The notes beneath the pieces were generated by a model, which did no database searches, was not told the origin of the DNA, and worked only from the letters and a program-made list of their open reading frames with translations. DNA of 64,000 bases from Methanomassiliicoccus sp. (GTDB lineage: Archaea > Thermoplasmatota > Thermoplasmata > Methanomassiliicoccales > Methanomassiliicoccaceae), in contig JAAYAX010000004.1 in NCBI GenBank assembly GCA_012719175.1, forward strand, positions 558,001 through 622,000. The letters are read 5' to 3'. Of the stretch, positions 1-64,000 are shown in pieces. Made by a program: the position numbers and the translations under genes. The stretch's first letter is position 1. The number at the start of each line of letters is the position of its first letter.

Positions 1-386
1 TCCACCTTCTTGTGGACACGGAACTCTTGGTTGCACAGGTCGTACATCTCCGGCATCAGGAGCAGACCGCGCAGCCTTCCATTCTTATCCAATGTCGCCC
101 TTATCTCGTCCTCTGGTCTTACCCTGACAAGGTCACCCGGCTCCAGGTCTGCATGATCGATAATGACAGCCTTCTCCTTTGACTTAGTGACTGGTCCGGG
201 GCGTGCAAGTAACATCGATCTGAACAAAGTCATAGTCCAGGGCAATCGGAACATTATTGTATGACCTGCTATTGATCTCAACATGGCAGGAGGGATGACC
301 TGACCCTTTGCGAGTGAAGAGCAACGTACGCCGTTATAGAAAGTGAAGTTACAGGCCTCCCATCTTTTCTCCATAGTATCTCTCAT
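1..386 (-). CDS. Partial conserved protein of polysaccharide loci (C-terminus outside window)
   Basis: An uninterrupted minus-strand frame enters from the left edge and opens with ATG at 386 (second in-frame ATG at 374). The visible ~128 residues begin MRDTMEKRWEACNFTFYNG and contain GQVIPPAMLR, a basic/hydrophobic stretch, EKAVIIDHADLEPGDLVRV, a region DEIRATLDKNGRLRGL and MPEMYDLC, and end inside the gene. From memory this resembles an uncharacterised family found beside glycosyltransferases in bacterial and archaeal exopolysaccharide clusters, but I cannot name a reaction. It lies downstream of the FemAB-like gene on the same strand (123 bases apart), so the two may be cotranscribed. The real C-terminus is outside the window. 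Confidence 0.75.
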   Translation of the reverse strand, partial: MRDTMEKRWEACNFTFYNGVRCSSLAKGQVIPPAMLRSIAGHTIMFRLPWTMTLFRSMLLARPGPVTKSKEKAVIIDHADLEPGDLVRVRPEDEIRATLDKNGRLRGLLLMPEMYDLCNQEFRVHKKV

Positions 387-509
387 TATCAATACACCAC
401 TTGGACTTACATTATTCTTTGTCTGATCGGTCCTCCTCTATGGAAGGTCATAATATGCTCAAGAGTGACACACCAGGCCCTTCGATCATCGTCCTTACGT
501 GTTCTGAGC

Positions 510-1265
510 CTAGCGGTGAGTTATCTTGTTCCATAGCCCTGCCGTCCTCCTCCCGGCCTTTAACACCGCTGAGTAGTCCTTGAGGTAGGAGTGGCGTGCG
601 GTGACCTGGCCCCCAAAGCCTCTCTTGAACCTGTTAATCCTCTCCATCTCCGGGTCTGGATGCGCGTCCGAGTAATATCCTCCCAGATCGAAGCTGCTCA
701 ACCCCTTGTTGTATGCATAGTTGATCGCCTCCCAGACCAGCAGTCGGTTGCCGAAGCTGATCATCTTCTGAATGCTCTCATCAGTCTCCAATCTTCGGGA
801 GACCGCCTGCAGGCCTCGCATGTACTTATCATCATGTATCGCTAAATAGCCACAGAGTATCTGGCCATTTAGCTCGGCAGTGAACAATGTCCCATGATCT
901 CTGATGAAGTCCTCAGAGTAGTTATACGGGGCGAGCTTTTTGGATCTTCTGAAGTCCTTATTCATCTGGATGAACTCTACAATATGCGCGTTCCTGTTGA
1001 CCGTGAAACCCTCTTTCTCCGAGCGCCGGATGAACTTCCTGCAGTCCCCGGCCATGTTCTCCCAAACTGGATCCAATCCATGGGAGAGGTCCAGGACCAG
1101 CGTGGACAGTGTTTCACGAGAGAACCCTTTGGCATCTACCACGTCTATGCAGTGGAGATGGCAGATGCTATCTATGCCCTCATCATCATAAGGCCTGTCG
1201 CTGAACCATACTGTGCGCAGCTTGAACATTGATATTTTTTTATCGGTCACCAGAGGCATGATCAT
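510..1265 (-). CDS. FemAB/GNAT-like acyl or aminoacyl transferase
   Basis: A 251-residue protein whose C-terminal half has the layout of FemAB-like GNAT (Acetyltransf_6) domains: a basic N-terminal lobe with CRKFIRRSEKEGF, then FTAELNGQILCGYLAIH, a long helix ending NRLLVWEAINYAYNKGLSSFDLGG and the closing RFKRGFGG. The FDLGG...RFKRGFGG pair is characteristic of this family, which in bacteria transfers amino acids or acyl groups to cell-wall precursors or exopolysaccharide. Archaea lack murein, so here the acceptor is likely a surface glycan or its lipid carrier (inference from the neighbours). Two ATGs (1265 and 1259) open the frame and a third sits at 1229; no strong ribosome site separates them. 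It is divergent from the beta-helix gene. Confidence 0.75.
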   Translation of the reverse strand: MIMPLVTDKKISMFKLRTVWFSDRPYDDEGIDSICHLHCIDVVDAKGFSRETLSTLVLDLSHGLDPVWENMAGDCRKFIRRSEKEGFTVNRNAHIVEFIQMNKDFRRSKKLAPYNYSEDFIRDHGTLFTAELNGQILCGYLAIHDDKYMRGLQAVSRRLETDESIQKMISFGNRLLVWEAINYAYNKGLSSFDLGGYYSDAHPDPEMERINRFKRGFGGQVTARHSYLKDYSAVLKAGRRTAGLWNKITHR

Positions 1266-1696
1266 GTTCCGCGGAGCGGTCCATCAAAGATAGAAGTCTA
1301 GCTGCTCCCTATTTGTAATTAGGGAATCGCCTAGGATTACGAGTGCTGCCTAGGGGTGGGAGAACCACGATACAGTGACTTATGAGAATGATTTTGTGAA
1401 CAAATTTCCAAAATGGGCATTTCTAAAATGTCATATTAATTTTATTTTAAATTAATAAAATTAAAACTAATAAAGTAATGCAAAATAATATAATATTAAC
1501 TGAAATCAATTTAGATAATCAGTATTGATTACGAGTCTCAAAAGTATAAAGTATAAGCTCGCGGTTTAGCCGCCAAACGGTCACATAAATATTGTGGATA
1601 GAAGAAGTTGACCGGTAAGTGGAGAAAACTACCCTTCTAGAGAAAACTATCTAAATATAGGAACAAAGAGGGTGAAAAATCTATCGAGATGATAAG
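1266..1696. promoter_or_regulatory. AT-rich divergent promoter region
   Basis: 431 bases without a gene between the divergent FemAB-like and beta-helix genes. Positions 1430-1530 are almost pure A/T. The best TATA candidate for the rightward gene is AGTATAAAGTATAAG near 1543-1557, which would leave a leader of roughly 110 bases. Within that leader the nonamer AGAAAACTA occurs twice (around 1625 and 1643). No RNA gene is recognisable. Confidence 0.4.
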
Positions 1697-4600
1697 ATGG
1701 ATAAAATATATAATAAAAAGAATAGAAATAGGAATATTCGTTTTATCGCGATAATCGTCGCCTCCATCATGTTGTCATCAGCGACCTTGGTCTTCCTAGG
1801 CACCGATGAGGCGGCCGCGGCTCCAGACTATTCCTATATCGTGAGTAAGAACACGAGCGGAAAGACAGTTGTAAAGAGCGCCTACGGTTACACTGCGTAT
1901 TCCTCATCAACCTCCAACAAGGCGATCCAATGGGCCATAGATCATAGCGCCAGCGGTAAGACCGTCCTGATAAATGCTGGAACCTATGCCTTGATGAGCG
2001 GCCTCACCATGAAAAGAGGAGTGACTCTCAGTGGAGTGGGTGACAACACCGTCCTTAGGAACGGGGAGATCGATGTTTTCACATCGAATGTCGTCATTCA
2101 ATCCCTTCGTATGGAAGGGACATGCCATATCCTGATCGCCTCCAAAAGGGCCGCGATCTCAAATATCGTCGTCCAGGATGTATCGGCCACCACAGGGGTC
2201 ACTCCTGAGGTATTCTCGGTCAAGGCCGCCACCTACAAGGTGTCGTACGTAAAGTTCATCCGTGATACGGTCACCAACAGTGCCGCTAACGGTTTCACCA
2301 TCAATGGAGAGGGGCCGGTCAGTGACATACTGTTCGATTCCTGCAAGGCCATCAGCAACGGCCTGACAAACCGCCCTAACGATTGGGTCGTGGGTTTCGC
2401 TTTGGACGGTAGCAATTCCTTGATGCAGAACGTGAAAATGGTAAATTGCGAGGCCTCCTACAGCTGGGAGAGCGGCTTCTTCCTCAGCCCTTCGATCTCC
2501 AAGACCGGGGTGGTCCTACAGGATTGCGTGGCCAACTATAATGGCCAGAAGCCTAACGCCCAAGAAGGTTACGGATACTTGCTGGATTCCTCGGTCAGCA
2601 TGATCGACAGCACCGGGGTGGGTAACAAGGGTGGGTTGACCAACCTGCAGCCTGCGCCTCAGCCAGTCGAGAAGAAGGAATCTACGATGACCATTACCGT
2701 ACCATCCTCCTCCATAAACACGGGGAGCAGCATGGTGGCCTCCGGTGTGCTGAGCAGTGAAAGCTCCTCTGGCTCTGTACTTATAAGCGGGGCGACCGTC
2801 CGTCTATCGGTAAAGTTGCCTGATGGTACGAACGTCAACCCCGTCGAGGGTTCGACCGCTGTCACTGACTTGAGCGGTAGGTTCACCATGAGCTATGCAC
2901 CTGCCACCGCCGGAACGGTGACCTTTGCCGCCACCTTTGATGGTGATGGTAGCTATGACGGGACCTCCGCTAGCGTGTCCTTCACAGCGGTCGCACCGGC
3001 GCCGCAGAAGACCGCGTCCTCGGTGACCCTGACCCTAGCTTCCAGCAACGTGGAGACCGGGAGCAGTCTCCATGCCGACGGTGTGCTGAAAGGCTCGTCC
3101 CCCATACCTGATGCCACTGTCAGCCTCGCGGTCACGCTGCCCGACGGCAACACCGCGAACCCTGAGAAGGGAGCGACGGCGGTGACGGATGCGTACGGCA
3201 GATTCAGCATGGACTACGTACCGTCCACGGCTGGGACCTATAAGTTCACAGCCACTTTCGGTGGGAACGAACAGTATATCGGGTCCTCGACGAGCGCCTC
3301 GTTCAACGTTGTAGCGCCGACCCCGACACCTACGACCACTTACGACTACATCGTGTCGAACAACGTAGTCAAGGGGCCCACCGGCAGCACCGCCTATACC
3401 GGCTCGAGCTTCACTGCCGCCCTGAACTGGGCCTGCACTCAGACAGGAAGGGTCGTGTACGTTCCTGCAGGAAGCTATTCCCTCAGCGACAACATCAACT
3501 TCGCTAGCGGCGTTACGCTGATGGGCGATGGGGCCATGAGCACGGTGTTCACCTTCACCACCAAGAGCATGAAGTACGCGGACTACTCCGACGCCAGCTT
3601 CCATGTGAAGGACGTTGATGGTGTGACCCTGAAACAGTTTGGGATCACCGGCCAGGGCTGCGTGCGATTGTCCTCCACGTCGGGCACTCACGGCGGCCAC
3701 GTCGTACAGGACGTGACGGTCTGGGACACCAACTACATGGTGGTCAACGCCTTCGGCACCTGGGTCTCCAGGGGCACGGGCGCCAGCGTGAACGACATCA
3801 AGTTCATACGCTGCGTAGCCTACAACGTGGGCGGCAACGGCTTTGCCATCATGGGCAACTTCCCGTGGAGCACCGGAACAGCAGGGACCCAACACAACAT
3901 CTACTTCGAGGACTGTAAGGCCCTGTACTGCGGATACACCAACGATATTTGGGATTGGACCGTCGGCTTCGACCTGGTGGAGCAGTGCCACATCGACAAG
4001 GTCACTCTGGTCCGGTGCGAGGCCTCATACAATTGGGAGAGCGGGTTCCACCTGGAGTACGGACCGACGGTCACGGACTGCGTGTTCCAGGACTGCGTGG
4101 CCAACTACAACGGGCAGTCATACTCCGATCCCCGGGGAGCGGTGTGGGGGGCTGGCTATCTCACCTTCGGCTACCAGGATGTAACGAAGACCAGATGCAC
4201 CGGCATCGGTAACGCTGGGGGTACCTTCTACAGCGCGGACCGCTACCCTGTCGAGCAGAAGACCGTCTCCGGCTACGGGTACACCTATTCTGTTTCCGGA
4301 ACAACGGTGAAGAACACTGGCGGCACGACCGTGTACACCGGCTCCAGCTTCACCACAGCCCTGCAGTGGGCCTGCAGCCAGGCCAACGCTGTGGTGCGCA
4401 TACCTGGGGGCACCTATTCGGTGACGGGACAGATCACCCTCGCTAGCGGCGTTTGCCTCTACGGCGGCATCGACCTCAACGAGTGGTTCTCCAGCCCCGG
4501 AAGTCCTACTATACTGAACTTCCCGGGTACCAGCGCCGATGAGGGCTTCGCCATCCACAATGTGGACAACGTGCGCATGAACCTGCTCCGCATAAACAAC

Positions 4601-5152
4601 GGGAACGTGGAGATAACTGCAGATGGCGGGGATACCGTCAGCAACATCAAGCTGAGGGGTCTCATAGTGAACGAGGCCTCGTCCCTGCACCCCGCGGCCA
4701 TATACTCGTACTGTGCCAGCGGCTCGACCATAGACGGTCTGGACATAGGCGCGTGCGAGGCCAAGGCGGCGCACACCGACGGCTTCCGATTTGCTGGTGC
4801 TGGCAGCAGCACCAACGCCTGGCTCAAGAACCTGAAGCTGACGTGCTGCAATGCTCTGAGCTGCGGTCAGACCTCGCCGAGGTACGGCGACAGTGTCGGC
4901 TTCCGGCTCGGGGAAGGTGTGAACATCCAGACCGTCACCGTGGTGGGCTGCGATGCGGAGTACAGCTACTGCTCGGGCTTCTACTTCAGTACTGGAAGCC
5001 AGATCAGCGGCAGTCTCACCGATTGTGAGGCCCAATACAACGGTCAGAAGGGCGATACCGCCAACGGTGCAGGGTACCAGCTCAACGGATACCCAGTGAC
5101 GATGACGAACTGCGTGGGGACCGGGAACATCGGACCGCTGGTCCGCGCGTGA
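1697..5152 (+). CDS. Large secreted triple beta-helix surface protein with two Ig-like domains
   Basis: 1151 residues. A basic N-terminus and hydrophobic stretch (about 15-36) ending in AAAA give a signal peptide. Three homologous right-handed beta-helix (PbH1/pectate-lyase-like) modules lie at about 44-320, 548-850 and 853-1151; each starts with a (Y)xYxVS...TxYTGSS-type segment followed by a VxIPAGTY-like strand and ends with a DCVANYNGQ-like turn. Between the first and second are two tandem Ig-like domains (about 325-430 and 433-540) with the ATVRLSV...TAVTD.GRF pattern of Ig-like/invasin repeats. Beta-helix folds usually bind or cleave polysaccharide; no catalytic residues can be assigned. 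Its place at the head of a glycan locus suggests a cell-surface polysaccharide lyase, epimerase or glycan-binding protein. The first 20 codons are strikingly AT-rich, the rest GC-rich. Confidence 0.88.
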   Translation: MDKIYNKKNRNRNIRFIAIIVASIMLSSATLVFLGTDEAAAAPDYSYIVSKNTSGKTVVKSAYGYTAYSSSTSNKAIQWAIDHSASGKTVLINAGTYALMSGLTMKRGVTLSGVGDNTVLRNGEIDVFTSNVVIQSLRMEGTCHILIASKRAAISNIVVQDVSATTGVTPEVFSVKAATYKVSYVKFIRDTVTNSAANGFTINGEGPVSDILFDSCKAISNGLTNRPNDWVVGFALDGSNSLMQNVKMVNCEASYSWESGFFLSPSISKTGVVLQDCVANYNGQKPNAQEGYGYLLDSSVSMIDSTGVGNKGGLTNLQPAPQPVEKKESTMTITVPSSSINTGSSMVASGVLSSESSSGSVLISGATVRLSVKLPDGTNVNPVEGSTAVTDLSGRFTMSYAPATAGTVTFAATFDGDGSYDGTSASVSFTAVAPAPQKTASSVTLTLASSNVETGSSLHADGVLKGSSPIPDATVSLAVTLPDGNTANPEKGATAVTDAYGRFSMDYVPSTAGTYKFTATFGGNEQYIGSSTSASFNVVAPTPTPTTTYDYIVSNNVVKGPTGSTAYTGSSFTAALNWACTQTGRVVYVPAGSYSLSDNINFASGVTLMGDGAMSTVFTFTTKSMKYADYSDASFHVKDVDGVTLKQFGITGQGCVRLSSTSGTHGGHVVQDVTVWDTNYMVVNAFGTWVSRGTGASVNDIKFIRCVAYNVGGNGFAIMGNFPWSTGTAGTQHNIYFEDCKALYCGYTNDIWDWTVGFDLVEQCHIDKVTLVRCEASYNWESGFHLEYGPTVTDCVFQDCVANYNGQSYSDPRGAVWGAGYLTFGYQDVTKTRCTGIGNAGGTFYSADRYPVEQKTVSGYGYTYSVSGTTVKNTGGTTVYTGSSFTTALQWACSQANAVVRIPGGTYSVTGQITLASGVCLYGGIDLNEWFSSPGSPTILNFPGTSADEGFAIHNVDNVRMNLLRINNGNVEITADGGDTVSNIKLRGLIVNEASSLHPAAIYSYCASGSTIDGLDIGACEAKAAHTDGFRFAGAGSSTNAWLKNLKLTCCNALSCGQTSPRYGDSVGFRLGEGVNIQTVTVVGCDAEYSYCSGFYFSTGSQISGSLTDCEAQYNGQKGDTANGAGYQLNGYPVTMTNCVGTGNIGPLVRA

Positions 5153-5205
5153 TCTTCGTCTCGAAGATAAACGGTTTCAAACCTCTTTCACTCTTTTCTA
5201 TTTTC
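5152..5205 (+). terminator. Hairpin plus T-rich terminator after the beta-helix gene
   Basis: A perfect 7-base stem ATCTTCG/CGAAGAT (5152-5158 with 5162-5168, loop TCT) overlaps the stop codon and is followed by several T-runs up to 5205, which fits termination of the upstream gene. Confidence 0.65.
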
Positions 5206-5328
5206 CGTCACAACCCTTTATACTCCCTTTGGAGGACATGATAATCAAATAGGAGCGGGTCCGATGACTCATATTGTGGTTCGCTCGAAGTTCCTTGGCC
5301 CTCTGTGGGAAAGAAGCACCGCTGAACG

Positions 5329-6519
5329 GTGAGAGCGGTGAGGGTCCTCATCCTTGGTAAGTGGCCAGAAGGTTCCCCCCAAAACGGCGTGGAGGCCCAC
5401 TTCTCGAACCTGGCATGCCATCTGTCCGATGAGATCGACGTACACGTCCTGTCGTTCGGGAAGATCTCCGATCAGTTCTCGGTTAATGGGGTGCATGTTC
5501 GGACCATTGAACGGAAGAGGGTCTACCGGGCGCTCCCTCTTCTTGCACTACAGATATTGTTGAGGGATATCAAAGCAATCAATCCAGATATCGTTCATGT
5601 CCAGGGGTCCAATCCTAGCCCGTACTTGTACGCCACGCTCCTGCATTCACGTTGCCCGATGGTGATCACCATGCACGGGCTGAGCGTCCATGAGAGAATA
5701 GCTGAGGGCAGCATGGCCGAGGGGGGCGTGAAGCACCGCTGGGCCAGCTTCTCTGACGTTGCCATGCTGAGGAAGGCGGATCTCGTCATAGTTGTCGACA
5801 GTAAGAAGAAAGACATGCTCATCCAGCAAGGTCACGATGCCAGTAGAATAGAGTGCATCCCCAACGGCGTGGACGTGAACATACTTCAAACTGGTCTGAA
5901 CGATGAGAGCATCGAAAGAGTATGGGAGCGGTACCAGCTTGGAACTGGCAGGAAGGTGCTCTGCGCCAAGGCCATGATGCCCAACAACGGTCAAGGTTAC
6001 CTCGTTCAGGCGATGAGGCTCCTTGTGGAGCGGGATCCTGCCCTGGAGCTGCTATTAGCGGGGAATGGTCCTGAGAGGGACGGATTGATAAAAATGGTGA
6101 GGGAGCTGGGGATCGAACGTAACGTGCGTTTTCTGGGAGATGTGCCCCATGAGGACATACCGGCACTGCTGCACCTAAGCTCTATGGCCGTACTGCCATC
6201 GCTCAGGGGCAAGGGGGCGGAGGAAGGCTCCAGCATCTTCCTGCTTGAGGCTATGGCGTTAGGGAGGCCGGTGGTCGCCACGAACATCGGCGGAAACCCC
6301 GAGACGATAATCGACGGTATGACCGGCCTTCTGGTCCCAGAGAGAGATCACGAAGCTCTATCCCATGCCATGTGGTCATTGCTCGATGATGGTTATCGAG
6401 CTCGGGAGATCGGCCTTGCTGCTCGATCGTTCATAGCTGAGAACCGGAACTGGAAGATCATAGCCGATAGGTATGTCGAGCAATACCGCATCCTGATGGA
6501 GAAAAAGACCAGGATCTGA
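5329..6519 (+). CDS. Glycosyltransferase family 4 (GT-B)
   Basis: A GT-B fold glycosyltransferase of normal length (~396 residues). The N-terminal acceptor domain begins VRVLILGKWPEGSPQNGVE and carries NPDIVHVQG and the ITMHGLSVHE strand; the C-terminal donor domain has the GT4 pattern AMMPNNGQGYLVQA, RFLGDVPHEDIPALLH, and the nucleotide-sugar binding segment SSIFLLEAMALGRPVVAT with its EA glutamate. It would transfer a sugar from a nucleotide donor onto a growing glycan at the cytoplasmic membrane. The first codon is GTG at 5329; a second GTG at 5338 (VRVLIL) is equally compatible. It is convergent with the DUF354 gene, whose stop lies 5 bases away. Confidence 0.9.
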   Translation: MRAVRVLILGKWPEGSPQNGVEAHFSNLACHLSDEIDVHVLSFGKISDQFSVNGVHVRTIERKRVYRALPLLALQILLRDIKAINPDIVHVQGSNPSPYLYATLLHSRCPMVITMHGLSVHERIAEGSMAEGGVKHRWASFSDVAMLRKADLVIVVDSKKKDMLIQQGHDASRIECIPNGVDVNILQTGLNDESIERVWERYQLGTGRKVLCAKAMMPNNGQGYLVQAMRLLVERDPALELLLAGNGPERDGLIKMVRELGIERNVRFLGDVPHEDIPALLHLSSMAVLPSLRGKGAEEGSSIFLLEAMALGRPVVATNIGGNPETIIDGMTGLLVPERDHEALSHAMWSLLDDGYRAREIGLAARSFIAENRNWKIIADRYVEQYRILMEKKTRI

Positions 6520-6524
6520 TAGGT

Positions 6525-7673
6525 CTATGACTCTATCAGATTCGTTAGGATGTTCATCACGTCCCTCCTCACCCTGCGGCTGCGGGCGAACTCAAAGTCC
6601 CAGGCCGGTTTGTGAGCATGCTCATCTATAAAATGGGATATCTCCGGCAGGGATCTCGAGTGAAAAATCTGCCCTTCATCGACCAGCTGCTGGTCCACTG
6701 AGAGCAGCCGCTTACCGGGGAAGAACGAGACCGAAGGCCTACCCATGCAGGCAGCCTCCCGAGCTAAGGTTCCTGAACCCGTTAAAACCGCGTTGGCGAA
6801 GTAGCAGAGGTCCAGACCGAAAAACGGAGTAGGCGGAATGAAGACTTCCAAGCCCTGAGCGTAAAGTACATCACCCTTGTCCCGGGGAAGGTATACGACA
6901 TTCTGGCCAATCTTCTTGAGCATACGAATCAGGTCCGGAACGATCGAAGTCCGGCCGTTCACATAGTACGAGCCTAGGGATTCTGGTCGGACCACCACGT
7001 ACTCGTCGTACGGTATCCGCCTCAAGATGCGGGAGTCCGGAATGTAGTCGGAGAGGTAGATATCCTCCTTGAAGCCATCGTAGCCTATAACCGCTGACCG
7101 GGGAAAGGCGCGGGCAAAATTGTTGTAGCAGGCCTGCGGGACCACTGTAAAGGTGGCCATTCCCTTATACTTAGACTCCATATCCTGGATGAATGACCTT
7201 TTCTGGTAGAACTTTAGATCATTGTCACAGAAGTTGATGCTCTTCTTCTTTTTTAACCCTGAGACTAATACGCTCATGCCGTTCTCGAAAGATAGGTTCA
7301 CGTCGAAATCTAATCGTCGGCCAATGAGATTCATGGTCCTGATGCCCATGAACAGCCACTTACCCAAGGTGTGGTGACCGTCCGAGCCGACCGTCTGCCC
7401 GGTTATACCTTCAAGATGTGCCAGACCTATTGTCTCCGCCCGGTTCCTTAAGGTAACGAGGTGCTCGTACCCTTTCAAACGAGACAGGATGGGTCTGAAG
7501 AAGTGCACGTCCGATGGGTTGATAATGTCTATCCATAAGGTCTGACCATCATGCTTGGCAATGCTCCCTATCGCCTCTGGCTCCTTTATCTCGATGACTT
7601 CAGAGTTCTCCCTTTCCTCGTACCTGTGTTCAACTGGATGCAGCGATTCCGTCTGGAACCGCGGTTTGAACAT
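6525..7673 (-). CDS. DUF354 family glycosyltransferase-like protein
   Basis: A DUF354-type protein related to GT-B glycosyltransferases and WecB-like epimerases. Visible signatures are LWIDIINPSDVHFFRPI near the N-terminus (DUF354 proteins usually start I.vDi.hp.hvhff), GYDGFKEDIYLSDYIPD, a VVVRPES strand and the donor-site region LTGSGTLAREAACMGRPSV. A GGAGG site ends 7 bases before ATG at 7673, so I prefer this start; an ATG at 7712 would add 13 residues. The family is frequent in archaeal surface-glycan loci, but no reaction has been proven for it as far as I know. A second DUF354 gene lies at 24556-25653. Confidence 0.85.
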   Translation of the reverse strand: MFKPRFQTESLHPVEHRYEERENSEVIEIKEPEAIGSIAKHDGQTLWIDIINPSDVHFFRPILSRLKGYEHLVTLRNRAETIGLAHLEGITGQTVGSDGHHTLGKWLFMGIRTMNLIGRRLDFDVNLSFENGMSVLVSGLKKKKSINFCDNDLKFYQKRSFIQDMESKYKGMATFTVVPQACYNNFARAFPRSAVIGYDGFKEDIYLSDYIPDSRILRRIPYDEYVVVRPESLGSYYVNGRTSIVPDLIRMLKKIGQNVVYLPRDKGDVLYAQGLEVFIPPTPFFGLDLCYFANAVLTGSGTLAREAACMGRPSVSFFPGKRLLSVDQQLVDEGQIFHSRSLPEISHFIDEHAHKPAWDFEFARSRRVRRDVMNILTNLIES

Positions 7674-8109
7674 ATCACATCCTCCACCCCAAGTAACATC
7701 ATGCTTGATCACTTACAGTAATTATTCGCTTCTGAATACCTCCGGCTTATAGATCGTAACTATCGTCGATTGCCTTCGGCAGCATCACTCTATAAGGAAT
7801 AGGTGCCGCTTATCTCATGTCCCCCTATTTCCTGAGTGACCAGCATCAACGTGCTTGGTGCGTCCGCCAATTATACCGCATATGTTCATTTCTATTCCCC
7901 CTGTGCAAGGTTTCCCGATCCTGCACAGTCTATCCGTCCCATGAACTCTCTTTGAGTATCATTTACTTATAACTAATTTATATCATATCTGGATTTATAA
8001 ATTGATCCGCTTACTGAGCGCTCACTTTCTAGCGATACGGTCGCAATATGATTTTCTCGACTATGCACCGCTAAATAGGTAAAGTTCACAAATAAGTTAG
8101 GAGGCTAGG
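7674..8109. promoter_or_regulatory. Divergent promoter region between DUF354 and propeller genes
   Basis: About 435 bases with no gene. AT-rich blocks at 7960-8000 include GGATTTATAAATTG, a plausible TATA box for the rightward genes. A near-ideal ribosome site TTAGGAGG (8097-8104) precedes the ATG at 8110. No RNA gene is recognised. Confidence 0.4.
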
Positions 8110-9105
8110 ATGAAGCTGAGACTCCGTTTGAAGGGAACTTACTATCCTCGACGCGCGGGTCCGTCGATCCTCCCTAACGCTGAAACGCCGCTGAGCATCC
8201 CCACCTATGAAGGTTCGAATCAGGTGGTCCACCCCTCGGTCATCGATTTCTCGCTCGAGCATGGCATCCCACAGTGGCACGGATACCGTTACTGGATGGT
8301 ACTGACCCCGTTCCCGTACAGCAACGACTCCTTCGAGAACCCATCCCTTTTCGTCAGCAATGACGGTATCGTGTGGACAGTACCTCCGAACGTGAAAAAC
8401 CCACTCGCCACCGCGCCCGGTGGCATGAGAGCGGGCTTCAATAGCGATCCCGACATGGTCTATGATCCTGACGCAGACGAGGTCCGCATCTACTACCGCT
8501 TCACCTCCAAAGAGCAAATGACGCTGAGGATGATCCGCATCTCCGATGTTACCAGCGCACCGGTGGACGTGATAAAATATTCCCCGTGGAAGGAGGTGGA
8601 CAACAACTTCCGCTCCCCGTGCATATGGAGAGAGTCAACGGACCGGTGGCATATGTGGGGAGGTGGCAGAGAGAGAGCGCCGTACGGGATCTTCTATCGG
8701 TTCAGCAGGGATGGTATCTCGTGGGAGCGCCCACAGCAGTGCGTCGATGACCTAGGCGGTGATCCCTTCGTTCGTTCAGGTTTCACCAACTGGCATATGT
8801 CATGCAAGCCCGATCGTAGCGAGGGCAGGGCAGTGTTCCTCAGCTGTGCTTACCCTCTTGAGAGTATAGGCCTGGGCGTCATCCTGCATGCCGAGTGTAA
8901 GAACGAGTATCCGACCACCTTAACGACGCCGATAAACCGACCGGTCCTGCTACCGACAGAGAGCGGCTGGGATAACGAGACGCTATACAGGTGCAGCTTC
9001 ACCCTCGGTCCGGGAAATGATCATTACAACATCTGGTACTCTGCCAGGTCCAAGAACGGCGTGTGGAAGTTGGGGCGAACATCTGGCTACGTGCGGATGG
9101 GATGA
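8110..9105 (+). CDS. Five-bladed beta-propeller glycoside hydrolase-like protein
   Basis: 331 residues without a signal peptide. The repeats read like the blades of the GH43/GH32/GH130 superfamily: HPSVIDF..., ENPSLFVSNDGIVW, DPDMVYDPDADEVRIYYRF, SPCIWRES..WHMWGGG, GIFYRFSRDGISWERP and FTLGPGNDHYNIWYSA. A blade pattern of acidic residue plus W/Y strand is clear, but I cannot assign catalytic acids with certainty. Such cytoplasmic propellers occur in exopolysaccharide clusters, perhaps trimming or rearranging repeat units. It is the first gene of a plus-strand run (8110-12937) with tight spacing, so it probably shares a transcript with the pyruvyl transferase, QueC-like and flippase genes. TTAGGAGG supports the ATG at 8110. 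Confidence 0.78.
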   Translation: MKLRLRLKGTYYPRRAGPSILPNAETPLSIPTYEGSNQVVHPSVIDFSLEHGIPQWHGYRYWMVLTPFPYSNDSFENPSLFVSNDGIVWTVPPNVKNPLATAPGGMRAGFNSDPDMVYDPDADEVRIYYRFTSKEQMTLRMIRISDVTSAPVDVIKYSPWKEVDNNFRSPCIWRESTDRWHMWGGGRERAPYGIFYRFSRDGISWERPQQCVDDLGGDPFVRSGFTNWHMSCKPDRSEGRAVFLSCAYPLESIGLGVILHAECKNEYPTTLTTPINRPVLLPTESGWDNETLYRCSFTLGPGNDHYNIWYSARSKNGVWKLGRTSGYVRMG

Positions 9106-9159
9106 CATACGTGTGTTACTTTAAACACCGCTATTTGAAACAAATCAAAAGGATAATAG

Positions 9160-10060
9160 ATGAGCAGTCACAATCGAAAAAAAGGGGGGCGATCTGTTCA
9201 AGAGGTGGACGTTCAGGGATAAGCTCGATGAGCTTAGCAAGGGATCGTTAGCGGACATCATTGACACCTACAAGACGCTGGTCAGCGAGGATTACATTCT
9301 CGCGGAGTGGTACTCTGTCGTCAGGAACTGGGGCGATAGTCTAAATCCCGTGCTCATCGAAGCCCTCTCCAAGAAGAAGCCCTTACTGTTCCGGAACTTC
9401 CTGAACGTCTACGATAGGCCGGTGTACATGGTCGTGGGGAGCCTACTTCATACACCCCGTGTGAAGAACGCTCAGGTGTGGGGCACAGGGCTCATCTCCG
9501 ATGCAGAAGTGGTTGTCGCGAAACCGAGGAAAATCTTCGCGGTCAGAGGCCCCCGGACGAGGGAGATGTTGCTGAAACAAGATATCTCCTGCCCCAAGGT
9601 GTTCGGTGATCCCGCGCTCCTTTTCCCCTCCATATACTGTCCAGATGTGATGAAAGAGTATAGACTGGGGATAATACCTCATTACATGGACACTTCCTCC
9701 CCGCTCCTGAGCGGGTATAGGAACGTGGAAGGGGTCAAGATCATCGACGTGGCCAGCGACGTCCACGAGTTCGTCCGCGATGTCTGCAGCTGTCGGGCGA
9801 TCGCCTCGAGCTCGCTGCACGGCTGCATCGCGGCTGATGCGTACCACATACCCTCCCTGTGGATCAAGATAACGGGCAACATAAGAGGTAAGGACTTCAA
9901 GTTCCACGATTATTATGAGAGCATCGGACATGAGAATGCAACTCCGTTCTCATTGGCCTCGGCCGAGGATGCTGATGAGCTTGTTGATGAATGCCAGATA
10001 AAGGAGATCAATCTTGATCTCGCAGAGCTCAGGAACGCGTGCCCCTTCCTTGCCGAATAG
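9160..10060 (+). CDS. Polysaccharide pyruvyl transferase, interrupted by a one-base frameshift
   Basis: The long open part (from 9190 onward) contains the family's signatures: RNWGDSLNP, GTGLISD, AVRGPRTREMLL, VFGDPALLFP, LGIIPHY, and the SSLHGCIAADAYHIPSLWIK segment typical of ketal pyruvyl transferases. In that frame no usable start exists before a GTG at 9350, which would delete RNWGDSLNP. An ATG at 9160, preceded by GGAT, reads MSSHNRKKGG and then leaves the frame at a run of seven A and six G (9177-9189). Removing one base from either run joins it to DLFKRWTFRDKL and gives 299 residues, the usual length. So the gene is either mutated, mis-sequenced or slippage-dependent. Its product would add pyruvate ketals from phosphoenolpyruvate to glycan sugars. 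Confidence 0.82.
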
Positions 10061-10093
10061 ATCATGTGTTATTACTGAGAAGGAATGCTCCAA

Positions 10094-11335
10094 ATGTTAA
10101 CGATACACCATCCAGAAGTGATAGAGCGCGAGAATGAGACGATCCTCCAGGCAAGGATCGAGTCCAAGGAACTTGACGAGGTGCTGTGGTTCTCCACGTC
10201 GAGTGAGTACGGCAGGTTCCTGTGCCATGAGAGGGGTGATGCGTTCCTCGTAGCCCTGTTCTTGTACGCGATGAGGCGAGGGATGGATATCACGGTCGAG
10301 GCCCCCGTGTCCGAGCGCCTATACTACATGCTGACCAAACACCTTATGCCGACCATCACCACGATCTTTCCACACTGCCACCTCGTCAAGGTACACTGCC
10401 CGCTGGACGAGGGGCACCTTGACTCCGCCGGTGCGGTGGGGGTGGGGTTCAGTTGCGGCGTGGACTCGATGTACACCATCTCAAAGCACACCAAGGAGGA
10501 CTGTCCTCAAAGCCGCAAGCTGACCCATTTGGCGTTCTTCAACGTCGGCGCCAGCGGGGACTTCGGAGGTGATGTTGCCCGCGACCTGTTCCGCCGGGGC
10601 GCGGAGGCGGTCCGACCGTGCGCCGAGGAATTGGGACTTCCCATGGTCACATTGGATTCCAACCTCAGCGAGATACTGATGATGAACTATGTAGCGACCT
10701 ACGTGTATCGCAATGCCGCCGCGGTGCTGGCACTTCAGAAGCTGTTCAACGTCTATTACTTCTCCTCCGGTTACTCCCTACGCCAGTTCGAGTTGAGCCC
10801 CGCAGACTCCGGCCACTATGACTTCTACTCGCTCAGCATGCTGTCGACCAACGATACCGAGCTGGTCATGTCCGGCGAGACGTTATCGCGGCTGGAGAAG
10901 ACCGATGTAGTATCTGAGTACCCTCTCTCGTATAGACATCTATGCGTATGTGTCCGCGCGGAGAGGAACTGCTCGCGGTGCTTCAAGTGCCAGAGGACCA
11001 TGGTGACCCTCGATGTGCTCGGGAAGCTGGACCGCTACGGCGCAGTGTTCGATCTGGATCACTACCAGGCTCACCGTTCGCGGTACATCGGCTCGGTCAT
11101 CAGCGACCGCAAGGCAGACTCCTATAAGCAGGATATCTATGAGGAGATGGTGCGCCGTAACTTCGCCTTGCCCACTGCTGCCCGAATTTTCCGTTATCCC
11201 CTCGCGGCCGCCCACACCGCGCACAGAAGGACACCTCATACGCTCAAGAACGCGTACTGGAAGGTGTTCCGAGTGGGTATGGCTTGCAGCCCCCACTTCG
11301 TGAAGGTCCGCTACCGCCGCATGAAGCGACTGTGA
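10094..11335 (+). CDS. QueC-like PP-loop ATP-dependent enzyme
   Basis: About 413 residues. A PP-loop ATP-pyrophosphatase motif VGFSCGVDSMYT (SGGVDS-like, near residues 118-129, second Gly replaced by Cys) is followed by LTHLAFFNVGASG and, near residues 283-299, a cysteine cluster CVCVRAERNCSRCFKCQRTM whose C-x2-C-x2-C-x-R end resembles the zinc site of QueC (7-cyano-7-deazaguanine synthase). QueC relatives adenylate a carboxylate for amide or nitrile formation. The N-terminal ~110 residues do not resemble QueC. AGAAGGA sits 9 bases before the ATG at 10094 but directly abuts the ATG at 10085, so I use 10094. The gene is embedded between pyruvyl transferase and flippase, implying a role in glycan modification; the substrate is unknown. 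Confidence 0.75.
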   Translation: MLTIHHPEVIERENETILQARIESKELDEVLWFSTSSEYGRFLCHERGDAFLVALFLYAMRRGMDITVEAPVSERLYYMLTKHLMPTITTIFPHCHLVKVHCPLDEGHLDSAGAVGVGFSCGVDSMYTISKHTKEDCPQSRKLTHLAFFNVGASGDFGGDVARDLFRRGAEAVRPCAEELGLPMVTLDSNLSEILMMNYVATYVYRNAAAVLALQKLFNVYYFSSGYSLRQFELSPADSGHYDFYSLSMLSTNDTELVMSGETLSRLEKTDVVSEYPLSYRHLCVCVRAERNCSRCFKCQRTMVTLDVLGKLDRYGAVFDLDHYQAHRSRYIGSVISDRKADSYKQDIYEEMVRRNFALPTAARIFRYPLAAAHTAHRRTPHTLKNAYWKVFRVGMACSPHFVKVRYRRMKRL

Positions 11336-11371
11336 AAATAGCAGACAGTGCATACTAAGTGAGGAATACCT

Positions 11372-12937
11372 ATGAGCGACGCCCCCGTCGACATCAAGTT
11401 CGCGCAGCGGTTCCCCCGCAACCTCTTGACGAACGTGGTGTACTTCACGTTGAGCATCGTGGTGGGCCTCTTGCTCGTCCCCTTCTTCATAGGCACGCTG
11501 GGAACGGCGGCCTACGGATTGATCCCGTTGGCGACTTCGATCACCAGTTACATCACCATCGTGATCGACTCCCTGAACCTCTCCATCTCCAGATACCTGA
11601 CCGTGGACTTGCAGCGCGGGGACATGGGGAAAGCGAGCGAGACCTTCAGCACCGCCCTCATCGGCATCCTGGCCTTCGTCCTGGTACTGACGCCCTTCCT
11701 CCTAGTAGCCGCATGGTACGCCCCCTCGTTCTTCAACATCGGAGATCAGGCAGCCGGGGAGGTGTTCCTGCTATTCGCTATGGTCTTCGGCTCCATGCTG
11801 GTCACCGCATGGGGGGCGAGCTTCACGGTGGTGTTGTTCGCTCATAACCGACTGGACCTTCGCAACTACGTGTACACTGTCAACCTGGCAGTGCAGCTCG
11901 TTACAGTGGTGTTGTTCTTCCTTTCCCTAGGACCGTCACTAGCACTGGTCGGTCTCTCCTACCTGCTGGCATCGATAGTCTCCGTGGGGGTGGCCGCGTT
12001 CCTGGCAAGCCGCGTGTGCCCCGGACTGCGACTTTCTAGGAAGCTGTTCGTGCGCTCGCGTATGCACGAAATATCTATCATGTCATCATGGGTGCTGTTC
12101 AACGGCATCGGGCTGCTGCTCAACACCCAGGTCGCCCTGTTCATCGTCAACAAGATCTTCGGTGAGGTCTCTGGCAGCGAGTACGCGCTGGCGGTGGTGT
12201 GGGGCTCCCTACTCGTAAGCATTGCCGGCCTGCTGACCAACCTGTTCACCCCCATGACATATTCATACTACGCGCGGCAGGACCATGGTGGTCTGGTCAG
12301 CTTTACGACCATGGCGGTCAAGATCAGCGGCCTGTTGATGGCGCTGCCCGTCGCCCTGGTGTGTGTGTTCTCATCGCTGCTGCTGACGCTATGGGTCGGT
12401 CCGGAGTTCGCGCACCTCGCGCCCCTAGTGTGGATCCTGGTGGCGCCGGTCATCCTACAGATCATGGTCTCCTGCATCTCGCCGATCACCGTAGCCTACG
12501 ATAGGGTCAAGGGCCTGGTCTTTCTGACCCTCCCGCTGGGCATCGCAAACATTCTGCTCGCGGTGTTATTCTCCTATACATTGGGTATCGGCATGTACGG
12601 TGTAGCCCTCGCCGGCCTGGTGACGCTCATCATCCGCTATGGCCTGGTGAACCCGGTGTTCATCGCCAGCGTCGTCCACGTGCCCCTCCTCACGTACGTC
12701 CGGAAGATGTTCTTCGGCGTAGGGGCAGTGGCGCTCCTGTCCTTGGCAGGCATTGTTGTGACCTCGTTGATAGGTGTTACAACGCTTCCGATGCTCCTGA
12801 TAGTTGCAGGTGTAATCTCTGGAGCGTACCTTCTGATGATGCTCAAGCTGGGCCTGAGCCCCAAGGAAAGGGAACTGATACAATTGAGCCTACCAGGAAT
12901 GTTGCAGAAAGTGATCCCGGCATGGCTGTTCCACTGA
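11372..12937 (+). CDS. Polysaccharide flippase, MATE/Wzx superfamily
   Basis: 521 residues with about 14 hydrophobic segments and the typical N-terminus of Wzx-type oligosaccharide translocases (FPRNLLTNVVYFTLSIVVG, then GTLGTAAYGLIPLA). Such proteins move lipid-linked repeat units across the cytoplasmic membrane. GTGAGGA precedes the ATG at 11372 by 7 bases. It starts 36 bases after the QueC-like gene on the same strand, which suggests cotranscription. The alternate frame over 11359-11847 is a GC-driven shadow. Confidence 0.88.
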   Translation: MSDAPVDIKFAQRFPRNLLTNVVYFTLSIVVGLLLVPFFIGTLGTAAYGLIPLATSITSYITIVIDSLNLSISRYLTVDLQRGDMGKASETFSTALIGILAFVLVLTPFLLVAAWYAPSFFNIGDQAAGEVFLLFAMVFGSMLVTAWGASFTVVLFAHNRLDLRNYVYTVNLAVQLVTVVLFFLSLGPSLALVGLSYLLASIVSVGVAAFLASRVCPGLRLSRKLFVRSRMHEISIMSSWVLFNGIGLLLNTQVALFIVNKIFGEVSGSEYALAVVWGSLLVSIAGLLTNLFTPMTYSYYARQDHGGLVSFTTMAVKISGLLMALPVALVCVFSSLLLTLWVGPEFAHLAPLVWILVAPVILQIMVSCISPITVAYDRVKGLVFLTLPLGIANILLAVLFSYTLGIGMYGVALAGLVTLIIRYGLVNPVFIASVVHVPLLTYVRKMFFGVGAVALLSLAGIVVTSLIGVTTLPMLLIVAGVISGAYLLMMLKLGLSPKERELIQLSLPGMLQKVIPAWLFH

Positions 12938-13043
12938 TCCCACTTTCTCACATCGGATGGTATCAGATATTTTTTAAAGATCGACAATCGATAGTAAGGT
13001 TTAGCTTATTGGTGATGGAGTTAGTGATAGTATTGGTGAACGA

Positions 13044-13994
13044 ATGAAGGATGTTCCAGCTGTATCGGTCGTCATACCCTTGTTCAACAAAGGTCCCTAC
13101 ATCGGCCGCGCGCTGAGATCTGTGTTCAAACAAACCTTTCAGGACCTCGAGGTCATCGTGGTGGATGATGGATCCTCTGACGATGGGGGGAATGTAGTCA
13201 CCAACTTCAATGATCCGCGGATCACCCTCATAAGACAGGTGAATAGGGGAGTATCAGCAGCGAGGAACAAGGGCATCGCTGCCGCAAGGGCGGAGCTGAT
13301 CGCTTTCCTGGATGCGGACGATGAGTGGTTCCCAGACCATCTGGAAACACTGATCCGATTGAGGAATAAGTTCCCTCGATCAGGTGCGTACGCGACCGCC
13401 GTCCTGTTGAAGACCGAGGGTTCTGAATATAAGATGGCGCCCTTCGCCGAAATACCGAAGGCACCGTGGGAGGGGATCCTGCCGAACTACTTCCGGGCGG
13501 CGGCCATGGGCAATCCTCCAGTGTCATCGACCACGGTCGCCATCCCGAGAGCTGTCTTGACGGATATGAAGGGGTTCTCCGAGGAAGCGTGGTGGGGTGA
13601 GGACACCGACCTATGGGGCCGCATCGCTCTACGGTATTCCATAGCGTTCAGCTGGGAGGGCGGGGGTATATATCACATCGATGCCGCGAACCGAGCTTGC
13701 AACAAGATCAAGCCGGTGCCTATGAACGCATTCGTCGTCCACGCACAGAAGGTGCTTCAGGCGGGTGAGGTCCCTGAGGGGCTGCATGATGATCTGCTGG
13801 AATACATTGCTGTCAAGCAGATCGAGACCGCGGATAGGAATACGGAGGCCGGAAGACCGGACCTCGCGCGGGAGATCCTGAGGAATGTGGACACCAAGCA
13901 TCTGGGGCGTCGAAGGCGGTTATCGATGCTAAAGACATACATTCCTCATCGGATCCTCATTGCCACGAGGAACTGGAACCAGGCTAAGGAGTAG
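13044..13994 (+). CDS. Glycosyltransferase family 2 (GT-A)
   Basis: 316 residues. The GT-A nucleotide-sugar fold is clear: SVVIPLFNKGPYIGRALRSV, VIVVDDGSSDDGG, the VSAARNKGI segment and the metal-binding LDADDEW (DxD-like), followed by the acceptor region with EDTDLWGRIAL (ED motif). It probably adds a sugar to the lipid-linked glycan made by this locus. A GGTGA site lies 4 bases before the ATG at 13044. About 106 bases separate it from the flippase, and a short T-run (12970-12976) lies between, so it may have its own promoter. No transmembrane segment is present, so membrane association would be peripheral. Confidence 0.9.
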   Translation: MKDVPAVSVVIPLFNKGPYIGRALRSVFKQTFQDLEVIVVDDGSSDDGGNVVTNFNDPRITLIRQVNRGVSAARNKGIAAARAELIAFLDADDEWFPDHLETLIRLRNKFPRSGAYATAVLLKTEGSEYKMAPFAEIPKAPWEGILPNYFRAAAMGNPPVSSTTVAIPRAVLTDMKGFSEEAWWGEDTDLWGRIALRYSIAFSWEGGGIYHIDAANRACNKIKPVPMNAFVVHAQKVLQAGEVPEGLHDDLLEYIAVKQIETADRNTEAGRPDLAREILRNVDTKHLGRRRRLSMLKTYIPHRILIATRNWNQAKE

Positions 13995-14086
13995 GAGGAT
14001 GGCACGATCGTCCAACCAATGTATGAGGTGTGTCTTCCCTCCTCTTGGGTTCAATGAATTTAAAATGATCGAACAAGACATTACCT

Positions 14087-14341
14087 CTACGAGGGGGGCG
14101 GGTCCGAGATATTTCTGGATGATCGCCAAAAGAACTTGTATGCTGCCGTACTCGCGATGCATACGGCCAAGCTGATAACTGCTAGGCTAAGAAATGATAT
14201 CTGAGGTATATAGTAGAAGAATGGATCGTCTAAGTGCACCGCATCGCTATTGATGACGATTCGTGCTATAACGTAAGCGAATAGCAGTGCTGAATGGAAG
14301 GAGGCGGAGAGCAGCAGCCCTCTAAGGAACCAATGAACCAT
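14087..14341 (-). CDS. Small two-helix membrane protein
   Basis: 84 residues with two hydrophobic segments (about 5-27 and 48-68) separated by an acidic loop NSDAVHLDDP and ending in a basic, Pro-rich tail. The second helix and its tail (ISLAVCIASTAAYKFFWR) match in pattern the second helix of the neighbouring 86-residue protein (ISFSMSFISMAIYVTYWLR), suggesting a tandem duplication. No family is recognised and no strong ribosome site precedes the ATG at 14341, so a decayed state is possible. Confidence 0.45.
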   Translation of the reverse strand: MVHWFLRGLLLSASFHSALLFAYVIARIVINSDAVHLDDPFFYYIPQISFLSLAVISLAVCIASTAAYKFFWRSSRNISDPPPS

Positions 14342-14448
14342 GCTTTGTCTATTTTGAGCTCAGGGTAGATGAATTTTCATAGTGATGCGTCATAATATGC
14401 AACCAATGAGGGCAAAACGATCGGTTACAAGGAATAGTTCATATTTTT

Positions 14449-14709
14449 TCATTTCCCGGCTGGCCGCAGCCAGTAGGTGACGTAAATCGCCATGGAGATA
14501 AAGCTCATGGAAAAAGAGATAACTCCTACGTTGACGAGATTCATAAAAGGGGCCCAGGTGACCAGCGGACCGAAAAGATCGCAGTCACAACCTCGAGAGA
14601 TGATGGTTATCACCACGGCTAGCCACATCAACAGGCTGAATATCCAGATTCCCAGTGTCAGTATTCGAAGAGCGCTCGAGGCCATTGCTGATGAGTCTCT
14701 AGACTCCAA
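14449..14709 (-). CDS. Small two-helix membrane protein, likely paralogue of its neighbour
   Basis: Up to 86 residues, starting at TTG (14709) or at the in-frame ATG at 14685. Two hydrophobic segments (about 14-36 and 55-78) flank a loop with RGCDCDLFGP, whose CxC is the only striking element. Length, topology and the final W-L-R-type tail resemble the 84-residue protein just downstream on the same strand. Function unknown. Both lie in a 1 kb stretch between the glycan locus and the VOC/HEAT genes that otherwise looks like a degrading region. Confidence 0.42.
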   Translation of the reverse strand: MESRDSSAMASSALRILTLGIWIFSLLMWLAVVITIISRGCDCDLFGPLVTWAPFMNLVNVGVISFSMSFISMAIYVTYWLRPAGK

Positions 14710-14733
14710 ACAACATTAGACTTTCTATCACCA

Positions 14734-15024
14734 CCGGAAGGGAGGATCACGCCCATCGCCTTTCCTGTGGGAAAGGTCATGCTCATGCGCAGCGACGTCC
14801 TGGAATCTGTTGGCCAGAAGGTGAACCTAGGCAACATCGTGTACATCTTGACCCCCCCCCCTGACAGCGAGGCCGAGGCGCATCAACTGTTCAACGAGCT
14901 ATCGCCAGGTGGTAAGGGAGCGCTGGTCCTTTTCAAGCGTGAGAGGTCGGTCCATAAGAGAAGGCACGTGGGCGCAGGCGTCAGCGATGTCCCCGCGATG
15001 GTGGGCAGAGGGCTCCAAAAATAA
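14734..15024 (+). pseudogene. Decayed fragment of a VOC (PhnB-like) gene
   Basis: The stretch from about 14752 reads IAFPVGKVMLMRSDVLESVGQK, then NLGNIVYILTPP and DSEAEAHQLFNELSPGGK, closely matching the middle of the intact VOC gene at 16549-16974 (IALPVGTTMLMGSDALESVGQK, DSEAEARRLFNELSAGGK). The first ~55 residues of the domain are absent, a run of ten C (14852-14861) adds two prolines, and after GGK the match is lost (basic, unrelated residues). It is therefore a truncated copy left by duplication, separated from the intact gene by the HEAT-repeat gene. Confidence 0.75.
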
Positions 15025-15060
15025 TCTTATAGTCATCGAATGGTAATAATTCTAGGAAAT

Positions 15061-16353
15061 ATGGGCCTGTTGGGAAAAGCTAGGTCGGTCACCGACCTGA
15101 TCGAGGACCTGGCCGATGATAGAAAGCGAGGACCAGCAATGGTCATGCTGAGCCGGATGGGGCCCGCCGTCATACCATATCTGATAGGGGTCCTCGGTGA
15201 CGAGCAGAGACGGTCCTACGCAGGTGCGGTGTTGACCGATATCGGTGAACCGGCCATCCCGGCATTGGTGGAGGCTTTCGACGAGAGCAAAGGCGGAGCG
15301 TACGCCAGAGCGGCCCTGGCACGCATTCAGAGGCCTGACCTGATCATACCGCTCCTCATCAGGGCACTAGGCGACAAGGCAAGACAGGCGCATGCCTGTG
15401 GAATGTTGATAGATTATGGCATGCCCACCCTGGGACCTTACCTGCCACAACTGACCGAGGTATTGGGAGACAAGGACAAGCAGGTGTATGCCTCCACAGC
15501 ATTGGTGGCCGTGGGAGCGGCAGCGACCCCCTATCTTCTCAAGGCGGTATCGGATGAGAGGAAAAGATTCTGGGCGGCATTCACCCTCAATAAGATCGAT
15601 CCCTTGACCTACACAAACCAATGGCTGGAGCAGATGGTCTCCGAATCGCCTGACCAGGTGCAGGGAGCGGCGCCCCCCTCCAGGCCGGCCCGGTACTGCC
15701 CCTATTGCGGCGCTCCTATGAGAGCGGACCACACCTTCTGTGGCTCTTGCGGCAAGAAGGTCGAGAGGATTGCCTCTCAAAAGACCAGCACCACCTCACC
15801 TCCATCAAAGAACGAGAGCGATATGAGAACGTCCGAGCTAACGCTGGACCCGGCCGCGAACCAGCCCTCACACCGGGCCGATGTACCGAACGAATACGTG
15901 GTGGGGGGGTTCACCAGCTCCGACATGGCCAGACCCGGGTCGCTGGGCTACGCGATCTACATCACGAACCGGAGGATAATCGGGGTCAAGAAACCAGGCC
16001 TGTTCGCCAAGGCCGTGGGGGCCACTGTCGCGGGCACGGTCATGGGGGCGGTGCTGGGCCTCGGGACCAAATGGACCGTGAGGAACAGCCTGGGAAGGGA
16101 CCTGACATCTGAAGAGAACAGAGCCCTCCTTGCCGAGCTGGAGAGGAGCAAGGACATCGAGCTGATGAACCAGGACGTCACCCTGATCCAGCTTAAACGG
16201 AAGTTCTTCACCAATCCCGGCCAGATCGCCTTCTTCCTCAGGGGCACCCAGCAAACTGACATCACCATATCGTTGGCAAATGATGAGGTGGTCGATGACC
16301 TGAGGAAGTTGTTCACTGAGCATTTTTCCAGGGTCCTCAAGGTCGTCAATTGA
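15061..16353 (+). CDS. HEAT-repeat protein with zinc ribbon and C-terminal PH-like domain
   Basis: About 430 residues in three parts. Residues ~10-190 are HEAT/PBS-lyase-like helical repeats (GPAVIPYLIGVLGDE, GEPAIPALVEAFDE, AATPYLLKAVSDE). Residues ~213-236 form a zinc ribbon, CPYCGAPMRADHTFCGSCGKK. Residues ~275-425 carry a predicted PH-like/GRAM-type fold (LGYAIYITNRRIIGVKK, a glycine-rich hydrophobic GATVAGTVMGAVLG segment, LMNQDVTLIQLKRKF). The layout suggests a protein- or membrane-binding scaffold rather than an enzyme. ATG at 15061 follows AGGA and is preferred; an upstream ATG at 15040 adds 7 residues. It sits between the intact VOC gene and its decayed copy. Confidence 0.8.
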   Translation: MGLLGKARSVTDLIEDLADDRKRGPAMVMLSRMGPAVIPYLIGVLGDEQRRSYAGAVLTDIGEPAIPALVEAFDESKGGAYARAALARIQRPDLIIPLLIRALGDKARQAHACGMLIDYGMPTLGPYLPQLTEVLGDKDKQVYASTALVAVGAAATPYLLKAVSDERKRFWAAFTLNKIDPLTYTNQWLEQMVSESPDQVQGAAPPSRPARYCPYCGAPMRADHTFCGSCGKKVERIASQKTSTTSPPSKNESDMRTSELTLDPAANQPSHRADVPNEYVVGGFTSSDMARPGSLGYAIYITNRRIIGVKKPGLFAKAVGATVAGTVMGAVLGLGTKWTVRNSLGRDLTSEENRALLAELERSKDIELMNQDVTLIQLKRKFFTNPGQIAFFLRGTQQTDITISLANDEVVDDLRKLFTEHFSRVLKVVN

Positions 16354-16515
16354 CCACCGCGCCGAGCGGGTGTCGCTTCCGCTCTGCTCTGACACATTCC
16401 TTATCCAACGGGCCTCAGGCGCCAGTCCAGGCCTTTCACAGCCACACATCAACGATCGAGGTCGTGGATGTCTCCGCATGCCAATCAATATGCATGTGCA
16501 TCTCCGGTTACAAGG

Positions 16516-16523
16516 GTATAAAT
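16516..16523 (+). promoter_or_regulatory. TATA box for the VOC gene
   Basis: GTATAAAT, preceded by AAGG, is centred about 30 bases before ATG at 16549. With the usual archaeal spacing of 22-27 bases from TATA to the transcription start, the mRNA would begin at or just before the ATG, so translation is probably leaderless. Confidence 0.55.
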
Positions 16524-16548
16524 GCCATCCGCTCGAAAAGCAAGCAGC

Positions 16549-16974
16549 ATGATGTTGAACCCGTACCTGAACTTCAACGGCAATGCCGAGGAGGCCTTCA
16601 AGTTCTATAGAATAGTGTTCGGCGGAGAGTTTTCCTCCCTGATGAGGTACAAGGAGATGCCTGGTGCGGAACGGTTCTCCGAGGCCGAGGGAGAGGGGAT
16701 AGCGCACATCGCCCTGCCTGTAGGAACAACGATGCTCATGGGCAGCGATGCCCTGGAGTCGGTCGGCCAGAAGGTGAACTTCGGCAACAGCGTGTATGTA
16801 ATGATCACCCCGGACAGCGAGGCCGAGGCTCGTAGGCTGTTCAACGAGCTTTCGGCCGGCGGAAAGGTGGAGATGGCCCTGGAGAAGATGTTCTGGGGGG
16901 ACCTGTACGCCTCCTTCACGGACAAGTATGGCATATGGTGGATGATCGACTACGCGCTGCCGAAGCAAGGCTAG
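16549..16974 (+). CDS. VOC superfamily protein, PhnB-like
   Basis: About 141 residues of the PhnB/3-demethylubiquinone-methyltransferase-like branch of the vicinal oxygen chelate (glyoxalase) fold: MLNPYLNFNGNAEEAFKFY, FGGEFSSLMRYKEMP, HIALPVGTTMLMGSD, SVYVMITPDSEAEARRLF and the closing WGDLYASFTDKYGIWWMI with WGD and GI.W typical of PhnB. The chemical role of PhnB-like proteins is mostly unknown. Starts at 16549 or 16552 fit a leaderless transcript from the TATA box at 16516; an ATG at 16522 lies within that box and is unlikely. A truncated copy lies 1.5 kb upstream. Confidence 0.85.
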   Translation: MMLNPYLNFNGNAEEAFKFYRIVFGGEFSSLMRYKEMPGAERFSEAEGEGIAHIALPVGTTMLMGSDALESVGQKVNFGNSVYVMITPDSEAEARRLFNELSAGGKVEMALEKMFWGDLYASFTDKYGIWWMIDYALPKQG

Positions 16975-17011
16975 GCGGACATTCGACCCATTATTGGTAA
17001 AGAGCAAAGAG

Positions 17012-17026
17012 GGGCCGGAGCGGCCC
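17012..17026. terminator. Hairpin between convergent genes
   Basis: GGGCCG (17012-17017) pairs with CGGCCC (17021-17026) around a GAG loop. It lies in the 70 bases between the stops of the convergent VOC and ABM genes and could end transcripts from both sides, though no long T-run follows. Confidence 0.4.
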
Positions 17027-17044
17027 ATATAACGTGGCTCTTCC

Positions 17045-17374
17045 CTACCGTGCCTCGACCTTCAAGACCCTATCCAGCACCATGTCCTGGATCTCGCTGT
17101 GCTCCATGTCCGTAGTTCCGGCGATAAGGTCTCCCAGTGCCCTGTAGACGTTCTCGCGGTTGACCTCGATGGAATGGACCATCGCCTCCTCCGAGGTCCA
17201 GAACGTTATGTATGTAGCCGTATCCGGATCGTCCAGGGAGTTGAGGGCGATGTAACCAAGGTACCCCTCCTCCTCTTCCTTGAGGAATCCGGCTACGATA
17301 GCGTTGCCCTCCTCTCTCCTCCCGGGCTTAAATCTCTGCCTGCTGACCCTAGCATACTTCGTGTCCTTGCCCAT
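17045..17374 (-). CDS. ABM-fold (antibiotic biosynthesis monooxygenase-like) small protein
   Basis: 109 residues with the dimeric alpha/beta-barrel pattern of ABM proteins: an opening YARVSRQRFKPGRREEGNAIV strand-helix, GYLGYIALNSLDDPDTATYITFWTSEEAM (the G-Y...ditations of strand 2 and the 'W.s.ea' helix start), then a helical region DLIAGTTDMEHSEIQD and a short C-terminal strand VLKVEAR. The family includes oxygenases and haem-degrading proteins, but many members have no known substrate and I see no haem-binding residues that settle the role. It stands alone between convergent and divergent neighbours. Confidence 0.68.
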   Translation of the reverse strand: MGKDTKYARVSRQRFKPGRREEGNAIVAGFLKEEEEGYLGYIALNSLDDPDTATYITFWTSEEAMVHSIEVNRENVYRALGDLIAGTTDMEHSEIQDMVLDRVLKVEAR

Positions 17375-17492
17375 GGATGGTACTCTCTAACGCATCGGTA
17401 AAAAAGCTATTCTCAAAACACCAGGGCCCCAGGCCGCTCTGAGATGGTGGTCCGGAATGGCCATGGACCTCGTTTTTACGTGATAGACGAGA

Positions 17493-17522
17493 AATGATAA
17501 TCAAATGTAAAGAATTATCATT
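17493..17522. promoter_or_regulatory. Perfect inverted repeat, probable operator
   Basis: AATGATAAT (17493-17501) and its exact complement ATTATCATT (17514-17522) are separated by 12 bases. It ends about 10 bases upstream of the TATA-like AATATATAAAT at 17532, the place where archaeal regulators that act on promoter recognition often bind. It probably controls the ECF-type gene at 17708. Confidence 0.6.
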
Positions 17523-17531
17523 CTGTAGAAT

Positions 17532-17707
17532 AATATATAAATGCCTTTCCGACCGTGATGAAGTTGCCAGAGAGTGCGTTCATTGGGTCCAGAGATCAGA
17601 TATCTAGCCTCCACACACGGCCGGGATGGTCCTAATTGTTGGCCGATGGTGTGCTCACGTTAGCCTAGGATTATCTTCTTGCGAACCGATACGGAACTGG
17701 ATCTTTG
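17532..17707 (+). promoter_or_regulatory. TATA box and long leader of the ECF-type gene
   Basis: AATATATAAAT at 17532-17542 would place the transcription start near 17565, leaving about 140 bases of untranslated leader before ATG at 17708. I could not match this leader to thiamine, cobalamin, preQ1 or other riboswitch cores that I can recall, but leaders of vitamin transporters often hold such elements. Confidence 0.35.
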
Positions 17708-18310
17708 ATGAACATGGAGCACAGCACGCTCAGGACCCAGATCCTTGTCGTCGCCATCGGCAGCTTGCTCTACGCGATCATCACCGTCCGCCTCAACGTG
17801 CTGATAATGCCGGGCACGGAACTGACCGCCGTCCGCCCTAGCGTTGTCGTGCCGATGCTCATAGGCTTCCTCTTCGGTCCCCGGGCAGGCTTCCTCACCG
17901 GCTTCCTGGGCAACGTGCTGGGGGATGTCGTCACGTTCAACGATTTCTTCTGGCCGTGGGACATCGGCAACGGCATCATGGGCGCTGTGCCCGGCCTCGC
18001 CTACGTCCTGCTGGACAGGGAGAGGCGTCTGGGACGCACCGGTCTTCTATGGGCACCGCCGCTGGCCGTGGCCGGGGCGGTCCTGGGCATGGGGTTCGCG
18101 GTGCCTCTCGACCTGTACATGGGCCTGACCGTCAATACCGTGCAGCAAGCATGGACGGTGTTCGTCTCCGCCGCTGCCACCGACGCGCTCAATGGGGCGG
18201 TACTGCTTCCCATCCTCGTCCTGATCTATTCTCGGCTCCTGCAGCTCTCGCAGAAGACCGTCCTCCATGCCGGGCCTGTGGAAGATCAGGTCCTGCCTGA
18301 GAGGGAGTAA
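17708..18310 (+). CDS. ECF-transporter S-component-like membrane protein
   Basis: About 200 residues with six hydrophobic segments and the conserved N-terminus of ECF S components (LYAIITVRLNVLIMPG, VRPSVVVPMLIGFLFGPRAGFLTGFLGNVLGD). The FGPxxGFxxGFxGN pattern and the following DFFWPWDIGNGIMGAVPG are typical of the QueT/HtsA-like branch, which binds vitamins or their precursors in the membrane. No EcfA or EcfT gene is nearby, so it would rely on shared energising subunits encoded elsewhere (inference). TTG-ATG-AAC-ATG opens the frame; I take ATG at 17708. It converges on and overlaps the APC permease gene by 25 bases. Confidence 0.78.
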   Translation: MNMEHSTLRTQILVVAIGSLLYAIITVRLNVLIMPGTELTAVRPSVVVPMLIGFLFGPRAGFLTGFLGNVLGDVVTFNDFFWPWDIGNGIMGAVPGLAYVLLDRERRLGRTGLLWAPPLAVAGAVLGMGFAVPLDLYMGLTVNTVQQAWTVFVSAAATDALNGAVLLPILVLIYSRLLQLSQKTVLHAGPVEDQVLPERE

Positions 18311-19608
18311 CGGCGTGATACGAGGATGTAGGCGAGCCCTCCGACCGCCATCAGCAACGCGGCCAGCAGGATGTCCGGAGGGTTCACGTAGGTCATGATG
18401 AGCAGGGAGAACGCCACGCCCAGCACCGGCATGGTCCCCCCGAAGCGCGTAGCCTTGGCGCAGGCGCGTCCCTGAGCGAAGAAGATCGCGGCGGTGAGGC
18501 AGGTCATCAGGTAGACGAACGCCAGCATGAACACCGAGGCGTTGATTATGCTCTCCAGACCGCCTAAGAACGTCGCCGCCAGCGCCGTGGTGGCGAGCAG
18601 GACTATCGACACCCAGGGCACGCCGCTCCTGACGCTCAGCTTGGCGAGGGCGCGAGGCATCATGCCCTCCTCCGCCAGCACCCTGGCGAGACGCGATGCG
18701 CCGAGCAGCTCCGTCTCCTCGGAGCAGGCGATGGCCAGGAGAGCGCCGATGCCCACCAGGAGCGCCATGAGCCATGCCAGCTCCGGCGACCAGGCGAAGA
18801 TCACCTTGGACGCTTCCGCCAGGGGATTGCCGGCGTCCGACACTCCGGCGCCACCCAGGGCGCCGAAGACCACGAGGTTGATGAAGAAGTAGAACGACGC
18901 GACCACCAGCATGCCGATGATGATGGCCCGGGGTATCGTGCGCGTCGGTTCCTCCACCTCACCGGCCGGCAGGGTGGCGAGCTCGAAGCCGGTGTAGGCC
19001 CAGAAGGCCACCACCACCGCCTCGCCGAAGTTGATGGCACTTCCTGTGAGGAACGGTGTGAAGTTGGACATCATCCGCTCTGGCTCGCCGAGAAGGTAGA
19101 TGGCGCCGCCAACGACAAGGAGGGCGAACGGAACGATCTTCGCCAGCGACAATACGTTGATGACGCGGCCGGTGACCTTCACACCCATGAGGTTGGTCAC
19201 GACGGCGAACACTACCAGCGAGACCATCACCCCCACGCCCGCTAAGAATCCGATGTCGGGGACGAGGGCCTCGAAGTACTGCAGGAAGGCCAGGGTTATC
19301 GCTACCAGGGAGAGCCATCCGAAGAGGAGGAAGCTCCAGCCCACCATGAACGCGCCCAGGGACGAGAACGTATCCTGGGCGAAAGCGTACGGACCGCCGC
19401 TCTTAGGCAGGACCATCACGCAGTAGTTGAATGATAGCGCTATGATCAATGCGATGATGCCGGCGATCAACCATACTACCAGTGAGGAGGGACCGACGAG
19501 GCTGCCGGTCAGGGATAGGGTGATGAAGATGCCGGTACCCAGCACCGTCCCCACGATGATGTTGGTGACATCGAACAGGTTCAGCTTCTCGATCTTGTCG
19601 CTCATCAT
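18286..19608 (-). CDS. APC superfamily amino-acid permease
   Basis: About 440 residues and 12 hydrophobic segments. The first helix has the APC signature VTNIIVGTVLGTGIFIT (G-x-G-I), and helix 6 region AFWAYTGFELATLPAGEVEEP carries the F-E and EE.P motif of amino-acid/polyamine/organocation transporters. ATG at 19608 follows GGTG by 4 bases and is preferred to the GTG at 19614. A TATA-like ATCTATAAG (19670-19678, minus strand) lies about 60 bases upstream. Substrate not predictable. It overlaps the 3' end of the ECF-type gene, so the two transcripts may interfere. Confidence 0.88.
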   Translation of the reverse strand: MMSDKIEKLNLFDVTNIIVGTVLGTGIFITLSLTGSLVGPSSLVVWLIAGIIALIIALSFNYCVMVLPKSGGPYAFAQDTFSSLGAFMVGWSFLLFGWLSLVAITLAFLQYFEALVPDIGFLAGVGVMVSLVVFAVVTNLMGVKVTGRVINVLSLAKIVPFALLVVGGAIYLLGEPERMMSNFTPFLTGSAINFGEAVVVAFWAYTGFELATLPAGEVEEPTRTIPRAIIIGMLVVASFYFFINLVVFGALGGAGVSDAGNPLAEASKVIFAWSPELAWLMALLVGIGALLAIACSEETELLGASRLARVLAEEGMMPRALAKLSVRSGVPWVSIVLLATTALAATFLGGLESIINASVFMLAFVYLMTCLTAAIFFAQGRACAKATRFGGTMPVLGVAFSLLIMTYVNPPDILLAALLMAVGGLAYILVSRRYSLSGRT

Positions 19609-20010
19609 CGGCACCGTTGGTCGCTCCTGAACGCACAGGAGGTCTGTACGGTCAATGGTCTCCTAGACTCTTATAGATCGATGAGTAGGGCGCATGTCGT
19701 TCCTATCTGTTCCTGTCGCAGCGCTTCATCGGGTCTCGTTGCATGGAGCGACCTGCAGAAGATGGAGGGATGGCGATGGCAGCTAAGGTCAAATGAGGGG
19801 GTAAAAGGAAGATAGTGGTCCAAATCTTTTACGATGTAAGCCATTATTTAATGTATCGAAGTTATCTGGCAGGTTGATGGCCACAGCCTCGGGGAAGTTA
19901 GGAAATCATCTGATTGCCCCCCAAGCCTATTTTCCGATGATCGCCGCACAAAACACCTCATTACTTTCCGATGGGGGTGAAGCGTTCTGAAGAGCCCTTT
20001 TAGCAGGGCC
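19609..20010. promoter_or_regulatory. Divergent intergenic region
   Basis: About 400 bases between the permease (minus) and the flippase (plus). The minus-strand TATA ATCTATAAG is at 19670-19678. A T-rich TTATTTAATG near 19845 is the weak best candidate for the rightward promoter. No other feature is recognised. Confidence 0.35.
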
Positions 20011-21255
20011 ATGGTCGATGTGCAATGGGCCTTCATAAGCGTTGTCACAGCATCCTTGGCCCACTTTGTTCTGAGAGTGGTCCTCGGAAGGGAGCTGGGG
20101 GCCGAAGGCCTTGGGATATATACGCTAGCGTTCACGATATATCTCCTGGGTCAGCAGTTCGCCGCTTTCGGGATCGGTTCTGCACTAACACAATATGTCG
20201 CCGAGCATCTCGACGATCATCTGACGATCCGCAAGCTCGTCTCGTCCGGAATGACCTCATCCATCATCACTGGCACCTTAATGGGTGTCGTCCTCTTCCT
20301 CCTCTCGCCGGTCATCGCCAATTCTCTCTTCCATACGCCTGAACTGGAGAACATGATCCAGCTCGTTGCGTTCTCCTTCCCCTTCATCGCCATCCAGAAG
20401 GCTGTCCTCGGTACCCTTAATGGTTTCCGGAAAATGAGCCGATTCGCTTATCTTCAGATCGCCCAGAACGTTTCTGTTGTCGTCATCTCCATAATACTAG
20501 TAGGATCCTTACATATGGGGGAGCTCGGTGCCACCGTCGGCCTAGTTGGGCCTACGATCATCGTTAGCCTGTTGAGCCCTCTTCTCATAAGGGAGCATCT
20601 CCGGCGTGACGGCTCTCACTGGGACGTCACAGCATTGAAGATAACCACCATCTTTGGACTCTACGTCGTCCTGGGGAACGCCATCAGCTTTCTTAATACC
20701 CAGATAAATTCGATCCTCATCGGATACTATATGACCCCCACCGAGGTAGGGATATTCGCCGTCGCAGCTCTCCTGGCACAGGTCTTGACTCTCATGCCCA
20801 GCGCGGTCCAACGGGTAACGGCACCGTCCATGGCGGCCAAGTATGGAAAGGGGGACATGGAAGGTGTGAGAAGGATCTACTATTCCACCCTGAAAAAAAG
20901 TTTTCTCATTACCATCATTTGCGCATCCATCATTGCTGTACTTGGTCCCTACATCATCACTTTCTTTTTCACGAACGAGTACAGCACCGCCTATGAGCCG
21001 CTTTTGATCCTGCTTCTAGGATATGTATTCGCCGCATCGTTCGGAGCTGTTGGGGCTACCCTATCCAGCATTGGCCGAGTCAATGTACCTTTCAAGATAG
21101 GTGTGATTTGCACCATCTTGAACATCGCACTGAACGTCCTGCTCATTCCTCACATGGGCATGAACGGGGCTGCAATTGCTACAGCCGTGACCTTGATTCT
21201 CAATTTCGTAATAACCATATGGGCAATACAGATATACCTCAGAAGAGTGCACTGA
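20011..21255 (+). CDS. Polysaccharide flippase (Wzx/RfbX type)
   Basis: 414 residues with about 12 hydrophobic segments. The opening WAFISVVTASLAHFVLRVVL then GRELGAEGLGIYTLAFTIY is the classic Wzx N-terminus (R.LG.e.lGiy.la), and the middle KAVLGTLNGFRKM is the conserved cytoplasmic loop. It should flip lipid-linked oligosaccharide for the second glycan locus. Homologues usually carry about 10 more residues at the start; the same frame is open upstream to a TGA but has no standard start codon before ATG 20011. It faces the polymerase-like gene 91 bases away. Confidence 0.88.
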   Translation: MVDVQWAFISVVTASLAHFVLRVVLGRELGAEGLGIYTLAFTIYLLGQQFAAFGIGSALTQYVAEHLDDHLTIRKLVSSGMTSSIITGTLMGVVLFLLSPVIANSLFHTPELENMIQLVAFSFPFIAIQKAVLGTLNGFRKMSRFAYLQIAQNVSVVVISIILVGSLHMGELGATVGLVGPTIIVSLLSPLLIREHLRRDGSHWDVTALKITTIFGLYVVLGNAISFLNTQINSILIGYYMTPTEVGIFAVAALLAQVLTLMPSAVQRVTAPSMAAKYGKGDMEGVRRIYYSTLKKSFLITIICASIIAVLGPYIITFFFTNEYSTAYEPLLILLLGYVFAASFGAVGATLSSIGRVNVPFKIGVICTILNIALNVLLIPHMGMNGAAIATAVTLILNFVITIWAIQIYLRRVH

Positions 21256-21346
21256 TACGTGGATCAACCTGCTAGTAAGGGCCCTGTATGCGATTCAAAT
21301 ATTTGCCGATATCTTGAAAGAAAGGACTGAGGCCCTTTTATGTACC

Positions 21347-23068
21347 TTACTGATCGAACAGATGTATTGACAGCCAAGAATCCTGGTATATCTTACCTGC
21401 GTTCGGTGAGCTGTTGATCTCTAACAACTTGGGCAATAGTGAGGATCTCGTCGTGTGTATCTGAATAGGCAGTCCTGCGCTCATGGTCGCGTGATCGATA
21501 ATCACATATTGCCCATCGGTATCGTTTATTCGTGCATCCCCGACCAGCTGAGCGTAAACATCGGTGTTAAGATGCTCATAACCAAATGTAGGTTTGGCCA
21601 CTTGAGCTTCATATTGCAGGCTCTTACCAATGATATTGAAGTCAGCAAAAATTTCCTGTGATTCTCCGTTCACGTGTCTATAGCTCCATTGGAAGCTGTT
21701 CTCTACTTCTGCAAACTTCGTAACAGAGGTCTCCCCAGCCTGATTTGTACAATACATCGTAACTAGGCAGATGGCACCTAGCAAAAGAAGCGCGACCATG
21801 CAGTAGGATATAATTTTTGCGGCACTGAATCGTCTTCTGAAAAGTTGCTTGTCATTGTAGCTCAGAAATGCATAAATGGCCATCATTGGGAACAATGTGG
21901 GAATATAAACAAAGTTGATGGAGTTCGACTGATAGTAGAGGAATACTATCACTACTTGAGCTATCACCAAGCCCAACAGCAGGACAAATGAGTTCCGGGA
22001 CACCTGGTCCTTAATCTGTGTTCTGCGAGTGATGTGTGGCCATAAGTGCTTGTGAAGTACGACCAATACCATCAAACACGATACAGCTAGCAAGATCATA
22101 TAAGATATAAAATAGATAGAGCCCAGGGCAGAGTCCTTGTAGTTATATTTATAGGGGACCTCGAAGGCAATCTGGCCTGTCAATTTATTCACTGCTTCAT
22201 CAATGAAGTCCAGGAGGTTAGCGTTCTGCATGAAACCATCAAGATAACTGGTCTGCCACAAGTGAATAAAGGTGATAGCACATACAACTGAAATCAGGAC
22301 CAGTGCCGTCATGTTGCGAAAATTATTGTTGCTCCAATGGTAATTGGATTGTTCATTCGGACCTACTCTCTCATTGAACTTCGCGATAATTAATGTGAAA
22401 TAGACAGCCCATACGGACACAAAGAGTATCATTAGGATCATGAGAGCGGTGTGCCAGTAGTGTGCCAGGCTAATCAATATGATGATGGTGAGGAGATAGA
22501 ACCGCAAGTCGTGTGTTTGGGTGAATTTCCAGAAACATAGCATCCCGATGAATATCAGTGTATATCCAGGGGTAGCTGCATAGAAGGAAGATGTTGATTT
22601 TGTGGTGAATAGGAACAATAGGCCGTAGACTGCAAGGATAAGGTAGGGGAGGGGATACTTTTCTCTGTTTATCAAGGAGTTCAGCAGGCCGAGGTATGAG
22701 ATGGGCACAATAACCAGGCCGAAGGGGATGATGACCGTTAGCTCTGGCGAGATGTCAAGAAGATATATCATGATCATATGGATGATGGCCGTGTTGGGTA
22801 GGTAGGATTCTGTCTCCGCCACACGCTGGGCAATGGATGATATGGTAGTATCAATTGGGAGGGATTCCGGGGGGAACATGGGGAACGCGTAAAAGTTCGG
22901 GCTCACATACCCGTTCAGAAGCATCTCCAGGTATGCACTGAATATTGTGGGGAATCTCTGGAAATCGACCTCCTTCGAAAAATTAACAATGAGGAGTATC
23001 GGAAAGAGAGTGAAGTATACAATTCCGATTATTTTTAATGCTCTTCGACTGTTCAATGACAATGCCAA
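21347..23068 (-). CDS. Multi-spanning membrane protein, polymerase or lipid-sugar glycosyltransferase-like
   Basis: 573 residues with about 11 hydrophobic segments in the first 440 and a soluble C-terminal ~120 residues on the outer face. The long loop after helix 1 (NGYVSPNFYAFPMFPPESLPID) and the general layout resemble GT-C proteins and archaeal surface-glycan polymerases, but I see no unambiguous DxD motif in the first loop, so the assignment is by topology and context. It starts at TTG preceded by GGTGGG. Codon use is AT-rich compared with flanking chromosome, as for the next gene upstream. It is the last gene of the minus-strand group 26653-21347. Confidence 0.6.
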   Translation of the reverse strand: MALSLNSRRALKIIGIVYFTLFPILLIVNFSKEVDFQRFPTIFSAYLEMLLNGYVSPNFYAFPMFPPESLPIDTTISSIAQRVAETESYLPNTAIIHMIMIYLLDISPELTVIIPFGLVIVPISYLGLLNSLINREKYPLPYLILAVYGLLFLFTTKSTSSFYAATPGYTLIFIGMLCFWKFTQTHDLRFYLLTIIILISLAHYWHTALMILMILFVSVWAVYFTLIIAKFNERVGPNEQSNYHWSNNNFRNMTALVLISVVCAITFIHLWQTSYLDGFMQNANLLDFIDEAVNKLTGQIAFEVPYKYNYKDSALGSIYFISYMILLAVSCLMVLVVLHKHLWPHITRRTQIKDQVSRNSFVLLLGLVIAQVVIVFLYYQSNSINFVYIPTLFPMMAIYAFLSYNDKQLFRRRFSAAKIISYCMVALLLLGAICLVTMYCTNQAGETSVTKFAEVENSFQWSYRHVNGESQEIFADFNIIGKSLQYEAQVAKPTFGYEHLNTDVYAQLVGDARINDTDGQYVIIDHATMSAGLPIQIHTTRSSLLPKLLEINSSPNAGKIYQDSWLSIHLFDQ

Positions 23069-23268
23069 CTTCCCACCACACGAAACTCAACGATCCAAGA
23101 CGAAGATTTTTATTTGCGGAAGAGACGATCTTTGCTCCATCAGCTATGGCACTCAACATATAAGGGATGAATCGTGCCGTCCTAACTGCTGGCCACAATG
23201 CACTACAATATTATCAAACATTTGATTCCAATAGGCAGTTCGAGGAAAAAAGAGTTGGTGATGTGCGC

Positions 23269-24453
23269 TTAATGGAAGTCATTCACATCAGATGGAGGTG
23301 ATCCCAATGCCTGCCGGTACTGTTGCACTAGCTCCCGAGATACGTTCTCCCAGGTGTACTGTTGCGCATATTGGACAATGGCCTCTCTATCCCATTGCCT
23401 GCCCAACGCCGATAACAGTTTTTCCGCAAGGTCGCTAGAGCTACCAGGCTCCACAAGAAGGCCGTACTCGTCAGAAGTTATGACCTCTGGCACACCTCCT
23501 ACCCTTGTTCCAATGAAAGGTTTCCCACATCCGAGGGCCTCGAACATGACGGTGGGATTTCCTTCGCTGAGGCTGGGTAGAGTGAAGACGTCGCATGCAT
23601 TCATCCAGAGTGGTAGTTGATCTCCGGGGACTCTACCTAGCAGCTTGACACTACTTTCGAGGTGAAGTTGATTTATTTGCTCTTTAAGCCTGTCGTATTC
23701 CACACCAGACCCCCCTATATAACACAATATATCATTCCTGTGCTCACAGACAGATGTCATCGCGTTTATGAGATAGTCGAATCCCTTACGTTCTCTCAAT
23801 AACCCTAGGGAGAAAATTATCTTGGCTCCGATTGGCAGAGCTAACTTCTCTCTTGCCATTGTGGTGTCCATGGGGTGAAAACTCGGTGAGAAACCGTTCG
23901 GTATCGCAACTGTGCTCTCATTGAAATGCTTGAGAGCCTTAACATCCTTCTTATTCACCCTGATAAGGATGTTGGCTCCCGACCATGCCATCTTGAGGTA
24001 CGGATGGTTCATTTTAATCTCCCTGTCTAACCAATCAGTGTTTTCGTGGACGGTGGTGAGAACGGGCACATGGTATTGTTGCCTTAGCTTGGCGGCAATA
24101 TATCCTGACGGCCACGTAAAGTGAGCGTGAATCAGATTAAAATGAATGTTTTGTTTATCGATAGTTCTCTTGACAACCCTCGTTCTCCCATCGATAACTA
24201 CCTTATTCAGCCAAGAGATGGGTATGTAAAAGCATCTGGGAAAGTTTACCTCCACATTATCATAGGAATAATCTTTACAAGCCTTGTCCTTCTTTACATA
24301 CCCGAAGGAACGGAATACTGGCGAGATTACCGTTATCTTGTTAAAAAAACGTTTTAATTCAGCCACTTGGTTTTTTATGAAAACTCCACCAATAAAGGAA
24401 TCGTCTTCACTGGGGAATGATGGGGCAATGATCAACAGGTCATGGTCTTTCAA
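23269..24453 (-). CDS. Glycosyltransferase family 4 (GT-B)
   Basis: 394 residues with a GT-B layout: N-terminal DLLIIAPSFPSEDDSFIGG, NLIHAHFTWPSGYIAAKL and VLTTVHENTDWL; C-terminal IIFSLGLLRERKGFDYLINA, VKLLGRVPGDQLPLWMNA and the donor-binding FTLPSLSEGNPTVMFEALGCGKPFIGT with EGNPTVxFEA, the usual GT4 E-x7-E pattern. It is a cytoplasmic or membrane-bound sugar transferase. The frame opens at TTG, with GGAGG 9 bases before it. It is noticeably AT-rich, suggesting acquisition from another genome. Confidence 0.9.
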   Translation of the reverse strand: MKDHDLLIIAPSFPSEDDSFIGGVFIKNQVAELKRFFNKITVISPVFRSFGYVKKDKACKDYSYDNVEVNFPRCFYIPISWLNKVVIDGRTRVVKRTIDKQNIHFNLIHAHFTWPSGYIAAKLRQQYHVPVLTTVHENTDWLDREIKMNHPYLKMAWSGANILIRVNKKDVKALKHFNESTVAIPNGFSPSFHPMDTTMAREKLALPIGAKIIFSLGLLRERKGFDYLINAMTSVCEHRNDILCYIGGSGVEYDRLKEQINQLHLESSVKLLGRVPGDQLPLWMNACDVFTLPSLSEGNPTVMFEALGCGKPFIGTRVGGVPEVITSDEYGLLVEPGSSSDLAEKLLSALGRQWDREAIVQYAQQYTWENVSRELVQQYRQALGSPPSDVNDFH

Positions 24454-24555
24454 TAAGCTTATCCTCCCACCCTCTTATGCCCAGGCATAATAGTTGACAT
24501 AATGGAATGCCCTTAACGTTATAAGTTCTCTTGCGTCCTTGCAGAATGAGATTGG

Positions 24556-25653
24556 TCATTGACCACTCTCTGGTGACAAGAACGAGCATTGAAATCTTTT
24601 ATCCTCGCCCATCTCGAAGAAGTGAGGAGAGTAGTTTTCTATCAGCCACACCATGAACGATGTCACATCGCATTTCTCCTTCAGCATGGCCTCTCTTTTC
24701 TTTCTCCCATCTGCCCTCAGGTTCTGGTTCTCGAGGAGTTTTTTTGCTTCTTCCATGACTGTTTCATCAGTGCAGGTACGCCTGGAGAAGTTAGATATTA
24801 GATGGTACCTCTCTTCCTGTTCGTTCAGAGTACCTGCGTTAAGAGTATTGATGTAAATGGCATGAGTACCTAGAATAGCGCATTCCGATGCCGTTGTCGC
24901 CCCCTCTCCCACATACAGTGTGGCGTAGTAGAGCATATCGTGCAACTTTTCTGGAGAAATACTAAACCGATAGGGTTCGAGCTCTGGTGGCAATTGTTCC
25001 TCGGAAGTGATGATGACCCTGCCATAACTCTTCAGAGCCTTCACCATCTGGACCTTATTCTGGATGCCGTGCTGCCCGATATCGTGGCTTGCCTGCCAGG
25101 ACACGAAACGCATGATGATGAAGGGATCCTCAGGAGAGAGACCAACCTCGCTCAAAACTCTTGGATTAGGCGTGAAGCGATCCGGGTGGAGATAGGCAAG
25201 CTCATGGTAGCCATCGAAGCGTATCTGCTTAGGGCCAATATCTGAGAGGAAACATGAGGGGGTGCATATGACGTCTGCAAATGGAAACGTTAAGCGGTTT
25301 GCGAACTTAGCATGCTCGGTATCTGTGAAGACCACCGAGGTAGCTCCCAGCACTCTAGCGACATGGGCAATCGAAGGATTACCCACACCTATCAGGAAGT
25401 CGGGGCGGAACTGACGGGCGATCTGCAACATTTTAACGTCCCGGTTCACCCACTCCATTATAAGTTTAACCTTGCCCCTCTTCTGCTCCCCCAGGGGAGT
25501 GAATGGGATGCCATATTTCGTCAGTAGATCCTGGGTGATCTCCTTGTTCCTAGCGGTGATAAGGATGTGATGCCCTTTTTTCTCCATCTCCCAGATAAAG
25601 TGCTTAAATAGATGTACGTGGCCGGGGTGACCGATGTCGACGAGAATCCTCAT
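24556..25653 (-). CDS. DUF354 family glycosyltransferase-like protein
   Basis: 365 residues with the full DUF354 pattern: MRILVDIGHPGHVHLFKHF at the start, GKVKLIMEWVNRDVKML, DFLIGVGNPSIAHVARVLG, VVFTDTEHAKFANRLTFPFADVI, FDGYHELAYLHPDRFTP, IIMRFVSW and VGEGATTASECAILGTHAIYINT near the C-terminus. The last segment corresponds to the nucleotide-sugar site of GT-B enzymes. The family is common in archaeal and bacterial surface-glycan loci; its reaction is unproven. The gene lies 34 bases after the GT2 gene and 102 bases before the GT4 gene on the same strand, an operon-like order. It is the second DUF354 protein of this window and closer to the family norm than the first. Confidence 0.88.
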   Translation of the reverse strand: MRILVDIGHPGHVHLFKHFIWEMEKKGHHILITARNKEITQDLLTKYGIPFTPLGEQKRGKVKLIMEWVNRDVKMLQIARQFRPDFLIGVGNPSIAHVARVLGATSVVFTDTEHAKFANRLTFPFADVICTPSCFLSDIGPKQIRFDGYHELAYLHPDRFTPNPRVLSEVGLSPEDPFIIMRFVSWQASHDIGQHGIQNKVQMVKALKSYGRVIITSEEQLPPELEPYRFSISPEKLHDMLYYATLYVGEGATTASECAILGTHAIYINTLNAGTLNEQEERYHLISNFSRRTCTDETVMEEAKKLLENQNLRADGRKKREAMLKEKCDVTSFMVWLIENYSPHFFEMGEDKRFQCSFLSPESGQ

Positions 25654-25687
25654 GTCTTACTCAACGGTAATGACATCGACTGGCCTA

Positions 25688-26653
25688 TTAAACCTTCTTT
25701 CCCTCCATTCCGATCTTCCCGCCCCTCTTCAGCACGAATCCCAGGTACGCCATACCGAGACCTACGAGCGAGAGGACGATGAGCATGCCCACTGGCGACT
25801 CTGCAGGCTTGGGGGTCCCCATGATGCTCAATGGGGTGATAAGCGAGAGAGTGGCGACGGTAAAGCTCATGCTAGACATGCCACCACCGATAACCATCAC
25901 GCTGTTGGCCTTGCGTGCGGACTTGCTCATGTTCTGGTAGTTGAGGCGCCATATCAGCTCATTGAAGAGCAGGCGGGAGATCCTTATGATGTATTTCGGA
26001 TAGGCGATCTTCGACCTCTCCCTACCATAGCGCGCTGGGATCACCACGTCCTTGATCTTGAACCCGTAGGTGGAGAGCTTCACCAGCATGTCGTTGCAGT
26101 AACCATACCAGGTGAAAATCGATCCAGGGCTCATCTTCTTGAAGACGTGGTTGGAAATGGCTGTGTAACCATTCTGGGGGTCGTTGATCTTGTTGTTGCC
26201 AGCCGCGAACCTCGTAAGGAATGTAAGAATGTTGTTACCCAGGTACCTGAAGTCGCTCATGCCCTTAGCGGTGGTGCGTGATTCGAGCCTGTGACCTTTA
26301 GCGTAGTCGGCCTCCCCGTTGACAATGGGGTCCAGGAGCTTCGGCAGCTCCCTAGGGTCCATCTGGTTGTCGCCGGCCATGACCGCGGTGATGTCCATTT
26401 TGTCCGCGAACGATCGAGAATAACCGGTCACTATGGCCGCTCCGACTCCCTTGTTGGTCTCATGTCGGATGTATACGAAGCGGGGGTCCCTCGACGAGAA
26501 CTCCTGGACGCGCTCCTCCGTCCCGTCCTTCGACCCATCGTTGACTACGTAAACACGGTCGACATAACTGGGAATACCGCTCAATGTGTCTTGAATAAGC
26601 TCTTCCTCGTTGTATGCCGGTATGACTACCGCTACGGTTGATTGTCGATACAT
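25688..26653 (-). CDS. Glycosyltransferase family 2 with C-terminal membrane anchor
   Basis: 321 residues. GT-A domain at about 1-230: VAVVIPAYNEEELIQDTL, VYVVNDGSKDGTEE, NKGVGAAIVTGYSRSF, AVMAGDNQMDP (DxD-like AGDNQMD) and the dolichol-phosphate-mannose-synthase type LTRFAAGNNKINDPQNGYTAI. Two hydrophobic helices follow (about 250-275 and 285-308) and a short basic tail. Such enzymes charge dolichyl phosphate with a sugar for archaeal N-glycosylation. It is the first gene of the minus-strand group. Confidence 0.9.
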   Translation of the reverse strand: MYRQSTVAVVIPAYNEEELIQDTLSGIPSYVDRVYVVNDGSKDGTEERVQEFSSRDPRFVYIRHETNKGVGAAIVTGYSRSFADKMDITAVMAGDNQMDPRELPKLLDPIVNGEADYAKGHRLESRTTAKGMSDFRYLGNNILTFLTRFAAGNNKINDPQNGYTAISNHVFKKMSPGSIFTWYGYCNDMLVKLSTYGFKIKDVVIPARYGRERSKIAYPKYIIRISRLLFNELIWRLNYQNMSKSARKANSVMVIGGGMSSMSFTVATLSLITPLSIMGTPKPAESPVGMLIVLSLVGLGMAYLGFVLKRGGKIGMEGKKV

Positions 26654-27034
26654 ATTATCCGACCTATCTCCATTACCCCAGACGGAAGATAGGCCAGAAT
26701 TTTATTTTTAATACATATAACCCGCTGGCCTCAATTTCAAAATCGGAACTGAGCTTAGAGCGATAAAATGTCCTTATTAAGACCAATGAAAAAGGGATGT
26801 GGATTATTATTCATATTATGAATATATTCACTCTCGTAGTCCTTAACTCGACTCGAGATTCTCAAAGTATCAAATTGAGATGAGAGGCGAACATAATAAA
26901 AATCAGGGAATGAAACGCCGATCATAGTTTAATGAATGTAGTATCTTTGATTATTTCCAAACACTTGTATTTATAAATATCTTTATAAGTTTTCTAAATA
27001 GATATTTATAACTCTTGATATAAAACACTTACCA
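26654..27034. promoter_or_regulatory. AT-rich divergent promoter region
   Basis: About 380 bases of low GC between divergent genes. On the plus strand GATATTTATAAC (27001-27012) lies about 29 bases before the ATG at 27035, the spacing expected for a leaderless transcript. No other feature is recognised. Confidence 0.4.
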
Positions 27035-27445
27035 ATGAAGGCCTCGATCGATAGTGGTAGAGGTGAATCCATCGACAGGAACATGATCGGAGGTAACAGT
27101 GGTGGGAGGACATCGGTAGAAGAGGCCGAAATAGGTAGTGCTCAGATGAAGCTTGCGAATGAGACGCAAGGGACGGCATCCGTGAGTACGAGGGAGAAAC
27201 ATGATAATAATGGGATATGCGATCGAGCTAATCATCCGCTGTCTGTCCACACACTTCTTGTTTGCCTTGCTTTCGGGCTTGCTGGGGTACTACCTGATGT
27301 GGACCATATGTTCGAAGGCCTACACCGATCGTTCCACATTCCGTTCACCCTTCTGGGCTGGTGTCTTTTGTGCCTTGCTATCTCACTTGATGTTAGATAC
27401 GTACACTCTCATCGCGTGAACGACCCCAAGACCACGGAGAACTAA
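27035..27445 (+). CDS. Small membrane protein, LPDVDH-type; possibly frameshifted YdjM/DUF457-like gene
   Basis: The frame from ATG 27035 gives 136 residues: a polar N-terminal ~70 with little character, then VHTLLVCLAFGLAGVLPDVDHMF, HRSFHIP and a second hydrophobic segment. GVLPDVDH and HRxxH resemble the metal site of YdjM/DUF457 membrane-bound hydrolases. However, the next frame over the same DNA (27201-27419) reads STHFLFALLSGLLG and ends ALLSHLMLDTYTLIA, which match the start and the SHLxLDxxT end of the same family. One explanation is a gene broken by two frameshifts; another is chance hydrophobicity with the 136-residue frame real, supported by the TATA box 29 bases upstream. Not settled. 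Confidence 0.42.
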   Translation: MKASIDSGRGESIDRNMIGGNSGGRTSVEEAEIGSAQMKLANETQGTASVSTREKHDNNGICDRANHPLSVHTLLVCLAFGLAGVLPDVDHMFEGLHRSFHIPFTLLGWCLLCLAISLDVRYVHSHRVNDPKTTEN

Positions 27446-27937
27446 GTTCACTGATCGGACCCTATAAAACGACGGCATTTCATTGAATCCATATAACCAA
27501 ATTGCCGTTGCTTTGACCCCTCCGCCTAAATGTTTCGAATAACCTCTTCGTGGGAACAGCACGATAGTTTTCTTCGATCAGTGCTACAAACAGCGGCTCG
27601 GCCGAAGACACTCGACCGAGTCCCTTTTTGTATCTTAAAATGGTTGATTAGAAAGACACAGTAATAAGAGAGGGTTCAGGACATCTGATCTCATGATGGC
27701 CTGGTGAACTGCCTCGACCGATAAAAGTGTGAGATCGCTCCTGTCACGATGCTTGTATCGCCCAATATTCTGCTCCTTTTTTCATCATTTACCTGATTTG
27801 TTTTTTCAAAGTTGATAACTATAAATGAATTGATGTAAGAATGGCATGTTGGCCTTTACGGGTTAAAAGCTTCAATACAAACAAGAAAATAAAAACAGCA
27901 AATAGAACCATTCAGAGAAATTATGAGCTGAAGAGGT
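27446..27937. other. Intergenic stretch without recognised feature
   Basis: About 490 bases between convergent genes. The right part (27770-27920) is AT-rich with A- and T-runs that could terminate transcripts from both sides. I see no open frame of note, no tRNA-like or repeat structure. Confidence 0.4.
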
Positions 27938-28189
27938 TTACATCATAACCATGTAGGCGACGTCCAGAACGAACACTGCCAGCAATGGCATTATGGCCAG
28001 GTTCATCGCCTTCTTTATCTTAGGAGAGTTGAGAGTGGTAGATGATATGAGTTCCTTTGATGATAGGAGCATGATCAATAGTACCGCTATCAGTGCTCCC
28101 CCGACACCGATGCCAACTGCTGATGTCATAGTGATCGCGCTTGACGCGGTGGTTGCAGCAGCAGATGAAGATACTATGCTCGATAGCAT
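27938..28189 (-). CDS. Small two-helix membrane protein
   Basis: 83 residues. A Ser/Ala/Thr-rich N-terminal region flows into a hydrophobic glycine-rich helix (GIGVGGALIAVLLIMLL, about 26-44), followed by SSKELISSTTLNSPKIKKA and a second helix (about 64-82) up to the C-terminus. The basic linker predicts it to be cytoplasmic. ATG at 28189. I do not recognise the family. It lies 55 bases downstream of the CPBP protease gene on the same strand and may be cotranscribed. Confidence 0.6.
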   Translation of the reverse strand: MLSSIVSSSAAATTASSAITMTSAVGIGVGGALIAVLLIMLLSSKELISSTTLNSPKIKKAMNLAIMPLLAVFVLDVAYMVMM

Positions 28190-28244
28190 TACCGATACAA
28201 TTCATTGTTCAATATATAATCTTTACTAGCCAAGTTTGATAATA

Positions 28245-29081
28245 TTAAAAGAGGCGAAGATAGCCAAACGGCAGGAACGAGAACAAGAAGAAGTTCAAGG
28301 CACCATGTATGAGCGTGACGTAGGCCAGGCTCTTTGTCCTATAGAATGAAACGCCTAGGAACAGGGCCACCACGAACACATAGATGAGGTAAGGCAACGA
28401 TTGGTACCCGGAGTGCATGACCGCGAACATGATGGAAGACACAGCGATGGCGCCTAGTACGCCCAGCGTACCCTGGACCCGCGTCTGTAGTAAATAACGG
28501 AACACTAGCTCCTCCCCCAAACCGACGAAGAACACCATGACTACGAACAAGAATGCGAGGTTCTCTAAAGACATGTCAGAGATCATCCTCAGGTCAGGTA
28601 TGGTCATACTTAGAACATTAAACTCGATGTTCGCCAGCAAGAGAGCGAATGCTAGGCCCAATGGAAGATGATAGAGTTTCCACCCTGACCTCTCCTTAGA
28701 AAGGGACACGAAGGAACGCATCTTCACCACATAATCCTTAAAGCCGAGGGACTCGTCGCGTATCAGTAGGAACGCCACTACGATGACCGGAGCGTAGATA
28801 AGAGGTATCCACTCCAACGTCATCGTCGTGAACTTGGGCATCCCCAGGTTCAGGACTCGAAGCATCGACACCAGAGAGAAGCACTGCCAGATGATGGGGT
28901 TCTCCCTCATGAGCAGTGGCACCATGACGCACACGAGGATGTTCAGTAGATGCAGGATGATGCAGGCATCGAAGTTCCCTACGAACAGGAAACCCTCACC
29001 CAAGAGAATCATAGCCATGGGCATCACGATGGGCAGGACCATGGGAATGTGAACGTTCAGTCGGGAGAAGTGGAACTCCAT
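28245..29081 (-). CDS. CPBP family intramembrane metalloprotease
   Basis: 278 residues with about eight hydrophobic segments. The CPBP (CAAX protease/bacteriocin-processing) motifs are all present in the C-terminal half: GEELVFRYLLQ (motif EExxxR), FAVMHSGY (FxxxH) and LIHGALNFFLF (HxxxN). These residues form the glutamate/histidine metal site in the membrane. Substrates of archaeal CPBP proteases are mostly unknown; in glycan loci they might process or anchor surface proteins. The start at ATG 29081 leads straight into a hydrophobic segment after a short amphipathic stretch. It is divergent from the DUF1616 gene. Confidence 0.88.
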   Translation of the reverse strand: MEFHFSRLNVHIPMVLPIVMPMAMILLGEGFLFVGNFDACIILHLLNILVCVMVPLLMRENPIIWQCFSLVSMLRVLNLGMPKFTTMTLEWIPLIYAPVIVVAFLLIRDESLGFKDYVVKMRSFVSLSKERSGWKLYHLPLGLAFALLLANIEFNVLSMTIPDLRMISDMSLENLAFLFVVMVFFVGLGEELVFRYLLQTRVQGTLGVLGAIAVSSIMFAVMHSGYQSLPYLIYVFVVALFLGVSFYRTKSLAYVTLIHGALNFFLFSFLPFGYLRLF

Positions 29082-29180
29082 CGGACTGGGAACAAAGTGA
29101 CCATATTAAGACCTTATCCACTGATTTTTAATGAAAAATATCAAGGCCAGTTTTTTCTACAAATTTATCGAGGGTGCTAA

Positions 29181-29190
29181 CACATATATA
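29181..29190 (+). promoter_or_regulatory. TATA box for the DUF1616 gene
   Basis: CACATATATA is centred about 28 bases before the TTG at 29214, which suits a leaderless transcript that starts at this TTG. Confidence 0.5.
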
Positions 29191-29213
29191 GTTACGATTG
29201 ATTTCGAGGCATA

Positions 29214-30212
29214 TTGCAGAGCGGACAGAGATCTGAACTGATACAGGTCTGGGACCTGCTGACCATAATACTAATTTCGGTCCTACTTGCAGTTTTCATA
29301 TACTTCTTGCCAGACAATATAGGCAGGGTGATCTTCGGCCTGCCGTTTATCCTGTTCTTCCCCGGTTACGTTCTCGTAGCGACGCTGTTCCCTGAGAGGA
29401 AGTCTTTGGACCTGATAGAGAGGATCGCACTATCGTTCGGGATCAGCATCGCCGTGGTGCCGCTCATCGGCTTCGGGCTCAATTACACGCCGTTCGGCAT
29501 ACGCCTGACGCCGATACTCATATCCCTAGTCATCTTCAATGTGGTTTTCGCCATCGTGGCCACGTGGAGAAGGCTCCAGGCCAAGGATCCCTTCCTCCCG
29601 TTCGAGCCGCAGGACAAGTTCGCCCAGATGAGGAACCGCTTCCGGCAGGAAAGCAATCTGGACAAGGCGCTGAGCGTCATCTTGGTCCTTGCCATCCTCT
29701 CTTCCGTCTTCGCCCTCGGATACGTCGTGGCCGTGCCCAAGGAGGGAGAGCATTTCACCGAGTTCTATCTACTCGGTCCTGGCGGCAAAGCGGACGACTA
29801 TCCAAACAATCTGACCGTTAACGAGATTGCCAGCGTCATCGTCGGCATAGCGAACCACGAGGGCCGCACCGTCGACTATTCCGTCGAGGTATGGTTGTCC
29901 AACATGACCTACGCGGATAATACCACGACGATAAACAGGCTGTACTACTTCGGTTCTTTCAATCAAACGCTGTCGCACACCGACGCCAACATCGAAGGCA
30001 ACTGGGAGGTGCAGTGGCAGAGGGTGTACAACTTCTCCGTCCCGTTCTCCGGGCAGTTCAAGCTGTGGTTCGTCCTGCTCCTGGACGAGGAGGCCTACAG
30101 CGGAGCACAGTACACCAATGTCGTCGGTACTCAAACCGCGAATCGGTTCTTGAACATCCTCAACGATGACAACAGCTATACGCTGAACCTCAATCTCAAC
30201 GTAGCCGGATAA
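29214..30212 (+). CDS. DUF1616 membrane protein
   Basis: 332 residues. Four N-terminal hydrophobic segments (about 15-130) contain the DUF1616 hallmarks: LPDNIGRVIFGLPFILFFPG (the LR...glp.vlf.PGY pattern), LFPERKSLDLIERIALSFG and GFGLNYTPFGIRL. A fourth helix near 155-175 leads into an outer domain with FYLLGPGGKADDYPNNLTV and several N-glycosylation sequons (NLT, NMT, NTT, NQT). DUF1616 proteins are widespread in archaeal surface-glycan loci; no activity is known. It starts at TTG on a probable leaderless mRNA. Confidence 0.85.
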   Translation: MQSGQRSELIQVWDLLTIILISVLLAVFIYFLPDNIGRVIFGLPFILFFPGYVLVATLFPERKSLDLIERIALSFGISIAVVPLIGFGLNYTPFGIRLTPILISLVIFNVVFAIVATWRRLQAKDPFLPFEPQDKFAQMRNRFRQESNLDKALSVILVLAILSSVFALGYVVAVPKEGEHFTEFYLLGPGGKADDYPNNLTVNEIASVIVGIANHEGRTVDYSVEVWLSNMTYADNTTTINRLYYFGSFNQTLSHTDANIEGNWEVQWQRVYNFSVPFSGQFKLWFVLLLDEEAYSGAQYTNVVGTQTANRFLNILNDDNSYTLNLNLNVAG

Positions 30213-30235
30213 CGTCTCTTTTTACCTACACTACC

Positions 30236-31228
30236 TCACTGCTTAATGAGGTGCGACTTCATGAGAAGCGTAAGGGAGTTCAGTGTCAGCGCTGATATGG
30301 CAAGGAACGCGCCGATCATGAACAGGGCGACCGCCAGCATGACCTGCGATATGAACGAGCGCAACACGTAGAAGTCCACTAGGGTGAAGAAGCCGAGAGC
30401 AAGGCCGAAGGCCATGAAGATCGCGCCGGGCACCCCGAACATGATGAGGGGGTGCTTGTATCCGATCATGGACACCACGTTCCCGAGAAGCTTCATGCCC
30501 ATGGAGACCGCGCCCTGCTTGTGCCCGTTGGGCACATCATAGCGCACGGAGATCGGCACCTCGGTGATCTTCAAGCCTCTATCCGAGAAGTGAGTGATCA
30601 TGTCCGATTCGACATTGTAGCCGTCGGAGTGGAAGTCCAGGTTCTTGAGCGCCCTCGCGCTCAACGCGCGCATTCCCGACTGGGAGTCGGTGATGTTGAC
30701 ATTGGAGGAGGCGTTGGAGATGCGATTGATGACCTTCTGGCCGAAGATGCGGTACTTGGGGATGTCCTTCTGCTCGCCCAGGAAGCGGGAGCCTATTGCC
30801 AGGTCGGCCTCGTCCTTGACGATGGGAGCTAGAACTGTCGGTATGTCCTCGCAGCGATGCTGTCCGTCGCCGTCCAACATGACGGCGGCGTCGAAGCCCT
30901 GCTTCTCCGCTTCCCGCAAACCGGTAAGGAGAGCTTGAGCCTTGCCGCCGTTCTTAGGGAGGCGGATGACGTAAGCGCCGGCCTTCTCCGATATTTGTGA
31001 GGTTTGATCGTGGGAGTGATCATCCACTACGATGACGCTGTCGACGTACAGCAGAGCGCCGAGTACCACGCTGCCGATGGCGATCTCCTCGTTGTAGGCG
31101 GGGATGACCGCTACGGTCCGCAGCTCCGATGCTCTTTCCGGCACTTCCCCTATGCTTTCACCGGACATTGCTTGAAGCATAGGGGTGGTAGTATCTGATA
31201 CTTGTCGTCGAACTCCTGCATCTACCAA
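30236..31228 (-). CDS. Dolichyl-phosphate sugar synthase-like GT2 (AglJ-like)
   Basis: 330 residues. GT-A domain at about 35-240: VAVIPAYNEEIAIGSVVLGA, VIVVDDHSHDQTSQI, LPKNGGKAQALLTGL, AAVMLDGDGQH (DxD) and AIGSRFLGE, then ITDSQSGMRALS. Two to three hydrophobic helices follow (about 245-320). This order is typical of archaeal enzymes that load the first sugar onto dolichyl phosphate for N-glycosylation. The frame opens with TTG at 31228, preceded by GAGGTCATCAGA; an ATG at 31180 would remove 16 poorly conserved residues. The N-terminal ~30 residues before VAVIP are longer than usual. Confidence 0.88.
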   Translation of the reverse strand: MVDAGVRRQVSDTTTPMLQAMSGESIGEVPERASELRTVAVIPAYNEEIAIGSVVLGALLYVDSVIVVDDHSHDQTSQISEKAGAYVIRLPKNGGKAQALLTGLREAEKQGFDAAVMLDGDGQHRCEDIPTVLAPIVKDEADLAIGSRFLGEQKDIPKYRIFGQKVINRISNASSNVNITDSQSGMRALSARALKNLDFHSDGYNVESDMITHFSDRGLKITEVPISVRYDVPNGHKQGAVSMGMKLLGNVVSMIGYKHPLIMFGVPGAIFMAFGLALGFFTLVDFYVLRSFISQVMLAVALFMIGAFLAISALTLNSLTLLMKSHLIKQ

Positions 31229-31363
31229 TCTGATGACCTCTTCTTATTTATCGAAGTGAATAATATAATTACATGATGTTCAAATACTTTTGCATAGGCC
31301 GCGACCTGATGTCTGGAGCTCGGGCCAAGTATGCCATTGTATATGGAGGTGGGCAAGGAGCTC

Positions 31364-32455
31364 TCACTCTCCATCGAACCGTCCCCTCCCCCTTTCCACC
31401 GTGTCCATGATCCGGGAGGCGGAATGCCCGTCCCCGAAGGGGTTGGACCACGAGGTCTTGCGGTTGAGCATGGCCCACACCGCCACCTGGATGCGCTCCG
31501 GGTCCGTGCCTGCGAGCATGTTCGCTCCCACGGCCACGGTCTCCGGTCTCTCCGTGTTCTCGCGCATGGTGACACATGGCACACCAAGAATGCATGCTTC
31601 CTCCTGAACGCCGCCAGAATCCGTCAACACGAGCCGGGCGTGGGACTCCATGCGCAGGAAGTCCATGTAGCCGAAGGGCTGGACAACGGAGACGTTCCTT
31701 GGATTGAGGCCAAACTCCTTGAGTCGATTCTGGGTGCGGGGGTGGGCGGGGAATATGATGGGCATGCCGGTCTCTCGCCCCACCGCCTCCATGCCCTCCA
31801 CCATTCCCTTCAGACGTGACGACGAGTCCACATTCTCCTGCCGGTGCGCGGTCGCCAGAACGTACTCTTTCGCCTTTAAACCAAGGTTCTCCATGAGTCG
31901 CGATCGCTCGTCCGACAGCTTCCGGTTCTCGTTCACCGCGTCCACCACAGTGTTGCCCGTAACGGTCACACCCTTCTCGATTCCTTCCTTGGCCAGGTTC
32001 TTCCGCGCCTCCTCGGTGGGAGCAAAGAGCATGTCGGAGATGTGATCGGCGACCACGCGGTTGACCTCCTCGGGCATGGAGCGGTCATGAGAACGCAGAC
32101 CGGATTCCACGTGACCGACCCTGATCCCCAGCTTGGATGCTGCGAGCGAGGCGGCCATCACGGTGTTGGTGTCCCCCTGGACGAGCACCATGTCCGGTCT
32201 GTCGGCGGTGAGCACGTTCTCCACCCCGGCGAGGATCTTAGAGGTCTGCATGGCATGGGAGGCCGAGCCGACGTCGAGGTTGTACTTGACGGGAGGGAGC
32301 GAGAGCTCCTCGAAGAACACCTTATCCATCTCGTACGAGTAGTGCTGGCCGGTGTGGAGGATGTAATAAGGGACTTTCCTCCGCTCGCACTCCCGGACCA
32401 GGGGGGACAACTTGATGATCTCAGGCCGGGTGCCCAGGACGATGGCTATCTTCAT
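31364..32455 (-). CDS. wecB: UDP-N-acetylglucosamine 2-epimerase (non-hydrolysing)
   Basis: 363 residues, the normal length. Signatures in order: VLGTRPEIIKLSPLVRE at the start, HTGQHYSYEMD, LVQGDTNTVMAASLAASKL, HVESGLRSHDRSMPEEVNR (catalytic acidic residues and HxEaGlR), TVTGNTVVDAV, LVLTDSGGVQEEACILGVP and RENTERPE. It converts UDP-GlcNAc to UDP-ManNAc, the precursor of ManNAc/ManNAcA residues in archaeal N-glycans and exopolysaccharides. It follows the dolichyl-phosphate synthase in the gene order on the same strand but 135 bases upstream of it, so they may share a transcript. ATG at 32455. Confidence 0.95.
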   Translation of the reverse strand: MKIAIVLGTRPEIIKLSPLVRECERRKVPYYILHTGQHYSYEMDKVFFEELSLPPVKYNLDVGSASHAMQTSKILAGVENVLTADRPDMVLVQGDTNTVMAASLAASKLGIRVGHVESGLRSHDRSMPEEVNRVVADHISDMLFAPTEEARKNLAKEGIEKGVTVTGNTVVDAVNENRKLSDERSRLMENLGLKAKEYVLATAHRQENVDSSSRLKGMVEGMEAVGRETGMPIIFPAHPRTQNRLKEFGLNPRNVSVVQPFGYMDFLRMESHARLVLTDSGGVQEEACILGVPCVTMRENTERPETVAVGANMLAGTDPERIQVAVWAMLNRKTSWSNPFGDGHSASRIMDTVERGRGRFDGE

Positions 32456-32510
32456 CGGGAGGCGATAAGGGGGTGCGGTTAAGAATTTTGCTCAGAAGAG
32501 CGGTCCGCGT

Positions 32511-32948
32511 TTATACTCTACCGGCCTTCATGTTGTTCTTCATGGCCATGTACTGGTCCTGTGATATCTCTCCCCTCGCATACCTGAGGTCGAGGAGATC
32601 GGTAGCGTTGGACGGCTCCAGGACCTTCATCGGTTGTGCGTGACCGCCGAAGAGGCTGCTCTTGACCTTCTCCTGGGTCTTGCTTATAAAACCCTGCTTG
32701 TCCTGCGTCATGAAGAGGTACACGGCGATGAGGATGAGGAGCATCAGCACCGGTAGCGTTACCAGAGCAACGGACATCCACCACGTCATCTGGGCCATGC
32801 TCTCGGCGATCGCTCTAGCCTCCGCGTTCTCGATGCCCGCCGTCTCCGCGTCCGGGTGGAAGTAGCCGGCTAGGATGATGAACATGAGGAAGACGATGAA
32901 CGCCACCCCGGTGAGTATGAGGCTAAGCCCGCGCCTGTCGATATTCAT
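32511..32948 (-). CDS. Two-helix membrane protein with C-terminal SHOCT domain
   Basis: 145 residues. Helix 1 (about 10-28) and helix 2 (about 57-78) flank an outer loop rich in E and A; a basic cytoplasmic linker is followed by a C-terminal SHOCT motif, DLLDLRYARGEISQDQYMAMK (short helix, ARGEI turn, second helix). SHOCT tails act as small oligomerisation modules. Function otherwise unknown. The ATG at 32948 sits just after an AT-rich promoter stretch; the gene lies upstream of wecB on the same strand, 55 bases away. Confidence 0.72.
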   Translation of the reverse strand: MNIDRRGLSLILTGVAFIVFLMFIILAGYFHPDAETAGIENAEARAIAESMAQMTWWMSVALVTLPVLMLLILIAVYLFMTQDKQGFISKTQEKVKSSLFGGHAQPMKVLEPSNATDLLDLRYARGEISQDQYMAMKNNMKAGRV

Positions 32949-33351
32949 GACCGTTCGGGCTGAGAATTAATATTTAGAGAACATAAATATTTGTAAGTGA
33001 ATTTCAAAAGTTGATTATTAACACGAGCGCTCAGCCATGAGGACATGCTTCCCTATTGTCGCGAGCATGCTCCCTGCCCTGGCGTCGACGCTCTGTCGCT
33101 CTCTGTTCCATACCATTCCCTCTACAGGGTAATGAACAGGCTTGGATCTGTTCGTTCAGCTCCCATCGCAGTGTTCGGGTTTCGAAGGCGATGTCCCCAT
33201 CCGCTCAACTGGAACCAAAAGCGATGGGGGTTGCCTATCGACGGAAAGCATATTTCCCGGAGGAACAGACTGATGACATTTCTTCGCCACCCGGTCCCCC
33301 TTCCGGCGATAATTAGAAATCACCGACGTAGGAAACAGAGTAGAGATAATT
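32949..33351. promoter_or_regulatory. Divergent intergenic region
   Basis: About 400 bases. The left 60 bases are AT-rich and probably hold promoters for the SHOCT gene. The rest is GC-balanced; one open plus frame (33045-33362) overlaps the next gene but has no homologous-looking content, so I leave it out. Confidence 0.35.
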
Positions 33352-33645
33352 ATGGCGGATGAGGAACAGATGAGGGAGTACTGCATTAGCGCTATGAACT
33401 ACACCCAGAACTGGGATACTTGGAAGAAGACGCTGAAAGAGGCCATCACGGTGGGAAAGGGCATGGGTCTCTCGGACGATGAGATCAAGGACATCGCCAA
33501 CCGGTTCACCGACTTCCTGGTAGAGAGGGTGTGCGCGGAGACGGCGGAGGAGGAGCTGCTGAAGGACATGTGGGATGCCGCCGATGTGGATGAGAGGAAG
33601 GCCATCGTGAGCATATTCTACAAGATGCTGTCCAAGGAGGCCTAG
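33352..33645 (+). CDS. DUF3243-like small helical protein
   Basis: 97 residues, highly charged, all-helical in appearance. The segment NWDTWKKTLKEAITVGKGMG, then LSDDEIKDIANRFTDFLVERV, EEELLKDMWDAADVDERKAI matches from memory the DUF3243 family of Firmicutes (f..wk..l...v..gk.lGlsde.i...a..igdyLa..v.p.n.eEklLkelW.va.eeE...la). Function unknown in any organism that I know of. It is first of three small plus-strand genes (33352-34487). Confidence 0.75.
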   Translation: MADEEQMREYCISAMNYTQNWDTWKKTLKEAITVGKGMGLSDDEIKDIANRFTDFLVERVCAETAEEELLKDMWDAADVDERKAIVSIFYKMLSKEA

Positions 33646-33775
33646 ATCAGTCTAGATCCCTCCCTTTGGAGGCTCGGGGGCTGACATACATTAGCCCCAT
33701 ATCCAGCGTTGGATCGGAAAGATGATATGCTGTGCATAACGGGACAGGAGGAAGTGAGTTAGAAGAGCGTGTGAT

Positions 33776-34072
33776 ATGGGCTTCATGGACTGGTTCGCCA
33801 AGAGATTGATCGACAGGATGACGCCTAAGGAACGCTACGATCTCGCCTCCACGGCGATCACAGAGATGATATCGTCGATGACGCCGGAGGAGAGGAGGGA
33901 CATGATCACCCGCCTGGTCCCCGACACTTTGAGGACCATGCTTGAGAGTATGACCCCGGAAGAGAGGAAGGATGTGATGGGCGCCCTGATGCCTGCCATC
34001 CTCCTTCAGTTGTCATCGTCCGGTGCGCTGAGCGGAATGGTGGAGCTGTTCCGGCCCAAAGGGATGGCGTGA
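33776..34072 (+). CDS. Small protein with three MTPEER repeats
   Basis: 98 residues. After MGFMDWFAKRLIDR come three repeats of about 24-29 residues beginning MTPKERYDL, MTPEERRDM and MTPEERKDV, each predicted as an amphipathic helix that starts with a TPEER cap. The C-terminus (PAILLQLSSSGALSGMVELF) is more hydrophobic. No family recognised; the pattern suggests a small helical adaptor or oligomer. GTGAT directly precedes ATG 33776. It is 130 bases after the DUF3243-like gene. Confidence 0.6.
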   Translation: MGFMDWFAKRLIDRMTPKERYDLASTAITEMISSMTPEERRDMITRLVPDTLRTMLESMTPEERKDVMGALMPAILLQLSSSGALSGMVELFRPKGMA

Positions 34073-34133
34073 AAAGGGCCATGGCGGCAACGTGATGTAG
34101 CTCCCACGACCATACATTGCTAGAGGTTGGGAG

Positions 34134-34487
34134 ATGCCACACGTAGTGCTAACCGGAAGCGTGGTCATGGAGGAGTTGTTCAGAACGCTCAGGCCGATCA
34201 TGATCAGGGAGGACCAGGACATCCTGCGGACCATGGACGCGTACATCAATGTCAACGGGACGTCCATCCTGATCGAGTCCCTCGCCGTGGAGGGGGGCAA
34301 GAAGACCTCCTTCCTCACCCTCGTCTCGTCCAGGGACGATGGCGTGGTGGTCAGGCTTTACCCCAAGCTCGAGGTGGAGAAGACCGATGGGGTCAAGAGG
34401 ATCCTTGCCGAGCAGGCGAAGCAGATACTCACCTCCCTGCCGAACTTGAACATCGGTGAGACGAACCTGAGCAGCTATCTCGAGTAA
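34134..34487 (+). CDS. Small protein of unknown function
   Basis: 117 residues with alternating strand and helix character: VVLTGSVVMEELFRTLRPIM, then INVNGTSILIESLAVEGGKK, FLTLVSSRDDGVVVRLYPKLEVEKTDGVKRIL and a final helix plus NLNIGETNLSSYLE. No motif that I recognise. GAGGTTGGGAG precedes the ATG at 34134. It is 61 bases after the MTPEER-repeat gene on the same strand; both are likely on one transcript. Confidence 0.6.
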   Translation: MPHVVLTGSVVMEELFRTLRPIMIREDQDILRTMDAYINVNGTSILIESLAVEGGKKTSFLTLVSSRDDGVVVRLYPKLEVEKTDGVKRILAEQAKQILTSLPNLNIGETNLSSYLE

Positions 34488-34552
34488 GAATTCCATTACA
34501 GCGTCTGGGCACGCTTGGGCTGGCAGGTAGAAAAGGATCCATTCCAGAGGTA

Positions 34553-34591
34553 AGAAAAAAAGAATGGGCCGGGCAGATCTCTTATCGGCCC
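34553..34591 (-). terminator. Hairpin plus T-run after the FAS1 gene
   Basis: On the minus strand a 6-base stem GGGCCG/CGGCCC (34586-34591 with 34566-34571) is followed by ATTC and seven T (34555-34561), a good intrinsic-type terminator just past the FAS1 stop. Confidence 0.6.
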
Positions 34592-34605
34592 AAGTTTCGG
34601 TCCAT

Positions 34606-35532
34606 TCAGCAGGCTGGAGGCAGCAGGACAGTGTCTATCACATGGATGACGCCGTTGCTGGCCTGGATATCCGCGGTCACCACCTTGGCGTTGTTGATGT
34701 AGACGGCATCGCCGCAGAACTGCACGGTCAGCTTGCCTCCCTGGAGGGTGCTGATCTTCATGCACTGCTCCAGGTCACCGGACATGGTCTCACCTGCCGC
34801 CACATGGTAGAGTAGGATCTGCGTCAACGTCTCCGTGTCGCACTTGAGCAGGTTCTTCAGAACGCATGGGTCCAGTGCTGCGAACGCGTCATCGGTGGGG
34901 GCGAACACCGTGAACGGTCCCGGTCCGCTCAGCTCATCCACGAGGCCTGCAGCCGTCAGTGCTTGTACCAGGCAGTCGAAATCACCGCTCGCTACCGCTA
35001 TGTCCACAATGGTATCGCCAACAGGTGGTGCCGGCTCCTCTGGTGGGATGAGCACAGTGTCTATCACGTGGATCACACCGTTGCTGGCCTCGATGTCGGC
35101 CACCACGACCATGGCGTCATTGATCATGACCCCGTCGGCCGATATGGCAACGTTGAGGCTCTCACCCTGAAGAGTGTCCGCCGTCATCCCATCACTCAGG
35201 TCCGTGGACATCACCGCTCCGGACACAACATGGTACAGCAGAATATCTGCAAGCGCAGCCGTGTTGTTGTTGAGCAGGTCATCGAGGACTGCCGGGTCCA
35301 GTTTTGCGAACGCGTCATCGGTGGGGGCGAACACCGTGAACGGTCCCGGTCCGCTGAGGTCATCCACGAGGTCGGTCGCGGTCAAGGCAGCGACCAGACT
35401 GGTAAAGTTACCATCCTCCTGGGCGATCTCTACAATATTCTTTTCCGTAGCCTGTGCCTGGGTCCCAACGTGGCCTACTACCAAGGCCAACATTAGGGCC
35501 AAGCCCACAGCTAACGCCAATGCTTTCTTCAT
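34606..35532 (-). CDS. Secreted protein with two fasciclin (FAS1) domains
   Basis: About 308 residues. A signal peptide (MKKALALAVGLALMLALVVG, ending near TQAQA) precedes two FAS1 domains at about 30-160 and 170-305. Each shows the H1 and H2 motifs of the family: NFTSLVAALTATDLVDDL.., GPFTVFAPTDDAFAKLDP, ILLYHVVSGAV and NGVIHVIDTVLIPP. FAS1 domains mediate adhesion and matrix contacts on the cell surface. GGAGG lies 9 bases before ATG 35532 but touches the ATG at 35541, so I use 35532. A 51-base stretch is identical in both domains, evidence of recent duplication or conversion. Confidence 0.92.
   Translation of the reverse strand: MKKALALAVGLALMLALVVGHVGTQAQATEKNIVEIAQEDGNFTSLVAALTATDLVDDLSGPGPFTVFAPTDDAFAKLDPAVLDDLLNNNTAALADILLYHVVSGAVMSTDLSDGMTADTLQGESLNVAISADGVMINDAMVVVADIEASNGVIHVIDTVLIPPEEPAPPVGDTIVDIAVASGDFDCLVQALTAAGLVDELSGPGPFTVFAPTDDAFAALDPCVLKNLLKCDTETLTQILLYHVAAGETMSGDLEQCMKISTLQGGKLTVQFCGDAVYINNAKVVTADIQASNGVIHVIDTVLLPPAC
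34879..34929. repeat. Direct repeat copy 1 inside the FAS1 gene
   Basis: A 51-base sequence identical to 35305-35355. It encodes the GPFTVFAPTDDAF region of the second FAS1 domain. Confidence 0.85.
35305..35355. repeat. Direct repeat copy 2 inside the FAS1 gene
   Basis: Identical over 51 bases to 34879-34929 (spacing 426 bases). It encodes the same motif of the first FAS1 domain. Confidence 0.85.
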
Positions 35533-35545
35533 ACCATTCATCCTC

Positions 35546-35558
35546 CGGAATAATTCCG
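35546..35558. promoter_or_regulatory. Palindrome next to the FAS1 ribosome site
   Basis: CGGAATAATTCCG, a palindrome with 6-base arms, begins at the base where the GGAGG ribosome site ends. It could be an operator or a small hairpin modulating translation. The remaining 350 bases to 35910 hold a TATA-like TTTATTTAAAAATC (minus strand, near 35595) and nothing else I can name. Confidence 0.35.
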
Positions 35559-35910
35559 AAAAATATTGTTATCATAAACGATTATATTAGATTTTTAAAT
35601 AAACAATCGAGCGATACGCAAGTTTCATCCGTCTCTCGTTCCAGGCACCTTGGTGTGTATGCGTTGGCGGTGACTTCGTTCCCTCCACCGTTTGGCTCCG
35701 GATTCATGAGTGATAGCGAGCTCCTTCGTCATTCTGCAAGGACGCGGGCTCTATAGCGCATCAATATGGCATCAAGCGAAATGTTCCAGCACGAGACCAG
35801 AACATCGACCAACATGGTTAGTGACAGGACAGGCTCAGGGACGACTACGGTAGACCGGCACGGCGTTTAAGTACTCCTACTGAGGATACATGGCCATCTG
35901 AAGGGTCACT

Positions 35911-36756
35911 ATGCAAGGAGACATCAACGTCATCACCGCCAAGTCCGAGGATATGAAGCTCATCAAGAAGCTGTCCAGGATCAAGCACACTATCGTGGTC
36001 ATGTCCGGCAAGGGTGGGGTGGGGAAATCGACCGTAAGCGTGAACCTGGCCGTGGGGCTGGCGATGCGCGGCTACGAGGTCGGAATATTGGATGGGGACA
36101 TCCACGGGCCGAACATCCCCAAGATGCTGAAGATCGAGAACGTGCAGCTGGACGCTGACGAGAACGGCATCTACCCGGCTTTCGTGCCACCCCACCTCAA
36201 GGTCATTTCCATGGCCTTGCTGTCATCGAACCGCGACCAGCCCATCATCTGGAGGGGGCCGATGAAGATGGGAGCGTTACGAAAATTCATCGAGGACGTG
36301 TACTGGGGTGACCTGGACTACCTCATCGTGGACCTCCCGCCGGGCACGGGGGACGAGCCGCTGACCATCGCTCAGCTCATACCCAAGGCGGACGGCTCCA
36401 TCGTCGTGACCACCCCGCAGGACGTCGCCCTGCTGGACTCCCGAAAGACGGTGGTGTTCTCCGAAGGCCTGCACCTTCCGGTGGTGGGCATCATCGAGAA
36501 CATGGCTGGGATGCAATGCCCCCACTGCGGGAAGGACATCGACCTGTTCAAGATCGGCGGCGGGGAGAAGGCGGCCAAGGAACTTGATGTCCCCTTCCTG
36601 GGAAGGGTTCCCATCGACCCGGACGTGGTCAACACCGGCGATGAGGGTCTGCCCATCGTCGCTGCCAATCCTGACTCGCCTGCGGCCAAGGCCTTCAACG
36701 AGATCATCGAGAAGGTCATCGAGTTCTCGAACCGCAAGGACGTGCCCCGGCCTTGA
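35911..36756 (+). CDS. mrp: Mrp/NBP35 family iron-sulfur cluster carrier ATPase
   Basis: 281 residues. The deviant Walker [19 protein letters not shown] (two lysines) is near residue 30, followed by [33 protein letters not shown], and [16 protein letters not shown]. Near residue 205 MQCPHCGK provides the CxxC that bridges a labile [4Fe-4S] cluster in ApbC/NBP35 dimers. It likely loads clusters onto apoproteins in the cytosol, which fits a genome with Hdr-type proteins. The four-cysteine N-terminal motif of eukaryotic NBP35 is absent, as in most archaeal members. ATG 35911; convergent with the four-repeat membrane gene, 19 bases apart. Confidence 0.93.
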
Positions 36757-36775
36757 AGGCTCAAATGAGCTGATC

Positions 36776-37738
36776 TTACATCAACAGGCAGAAGGGCAGG
36801 AGGAACACCAGGAACAAGCAGGCAGATGTGGCCAGCTTCTTGGTGTCCACATCCTTCTTCTCCAACAGGTAGTAGGAGGCGGGTATGAGCATGGCAAGCA
36901 ACGCAATGAACAATCCTCCGAGGAGCATCACTATCTCATCGAGGACCCCTATACCGATGATAGTGGCTTTTGCGGACAAGCTTGCCAATACCAGTCCTTC
37001 TAGCCCGATGATGGTGGCGACCCCCAGCTCGGCCATCGGTCCCAGGCGGTGGCCGAGGACCTTCTTGCCGAATATGAAACGGCCGTCCATGTACATGATG
37101 AGGACGCCTAGGAGGGCCAATACCATTAGCTGCGCTCCCGCGAGCTCAACTGTGAACGCCTTGATCCCTCCGATGCCCACGATGCTGGTCCTAGAAGCTA
37201 TGCCGATAACCAACACGCCGATGGTTGCGAGCAACAGGAACAGGGACTTCCTTATGAGCAGGGGTAAGCTCTCGCGGCCCTTGAACAGCCGCAGCGTCAC
37301 CAGGCCCGCACCTAGGGCGAACAGCTGGGCACCCAGGCCTGCCAACCAGAAGCTGTCCATCTGATCGCCGCCCCTTATGGTCATGGGGGCGGCCATCAAC
37401 GCCACGGCAAGGCCTCCGATGAGCACTGCCATACCTACGATGGCGGGCATCCAGGTGAGAAGCTTGGGGACGATCTTGTGGATGCTGATGATCTTGGAGA
37501 GCAACTGGTCCAACTTGAACATCTTTTCCGAGGTGGTCACTGATAGTAGAGCGATCAACCCCAGGAGGAACAGGCCCAGACCGGCGAGCATAACCGTTCC
37601 CTGCCTGACACCGCCGATGCCATCAATGCTGACGCCCTTGGCCAGCGCTGCTATTGCCAATCCCTCTATCAGAAGTATGACTGCTAGAGTTAGGGACAAG
37701 TGCTTGAACCTGATCTTACTAAGGAACGGTAGGGCCAC
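36776..37738 (-). CDS. Membrane protein built of four internal repeats
   Basis: 320 residues, about nine helices. Four copies of a helix-loop-helix unit are visible at about 24-66, 106-148, 173-215 and 247-288: each has a G-L-(A/V)-(I/L)-A helix, a short outer loop such as SIDGIGGV, SIVGIGGIKAF or TIIGIGVLDEI, and a second helix starting with LAG or LLG and ending in leucines. The charged cytoplasmic linkers between units differ. I do not recognise the family and there are no obvious catalytic or ion-binding residues; the internal symmetry suggests a transporter or channel-like scaffold. The start is GTG at 37738. Confidence 0.75.
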   Translation of the reverse strand: MALPFLSKIRFKHLSLTLAVILLIEGLAIAALAKGVSIDGIGGVRQGTVMLAGLGLFLLGLIALLSVTTSEKMFKLDQLLSKIISIHKIVPKLLTWMPAIVGMAVLIGGLAVALMAAPMTIRGGDQMDSFWLAGLGAQLFALGAGLVTLRLFKGRESLPLLIRKSLFLLLATIGVLVIGIASRTSIVGIGGIKAFTVELAGAQLMVLALLGVLIMYMDGRFIFGKKVLGHRLGPMAELGVATIIGLEGLVLASLSAKATIIGIGVLDEIVMLLGGLFIALLAMLIPASYYLLEKKDVDTKKLATSACLFLVFLLPFCLLM

Positions 37739-37850
37739 GCCCCATTGTAATACGTTAGGGATTTAATCCTTGATGTTCTGATTATTGGTGGCGATTCTGA
37801 CACGGCCATGGGTTTATGAGCCATCATCGCCGTTTCGTATAGGGATAGAA

Positions 37851-38219
37851 ATGAAAATATGTGTCACCGCCGAGGAGCCACAGCTGAGCTCGCTGATAGC
37901 CGAGGAGTTCGGCCATGCTCCGTACTTCATAATCTATGACAGCTTCACCCAGAAATGGGACGCGGTCCCCAACGACGCCGGGCCCAGCACCGAGGGCGCG
38001 GGCATGGTGGCGGCGGAGCAGATAGCACGCCTGGAGGCGGACGTGGTCCTGACCGGTTTCATAGGGCCGCACGGCGTGAAGAAGCTGCGCTCCAGGAACA
38101 TCAAGATAATTCAGGACGAGGAGGGAACGGTGGAAGCGGCCATCAAGAAGTACATTAAAAAGCATGGGAACGAGTGCGTTCCCGCGAAGACGTCCACGAG
38201 GACCGATTTTCCGGAGTGA
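37851..38219 (+). CDS. NifX/NifB-C-like dinitrogenase iron-molybdenum cofactor family protein
   Basis: 122 residues. MKICVTAEEPQLSSLIAEEFGHAPYFIIYD is the typical start of the family (fGra.yf.iyd), followed by GAGMVAAEQIARLEADVVLT, GPHGVKKLRSRNIKII and a helix EEGTVEAAIKKYIK. Members such as MTH1175 have an RNase H-like fold and bind metal clusters or their precursors; the exact role in organisms without nitrogenase is unclear. ATG at 37851 follows GGGATAG; a longer frame from GTG 37785 lacks similarity. Its TGA and the stop of the convergent OsmC gene together form the palindrome TGATCA. Confidence 0.85.
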   Translation: MKICVTAEEPQLSSLIAEEFGHAPYFIIYDSFTQKWDAVPNDAGPSTEGAGMVAAEQIARLEADVVLTGFIGPHGVKKLRSRNIKIIQDEEGTVEAAIKKYIKKHGNECVPAKTSTRTDFPE

Positions 38220-38789
38220 TCACGCCATCTCTACGTCCAGGGGTATGCGGTTCCTCAGCGAGTCCAGTATGGGTGAGACCGTCTGCGCGTAGCGCACCAG
38301 TTCGCTGATCTCCTCATCCGGCGCTTCGGACTCCAGGCTCACCTTGACCCGTAGGTCCTGGAAACCGGGGCGGACCTCCCTGGACATGCCCAGGAAGCCG
38401 TGCACGTCCACATCGCCCTCCAGAGTTATGGTCAACTTGTCGATGTCTATGCCCCTCATGGCCGCATGGTACACGATAGAGACCGATAGACTTGAGGCCA
38501 GAGCGTGCAAGAGCGACACGATGGCGTTGGGAGCGGCGTCCTTGCCGAGGAGAACGATAGGCTCGTCCGATTCCAGGACGAAGGGCGCTTCGTGCAAGAT
38601 CTCCTTCTCGTTCTGGTACAACTCCCTAACTACCGTACGGCTATTGGCGCCGTCCACCCACTCGTTGGTAGCGGTGAAACGGAGGGATGCCTGGTCCGGA
38701 TCGTCGTTGAAGGTTGCCTTCAGCTCATCGATCCTCTCGACGTCCACTCCGTTGACATATCGCTTGATCTCTTCTTGCACCTTTACCAT
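38220..38789 (-). CDS. OsmC family protein lacking both redox cysteines
   Basis: 189 residues with the OsmC/YhfA pattern: EILHEAPFVLESDEP, LLGKDAAPNAIVSLLHALAS (the N-x-x-x-LLhALaaC region), VYHAAMRGIDIDKL, LEGDVDVHGFLGMS, RPGFQDLRVKVSLE and a final VSPILDSLRNRIPLDV. OsmC/Ohr peroxidases use one Cys in ALAxC and one near the end (xCPV). Here these positions are Ser (ALASSLSV, QTVSPILD), and the whole protein has no cysteine. It therefore cannot be a thiol peroxidase and may bind a small molecule instead. The 3' ends of it and the NifX-like gene touch. ATG 38789. Confidence 0.85.
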   Translation of the reverse strand: MVKVQEEIKRYVNGVDVERIDELKATFNDDPDQASLRFTATNEWVDGANSRTVVRELYQNEKEILHEAPFVLESDEPIVLLGKDAAPNAIVSLLHALASSLSVSIVYHAAMRGIDIDKLTITLEGDVDVHGFLGMSREVRPGFQDLRVKVSLESEAPDEEISELVRYAQTVSPILDSLRNRIPLDVEMA

Positions 38790-39348
38790 CTTCCCATCCT
38801 CTTTTCACGCTTTCCCTCGGCAACATGCTATAAAACACTTTTCCGAATAGAGAATAGGCGGAACGGACCTATAATGATAGTGAAGGATTGGTGCTCTAAG
38901 CGCCGAACTTGATTCTTATTATAATCAGTCCTCATACTACCCTGGACCGTTGTAGGACGTATCGGCCAAGTGAGGCAACGACAAGCACCGAACATCGGCC
39001 CTTTCCAACATAACAGTCCAGACTTAAATATAGATATTGTACATTAAATAATATTCGTCAATAAACGTATCTTATAACCGTCATTTGCATAACTATTCTC
39101 CATTTTGTTATTAACTCTCCTTTTTGACAGTTATATCCGAGATTCGCACAAGAATCGTTTTTTATCGACAAATATCGTAGCACCACTGTTACTTTTTTAT
39201 ATAATAACCCTACAATCCTGTCAGTCATGCGGAAACGACCCGCAATAGGGACGGACAGTGCCCGAGGGGAGCCTAACGGCCCCGCGACTTTTTCGGGATA
39301 TGTCCGGCGTAGGTACGGAGATATGAACAAACGGGCGGTGATGGAGCG
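38790..39348. promoter_or_regulatory. Divergent region with TATA box and long leader of the USP gene
   Basis: About 560 bases. The left half has no gene. TTTTATATAAT at 39196-39205 is the best TATA box; transcription from about 39228 would leave a 120-base leader, GC-rich around 39258-39295, ending with GGTGAT ahead of ATG 39349. The leader could fold but matches no riboswitch that I can recall. Confidence 0.4.
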
Positions 39349-40068
39349 ATGAGGAGCATCTTGCTACCCACCGATGGTTCCACCCCCGCACTGGTGGCCA
39401 CTGCCAAGGCGGTTGAGATGGCCAAGGAGAGGGAGGCCACATTGATCATCCTCAAGGTCATCGAGACCGCGCCCATCGTGGACGTGGAGCGCATGGCCGA
39501 ATCGTCGGCGCTCATGCGACCGGGCGAGGACGGTGACGGCGTGGAGTACGCCAAGGAGCTCGCGGACGAGGAGCGTGTACCGTTCAAGGTCCTGATCAAG
39601 GAGGGGCCGGTCGTGGGCGAGATCCTCCGAGCCGTGGAAGAGGAGAAACCTGAACTCATAGTCCTCGGCACATCCTCCGTGCACGGCCTCAACCGCCTGT
39701 ACCTGGGGAGCGTGGCCAAAGCGGTGGTGAGCCAGGCGCCGATTTCGGTCGTGGTGATCAAGCCCACGATAGAGGAGATCGAGAAGGTCAAGAGACTGCT
39801 GAAGCGCGTGACCGAGCCCTCGCCGGAGAGGGCGGTGCGCTCCATCATCAGGACGAGGCAGTTCAAGATCGGCGTGTACCTCTTCGCCATCTATGTCATC
39901 AGCTACAGCGCGTTCATCCTCGCAGGATCTTACGCCAAGGACCTGTTCCGCCAGGAGATGCTGGGGATGAACGTCGGAACCGTGACCGGGATCACCATCA
40001 TTCTGGTGACCATAGGCCTGGCCATAGGGTTCAACTGGTACGCGGGCCGCTCCGAGGAGGCTAGCTGA
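39349..40068 (+). CDS. Universal stress protein fused to a DUF485-like membrane domain
   Basis: 239 residues. Residues 1-138 are a USP domain: RSILLPTDGSTPAL, ELIVLGTSSVHGLNRLYLGS (the ATP-binding G-x2-G-x9-GS-type loop) and APISVVVIK. Residues ~150-235 carry two hydrophobic helices in the pattern of DUF485/YjcH (RQFKIGVYLFAIYVISYSAF, then LGMNVGTVTGITIILVTIGL and a final N-W-Y). DUF485 proteins are small partners encoded just before SSS-family acetate/organic-acid symporters. Here the partner is joined to a nucleotide-binding sensor, and its stop overlaps the symporter start (TGATG), so the two are translationally coupled. Confidence 0.85.
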   Translation: MRSILLPTDGSTPALVATAKAVEMAKEREATLIILKVIETAPIVDVERMAESSALMRPGEDGDGVEYAKELADEERVPFKVLIKEGPVVGEILRAVEEEKPELIVLGTSSVHGLNRLYLGSVAKAVVSQAPISVVVIKPTIEEIEKVKRLLKRVTEPSPERAVRSIIRTRQFKIGVYLFAIYVISYSAFILAGSYAKDLFRQEMLGMNVGTVTGITIILVTIGLAIGFNWYAGRSEEAS

Positions 40069-41582
40069 TGGCCGAGATACATCCGCTGTCACTGTCCATC
40101 TTCATCATCATCACAGTGGCCACGCTGCTGATCTCCATCTACGCGTCTCGTCGCGTGCGTACAGCCGGACACTACTACGTCGCCGGCGGCGGGGTGCGGT
40201 GGTTCGTCAATGGGTTCGCCATCGCTGGTGACTACCTCAGTGCGGCGTCCTTCCTCGGGATCACCGGACTGATAGCCTTCGCCGGCTACGACGGCTTCAT
40301 CTATGCCATCGGCTTCCTGGCCGGCTGGATCGTGGCGCTGTTCCTAGTGGCCATGCCGCTGCGGGCCATAGGGAAGTACACCTTCGCCGACGCTCTTACT
40401 ACAAAGTTCAAGAGCCGCAGCATCCGCCTCATGGCCGCCATCAGCACGCTGGTGGTCTCGGTGTTCTACCTCATACCACAGATGGTCGGTTCCGGCTCCA
40501 TAGTGGGACCGCTGATCGGCCTGGACTATGAGGTGGGGGTCATCATCATCGGTGGCCTGGTGGTCTTCATCGTGGCTACCGCAGGAATGGTCTCCACCAC
40601 CTGGGTGCAGTTCATCAAGGGGTTCCTGCTGCTCATCGCCGTCATCGGCCTCACGGTCGGTGTCCTGTGGGTTGCGGGAATGGGGCCGTTCGAGTTCATC
40701 GGGGAGATCATCAACAGCAACATCACTCTCCCTTCGGGCGCGCAGGTCACCGGGGAGGCGTTCATGTCTCCCGGGCTGAAGTACAAGGACCCTCTGGACT
40801 TCGTGTCGCTGTCCATGGCCCTCATCCTGGGGACGGCAGCGCTGCCGCACATCCTGATACGGTACTTCACCGTGCCCAAGCCAGCGGACGCGAGGAAGTC
40901 GACGGTGGTCGCCATCATCGTCATGGGGATATTCTATCTCCTGATCCTGTTCCTGGGCCTGGGAGCTATCTACTTCTTCAACCAGGGGGCGACGGGCGTG
41001 ATAAATCCTGCCGATGCCAATCTCACGGCGCCACTGCTGGCGCAGTACATCGGAGGGGACGTGTTCTACGCCATCATATCGTCGATAGCGTTCGCCACCA
41101 TCCTGGGGACGGTGTCGGGCCTGATCATGGCATCGGCCGGCGCCATAGCGCACGACATCTACGCCGAGGTGCTGAAGAAGAAGATGGACGAGAAGCGGGC
41201 GCTGCGCATCTCCAAGCTCACCGCCGTGGGCGTGGGGATCATCGCCATCTTCCTGGGCATACTGTCCAAGGGGCAGAACGTGGCCTTCCTGGTCGGCCTG
41301 GCATTCGCCATCGCAGCGTCAGCTAACCTGCCGGCGCTGCTGTGCACGCTGTTCTGGAAGCGGACCTCGGAGATGGGGCTGGTGCTGGGGATAGCGGCAG
41401 GGCTGATATCCTCCATCCTGCTCATCGTCATCTCCCCCACGATGATGGGCAGCGGAGCGATCTTCTCCCTGAACAACCCTGGGATCATCTCCATCCCGCT
41501 GGGCTTCGCGGTCACCATCGGAGTGTCCCTGATGAGCAAGAGCGAGACCAAGGAGGCCATCACGGAGAAGTCGACGACCTGA
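40068..41582 (+). CDS. SSS-family cation/organic-acid symporter (ActP-like)
   Basis: 504 residues, about 13 helices. Signatures: TAGHYYVAGGGVRWFVNGFAIAGDYLSAASFLG (the SSS helix 1-2 region), FTVPKPADARKS (the inward-facing RFxTvp.a..ar.s motif of sodium/solute symporters) and the long AAIGTVSGLIMA-type helix 8 (ILGTVSGLIMASAGAIAHD). These fit the ActP/PanF branch, which takes up acetate or similar monocarboxylates with sodium or protons. Its ATG overlaps the stop of the USP-DUF485 gene by one base. A T-rich terminator follows at 41600. Confidence 0.88.
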   Translation: MAEIHPLSLSIFIIITVATLLISIYASRRVRTAGHYYVAGGGVRWFVNGFAIAGDYLSAASFLGITGLIAFAGYDGFIYAIGFLAGWIVALFLVAMPLRAIGKYTFADALTTKFKSRSIRLMAAISTLVVSVFYLIPQMVGSGSIVGPLIGLDYEVGVIIIGGLVVFIVATAGMVSTTWVQFIKGFLLLIAVIGLTVGVLWVAGMGPFEFIGEIINSNITLPSGAQVTGEAFMSPGLKYKDPLDFVSLSMALILGTAALPHILIRYFTVPKPADARKSTVVAIIVMGIFYLLILFLGLGAIYFFNQGATGVINPADANLTAPLLAQYIGGDVFYAIISSIAFATILGTVSGLIMASAGAIAHDIYAEVLKKKMDEKRALRISKLTAVGVGIIAIFLGILSKGQNVAFLVGLAFAIAASANLPALLCTLFWKRTSEMGLVLGIAAGLISSILLIVISPTMMGSGAIFSLNNPGIISIPLGFAVTIGVSLMSKSETKEAITEKSTT

Positions 41583-41599
41583 TCCGGCCCTCAAAACCC

Positions 41600-41618
41600 T
41601 TTTTCATTTCCTTTTTTT
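41600..41618 (+). terminator. T-rich terminator after the symporter
   Basis: TTTTTCATTTCCTTTTTTT within 20 bases of the stop fits archaeal T-tract termination. Confidence 0.6.
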
Positions 41619-41871
41619 CAGCCAACATTGGAGTGGTATCGGAACCTCTGTTCCTGGATCCCCCGAGGTCCATTGAAAGCGCTGTGAACACACTTGGTCG
41701 TGAAACGGCGCATGTTTCTGATGATCGTTGGTCAATGGATAGGCCGCCGTATGTCCACGATCATTCCCTACTTTCTGCCCCATTTTGCCGTTCCCTGGGT
41801 GGACGTTAAATATACCCCTAAAGTGAATGCACCCAGCGGTCATCGGTTTCTGATGACAGGGATGGGAACAC

Positions 41872-43431
41872 ATGAAAGGTCAAAGGACACTGGTAATGTT
41901 ATTGTTCGCCACGATGCTCCTCGCGGGCTTCGCGGCTGTGGTAGGAACAGGGCCTGTAGTGGCCGGGAATGAAGCGGTCGATGATACCGTAGGTGTCGGT
42001 CCTGGAATCTCGACATTCAGCTTATCCTCGCCCACCAATGGGCAGATATTCAACACCAGCACCGTTGGTGCCTCATGGTCCACTGATGCTGGGGCCGATT
42101 CCTACTCGGTCACCATTGACAGTGGATCGCCGATCAGTGTGGGAGGGGCGACCGTGGCCAACCTTGCGTCATTATCGGACGGTTCCCATACCGTTACTGT
42201 GACCAGTTTTGCCTCAGGTTCTCCCTTGCATTCTGTTTCGGCGAACTTCGTTGTGGACACCGTGGTCCCCACTCTGACCATCAACAGCCCCGCCTACGGC
42301 TCGTGGCTCAACGTGACCACCGTCAACGTAACCTGGTCCGCCTCTGACGCGGGAAGCGGCATCAAGAACGCCTCCATCTCCTTGGACGGAGGAGCATGGG
42401 CCGATGTGGCCACGGACTACTATGAGCTCAGCTACCTGACCGAGGGCGAACATACGGCCATGGTACGTGTCTACGATAACGCCCTCAACTACAAGGAGTC
42501 CAGCAAGGTGTTCAACATCGACACAAGCGTTCCCTTGGTGACCGTTACCGAGCCCTCCTCCGGTGAGACGGTCATCGGCTCTTCCGTGCAGATGGCTTGG
42601 TCCGGGAGCGCACCTTCCGGGATGGGCAACTACTGGGTCAGCATCGACGGGGGAGGGTGGATCGACGTCGACCTCAACACCACCTACACCTTCAACGGCC
42701 TAGGCGAGGGACAGCACCAGGTGGCTCTGAAGGCCACGTCCTATGCTGGCAACACGAACATGACTGAGGTGCCCTTCTCCATAGCGGCCAGCGGCTCTGT
42801 GGACCTGACGCCCCCGACCGTGACCGGCTCACCGTCCGGGGACAACGTGGGCATCGGCTCCAACGTGGTAGCGACGTTCTCCGAGGCCATGAACCAGAGC
42901 ACCGTGGTCATCAACGTCAGCGGGGTCAGCGGCTCGACAGTATGGATCGGGAACGTGGCCACGTTCACTCCCTCCGAACCGCTCGCCTATGGGACGACCT
43001 ACACCGTCAATGTGACCGGTGAGGACCTCGCCGGAAACGGGATGAGCGATGAGTGGATGTTCACCACGCTGCAGAACCAGGGCACATTGACCGGAGTCAT
43101 CCGCGACGCCAACGGTAACAATCTCGCCGGCGCGCTCGTGACCCTGTCCAACGGGATGAACGCCACCACTGACGAGAACGGGGCCTTCACCATCGAGAAC
43201 GTGCCCTCCGGTGTTTACGACCTGACCATCACCAAGGACGGGCATCCCACGGTGACGAAGAGCGTGGAGACCACCGCAGGGCAGACCAACAACCTGGGCG
43301 CTGTGAACCTGGTGAGCGAGTCCACCGGATCCGGTGGGATCGATGGCACCATAATCATGGTAGCAGCAGTGGCATTGGTCGCGGCCATGGTGGCCTTCCT
43401 GCTGATGGCCGGACGCCGCCTGAGGAAATAA
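41872..43431 (+). CDS. Secreted, membrane-anchored protein with Ig-like repeats and a CarboxypepD_reg-like domain
   Basis: 519 residues. Signal peptide MKGQRTLVMLLFATMLLAGF followed by AAVVGTG. Residues ~40-300 form three Ig-like/bacterial surface repeats (STVGASWSTDAGADSYSVTI, NVTWSASDAGSGIKNASISL, VQMAWSGSAPSG). Residues ~305-390 resemble a Big_5 domain (PPTVTGSPSGDNVGIGSNVV, FSEAMNQSTV, YGTTYTVNV). Residues ~395-475 are a carboxypeptidase regulatory-like domain (GVIRDANGNNLAGALVTLSN, GVYDLTITKDGH). A C-terminal helix (about 490-512) and RRLRK anchor it outward. Several NxT/S sequons. Probably a cell-envelope adhesin or structural protein. Confidence 0.85.
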   Translation: MKGQRTLVMLLFATMLLAGFAAVVGTGPVVAGNEAVDDTVGVGPGISTFSLSSPTNGQIFNTSTVGASWSTDAGADSYSVTIDSGSPISVGGATVANLASLSDGSHTVTVTSFASGSPLHSVSANFVVDTVVPTLTINSPAYGSWLNVTTVNVTWSASDAGSGIKNASISLDGGAWADVATDYYELSYLTEGEHTAMVRVYDNALNYKESSKVFNIDTSVPLVTVTEPSSGETVIGSSVQMAWSGSAPSGMGNYWVSIDGGGWIDVDLNTTYTFNGLGEGQHQVALKATSYAGNTNMTEVPFSIAASGSVDLTPPTVTGSPSGDNVGIGSNVVATFSEAMNQSTVVINVSGVSGSTVWIGNVATFTPSEPLAYGTTYTVNVTGEDLAGNGMSDEWMFTTLQNQGTLTGVIRDANGNNLAGALVTLSNGMNATTDENGAFTIENVPSGVYDLTITKDGHPTVTKSVETTAGQTNNLGAVNLVSESTGSGGIDGTIIMVAAVALVAAMVAFLLMAGRRLRK

Positions 43432-43465
43432 AAAAGAGGCCGCGAGGCCTCACCTTCCGTTTTTT
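43431..43465. terminator. Bidirectional hairpin terminator
   Basis: A-run (43430-43435), stem GAGGCC/GGCCTC (43436-43441 with 43446-43451) with a GCGA tetraloop, and T6 (43460-43465). It lies between convergent genes and could serve both strands. Confidence 0.7.
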
Positions 43466-43531
43466 CATTATTCCGGTTGGCCGCTGGCATGTGTTGATCT
43501 TAGACGTTTTCGCCTTTCCACCTCGGAGGGC

Positions 43532-45160
43532 TCACTCTTCGGGCATCTCGCCCTCCCCTCCCATGGACGGACCGGCAGCACTGCCGCTCCTGGCCGCGAT
43601 CACGTCGTCGATGCGTATGATCAGGCTGGCAGCTTCGGTAGCGGCGCTGATGATACGCGAGTTCACGCGCAGAGGTTCAAGTACATTGTTCTTCACCATG
43701 TCCTCGACCTTGCCGGTGAAGACATTCAGGCCCGCATGCACGCTGCCTGCCTTGTGAGCCTTCCTCATCTCGATGAGCACGTTCAATGCGTCCCACCCCG
43801 CGTTCTCGGCCAAGGCCGCGGGGATGGCTTCCATTGAACGGGCGTAGGCGCTGATGGCCATCTGCTCCCTACCCCCCATCTCGTCAGCGTAATCGTTCAG
43901 CCGCATGGCCAGCTCCATCGCCGTGGACCCGCCGCCGCTCACCATGGCCTCGTCCTCCACGGCCAGACGCACCACGTTGAGAGCGTCGTCCAGGGAGCGG
44001 TCGATCTCGTCCACCACGTGCTTGGTTCCGCCACGGATCAGTATGGACACTGCTCGCGGGTTCTTGCACCCGATGACGAAGGTCATCTCCTCGCTCTCCA
44101 CCTTGCGCACCTCGATCGACGACGAGCTCCCCAGGTCTCCCTTCTCGAGATCTGCGGGCTTGGTCACGATGTCCGCGTTCGTCGCCTTGGACAACTTCTC
44201 CAGATCTGAAGCCTTAACGCGCTGCAGCGCGAGCATGCCCTCCTGGGCCAGGAAGTGCTGTGCCAGCTCGTCAATGCCCTTCTGGCAGAACACCGCAGTG
44301 GCTCCCGCTCTTTTCAGCTGGTCCACCATCTCCCGCAGGGTGTTCTCCTCGCCGCGCACGAAGGCCTGAAGCTGCGACGGCTCGGTGATCTGGATCTCCG
44401 CAGACACCTCCGTCTTCCTCACCTCCAGGGCTGAGCTGAGCAGCGCGATCCTGGCGTTCTTCACCTTCCGGGGCATGGAGGGGTGCGGAGGATGTCCATC
44501 GATGATTATACCCTGCAGGAGCTCGGTGTCATCCATGGAGCCCCCCTCACGCTTCACTATCTGGATGTTGTCCAGGTCGACCGTGTAATGCGAGTTCCTC
44601 TTCTCCGCCACCGCGCTCACGGACCTCACCGCCAGGTCGGCCATGTGCTCCCTGCTGCCGGTGACCGCCTTGCTCATCATGGCAGTGGTGGCGATGTTCC
44701 TCAGCGATACCGCATCATCGATGCCTGTTGGTATCGAAAGGGAACGCAATGTCTCCAACGCCTTGTCCCCAGCCAACCGGTATCCTTTGAGGATGTTGGT
44801 GGGGTGAATGTCAGCGTCGAGGAGGTCCAGCGACCTCTTCAGCAGTTCTCCCAATATCACCACCGCCGAGGTGGTTCCATCGCCGCACTCCTCGTCTAGG
44901 GTCTTGGACACTTCCACCACCATCTTGGCGGCGGGATGCTGGACCTCCAGGTCCTTCAGTATTGTAACGCCGTCGTTGGTGATGGTCACGTCCCCCAGGG
45001 CATCTAACATCATCTTGTCCATGCCCCTCGGTCCAAGGGTGCTCTTTACCATGTCCGCCACCGTCCGGGCGGCGTTTATGTTGTTGTACTGAGCATCCTT
45101 ACCGCGCTCGCGCCTGGTCCCCTCTTTGAGAATTATGATCGGAGTACTGCCCATGCCCAT
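43532..45160 (-). CDS. thsA: Thermosome (group II chaperonin) subunit
   Basis: 542 residues, the normal length. Signatures: [74 protein letters not shown] (nucleotide-binding GDGTT), [29 protein letters not shown] and [10 protein letters not shown] near the C-terminus. It folds proteins in a double-ring ATPase. The tail GGEGEMPEE is shorter than the GGM-rich tails of many thermosomes. GGAGG lies 8 bases before ATG 45160. No second thermosome gene is in the window. The symbol is by family; paralogue numbering cannot be decided here. Confidence 0.97.
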
Positions 45161-45581
45161 GTGCCTTCCCTCCTATGGCCGTGATGCCGTCACGGTCACC
45201 GGACGAAAGCCCGTCCCTCATTGGTAGGGGTACATCAGCATCGGCACATGTCATTGATGCATCGCCAGTGCCGCTATGTCCGTGGTATCCCAGGAGGGCC
45301 TCGTCACGCCGGACCGCAATCGCACCACCTTTCTAACAATGGAGAGAGCCGATTGATAATCCCACCGCTAGATGATGCGTAAAGAATGGATGGATGTGAA
45401 GCACAGCTTTGATGTTTTTACAGGCTGGCCTAACGAACTTATTCTACGAAAGACACAGAATAATACCACGAGAAAAAAATGCGTGACCCTCAAGCCAGCC
45501 TTACACTGAACAGCTTACAGCTTATGCTCTGGCCTGAGGGTTCCGGCTCAGCAATGCTGGGGACGGCAGGGGTGGTCGTTC
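45161..45581. promoter_or_regulatory. Upstream region of the thermosome gene
   Basis: 421 bases between the PspA-like stop and the thermosome start, both on the minus strand. The GGAGG ribosome site is at 45169-45173. I find no convincing TATA box or heat-shock operator by eye. Confidence 0.3.
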
Positions 45582-46244
45582 TCAGCCCTGGGATTCTGCG
45601 GCCAGCCTCGCCTTGCGCGCTTCCAGGCGTGCCTGGGCCTGCGCCACCACCACGTCCTTCTCGACCTGGTCGTTCATTTCTCCCAGCGCACGTTCGAACC
45701 TCGCGTCCGCGACGTCTGCTCTCCGCTGGATGCGATCTGAGACCGCGTCGATGGACACGTCGCCGCCCGATGATGCGATCTTCCCGGCTTGCTGGATGGC
45801 GTCCGCCGCCCTCTCCTTGGCCTTGGCCGCGATATCCATCGCCTCCAGGCGCTGGATCTGCTGCACCATGCCCTGGTGTTTGGTGCGGAGCGATGCCGTA
45901 GCGTCGATGAGAGCCTGCGAGGTCTTTTGCGCCGCCGCGAGCTCCTCCTCCTTGGTGCTCATCCGCTGCTCCAGCCCGATGAGCCTTGCCTCCAGGGGTG
46001 TGGCCAGGGAGTCGTTCTCCGGCTTGCTGTCCCCCAGGATGAAGTCGATGTTCTGGTTCAGCTCCTTCATCTGGTACTTGATCTGGTCCGATTCCCGCTG
46101 TACCGTGCGGACGTGACCGGCGGCGGTGGCGGAGGCATCCTCCAGGTCCTCCAAGGCCGACTCCAGGTCCCTCACGTACTGCTTCACCGCTCCGATGGAG
46201 TTGAGGTCGATGACCTTGTCCATGAGATTATGGGCTGCGCTCAA
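45582..46244 (-). CDS. PspA/IM30-like coiled-coil protein
   Basis: Up to 220 residues, nearly all predicted coiled coil. The order is typical of PspA/Vipp1 relatives: an N-terminal region, KQYVRDLESALEDLEDASAT, a central long coil MSTKEEELAAAQKTSQALID, then KAKERAADAIQQAGKIAS and SIDAVSDRIQRRADVADARFE (the VD.i..ri..r...a.A.ae pattern of PspA). PspA proteins bind stressed membranes as ESCRT-III-like polymers. TTG 46244 or ATG 46223 may start it; no clear ribosome site. It lies 96 bases downstream of the TPM-domain gene on the same strand, an operon-like pair. Confidence 0.7.
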   Translation of the reverse strand: MSAAHNLMDKVIDLNSIGAVKQYVRDLESALEDLEDASATAAGHVRTVQRESDQIKYQMKELNQNIDFILGDSKPENDSLATPLEARLIGLEQRMSTKEEELAAAQKTSQALIDATASLRTKHQGMVQQIQRLEAMDIAAKAKERAADAIQQAGKIASSGGDVSIDAVSDRIQRRADVADARFERALGEMNDQVEKDVVVAQAQARLEARKARLAAESQG

Positions 46245-46340
46245 AGCTGCTATGCGTGCCTTTTGAAATAAGCTAGCTATCTCGATACCCCCTGTTAGTC
46301 ATCTTTTTACATAGCTTAAAGGTATTTTGTGGTTGTTCCT

Positions 46341-48659
46341 TTACCACCCGGAGGAGCCGCCTCCGCGGCGCCCTCCCCTTGCCGGCCTGCCCCCCCAGCT
46401 GGTGGAGCCGCCCCTGTTCGAGGACCCCCCGGTCGCCTTCCACCCAGATGGGCTGCTGCGTCCTGGTGGAATGCCGGGACCGGGGCTTCTAGTGGTACCC
46501 CATGGCTGCTGGCCGGTGGGCGACCGTCCCGGCCCGGGGACGAGGATGGGAGGCCATACGATCTCCGGCATTTCGCCCTCATCCGAGGTCGGCCTCTCCC
46601 AGCTGTTGTCCACGTCCCTCTGGGCGAGGGAGTACGCCCTCTTGCTGTCCGCTTCCGCCCTGGTGAATAAGGAGATGCGGGATTCCAGGTCAGAGGTCCT
46701 CTCCCCCTCGCGGAGGTACCCTTCGGCGTTCTTCAGTGTGCGCTTGGCCTCCTCCTTCACCACCGGGGAGTGGTCATCGATGTACTCCCGAGCGATCGAT
46801 AATTGGGCGGAGGCGTCCCGACGGGTGCTGGCGACCTTGGCGCGCTGCCGCTCCGCGGCCTCGTGCTCGCTCCTCGCTTGCACCAATACTCTGTCCGCCG
46901 CCTCATTGGCCTGCCTTGCCAGCTCGCAGGCCTTGAAGTGATCTGGTTGCGTGAGCGTCAGCTCCGCCTTGGCGGCCTCGTTCTTCCTCTCCGCGGCCCT
47001 GAGGTCGTCCTCCAGGCTCTCCCGGATGTCCTCATCGTACCGGTTGATGTACTCCCAGGCGCGGGCTATGTCCGCACTGGCGGCGCTGATCTCGTTGGGA
47101 GCGTCCCGCCGTGCGGTAAGCAGGTCCTTCTCCAACTGCTGGATGGATTTCATGAATGAATCAGCCTCGTCGAGCAGTCCGTTCCCCTTTTCCACCATCT
47201 CCAGAGCTCTGTGCCAATCGCTCTCCGCCGCCATCTCCCTGGCATCGTTCAATGCATCCGTGGCCCAGTTGACCCGGTTCTCCGCCTCCGTGCCGTTGCC
47301 CCGGATGGACCTCCATGTGGACTCGGCATACTCGTTGGAGATGTTGTCGAAGATATCCCTGCCCTCCACGATGGCGTTCTTCACCTGAGGGATCCGCGAT
47401 TCCAGCACCGGGATGGCCGTGTCCACCTCCCCCTTCTTGCGGGGCAGTTCCTCCAAGGCAAGGGATGCCTTCTGCACGTGCTCGCTGGCCTGGTCCGCAA
47501 ACTTACGACCCTCGGTGTAGCTTTTCTGTGAGACCAGCTCTTGGGCCCGGTCCAGGGATTCTCGGCCGCTCGCTAACAGAGAGGATACGTAGGAGGTCTT
47601 GTACCCCTCGGCCTGCATGCCCCTCTCCTTCACCGAAACCGCCTCCATGGCCGAGTTGACCTCAGAGACCTTGACCGCGTACCCGTCTATGGCCTGTTGT
47701 ACCGCGGCGATCCGGTCCTCGACGTCCTTCGCCGCTTCCTTCGCTTCTCTTAGATCGGCAACTATCTTCAGGTACTCCTTCTCGATGTGCTCAAGCTCCA
47801 TAACACCCAGCTTAGGGTTCTCAGGATTCCCCGCACTGTGCGCCAGTTCGCTGTACGCCAGGGAGCTGCGGTTCACCAGAGTAGTGGCCTTCTGCAGACC
47901 CTCACGCATGGGGGCCGCCTCCGTAGCCGAGACCTTTCTTTCGGTGACGTCCACCTTGATCTCCAGCATGCGGTTGGTCTCCAGGACCTCATTGATGCCC
48001 GAAGCCGCCGTCTGCTTGGCGAGCATGGCCCTCTGCCTCCAGGCCGACCTCTTGGCGCTCTGCCGCCGGTTCCAGAGAATGAGGACGACCACAGCGGCCA
48101 CGGCCACGATGATAAGGACCGCCAGGAGGAGGGTCCAGTTCGTGGTGCCGGACTGCTGCTGGGCGGCTATGACCCGCCCTATCTCATTGAGCCCGGCGAT
48201 GACGCCGGCGGAGTAATCTCCCTGGATGAAGTGAGGGTACATGGTGTCGGTCTGTATGCGCAGCCAGTTATCATCCAGCGCATCGTCCCACACATCCCCG
48301 TACCAAATTCCGCTCTCTCGCTCGTTGAAGGAGATGATCAACACGATGAGGTTGTTCTTGATGTTGCCGTCCTGGCCCTGCCAGGAGGGGCTGTCATCCT
48401 CCAGCTGCAGCTGGTACTGGTCCAGGTTGGCATAGGGGCTGTAGGTGGTGATGGTGCGGACCCTCACGTCCGCGCCCTTCTGCTCCAAGGCAGCGACGGC
48501 AGCCTCCACATCGTCGAGGTCGGCCCCAAAGATGCCGGCGCCGTCGATGACCGGTGTCTCATCGACCCCTTGCGAGTTCGCAATGCCAGGCATAACTGAG
48601 ATTATGACTAAGGATAAACCTAGCAATATGGCAAGGAAACGAGCCGATCTACTGACCAA
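46341..48659 (-). CDS. TPM-domain membrane protein with very long coiled-coil tail
   Basis: 772 residues. Signal peptide 1-29; TPM domain about 36-165 (VIDGAGIFGADLDDVEAAVA, VIIS-type strand LIVLIISFNERESGIWYGD, YSAGVIAGLNEIGRVI); transmembrane helix about 176-196; then about 490 residues of cytoplasmic coiled coil with repeated A-E-R-K-rich helices spaced by prolines; and a Gly/Ser/Pro/Trp-rich tail (about 700-772) ending RRGGGSSGW, like the Gly-rich ends of YgcG-type TPM proteins. Ordinary TPM proteins have 250-350 residues, so the coil is an unusual insertion. TTG 48659 is preceded by GGTGG. Probably acts with the PspA-like protein in envelope stress. Confidence 0.85.
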   Translation of the reverse strand: MVSRSARFLAILLGLSLVIISVMPGIANSQGVDETPVIDGAGIFGADLDDVEAAVAALEQKGADVRVRTITTYSPYANLDQYQLQLEDDSPSWQGQDGNIKNNLIVLIISFNERESGIWYGDVWDDALDDNWLRIQTDTMYPHFIQGDYSAGVIAGLNEIGRVIAAQQQSGTTNWTLLLAVLIIVAVAAVVVLILWNRRQSAKRSAWRQRAMLAKQTAASGINEVLETNRMLEIKVDVTERKVSATEAAPMREGLQKATTLVNRSSLAYSELAHSAGNPENPKLGVMELEHIEKEYLKIVADLREAKEAAKDVEDRIAAVQQAIDGYAVKVSEVNSAMEAVSVKERGMQAEGYKTSYVSSLLASGRESLDRAQELVSQKSYTEGRKFADQASEHVQKASLALEELPRKKGEVDTAIPVLESRIPQVKNAIVEGRDIFDNISNEYAESTWRSIRGNGTEAENRVNWATDALNDAREMAAESDWHRALEMVEKGNGLLDEADSFMKSIQQLEKDLLTARRDAPNEISAASADIARAWEYINRYDEDIRESLEDDLRAAERKNEAAKAELTLTQPDHFKACELARQANEAADRVLVQARSEHEAAERQRAKVASTRRDASAQLSIAREYIDDHSPVVKEEAKRTLKNAEGYLREGERTSDLESRISLFTRAEADSKRAYSLAQRDVDNSWERPTSDEGEMPEIVWPPILVPGPGRSPTGQQPWGTTRSPGPGIPPGRSSPSGWKATGGSSNRGGSTSWGGRPARGGRRGGGSSGW

Positions 48660-48776
48660 TTTGAACCACCGAACCCGATCGTATCATAATGCTGCTCGAC
48701 AGGGATTTTACTATCGGTGGTGTGTAACTCCAAATCCTCATGTTTTAGACCTGATTAAATAATAATTGATGAGGTT

Positions 48777-48790
48777 ATAAAAAAGAAAAT
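48777..48790 (-). terminator. T-rich stretch after the secreted protein gene
   Basis: On the minus strand ATTTTCTTTTTTAT follows the stop at 48803 by about 12 bases, as expected for archaeal termination. Confidence 0.55.
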
Positions 48791-48802
48791 GGAGAAGAGG
48801 TT

Positions 48803-49330
48803 TTACGCTGTGACTCCAGATACAGACGCAGAGACCGTGTAGGTGCCCGGGATGTTGTACACTATCTTCAGGGTTCCAGTGTATGTATCAGCGGGGATGA
48901 GACGCTCCACGGTTATGGTATATGTCAGGCTCGAGTAGGTGAAGGAAGTACCGGATCCTGTAAGAGTTGCTCCACCAGTTGCAGTGCCAGTCAGATTAGC
49001 CACTATTGACCCTATGTCAGACCACTTCACGGCAGCTGTTGCATCCGTCTTGTTGATTGTTAAGGTTATGGTTGCCTTTGTTAAGTCCTCAGGAGTGACA
49101 ATTGTCCAATCATAAAGCACCCCATCGTCATCAGTAGCATAGTAGGTGTCAGAGGGAGCGTTATTGAGATAGAGAGCGATCGCCTCTGTGCCGTGAATAG
49201 CTACTTTGTTTGTTGTCTTGGTCGGTGATGTCAAGATCACCGATGCTCCTACCAGTGCAGCAACAGCCACGAACACTCCCACGAGCGCCAGTGGAGATAC
49301 TGCCTTTCCGAATAGTCTTACTTTCCTCAT
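48803..49330 (-). CDS. Small exported protein with signal anchor
   Basis: About 175 residues. MRKVRLFGKAVSPLALVGVF begins a signal or anchor helix (about 10-34, ending VILTS), followed by a Thr/Ala/Gly-rich, beta-strand-rich domain with Asn-glycosylation sequons (INKTDA, ANLTGT) and a final TYTVSASVSGVTA strand. Low Lys and high Thr are typical of surface or pilin-like structural proteins, and the whole-strand layout resembles camelysin/TasA-like or S-layer-associated domains, but I cannot assign a family. ATG 49330 is chosen; an upstream ATG at 49402 adds residues without signal character. Confidence 0.65.
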   Translation of the reverse strand: MRKVRLFGKAVSPLALVGVFVAVAALVGASVILTSPTKTTNKVAIHGTEAIALYLNNAPSDTYYATDDDGVLYDWTIVTPEDLTKATITLTINKTDATAAVKWSDIGSIVANLTGTATGGATLTGSGTSFTYSSLTYTITVERLIPADTYTGTLKIVYNIPGTYTVSASVSGVTA

Positions 49331-49667
49331 ATCAATACATCCAGGCCATTTTATGGCCAGGAGAGAACATTTTCGATTGTTATTCATAAATATTGTATTC
49401 AAAACAAGTAGTTAATCTAAATAAAAATCTTTATTATTATCATACCTGATACTTGTGTGCAGTTCGTTCGACCAGTATGTTTAAAATTAATTGTGGACAT
49501 GAGGCGTTTTATTATCTACCTCTTAAAAATATTATAAATCATATTCAACAATGATTCGCCTTTTAAGGCTAGCTGAATATGGAGATTGCGCCCCTGATGA
49601 TTGATGTGATCATCCATTGGTGATCTGAAAATGGCTCGGTATCCACCTCATTTTTCTTGGAGGTCGC
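49331..49667. promoter_or_regulatory. Upstream region of the exported protein with a palindrome
   Basis: GGCCATTTTATGGCC (49344-49358), a perfect inverted repeat with 6-base arms, lies 14 bases before the ATG. An AT-rich CAATATTTATGAAT (minus strand, near 49389) is a plausible TATA box, so the palindrome sits in the leader or at the start of transcription and may be an operator. The rest to 49667 is AT-rich without a recognised feature. Confidence 0.45.
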
Positions 49668-49973
49668 TCAACGCACGTCGGCCTGCTGCGACTGCTCGCG
49701 CTTCCTGCGCTCGATCTCCTTCTTTACGTCCTCGATCTCCCTCTCTATCTCCACCTTCTCGTCCTCGAGGTCCTCGAGCTGCTCCTGCAGCTGTGTCAGC
49801 TCGTCCTCCATGCGCCTCCCCATAGGAGGAATGAAGGGATCCCAGGGGTAGTATCCGGGGTAGAACACGTCCGGGGGCGGGCGCACCCGGGGGTCCACCC
49901 AAGGTGGCCACCACGGGCCCTGCGGCCCGTACCTTCTACGCCTTCTCCGATCTTCAGAACCATGCATGACCAT
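49668..49973 (-). CDS. Small protein with Pro/Trp/Tyr-rich head and coiled-coil tail
   Basis: 101 residues. After an Arg-rich start (DRRRRRRYGPQG) comes PWWPPWVDPRVRPPPDVFYP and GYYPWDPFIPP, a region unusually rich in P, W and Y; residues ~53-98 are a strongly predicted coiled coil (ELTQLQEQLEDLEDEKVEIE). The layout resembles DUF5320-type small proteins, which pair a Gly/aromatic-rich N-terminus with a helix. Such proteins often occur near iron-sulfur or Mrp/NifX-like genes; here the next gene upstream encodes the HdrA-MvhD protein. Function unknown. The first ATG (49973) is assumed; a second lies two codons on. Confidence 0.62.
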   Translation of the reverse strand: MVMHGSEDRRRRRRYGPQGPWWPPWVDPRVRPPPDVFYPGYYPWDPFIPPMGRRMEDELTQLQEQLEDLEDEKVEIEREIEDVKKEIERRKREQSQQADVR

Positions 49974-50361
49974 GCCTGCCGAGGAGATTTTGGGAACGCA
50001 TGTCTATTAAAGGCATCGCAGGTCGCGACGTTCCAAGAGGTCACCGTAACAATATGCGGACCTCGCTCTCCTTATCCAGGATATTTTTGCTACCTATGAT
50101 CAGAGTATTGTCCTTGGCATTTTTTCTAAGAGAAGTGCGGGTTGACATCCCTTACTTGAAGGGACCTGAGCACCGAGCGTCCGGCAAGCGTCCTTGAGGA
50201 GTCCACCGGTAGTCCCTCCACAGAACATGGACTTGTCACAGGAACGGCGTCATTGATCACGTTCCCTGCGACCTTCTACCAAATCTTACCGCTGTGTTCG
50301 GTACTGGGTTGGCGAAAGTCCTGACAGCCTAGGGAGGGCAATGGTGGAATGACGGCGACCT
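49974..50361. other. Intergenic stretch without recognised feature
   Basis: 388 bases between two minus-strand genes. I see no clear promoter, hairpin or open frame with protein-like content. Confidence 0.35.
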
Positions 50362-51510
50362 CTACCGGTACGCCGTGTGGGTCAGCTCGTCCCGGCCGTG
50401 GTACAGCGCCGAGGTCATCTTCTCCTCCTCGGCCGGGGCGCGCATGGGGCTGGGGCCCAGCTCCGCGATCTTGGTCACGAATTCTTCGATGACGGCGCGG
50501 AAGCGGTACGGCTCATCGGCGTCGATCCACTCCACGCCCAGCCTTGCGGTGTCGAAGCCGAGCTGCTCCAGCACCTTGTTCAGGAGGATCATGCGGTTCC
50601 GGGTGCGCACGTTGCCGCCCTGGTAGTGGCAGTTGCCCTCGGTGCCGCCCAGGACCAGCACGCCGTCCACACCCCTGGACATGGCGCGCATCACCCACTC
50701 CGGGTCCACGCGGGCGGAGCACGGCGTGCGGATAATGCGGAAGCGCGCATCCATCTGCATCCTCTTCAGTCCGGCAAGATCAGCGGCTGGATAAGAGCAC
50801 CAGTGGCAGGCGAACACCAGTGTCGCCGGCGAAGGCTCCTTGGAGTCCAGCAGACCTTCGGTGAACTCATCTATCTCGGCGATGACCTCCTCGTTGGTGA
50901 ACCCCTCCAGGTTGAGCGCCCCAGAGGGGCAGGCGGCGACGCAGGCACCGCAGGCCTTGCACTCCGAGCGGTCTACCCGGGCCACGCGATGCCCGCCGTC
51001 TATCGGCTTGAAGTCTATCACGCCCGCCTTGCAGGTGGTGGCGCACACGCCGCAGCCGGAGCACAGCTCCTCGTTCACCGCCGCCCCCGGCCCGAACTTG
51101 GACGGCCTCATCTTGCGGGCACGAGCAATGGACATGGCCAGCTGGTCCATGGCCTTGGAGGTGGCGCTGTCCTCGTCGAGGGAATGGATCCAGGCCACCT
51201 GGTCGCGGAGGTTCGACTGCTCCACCATGAAGCGGTTGATCCCCGCCCTCTCTGCCACATCCTGGAACTCCGGGAGGTACGCTCGTGGGGAGCAGGCAGC
51301 GATGACGATGCGGTCCAGGCCGTTCTCGCGTATGACCTCGGTTACTTTCTCTCGCGAGCTTGAGGAGCACAGGTAGTCCGCCTTGTCCACGTAGACCACG
51401 TCCTTCTCTTTCTGGGCAAGGTCACGGAGCTTGTCGTAGTCGATCAGGCCCTTTATGGTCTGGCCACAGTCACAGAGGAATACGCCGATACGGGGGGTGC
51501 TGCTCTCCAT
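50362..51510 (-). CDS. Compact HdrA-N / ferredoxin / MvhD fusion protein
   Basis: 382 residues. Residues ~6-120 match the N-terminal domain of HdrA (IGVFLCDCGQTIKG, VVYVDKADYLCSSSSREKVT, GLDRIVIAACSPRAYLPEF). Then ELCSGCGVCATTCKAGV and ECKACGACVAACPSGA bind two [4Fe-4S] clusters. Residues ~245-360 match MvhD/FlpD (VFACHWCSYPAADLAG, RTPCSARVDP, GGTEGNCHYQGGN). The large FAD domain of true HdrA is missing, and the usual GCxxGxCHY of MvhD lacks its first Cys. It may carry electrons between a hydrogenase, formate dehydrogenase or heterodisulfide-reductase-like partner. GGAGG 8 bases before ATG 51510 decides the start. Confidence 0.85.
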   Translation of the reverse strand: MESSTPRIGVFLCDCGQTIKGLIDYDKLRDLAQKEKDVVYVDKADYLCSSSSREKVTEVIRENGLDRIVIAACSPRAYLPEFQDVAERAGINRFMVEQSNLRDQVAWIHSLDEDSATSKAMDQLAMSIARARKMRPSKFGPGAAVNEELCSGCGVCATTCKAGVIDFKPIDGGHRVARVDRSECKACGACVAACPSGALNLEGFTNEEVIAEIDEFTEGLLDSKEPSPATLVFACHWCSYPAADLAGLKRMQMDARFRIIRTPCSARVDPEWVMRAMSRGVDGVLVLGGTEGNCHYQGGNVRTRNRMILLNKVLEQLGFDTARLGVEWIDADEPYRFRAVIEEFVTKIAELGPSPMRAPAEEEKMTSALYHGRDELTHTAYR

Positions 51511-51762
51511 CAAGAAACCTCCAAGGTTGGATAAGGCTATTTGATGCACCGCGTAGATAAAAGAATGTCCCCGGAATCAGAGCTGGTGGCAACCTTGTTC
51601 CGATATTCGTGACCCTTGTCCCTATGGTCCAACCGCTAGCCACCATCATAGATGAGGGGAACTCGGTCGTTGCCCGTGGTGCCCTACGTGACTATTGTTT
51701 TTGATGGCCAGGTGGGGAAGTATTTAGACCATTAGGGTCTGGGACTTTCTGGAAGCACCCCC

Positions 51763-53307
51763 ATGAAGGTCGAGGAAAGGACGAAGCTAATCGTCATCAC
51801 GATCCTCCTTAGCGTAGCCACCTCCGTGACCTTCTACTTCCACATCGTCCTGCAAGAGGGTACCATCTTCACCCAGTTCTTCTACCTCCCACTCACCCTG
51901 GCCGCGATCTGGTACCGCCGTTACGCCTTGCTGCTGGTCGCCTATCTCGCGGCCTTGCTGTACGTCACGGACCTGTACATAGGGAGCATGGGCATGCTGG
52001 CCAACGACATCCTGCGCACCACGTTCTTCCTCATGGTCGTCATCGTAATATCCTACTTGAGCGAACGCCTGAGGAGGACGCAGGAGGTGCTGGAGAGGTC
52101 CAACGCCCTCCTGGAGGCCGAGGTCGATCGGCGGACCGGGGAGCTAAAGAGCGCGAACGCGGAGCTGTTGCGGGAATTGGAGAAGCGGAGGAGGGCCGAG
52201 AACCAGCTGGCCGAGGAGATGGAGAGGCTATCGGTAACGCTGTCCAGCATCGGGGACGGGGTCATCGTCACCGACACCATGGGTAGGGCGCTGACCATGA
52301 ACGACAACGCCGAGCGTTTGACGGGTAAGACCATCGAAGCGGCGAAGGGATTGGACGTGGGAGAGGCGTTCCCCTCGGTCGATGCGTCGGGCAATCTACA
52401 GAGCCCCACGGCACAAAGCCTCGCCGACGGAGGCATCCATCCGCTCGAGGGCCTCTATCTCCTGAGACCGGACGGGACCCGCATAGCTCTGTCGGGGACG
52501 GTGGCCCCCATAAGGGCGAGCGACATGACCATCGGAGCGGTGGCGGTGATCAGGGACGACTCCGAGAAGGATAAGGTGAGGCAGCAGATAGCGCGGGCCA
52601 ACAGGGTCAGGGCCATAGAGCTGATGGCCGGGGGAGTTGCCCATGATCTCAACAACATCCTCACGGTGATGTCCAGCAACGTGGAGCTGGTCAAGCTCAG
52701 GATGCACGACGATCCTGACGCCCGGACCAGGCTGAACGAGGCCGAGAAGGCCACGGAGCGAGCGCGAGAGCTCGTCCGGCAGATGATGTCCCTGTCCAAG
52801 GCCGACAAGCCGGACAGGAAGCTCATATCCCTCAAACCGGTCCTGCGGGAGGAGGTGGAGTTCAGCCTCCGGGACTCCCCGGTCCGGGCTGATATGGATA
52901 TCACCGACGACCTGTGGGACGTCATGGCCGACCAGGTGCAGGTGCGAGGGGTGATCTCCAACCTCGTGATCAACGCCCGCCAGGAGATGGTCGCCGGCGG
53001 AGAGCTCAAGGTCCGTGCTGTCAACGTCACCATCGCGCCAGGGGATGGCGTGCCGCTGCCGGCCGGCCGCTACGTTAGGATCTCCGTACAGGACCATGGG
53101 CGGGGCATCGCCCCCCAGGACCTGGACCGCATCTTCGAGCCGTACTACACCACGAAGAGGACCGGCTGCGGCCTTGGCCTGCCCATATCGCAGTCCATAG
53201 TCCTGGGCCACCGGGGGCATCTGGGTCTGGAGTCCGAGGTGGGGAAGGGGACCACCTTCACCATACACCTGCCGGCCGCCGATGGGCAAGCATCACCGCC
53301 GTCCTGA
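51763..53307 (+). CDS. Membrane sensor histidine kinase with PAS domain
   Basis: 514 residues. Three to four helices (about 8-110) are followed by a coiled coil (112-160), a PAS domain (about 163-275, SSIGDGVIVTDTMGRALTMN), a dimerisation region with the phospho-accepting histidine near 294 (GGVAHDLNNILTVMSSN) and an HATPase domain (VISNLVINARQEM, VSVQDHGRGI-type ISVQDHGRGIAPQDLDRIF, TGCGLGLPISQSI). The HDLNN box is of the NtrB-like HisKA class common in bacteria. Output partner unknown: no response regulator gene adjoins it. It is divergent from the HdrA-MvhD gene. Confidence 0.92.
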   Translation: MKVEERTKLIVITILLSVATSVTFYFHIVLQEGTIFTQFFYLPLTLAAIWYRRYALLLVAYLAALLYVTDLYIGSMGMLANDILRTTFFLMVVIVISYLSERLRRTQEVLERSNALLEAEVDRRTGELKSANAELLRELEKRRRAENQLAEEMERLSVTLSSIGDGVIVTDTMGRALTMNDNAERLTGKTIEAAKGLDVGEAFPSVDASGNLQSPTAQSLADGGIHPLEGLYLLRPDGTRIALSGTVAPIRASDMTIGAVAVIRDDSEKDKVRQQIARANRVRAIELMAGGVAHDLNNILTVMSSNVELVKLRMHDDPDARTRLNEAEKATERARELVRQMMSLSKADKPDRKLISLKPVLREEVEFSLRDSPVRADMDITDDLWDVMADQVQVRGVISNLVINARQEMVAGGELKVRAVNVTIAPGDGVPLPAGRYVRISVQDHGRGIAPQDLDRIFEPYYTTKRTGCGLGLPISQSIVLGHRGHLGLESEVGKGTTFTIHLPAADGQASPPS

Positions 53308-53382
53308 GCGATGTCGCCATTCAGGAGCAACAGCTAAAAATAAGGTCACCTGTCCGGCTACTTCAGACGATCGGCGATGATC

Positions 53383-53619
53383 TCAGGAGTGCCGCCTGTT
53401 AAGCTCCAGCTCGGGGACGTGGATGAAGCCCATCATATGCAACCAGTAGTACACCGCCTTCAGGTCGGAGATGTCCCAGCGCTCGCCCCGCTCCATGGCC
53501 ACCGCGAACAGGGGGAAGTCTATGCTGTCCTCACCGCCCCTATAACGCTCCTGGAGCCACTCCATCGCCCGGTCCATGAGGATGGACAGCTCGGTCGGCC
53601 GGTCCGTTTGGAAGCCCAT
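53383..53619 (-). CDS. Small protein of unknown function
   Basis: 78 residues: MGFQTDRPTELSILMDRAME, then WLQERYRGGEDSIDFPLFAVAME and DISDLKAVYYWLHMMGFIH. Helical and acidic, with no motif that I recognise; the second half looks like a winged-helix-like or SAM-like bundle but this is weak. GAGGTTGAACG before ATG 53619 supports translation. It lies 57 bases downstream of the desulfoferrodoxin gene on the same strand and is probably cotranscribed. Confidence 0.6.
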   Translation of the reverse strand: MGFQTDRPTELSILMDRAMEWLQERYRGGEDSIDFPLFAVAMERGERWDISDLKAVYYWLHMMGFIHVPELELNRRHS

Positions 53620-53676
53620 CGTTCAACCTCTAGCCTTCACTTGCTAATTAACGCACGCCTTATAAAAGAGGGAAGG

Positions 53677-54051
53677 TCAGGCCTTCCATAGTCCGTGAAG
53701 GTTGCAGTACTCCCGAACCGTGAACGTGGTAGGGGTGCACCGGAACTCCGCCACCGGGGGCATTCCTGGCTTGAGATACTTCCTCATGACCCTTCCGTCG
53801 GACACGACCTCGATCCACTCGATGTAGTGCTTCTCCTCCATGGGATGGAGCACGCTGCCGACCGTGACCTTGATGCCGTCCGCCGTCCTCTCCACCACTG
53901 GCACGTGCTTCTCCTTGGCGGCGTCCACGGTGTTCTCTACGAACCTTTTCATCGGCTGTCCGTGGCATACCAGCTCTCCGTTGCCGCCATGGACGACCTC
54001 GACCACGTTCCCGCACACGCTGCACTTGTAGATCTCGTTCAGTGATGTCAA
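53677..54051 (-). CDS. dfx: Desulfoferrodoxin (superoxide reductase)
   Basis: 124 residues, normal length. Both parts of desulfoferrodoxin are present: the desulforedoxin-like N-terminus ([16 protein letters not shown]) and the catalytic neelaredoxin domain with EKHVPVVE (lysine and His), [13 protein letters not shown] (two His ligands) and EYCNLHGLW (Cys and His ligands of the active iron). It reduces superoxide to peroxide without oxygen release, apt for an anaerobe. The canonical C-C-G-Q-P-M of centre I reads VCHGQPM, so one of four Cys ligands is His. The gene starts at TTG 54051 with GGAGG 7 bases before it. Confidence 0.95.
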
Positions 54052-54332
54052 GTCCTTGCCTCCTGTATTCTGACCTCAGAGCTATGGAACGGACAGGCTG
54101 CCAGGGCGGGCCGTTCCTGCCACACCAAGAGCTCATGGTCCTCACTTACGGAGATAGATAATGGGCTGTCCCCTCTTGAAGGTGGTCCCTGAGCCGGCCA
54201 CTTCCCTTTGAGGGCCTCGTATTGCCCCAGGGGCAAGGTCGTGGGCGGTCTCATTTGAGATCATTGCATATCGTGCGTCTCACTTCCAGTGGCCTTGGGA
54301 GCAGCGACCCCTGGTGGCTCCACTGCGCTCCC

Positions 54333-57300
54333 TCACCCTCGGCTCACCGATCTCCACGCCCCGCTGGGCACCTTGATCTCGAAGCGGGCTCCCCTGCCGG
54401 GCTCGCCGTTCTCGCAGATGCTGATGCCAGTTATGGACAGGATCTCCTTCGAGAGGAATAGACCTAACCCCGTGTTCTTTCCGTAGCCCTTGGTGAACAG
54501 CTTGCCCTTGTCCGCGGCGGCTATCCCCTCGCCATCGTCCTGGTACGTTATCTCCAGGTCCCCGCCGTGATCGATCATGGAGATTGTTATGGTCGTCAGC
54601 TTCCCCCCGCCGTGGCGGAGGGAGTTGTCCATCAGGTTGTAGAACACCTTCTCCACCAATGGATCGGCGAAGAGCTCCAGTCCAGTACCTTGGATGACTA
54701 GCTTGACGTCGCGCATGGGCAGGGCCGCTGCCGCGTTCCACGCCAGGGCGATGACGTCCTGCCACACCGCGGACCTCACCCCCAGCTCCTCGTAGTCCTT
54801 GGTGAAGTCGATCTGCCGGGAGATCGCTTCGGAGGCCCCTTGCGCCCTATCGATCAGCTGTTTCATCCTTTCCGGGACGTTGGGGACCGATCTTCCCAGG
54901 TAGATATTCCCGTCCAGCACCAGCAGCTGGTTCTTGATATCGTGTCGCGTTATACCCGATAAGAGAGTAAGCTTCCGGTTGGCCATGCGCAGGGCGTTCT
55001 CCACCCGCCGCAGCTCGGTCACGTCGTGGAGGACACCTTCCACACCCTTGAGCGCGCCCCTGTCATCGTAGGCGAACCTGTTGTTCGATACCACGTGATG
55101 CACCGTCCCGTCCCGGGACCTCAGGGCCATGGGATAACCGGACAGGGAACCAGTTTTGCTCAGTGCCTTCATGAAGGCGTTCACATCTTCAGGGTTGGCG
55201 AACATCCTGGATATGGGCAGGCCGATCATCTCCGCGGGGTAGGAGAACCCCAGCAACCGCGCCCCGGACGGGCTGACCATGGTGAAGTTGCCGTCCATAT
55301 CGGCCTCGTACACCAGGTCGATGAGGTTGTCGATCATGGTCCGTTTCTTTCTCTCGCTCTGCTGCAAAGCGTCCTCCGTGCGCTTGCGCTCGGTGATGTC
55401 TATGAACGTCGTGCAGGTGAACTGATCGAAGACCATCCCGCTTATGATGACATCTTTCACCATTCCGTCCTTGCAGGTCACCTTGAACTCCATGGGCTCT
55501 ATGTCCTTACCGCTGAGCTTTGATTCCCTGACCGCGGTCATCCACACATCGATGACCTTTCGTCTGTATTCCTCATCGGGGTACGCCCGGGTCCACCAAT
55601 CATCGAGGGTCCTAAGATCATCGACGGTGTAACTGAAGTATTGCTGGAACTTGTTATTGATGTACTGGAAGGTCCCGTTGTTCCCTATCAGGCAGATGGG
55701 GACGGGCATCATGGATATGAGCTGCCGGAACTGCTCCTCCCTATCCAGGAGGGCGTCCTCGGTGCGCTTGCGCTCGGTGACGTCCACGAACATAGCGGCC
55801 ATGGAGCCGGGGGAGGTCTGGAATGCGGTAACGGCGAACACGCCGTTGATAGACCCTCCTTGGTAGGAGAGCTGCTCGGATTGCCAGGTGCCGCCATGCT
55901 CCGCTACATGACGGTACTGCTCCGGGACCTCGGTCCCAGCGAGCGCGGGGAACGCCGATTCCAGGGTCTTGCCGACGATCGGAATGTGGCTCATTCTGAG
56001 GATCTGATCGGCGCTGGGATTGGCTCCGGTAAAGATCAGGCTCCGGTCCGGCCTCAGCTCGTAGAAGTGCATGCCGTACGGCGAGCTCACTATCACGTTC
56101 CGGTACCTGGCCTCGCTCTCCTGGGCGGCCTTCTCCATGAGGATGCGATCGGTGACGTCCCGTCCGTGGAAGAGCAGTCCCTGGACCCCCAGCAGGTCTG
56201 GAAGGTAAACGAAGGAGCCTTCGATGTACAAGGTCCGACCATCGCGGTCAAGGCTCCTGAAGATAGGTATGTTCACTATTTTACCGGGATCGTGCGAGGC
56301 CTGCTCCGAGCACGAGATTATCTTATGGTAGTCGTCGGGGTGGATCTTCAACGGGTTGTCGTCGCTGGTGCATACCGTTCCCAATATCTTCTCCGCATCG
56401 AGCCCCATGAGGCGCAGGACCGAGGGGCTGACATAGGTGTGCCTGCGGTCCCTGTCGGTTATGGTGGTGAAGTCGGACAAGCACTCGGTGAACGCGCGGA
56501 ACTTTTCCTCGGACACCCGGAGCGCTGCTTGACTGGTTCCCAGCCTGTCAACGTGCCTCTTCAGCTCCTCCTTGTCGCGGGTAAGCTCCTCGTTCGCGTC
56601 CTTCAGCTTGTCCTCGACCTCCTTCATCGAGGTGATGTCATTGGTGGAGACCCCCAGCCCGCCTCCCACCCTGAAGGCCCTGATGGTCAACCAGCACGTT
56701 CCGAACCGGTCCTCGGGCATCTTCTCCACGCTCGTGAACGGGACCCCGGTCCTGATGACGTCGAGGAACCGCTCACACTGTCCTCCTTGACCGAACTCGG
56801 GTAGGAGGTCCACCAGGTTCCTGCCGGTGACGTCCTCCTTCCTGGTTCCCGGGGGCAGGTAGCCCAGGGCGTTCTTGTTGAGGTCGATGAGGTTGAGATC
56901 ATGGTCCCAAATGGTGAAGGCATCGGAGGCAGAGTCCATGAACATCTGGAGCTGCTCCTTGCTCTCCCGCAGTTCTTTCTCTCTCCTCAGCAGCTCATCG
57001 TACTGATCACGGAGCTTCTGCTCGGAGGCAATGATCCTCTCATTGGCGGCGCGTAGCTCCTCCTCCGTGCTCACGCGATTTGTTATGTCGCGCATGGACT
57101 CGATGGCACCGACGACCTCTCCCTTCTGATCGTACAGGGGGCTGGCCTTGGCCATCACGGTGGTGGGACGACCATTATTCCAGAATATGGTGGACTCCGC
57201 GATCAGATGGCCCCCCTCGGACTGGACGAAGCGGTAGTTCTTTAAGAAGGCCTCATCGGGTTCCAGGATCAGGTCGGCGAGCATCTTGCGCCTCTTTCCA

Positions 57301-57866
57301 TATATGGGTAGGGAGTGCTCGCGGTCCCCCTTACCCATGATGTCAGCCGAGGAGATGTGCGTCAGCTCCTCCATGGCCAGGTTCCAAGCGATGACCCGAC
57401 CCGAACGGTCGATAGCGAACGTAGCGTCCGGCAGGAAGTTGATGATCTCCGAGAGACGCTTCTCCGACTCCTTGAGGGCCAGCTCCGCGCTCCTCCTGTT
57501 TATCGCCTGGCGGATCTTGTAGGCCAGCTCGGTGAACTGGGAGGCCGGGTCCCCGCCCTTCTGGAGGTAGAAGTCCGCCCCCTCGTTCAACGCCTGGATT
57601 GCGATCTCCTCACGGCCCCGGCCGGTGAACAGGATGAATGGGATGTCGTTCCCTGACGTCCTCACCCGGCGAAGTAACTCGATGCCGTCCATGTCCGGCA
57701 TCTGGTAATCGGAGACCACGGCATCATACCACTTCTGGCTCATCAGAGATAGGGCATCGAGCGCGGAGGTGACGGTGTCGATATTGAAGTGTCCCAGGCT
57801 CTCCAGGAATATCTTACCGATATCGAGAAGGCCGGATTCGTCATCGACATACAAGACAGAGAGCAT
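54333..57866 (-). CDS. Hybrid receiver / multi-PAS sensor histidine kinase
   Basis: 1177 residues, cytoplasmic. A receiver domain comes first (about 1-125: LYVDDESGLLDIGKIFLE, the phosphoryl Asp in VVSDYQMPDMDG, and FILFTGRGREEIA with its Thr). Six PAS-like domains follow (beginning roughly at EKRLSEIINFLPDA, EQLQMFMDSASDA, EKFRAFTECLSDF, EARYRNVIVSSPYG, EEQFRQLISMMPVP and ERKKRTMIDNLID), then a kinase core with the histidine near residue 974 (GITRHDIKNQLLVLDGN) and an HATPase domain (VFYNLMDNSLRHGG, YQDDGEGIAAADKGKLF, NTGLGLFLSKEIL). The receiver-PAS-kinase layout and TRHDIxNQL box are typical of methanogen signalling proteins. ATG 57866 is preferred to TTG 57872. Confidence 0.93.
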   Translation of the reverse strand: MLSVLYVDDESGLLDIGKIFLESLGHFNIDTVTSALDALSLMSQKWYDAVVSDYQMPDMDGIELLRRVRTSGNDIPFILFTGRGREEIAIQALNEGADFYLQKGGDPASQFTELAYKIRQAINRRSAELALKESEKRLSEIINFLPDATFAIDRSGRVIAWNLAMEELTHISSADIMGKGDREHSLPIYGKRRKMLADLILEPDEAFLKNYRFVQSEGGHLIAESTIFWNNGRPTTVMAKASPLYDQKGEVVGAIESMRDITNRVSTEEELRAANERIIASEQKLRDQYDELLRREKELRESKEQLQMFMDSASDAFTIWDHDLNLIDLNKNALGYLPPGTRKEDVTGRNLVDLLPEFGQGGQCERFLDVIRTGVPFTSVEKMPEDRFGTCWLTIRAFRVGGGLGVSTNDITSMKEVEDKLKDANEELTRDKEELKRHVDRLGTSQAALRVSEEKFRAFTECLSDFTTITDRDRRHTYVSPSVLRLMGLDAEKILGTVCTSDDNPLKIHPDDYHKIISCSEQASHDPGKIVNIPIFRSLDRDGRTLYIEGSFVYLPDLLGVQGLLFHGRDVTDRILMEKAAQESEARYRNVIVSSPYGMHFYELRPDRSLIFTGANPSADQILRMSHIPIVGKTLESAFPALAGTEVPEQYRHVAEHGGTWQSEQLSYQGGSINGVFAVTAFQTSPGSMAAMFVDVTERKRTEDALLDREEQFRQLISMMPVPICLIGNNGTFQYINNKFQQYFSYTVDDLRTLDDWWTRAYPDEEYRRKVIDVWMTAVRESKLSGKDIEPMEFKVTCKDGMVKDVIISGMVFDQFTCTTFIDITERKRTEDALQQSERKKRTMIDNLIDLVYEADMDGNFTMVSPSGARLLGFSYPAEMIGLPISRMFANPEDVNAFMKALSKTGSLSGYPMALRSRDGTVHHVVSNNRFAYDDRGALKGVEGVLHDVTELRRVENALRMANRKLTLLSGITRHDIKNQLLVLDGNIYLGRSVPNVPERMKQLIDRAQGASEAISRQIDFTKDYEELGVRSAVWQDVIALAWNAAAALPMRDVKLVIQGTGLELFADPLVEKVFYNLMDNSLRHGGGKLTTITISMIDHGGDLEITYQDDGEGIAAADKGKLFTKGYGKNTGLGLFLSKEILSITGISICENGEPGRGARFEIKVPSGAWRSVSRG

Positions 57867-58174
57867 GATCAAACACCAATCAGGGTGACCAGAGGAACCA
57901 TCGACCGAGGCTCTTCCCGCATCGTACCGGTAAGGTGAAGAACCGTATAAAGGATGCTATCCAGACATGCGGACAGCGGACTACGGACGTGTGACCATAT
58001 GCCTGGAAAGGCGATGCGGAGATGGTGCATCAGGAAAAAATTAGAATGATCGCAACCGAGATCGGAAGAGGATACGAAGGGTTGTTCACACCACCGATGT
58101 CAAGCGATGCACCTAACGAACATCGGTCAAACCTCGGTGTTCGAAGCCCCCGGTCCCGCTCACCCCTCGTAGTT
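57867..58174. other. Intergenic stretch without recognised feature
   Basis: 308 bases between two minus-strand genes: upstream leader of the hybrid kinase and downstream region of the reductase gene. No hairpin, RNA gene or clear TATA box seen. Confidence 0.3.
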
Positions 58175-59086
58175 CTAATCGCCGATATCCACCCTGCCGG
58201 GATCGGTGGAGCGCATGGACTTCAGCCCATCCTCGAAGGACATCATGCGGACGTCTAGCTCCGCCTCCACCCTCTGCGAGCTGAGGCACAGATATCTCCC
58301 TCGCTTCGCCACCAGGTCGGAATCGGCCACGCTGGCCCGCCGGCACAAGGACGAGGGAAGGCCGAACACCTCAGCCACCTGGAGGCCCATCTCGTAGCGG
58401 TCGAGGCAGTCCGCCCCGGCGACGTGGTAGATGCCCTGGCCATCCTTATCCAGCACCTGGAGCAGCACCTTGGCACAGTGGGGCGCGTATGTAGGGCAGG
58501 TCCGCCTGTCCTCGAAGAGGTTGACCATCTCCCCCTCCCTTAAGCGGGATAGGGCCCAGGTGACGAAGTTCTCCTTATCGATGAGGCGGTTCCATCCGTA
58601 CAGTAGGGACACCCGGGCCACGATGTTACTTTCGTCCGCATCCAGGGTGATCCTCTCGGCCTCCAGCTTGGTCTGGGCGTATATGCCCAGGGGATCGGGG
58701 GTATCGAACTCGAAGTACGGCTCCCTCTTCTGGCCGTTGAACACCGCGTCAGTGGACACGTACAGGAGCTTGATGCCATTGAGCTTGCAGGCCGCGGCCA
58801 CGTTTAGGGCGCCCTCAGCATTGACCTCCCATGCCTCCTGGGGGTTGGTCTCGCAGCGGTCCAGGTCCGTTATACCTGCGGCCAGGATGACCGCCTCCGG
58901 GCGTACGGACCTCAGGACCTCGCTGACCTCACCCTCGTTCCGAACATCCATGTGGACCAAGGTCCTCGTCCCTATCTTGGCATCGTTGTCGTGATAGGTC
59001 GCCGTGACCTCCCACCCTCGCTGGTATGCTTCCAGCACCAGGTACTGGCCCAGCAGACCGGTCCCGCCGATAATCAGCAGCCTCAT
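58175..59086 (-). CDS. RmlD-like NAD(P)-dependent sugar-nucleotide reductase
   Basis: 303 residues of the extended short-chain dehydrogenase fold. LLIIGGTGLLGQYLVLEAYQ carries the GGTGLLG nucleotide loop; AVILAAGITDLDRCETNP, LYVSTDAVFNGQKREPYFE and IYAQTKLEAE give the Ser/Thr-Tyr-x3-Lys catalytic set (YAQTK). The STDxVFdG segment is typical of dTDP-4-dehydrorhamnose reductase (RmlD) and MAT2B relatives. It may make a deoxysugar for surface glycans, yet no rmlABC genes are in the window, so a different substrate is possible. ATG 59086. Confidence 0.85.
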   Translation of the reverse strand: MRLLIIGGTGLLGQYLVLEAYQRGWEVTATYHDNDAKIGTRTLVHMDVRNEGEVSEVLRSVRPEAVILAAGITDLDRCETNPQEAWEVNAEGALNVAAACKLNGIKLLYVSTDAVFNGQKREPYFEFDTPDPLGIYAQTKLEAERITLDADESNIVARVSLLYGWNRLIDKENFVTWALSRLREGEMVNLFEDRRTCPTYAPHCAKVLLQVLDKDGQGIYHVAGADCLDRYEMGLQVAEVFGLPSSLCRRASVADSDLVAKRGRYLCLSSQRVEAELDVRMMSFEDGLKSMRSTDPGRVDIGD

Positions 59087-59304
59087 TGCGTTATAATAAA
59101 CACTAGTTCGAATTAAACTTGCTCCTGAATCGGTCGCCTGATATCGGATAGAGGACGGTGACGTTCCTGATCGTTCGAGCTATCGGTGAGCTTAAGATGC
59201 TCATCGACCAAGGTACCGTCGCTCGTTCACAGCATTCACGAGCATTGTCCGGACCGGTCTGGTCATGGTATGCATCCCCAGCCGGCAGGATGACTACGGA
59301 CCTC

Positions 59305-59637
59305 TCACTTCTCGCAGGAGCACTTCACGTTCCCGGCGATTATCTCCGGCCAGTCCGCCAGGACGTCGTGGGTCCAGCAGTCATCGGCCCCGGCGGACTC
59401 GCGCATGGTGAGGGCGAAGATGTAGCACAGCTCCTTGACCGTGGCGCCGGCCTCCAGGGCGCCCTTGAAGTGCTTCCTCACGCAGGGTGCGCTCCGTCCC
59501 TTGATGGACAGCGCGAAGCAGATGAACTGATAGGTCTTCTCATCGATCATCCTCTTCTCCCTGTACATCGCATCGATCTCGTCCAGCTTGCCCGTGAACT
59601 CCGGGAAGAACTCCTCCAGCATTTTCACCGTCATCAT
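59305..59637 (-). CDS. Carboxymuconolactone decarboxylase (AhpD-like) family protein
   Basis: 110 residues of the CMD fold: EEFFPEFTGKLDEIDAMYRE, KTYQFICFALSIKGRSAPCVRKHFKGAL (the C-x2-[x]-H site) and EAGATVKELCYIFALTMRES (GAT..E pattern). AhpD-type members use a CxxC pair as a disulfide reductase; here only the single Cys before RKH is conserved, with further Cys in DDCW and near the end (KCSCEK), so the redox role is open. Two adjacent ATGs (59637, 59634) follow GAGGG closely. Stand-alone gene. Confidence 0.82.
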   Translation of the reverse strand: MMTVKMLEEFFPEFTGKLDEIDAMYREKRMIDEKTYQFICFALSIKGRSAPCVRKHFKGALEAGATVKELCYIFALTMRESAGADDCWTHDVLADWPEIIAGNVKCSCEK

Positions 59638-59747
59638 CCCTCTAGTTGGTCGAAGTAATGAGACTTAACAATAATAAAGTCAGTCCTAGGATGCAGGTGT
59701 CCCTGAGGACATCTCCATGTCCACATTTTTCGACCCTTCAGGAAAAC

Positions 59748-59758
59748 CGTATATAGTA
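59748..59758 (+). promoter_or_regulatory. TATA box for the MFS gene
   Basis: CGTATATAGTA is centred about 30 bases before ATG 59783. This spacing implies a leaderless or nearly leaderless mRNA starting at that ATG, not at the ATG of 59717. Confidence 0.5.
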
Positions 59759-59782
59759 CACCAATTATCGGCAATCGATATA

Positions 59783-61267
59783 ATGGAGAACCCGCCTGAG
59801 GAGAAGGGAAAGCGCACCGGGGCGATACTGTTCATACTGGCCAGCATGGCAATGATAGTAATGTTCGTGGAAATAATGATAGTTCCGGCGCTGCCCACCA
59901 TGGCCCAGGACTTCCCGGCTCAGGTGGACTGGCTGCCCTGGGTGCTCTCCATCTACCTACTCGTGGGGGCCGTGGCCACACCCCTCGTGGGCAAGCTCGG
60001 GGACATCCACGGGAAGAAGAAGGTCCTTATCGCAGTTATGGTCATCTATGTGGTGGCCCTGCTGGGCAGCGGTTTCTCCCTGGAGATCTCGGATGCATTA
60101 CTGGGAGAGCACAACATCTTCGTCCTGCTGTTCTTCCGCGGCCTGCAGGGAGTGGGCATGGGCATGTTCACCCTGGCCTTCGGCATCGTCCGGGACACCT
60201 TCCCCAAAGATAAGATACCGGTGGCCATAGGGATGATCTCGGCGATGTTCTCCGTGGGGGTCAGCATCGGCCTGGTGGGCGGCGGCTACATCACCTCGGT
60301 GGCACGGTGGACCGATGCCTTCCATGTCATAGTCCCCTTCTTCATGGTGCTCACGGTGGCGGCGGCCTACCTCATCCATGATCCCCGCTACGTCAGGAAA
60401 GGAAGCTTGGACATTCCGGGCGCGGTCACCCTGGGCATCGGGATCGTCGCCCTCCTGTTAGCGCTCACCGAGGGAGAAAGGTGGGGATGGGACAGCGGCG
60501 CCATACTCGCCTTGTTCGCCGCCTCCCTCGTTGCGTTCATCGTCTTCGTGCTCATCGAGATGCGTTCCAAGGACCCCATCGTGAGACCGTCCCTCCTGGC
60601 GAACCGGGGCATACTGGGCGGTAACATCGTGGCGTTGTTCGTCGGCCTGACCATGTTCATGGTGTACCAGACCCTTCCCTTCTTCCTGGAGACCCCTATT
60701 ACCGCGGGTGGGTACTTCGGTCTCACCGATACGTTCACGGTCGGCCTGTACATGCTACCCAGCGCCATCGCTCAGCTGTTCTTCGGGCCCTACGGCGGGA
60801 AGCTGTCCAAGAAGATAGGACCCTCCAACGTACTGGCCATCGGCATGGCCATCACCACAGCGGGCTTCATCTCCCTGGTCTTCCTCAATTCCGACTTCTG
60901 GCAGCTCACCATCTCCATGGTGATCTTCGGTTCTGGGGTGGCCCTGTGCATGGTGTCCATGATCAACGTGGTGGTGGAGGCGGCACCCCAGAGCGAGTTC
61001 GGCGTGGCCTCGGGCATGAACACCCTGTTCCGCATCGTGGGCGGTTCCATCGGGCCGGTGCTAGCAGCGGTGATACTAGCGGCCAACTCCTTCCAGTACC
61101 AGGTGGCGCCAGGGGTGATCGTGGAACTGTACAAGGTGGAAGGCTTTATCCAGGCGTGGTGGGTGGGCTTCGTCCTTGCCCTCATCGGACTGGTCGTGGC
61201 CATCGTGCTCCGTCCCAAGCGTGAGGCAAGTGATGTAGTGGACGCAGTGACCCCCTCCGAGAACTAG
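59783..61267 (+). CDS. MFS transporter, DHA2 (14-helix) drug exporter type
   Basis: About 494 residues, 14 hydrophobic segments. Motifs: VEIMIVPALPTMAQDFP in helix 1 (DHA2 motif D1-like), WVLSIYLLVGAVATPLVGKL, GDIHGKKKVLIAVMV (motif A), RGLQGVGMGMFTLAFGI (motif B) and GMISAMFSVGVSIGLVGGG (motif C of drug/proton antiporters). It likely expels hydrophobic compounds using the proton gradient. An upstream ATG (59717) would add 22 residues, but a TATA box lies between the two starts, so 59783 is preferred. Confidence 0.9.
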   Translation: MENPPEEKGKRTGAILFILASMAMIVMFVEIMIVPALPTMAQDFPAQVDWLPWVLSIYLLVGAVATPLVGKLGDIHGKKKVLIAVMVIYVVALLGSGFSLEISDALLGEHNIFVLLFFRGLQGVGMGMFTLAFGIVRDTFPKDKIPVAIGMISAMFSVGVSIGLVGGGYITSVARWTDAFHVIVPFFMVLTVAAAYLIHDPRYVRKGSLDIPGAVTLGIGIVALLLALTEGERWGWDSGAILALFAASLVAFIVFVLIEMRSKDPIVRPSLLANRGILGGNIVALFVGLTMFMVYQTLPFFLETPITAGGYFGLTDTFTVGLYMLPSAIAQLFFGPYGGKLSKKIGPSNVLAIGMAITTAGFISLVFLNSDFWQLTISMVIFGSGVALCMVSMINVVVEAAPQSEFGVASGMNTLFRIVGGSIGPVLAAVILAANSFQYQVAPGVIVELYKVEGFIQAWWVGFVLALIGLVVAIVLRPKREASDVVDAVTPSEN

Positions 61268-61315
61268 TGAGCGTACCCGCAAGGCTCTTATCCACCACCG
61301 ACCCTAGGGCACTGG

Positions 61316-62347
61316 ATGGCAGAGAGAGTGACCCTCAGGGCGTGCCCCTACTGTGGAAGCATGGACACGCACCCCGCGCTGTTGTTCGGCGGACCGCTGC
61401 CGTGGGTGGACCACAACGACGGCGGGTACATTTGCCGGAGCTGCGGCAAGACCGCGGTGCCCCTGGACTTCGATTCCCGAGAAGATTTGACAGCTTTCCA
61501 GAAGAGCCTCAAGGCCGTGGCCAGCGGCACCGCCGACGATTTCATCCACCTTCCCATCATGCCGGTGGACACCGCGTCCCTGTTCAACGTCCCCGTGCTC
61601 AAGTACTCCGTGGGGCAGGTCGCCAAAGTGGTGGAGGTGGAGTGGGAGGACGGCTACCGGGTCCGGGGGAAGAGCGCCCGGTTCTCCCGGTACTGGTCAG
61701 CGGTGCAGAGCCCCCGCTACTCCGCCAAGGAGGTCATGCTCCTGGACCTAGCGGGGGTCAGGGACGGGCATCCCAACTTCGACGTTCTCAAGAAGCTGAT
61801 AAGGAGCAAATACCAGGTGTGGCTGGACCTGGGGGTCAGAGCGCTGGACGACATCTTCGACGCCTTCACCATGGACGTGTCCCGGACGGTCATCGGCAGT
61901 CTCACCGCCCCCGACCTGGATGTGTTCGAGGAGGCCTTCGAGATCTCCGACCGCGTGGTGCCCTGCCTCCACTGGTCGCGTGAGGTGCTATGGTCCCATC
62001 GCGATGTGGGGCCCCGGGACCTGGGGAGGGCGATCGCCGCCATGAAGGACATCGGGTTCGATTCCATCGGGGTCATTGACATGACCCGCCTGGGGAGGGG
62101 GCAGGGCGTGGACCGTGGCCTGGTGGAGTCGCTGTCACGGCTGGATGCAGGAGTGATCATAGGTGGAGGTGTCATCGAGAAGGACCTCGACCTCATACGT
62201 TCATGCGGTCTCAAGGGCGCGTTCATGGACCCCTTTACGCCGGTCATCGGCGACCTCATACTCGAGGAGGAGCGGGAGCTGCCGACGGACGACGTGGCCC
62301 CCGCCGTGCGGCCGCTGGCCAAGGGCAAATTCGTTCCGGGCGAGTGA
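61316..62347 (+). CDS. Zinc-ribbon protein fused to HisA-like TIM barrel
   Basis: 343 residues. Residues ~10-45 hold a zinc ribbon: CPYCGSMDTHPALLFGG, then ICRSCGKT. Residues ~75-320 follow the HisA/HisF-like barrel of archaea (FIHLPIMPVD, VMLLDLAGVRDGHPNF, VWLDLGVRALDDIFD, RTVIGSLTAPD, GVIDMTRLGRGQGVDRGLVE, GVIIGGGVIEKDLDLI and GAFMDPFTPVI), similar to the MJ1427-type 'HisA-related' proteins of methanogens, which are not the histidine enzyme. The D-x-T/R-x-G strands retain phosphate-binding loops. A cofactor-pathway role is likely but not known. ATG 61316. Confidence 0.8.
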   Translation: MAERVTLRACPYCGSMDTHPALLFGGPLPWVDHNDGGYICRSCGKTAVPLDFDSREDLTAFQKSLKAVASGTADDFIHLPIMPVDTASLFNVPVLKYSVGQVAKVVEVEWEDGYRVRGKSARFSRYWSAVQSPRYSAKEVMLLDLAGVRDGHPNFDVLKKLIRSKYQVWLDLGVRALDDIFDAFTMDVSRTVIGSLTAPDLDVFEEAFEISDRVVPCLHWSREVLWSHRDVGPRDLGRAIAAMKDIGFDSIGVIDMTRLGRGQGVDRGLVESLSRLDAGVIIGGGVIEKDLDLIRSCGLKGAFMDPFTPVIGDLILEEERELPTDDVAPAVRPLAKGKFVPGE

Positions 62348-62467
62348 TCCGTTCTCTAACCTTCAGTGGACATCAGCGGCCGATCCCTTTCCTTCTACCG
62401 TTCCTGCGTTCCTCCCACCTGCGTACAGAGGATACCTTGAAGTTGGGTGAGCGTTCATTAACCGCCG

Positions 62468-63478
62468 ATGCGGGACCGTCTATTGGCTGCTCTTGATCGG
62501 CAGGGGGTGGACCGCCCTCCCTGTGTCAGCTTCGGCCAGACGGCCATCCTGGAGCTCCAGAAGGCGGTGGGCGCCCTGTGGCCCCAGGCGCATCAGGACG
62601 CTGAGCTCATGGCGCGGTTGGCGATGGCCTCAGTGGAGAGAGGAGGTCTGGAAGGTGCGCGGGTCCCTTTCGAGACCACGGTGGACGCCTCCGCGTTCGG
62701 GGCGGGAGTGGCCATGGGAGGGCCGACCAAGCACCCCTATGTGAGCTACCATCCCCTCCATGACCATGACAAGGTGGCCATAGCTCATGTCCCGGACCCG
62801 CGCAAGGACGGCCGCTCCCCCGTCGTTTTGGAGGCTGTGAGGAAGTTGAGCGGCGGGCAGGTACCGGTGCTGTGCGCGGTGACCGCGCCGTTCACGCTGG
62901 CCTGCTTTCTGCGGGGGGAGCGGGAGACGATGATGGACCTGATCGTCGATCCCACGTTCATCCACAACGTCATGTCGGTGGCAGAGAAGTTCTCCCTCGC
63001 CTTCGTGGAAGCGGCGGTGGAGGAGGGCGCCGAAGTGATAGTGGTGGAGGACACCTGGGCCAGCGGAGAGATACTCTCCATGCAGCAGTATGAGGAGTTC
63101 GCCCTCCCCGGGGAGCAGGCGTTGACATCGAAGGTGCGAGAACTGGGAGCACGGTCGATCCTGCAGCTCTGCGGCCATCCCATGCTCAACCTGCCGTTGA
63201 TGTCCAAGTGCGGGGCTAACGGCATATCCGTACATCAGAAGGTAGATCTGGTGGAGGCGAGAGGGAAGTTGGGAGACGACATCGCACTGGTCGGTAACAT
63301 CGACCCCAAGGACATGGTGCTGCAACCTCCAGAGAAGATACGTGATCTCAGCAGGAAGTGCATGGCCGATGGCATTGATGTCCTGTCCCCGGCCTGCGGC
63401 CTAGACCCCACTGCATCCCTGCAGAACCTGCGCGCCCTCTCGGAAGCCGCCAAGACCTTCCGGCGGGGCGATGGTTGA
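62468..63478 (+). CDS. MtaA/MtbA/CmuA-type corrinoid:thiol methyltransferase (UroD superfamily)
   Basis: 336 residues, the normal length of methylcobamide:coenzyme M methyltransferases. Motifs: DRQGVDRPPCVSFGQ at the start (R.PP pattern), RVPFETTVDASAFGAGV, AVTAPFTLACFLRG, VVVEDTWASGEILS, and the zinc region ILQLCGHPMLNLPLMSKCG plus SPACGLDP. MtaA/MtbA bind zinc through H-x-C and a late Cys; here the His is Gln (QLC), while both cysteines remain and a His follows as CGH. So zinc binding may be altered and the methyl acceptor may differ from coenzyme M. No corrinoid protein gene lies nearby. ATG 62468. Confidence 0.88.
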   Translation: MRDRLLAALDRQGVDRPPCVSFGQTAILELQKAVGALWPQAHQDAELMARLAMASVERGGLEGARVPFETTVDASAFGAGVAMGGPTKHPYVSYHPLHDHDKVAIAHVPDPRKDGRSPVVLEAVRKLSGGQVPVLCAVTAPFTLACFLRGERETMMDLIVDPTFIHNVMSVAEKFSLAFVEAAVEEGAEVIVVEDTWASGEILSMQQYEEFALPGEQALTSKVRELGARSILQLCGHPMLNLPLMSKCGANGISVHQKVDLVEARGKLGDDIALVGNIDPKDMVLQPPEKIRDLSRKCMADGIDVLSPACGLDPTASLQNLRALSEAAKTFRRGDG

Positions 63479-63570
63479 AACAAGCCTCTTCGGATGCGTG
63501 AGCTCGTCCAGGGCGCGCTGGACGTGCAGGACGATGAACAATATCAAACAATTCAAAGCCATCTAGGGCT

Positions 63571-63580
63571 GTTTTTAAAT
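63571..63580 (+). promoter_or_regulatory. TATA box for the last operon
   Basis: GTTTTTAAAT is centred about 31 bases before ATG 63608, consistent with a leaderless transcript for the two coupled genes at the right edge. Confidence 0.45.
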
Positions 63581-63607
63581 AAGATAGACGAATAGTAACG
63601 CTCCGGG

Positions 63608-63838
63608 ATGCCTATAACATTCCATCTTGATGTCAACGGAGCTCCGGGAGCTGACATAGATTCATCCTGTTCCCCACACCAAGGTCTGGTCTTGACCGGA
63701 AGCGATGCTTTGCGGAGCTCGAGAGAGCTTTTCTCGATGAAGGATAAGCTCGAATGGAGTGACCCTGATATCGCTTCTCCCATCTACGCTGAACGGCTGG
63801 TGGTCTGTAGCAGCTCATCCTTAGAGAGGTGGGTATGA
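63608..63838 (+). CDS. Small protein of unknown function, coupled to the next gene
   Basis: 76 residues: MPITFHLDVNGAPGADIDSS, then CSPHQGLVLTGSDALRSSRE and SMKDKLEWSDPDIASPIYAE. No signal peptide, helix or known motif. Support comes from context: a TATA box lies 31 bases upstream of the ATG, and its TGA overlaps the ATG of the next gene (ATGA), a translational-coupling arrangement. It may be a leader peptide rather than a stable protein. Confidence 0.45.
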   Translation: MPITFHLDVNGAPGADIDSSCSPHQGLVLTGSDALRSSRELFSMKDKLEWSDPDIASPIYAERLVVCSSSSLERWV

Positions 63839-64000
63839 AGGCCGGAGCCGCCATCCTGTGCGCTCTGCTGCTTGCGGTATCCCTCGGCGGAACCGTATCC
63901 GCGGCCGACGACACTGACTCCTGCGCCTTCCTGTTCGACTTCGGGGACGGAAGGACGTACTGGACCGATGTGCCCCTGACGCCGGGGATGACCGGCTACG
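63835..64000 (+). CDS. Exported protein, partial (runs off right edge)
   Basis: The visible 55 residues start with a clear signal peptide, MKAGAAILCALLLAVSLGG, cut near VSAADD, followed by SCAFLFDFGDGRTYWTDVPL and TPGMTGY. The FDFGDG..YW.DV.v..GM pattern is reminiscent of DUF4430-type or cobalamin-related exported domains, but the part seen is too short to decide. GAGAGGTGGGT precedes the ATG, which overlaps the preceding stop. It lies downstream of the methyltransferase gene. Confidence 0.72.
   Translation, partial: MKAGAAILCALLLAVSLGGTVSAADDTDSCAFLFDFGDGRTYWTDVPLTPGMTGY

Follow-up and report, generated by a model that had tools for sequence, protein, structure and literature searches.

What does an enzyme with a predicted QueC-like catalytic core do among the surface-glycan genes of an archaeon? 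The question is raised by a gene in a 64,000-nucleotide stretch of DNA from Methanomassiliicoccus sp. (the window, meaning the whole stretch that was analyzed), for which an earlier note, made from the letters alone, had suggested ATP-dependent amidation or acylation of a sugar acid or of a pyruvyl-ketal carboxylate. The best-supported answer lies at the level of enzyme class, namely, an ATP-dependent, AMP-forming PP-loop enzyme of glycan biosynthesis with a probable zinc site. We propose more tentatively that the protein is a PP-loop ATP-pyrophosphatase, pairing an N-terminal domain particular to its family with a catalytic domain of the QueC type, that acts as the partner of a polysaccharide pyruvyl transferase (PT) in surface-glycan biosynthesis and amidates a glycan carboxylate.

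The open reading frame (P0001) spans positions 10085 to 11335 on the forward strand and encodes 413 to 416 amino acids. Because the second ATG, at 10094, lines up with the family N-terminus (M-[IL]-x-I), it is favored over 10085 as the start, in agreement with the earlier note. The FSCGVDS PP-loop and the QueC-type cysteine set are present where they had been described (Table 1), the latter closed by C302-x-R304. P0001 by itself had no useful match in Pfam, NCBIfam, PADLOC, or PHROGs or among the sequences of the PDB.

Table 1. The PP-loop gene, its motifs, and the surrounding glycan genes, by position in the window
Feature	Position	Strand	Basis
PP-loop protein gene, QueC fold	10094..11335	+	ORF call, alignment, predicted fold
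PP-loop F-SCGVDS, residues 122-128	10448..10468	+	Sequence, family alignment
QueC-type four-cysteine motif C289-x6-C296-x2-C299-x2-C302, probably zinc	10949..10990	+	Sequence, alignment
Polysaccharide pyruvyl transferase (PT)	9164..10060	+	PF04230 above cut-off
Wzx-like flippase, directly downstream of the PP-loop gene	11372..12937	+	Clusters with flippases beside bacterial relatives
GT2 glycosyltransferase	13044..13994	+	Pfam
GT4 glycosyltransferase	5329..6519	+	Pfam
Protein with no family assigned (earlier note: propeller glycosidase-like)	8110..9105	+	No Pfam or NCBIfam match
FemAB/GNAT-like protein, about 9 kb from the PP-loop gene	510..1265	-	Just below Pfam cut-offs

About 65 relatives were gathered from at least eight phyla. 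A species-level genome collection yielded 41 loci, in Bacillota, Bacteroidota, Verrucomicrobiota, Kiritimatiellota, Lentisphaerota, Pseudomonadota, Melainabacteria, and archaea; six further archaeal genomes, with 18 copies, came from 400 searched in the class to which the window's genome belongs; and plasmid records contributed members from Paracoccus, Gloeothece, Azospirillum, Nostoc, Gemmobacter, Halorientalis, and Priestia, the fetched ones being annotated as "hypothetical protein." Cyanobacteria are also among the lineages that carry the family, and four loci lie in viral contigs; a search of a phage collection gave no match. The Pfam family matched by most members is DUF6395 (PF19932), with 14 of 40 (best E value, 8e-5) and with one displayed alignment falling on the zinc-motif region. 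The window protein itself does not match DUF6395, and a literature search for this family found no paper.

G125, D127, C289, C296, C299, K301, and C302 are invariant in the main alignment of 40 members, and S123, S128, and R269 are kept in 39 of them. With conservation at this level, the PP-loop and cysteine motifs are not chance occurrences. Judged from its sequence, the window protein probably carries zinc at the four-cysteine motif. The N-terminal 110 residues are unlike QueC, as the earlier note observed, though a domain of about 115 residues is conserved here across the family (Y42, R50, D52, and A53). The cysteine in place of the first loop glycine, also pointed out there, is present but is not peculiar to the window protein, being typical of its branch. 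The count of 38 of 40 for this cysteine is biased, since the genome-collection scan that yielded many of the members used a pattern containing SCGV, and it is therefore excluded as evidence; searches free of that pattern returned the loops SCGVDS, TMGVDS, SLGVDS, and SSGVDS. A sister branch (alignment A8, with members from Gloeothece, Azospirillum, Priestia, Nostoc, Gemmobacter, and Halorientalis) has canonical or near-canonical loops, mostly SGG[VLI]D[ST] (SGGxD[ST] in 7/10, S-x-G-x-D-[ST] in 9/10), and retains all four cysteines. Its profile aligns with that of the main branch (alignment A5) over both the N-terminal domain and the catalytic domain (hhalign probability, 99.9%; E value, 2e-32). 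Two mixed alignments, A1 and A3, were not used for the contig scan because of their divergence.

Genomes of the Methanomethylophilaceae (L002 to L019 and L030 to L042) hold up to four paralogues, several with C-terminal Sel1-like repeats, which we read by eye from the sequences, and some in tandem; PT is not near these copies. Loops or cysteines have decayed in L018 and L019, and L017 contains an in-frame TAG. Together with the replaced loop glycine, paralogues such as L018 and L019 would fit a protein that binds ATP without catalysis and whose role in the glycan operon is regulatory or that of a scaffold; the Gly-to-Cys change would then mark lost activity. We consider this improbable, as S, G, D, and S of the loop and the four cysteines are retained in 39 or 40 of the 40 members. 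CysD, a subunit of ATP sulfurylase, is active without the first loop glycine, which also counts against a noncatalytic role.

Structure prediction makes a QueC-like PP-loop fold almost certain for the window protein, in line with the earlier note. The AlphaFold2 model, computed from the window protein and 39 relatives (40 sequences), has a mean pLDDT of 88.7 and a pTM of 0.85; confidence is low in the tail that starts at residue 373. In the model, S-C-G-V-D-S follows a strand (residues 117 to 121) and leads into a helix (residues 126 to 135), so that the protein shows the mark of the PP-loop ATP pyrophosphatase superfamily, a Rossmann-like alpha/beta domain in which a beta strand precedes a loop of the SGGxD[ST] type. 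The top Foldseek match in a viral library was QueC of Achromobacter phage Motura (probability, 1.00; TMt, 0.61), and among the high-probability PDB entries with a sensible superposition the best was Cap9, a QueC-family anti-phage protein that shares the QueC fold (probability, 0.98; TMt, 0.62). NcsA (probability, 0.96) and TtuA were also among the PDB matches; matches to RNase H were set aside (mostly rmsd of 7 to 10 Å and low TM). All Foldseek E values were 0.001 or higher, and the fold was therefore assigned from the match probability, the order of the motifs, and the profile match of the sister branch. That branch matches the QueC profile at 87% over the loop and aligns weakly with Escherichia coli QueC with both motifs in order. 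Compared directly with the QueC profile, the window branch gives a weak match (34%); it is through the sister branch and the fold that the window protein is tied to QueC.

The matches to NcsA and TtuA, a single LarE match at an E value of 0.028, and iron-sulfur FrhB-like neighbors in relatives might suggest a sulfur-transfer enzyme of the NcsA, TtuA, or LarE kind that thiolates a sugar or carboxylate. This is very unlikely: the family has four cysteines with QueC spacing, whereas a three-cysteine [4Fe-4S] set is described for LarE (PMC13329287), and no sulfur-carrier gene was seen beside the PP-loop gene.

The family shares with QueC (PF06508 and TIGR00364; 7-cyano-7-deazaguanine synthase) the PP-loop catalytic domain and a C-terminal C-x6-8-C-x2-C-x2-C motif, which lies at the same relative place as the QueC zinc motif, C(x)8CxxCxxC, but has a first spacing of 6, not 8. 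It differs from QueC in the extra N-terminal domain, the Gly-to-Cys change in the loop, and the glycan neighborhood. Relatives give only weak matches to PF06508 and TIGR00364, below the curated cut-off, and P0001 gives none. The QueC substrate motifs YxQxHxxE, VPxRN, and YPDC, found in 11/12, 12/12, and 12/12 genuine archaeal QueC proteins, occur in 1/40, 0/40, and 0/40 family members. Several QueC substrate motifs have been tested by mutagenesis (PMC13329287). We reject a canonical QueC on the grounds that these motifs are essentially absent, that no match rises above the cut-off, and that the genome has a separate queC elsewhere. A second 7-deazaguanine enzyme of the QueC, QatC, or Cap9 type, acting on nucleobases or protein in an incidental glycan setting, would agree with QueC and Cap9 being the closest folds. 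The same motif counts and the separate queC argue against it, as do the lack of any PADLOC match to QatC or Cap9 and the recurrence of the glycan context, and we judge its likelihood to be slight in the extreme. QatC also has about 400 amino acids, an N-terminal extension, and the QueC fold, but its zinc motif, C(x)19CGxCxxRR (PMC13329287), is unlike that of the window family, and no qat or CBASS genes were found in the neighborhoods examined.

PP-loop enzymes of surface-glycan pathways are already known in the N-acetyl sugar amidotransferases (NASAT, including WbpG and WbuX; TIGR03573), bacterial and archaeal proteins that likewise combine a PP-loop with a tetracysteine set (PMC10607449). Their cysteines precede the loop (positions 3 to 41, with the loop at 66 to 80), whereas those of the window family follow it. 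As none of the 40 family members matches TIGR03573 and the profile comparison is poor (31 to 38%), we reject membership in this group. The enzyme could nonetheless make an amidine from an N-acetyl sugar as WbpG or PseA does, with ATP activating the amide oxygen and ammonia displacing it. The shared broad enzyme class and glycan setting would favor such a reaction, and there is an archaeal precedent in the acetamidino group of the Methanococcus maripaludis N-glycan, which depends on the WbpG homologue MMP1081 (PMC2952790); given the same differences in cysteine position and profile, we think it quite improbable. The Methanococcus N-glycans also carry a threonine substituent on mannuronic acid (PMC2952790). 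With these two precedents, the earlier note's claim that such a modification is unusual for archaeal glycans is wrong.

The asparagine-synthase-type uronamide synthases WbpS and WbqG make the type of product proposed here, a glycan uronamide, and the Porphyromonas gingivalis uronamide synthase gene lies downstream of wzx (PMC7468200). They belong to a different, AsnB-like PP-loop lineage, and the asparagine synthase family gave no match to the window's family. In a 2026 survey of the QueC family, the WbpG-containing cluster is the sole glycan-linked one among ten in the part available (PMC13329287), and the window's family is not among the ten as described there.

In the window, the gene order is PT, PP-loop gene, flippase, and GT2. 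The only PF04230 gene found in the 2.4-Mb genome and the only family member lie 24 bp apart; we estimate that two given single-copy genes would adjoin by chance in roughly one case in a thousand. The flippase, which the earlier note had named along with PT, gave no Pfam match, and its identity comes from clustering with bacterial Wzx-like flippases. The FemAB-like gene does show the similarity claimed, but it falls just short of the GNAT and FemAB cut-offs and is distant, and the databases lend nothing to the propeller glycosidase label (Table 1). Although GTG 9350 is the first start listed for PT, its frame continues upstream without interruption as far as the stop at 9161 to 9163, and this extended frame includes the expected NWGDSLNP motif. 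One ATG alone lies nearby, at 9160; it is out of frame and immediately precedes an A7-G6 run. The true 5' end of PT is uncertain, and these features point to a frameshift at the homopolymer, an error in sequencing, or a start codon that is not standard. Positions 1697 to 5152, which adjoin the glycan genes, encode a protein of 1,151 amino acids, probably secreted, that has Ig-like stretches and recurring segments resembling a right-handed beta-helix, both recognized by eye. A second glycan cluster occupies 20001 to 28000, with a second flippase (20011 to 21255) and glycosyltransferase-like genes, again by eye; its GC content is 0.46 to 0.49, compared to about 0.52 to 0.62 in most of the remaining window.

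Neighborhoods of the relatives carry the argument beyond a single genome. The genome scan supplied 32 bacterial loci, of which 9, 12, 16, and 18 have PT within 1, 2, 3, and 5 genes of the PP-loop gene, and none of 65 genes at least nine genes away is PT; 18/32 is a raw frequency, and PT may be common in capsule loci generally. It is missing within five genes in the other 14 bacterial loci and in all 8 Methanomethylophilaceae or Methanomassiliicoccaceae loci, several of these contigs being short. FrhB-like genes (F420 hydrogenase beta-type) occur within five genes in 13 of the 32 loci, flippases in 12, and PGA_cap in 4, and at least one glycan marker is present in 23; glycan neighbors recur across lineages, the pattern of a surface-glycan gene. 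The iterated PGA_cap model also caught family members through a fusion of PGA_cap to the PP-loop protein (L070, by Pfam), and the FrhB model caught another iron-sulfur protein in the window, so that per-locus marker counts are trusted only where independent counts and Pfam on representatives agree.

On plasmids, PT is directly upstream of the PP-loop gene in Gloeothece and in Azospirillum, where the pair sits amid non-glycan genes with no other obvious glycan gene close by; in Priestia, PT adjoins a tandem copy of the PP-loop gene, and in Gemmobacter it is two genes off. Comparison with PT profiles did not establish a PT fusion in the N-terminal 175 residues of the Paracoccus-type fusion proteins (only a short local match near R-G-x-x-T; probability, 1 to 2%). 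Two viral contigs (L085:5255-9104, 204 kb, and L086:7989-11842, 13 kb) hold the PP-loop gene with a PF04230 PT and glycosyltransferase-like genes, as if the virus modified its own or its host's surface glycans. FrhB-like and PT domains are fused in either order next to the PP-loop gene (L050:11223-13589 and L067:7641-10007), which implies linked steps; a literature search for F420-hydrogenase-like proteins with PT in capsules found no paper. The co-occurrence with PT anticipated in the earlier note thus extends to bacterial, plasmid, and viral loci. Of the two results that the note had named as counting against it, a predicted structure lacking the PP-loop fold and homologues with no tie to glycan genes, neither was observed. 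From this genomic context, the PP-loop gene very probably works in surface-glycan biosynthesis, and the functional coupling of its product to PT is likely.

An amidated carboxylate is proposed because QueC converts a carboxylate to an amide with ammonia (PMC13329287) and because PT supplies a carboxylate-bearing group. In the proposed reaction, the PP-loop would bind the ATP phosphates; a sugar linked to a nucleotide or a lipid would be adenylated at a carboxylate, either that of the pyruvyl ketal or that of a uronic acid, with release of PPi; ammonia or an amine would displace AMP to give the amide; and the adjoining flippase would export the finished unit. We infer that zinc is bound, that the protein is catalytically active, that it adenylates a carboxylate, and which nucleophile and sugar acid take part. 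By analogy with QueC, an amide on a glycan carboxylate is possible but somewhat less likely than not; no glutaminase-type ammonia donor is evident beside the window gene.

An amino acid or another amine, instead of ammonia, could be joined to the glycan carboxylate, giving amino-acyl amides, an outcome like that of MurC or TupA reached by PP-loop chemistry. Several loci carry TupA-type or sugar-transfer ATP-grasp genes, in keeping with amide chemistry on glycans, and an octopine dehydrogenase family gene and PGA_cap also occur near relatives. The Methanococcus threonine is attached to a uronic acid by an enzyme not identified in 2010 (PMC2952790), and QueC-family Cap9 links a carboxylate to a protein N-terminus (PMC13329287). 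We regard amine ligation as unlikely but worth weighing, as none of those partners adjoins the window gene and ATP-grasp enzymes could perform such a ligation themselves. In one sub-branch (L055, L057, and L064), a dehydrogenase-like gene is nearby, of the octopine/nopaline dehydrogenase family (PF02317) in L064; in L057 and L064, the sugar-transfer ATP-grasp genes are on the opposite side from it. Full cassettes might encode three successive steps like those of MurA, MurB, and MurC. The PT homologue would transfer an enolpyruvyl group to a sugar, the FrhB-like flavin/iron-sulfur protein would reduce this group to give a lactyl ether, and the QueC-fold enzyme would use ATP to amidate the lactyl carboxylate or to ligate an amine to it. 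We give this idea little credence; if true, such a pathway for decorating glycans would be one not yet described, and the window, in which no FrhB is adjacent, would hold its two-gene ketal version.

A maximum-likelihood tree groups the window protein with Clostridia/Bacilli members (L043, L044, and L045), apart from the other archaeal copies; the support, 93/95, is just below the threshold for starred branches. The PP-loop gene was not found in the other 14 genomes searched in the window genome's taxonomic family. Several of these have PT, and the PP-loop gene is therefore not required for pyruvylation. Placement in the tree and absence from genomes of the same family point to acquisition from bacteria of the PP-loop gene together with its glycan cassette.

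Returning to amidation, we conclude that the family is uncharacterized, unnamed, and widespread, while the kind of enzyme, a PP-loop enzyme of surface-glycan modification, is known. The enzyme may add an amide to a sugar acid group, a function with which the family has not been credited before. If the amidation reading is true, amide chemistry on cell-surface sugars would gain a further PP-loop route, and many PT loci with uncharacterized products, including those of gut Bacteroidota and Bacillota capsules, would gain a concrete chemical prediction.
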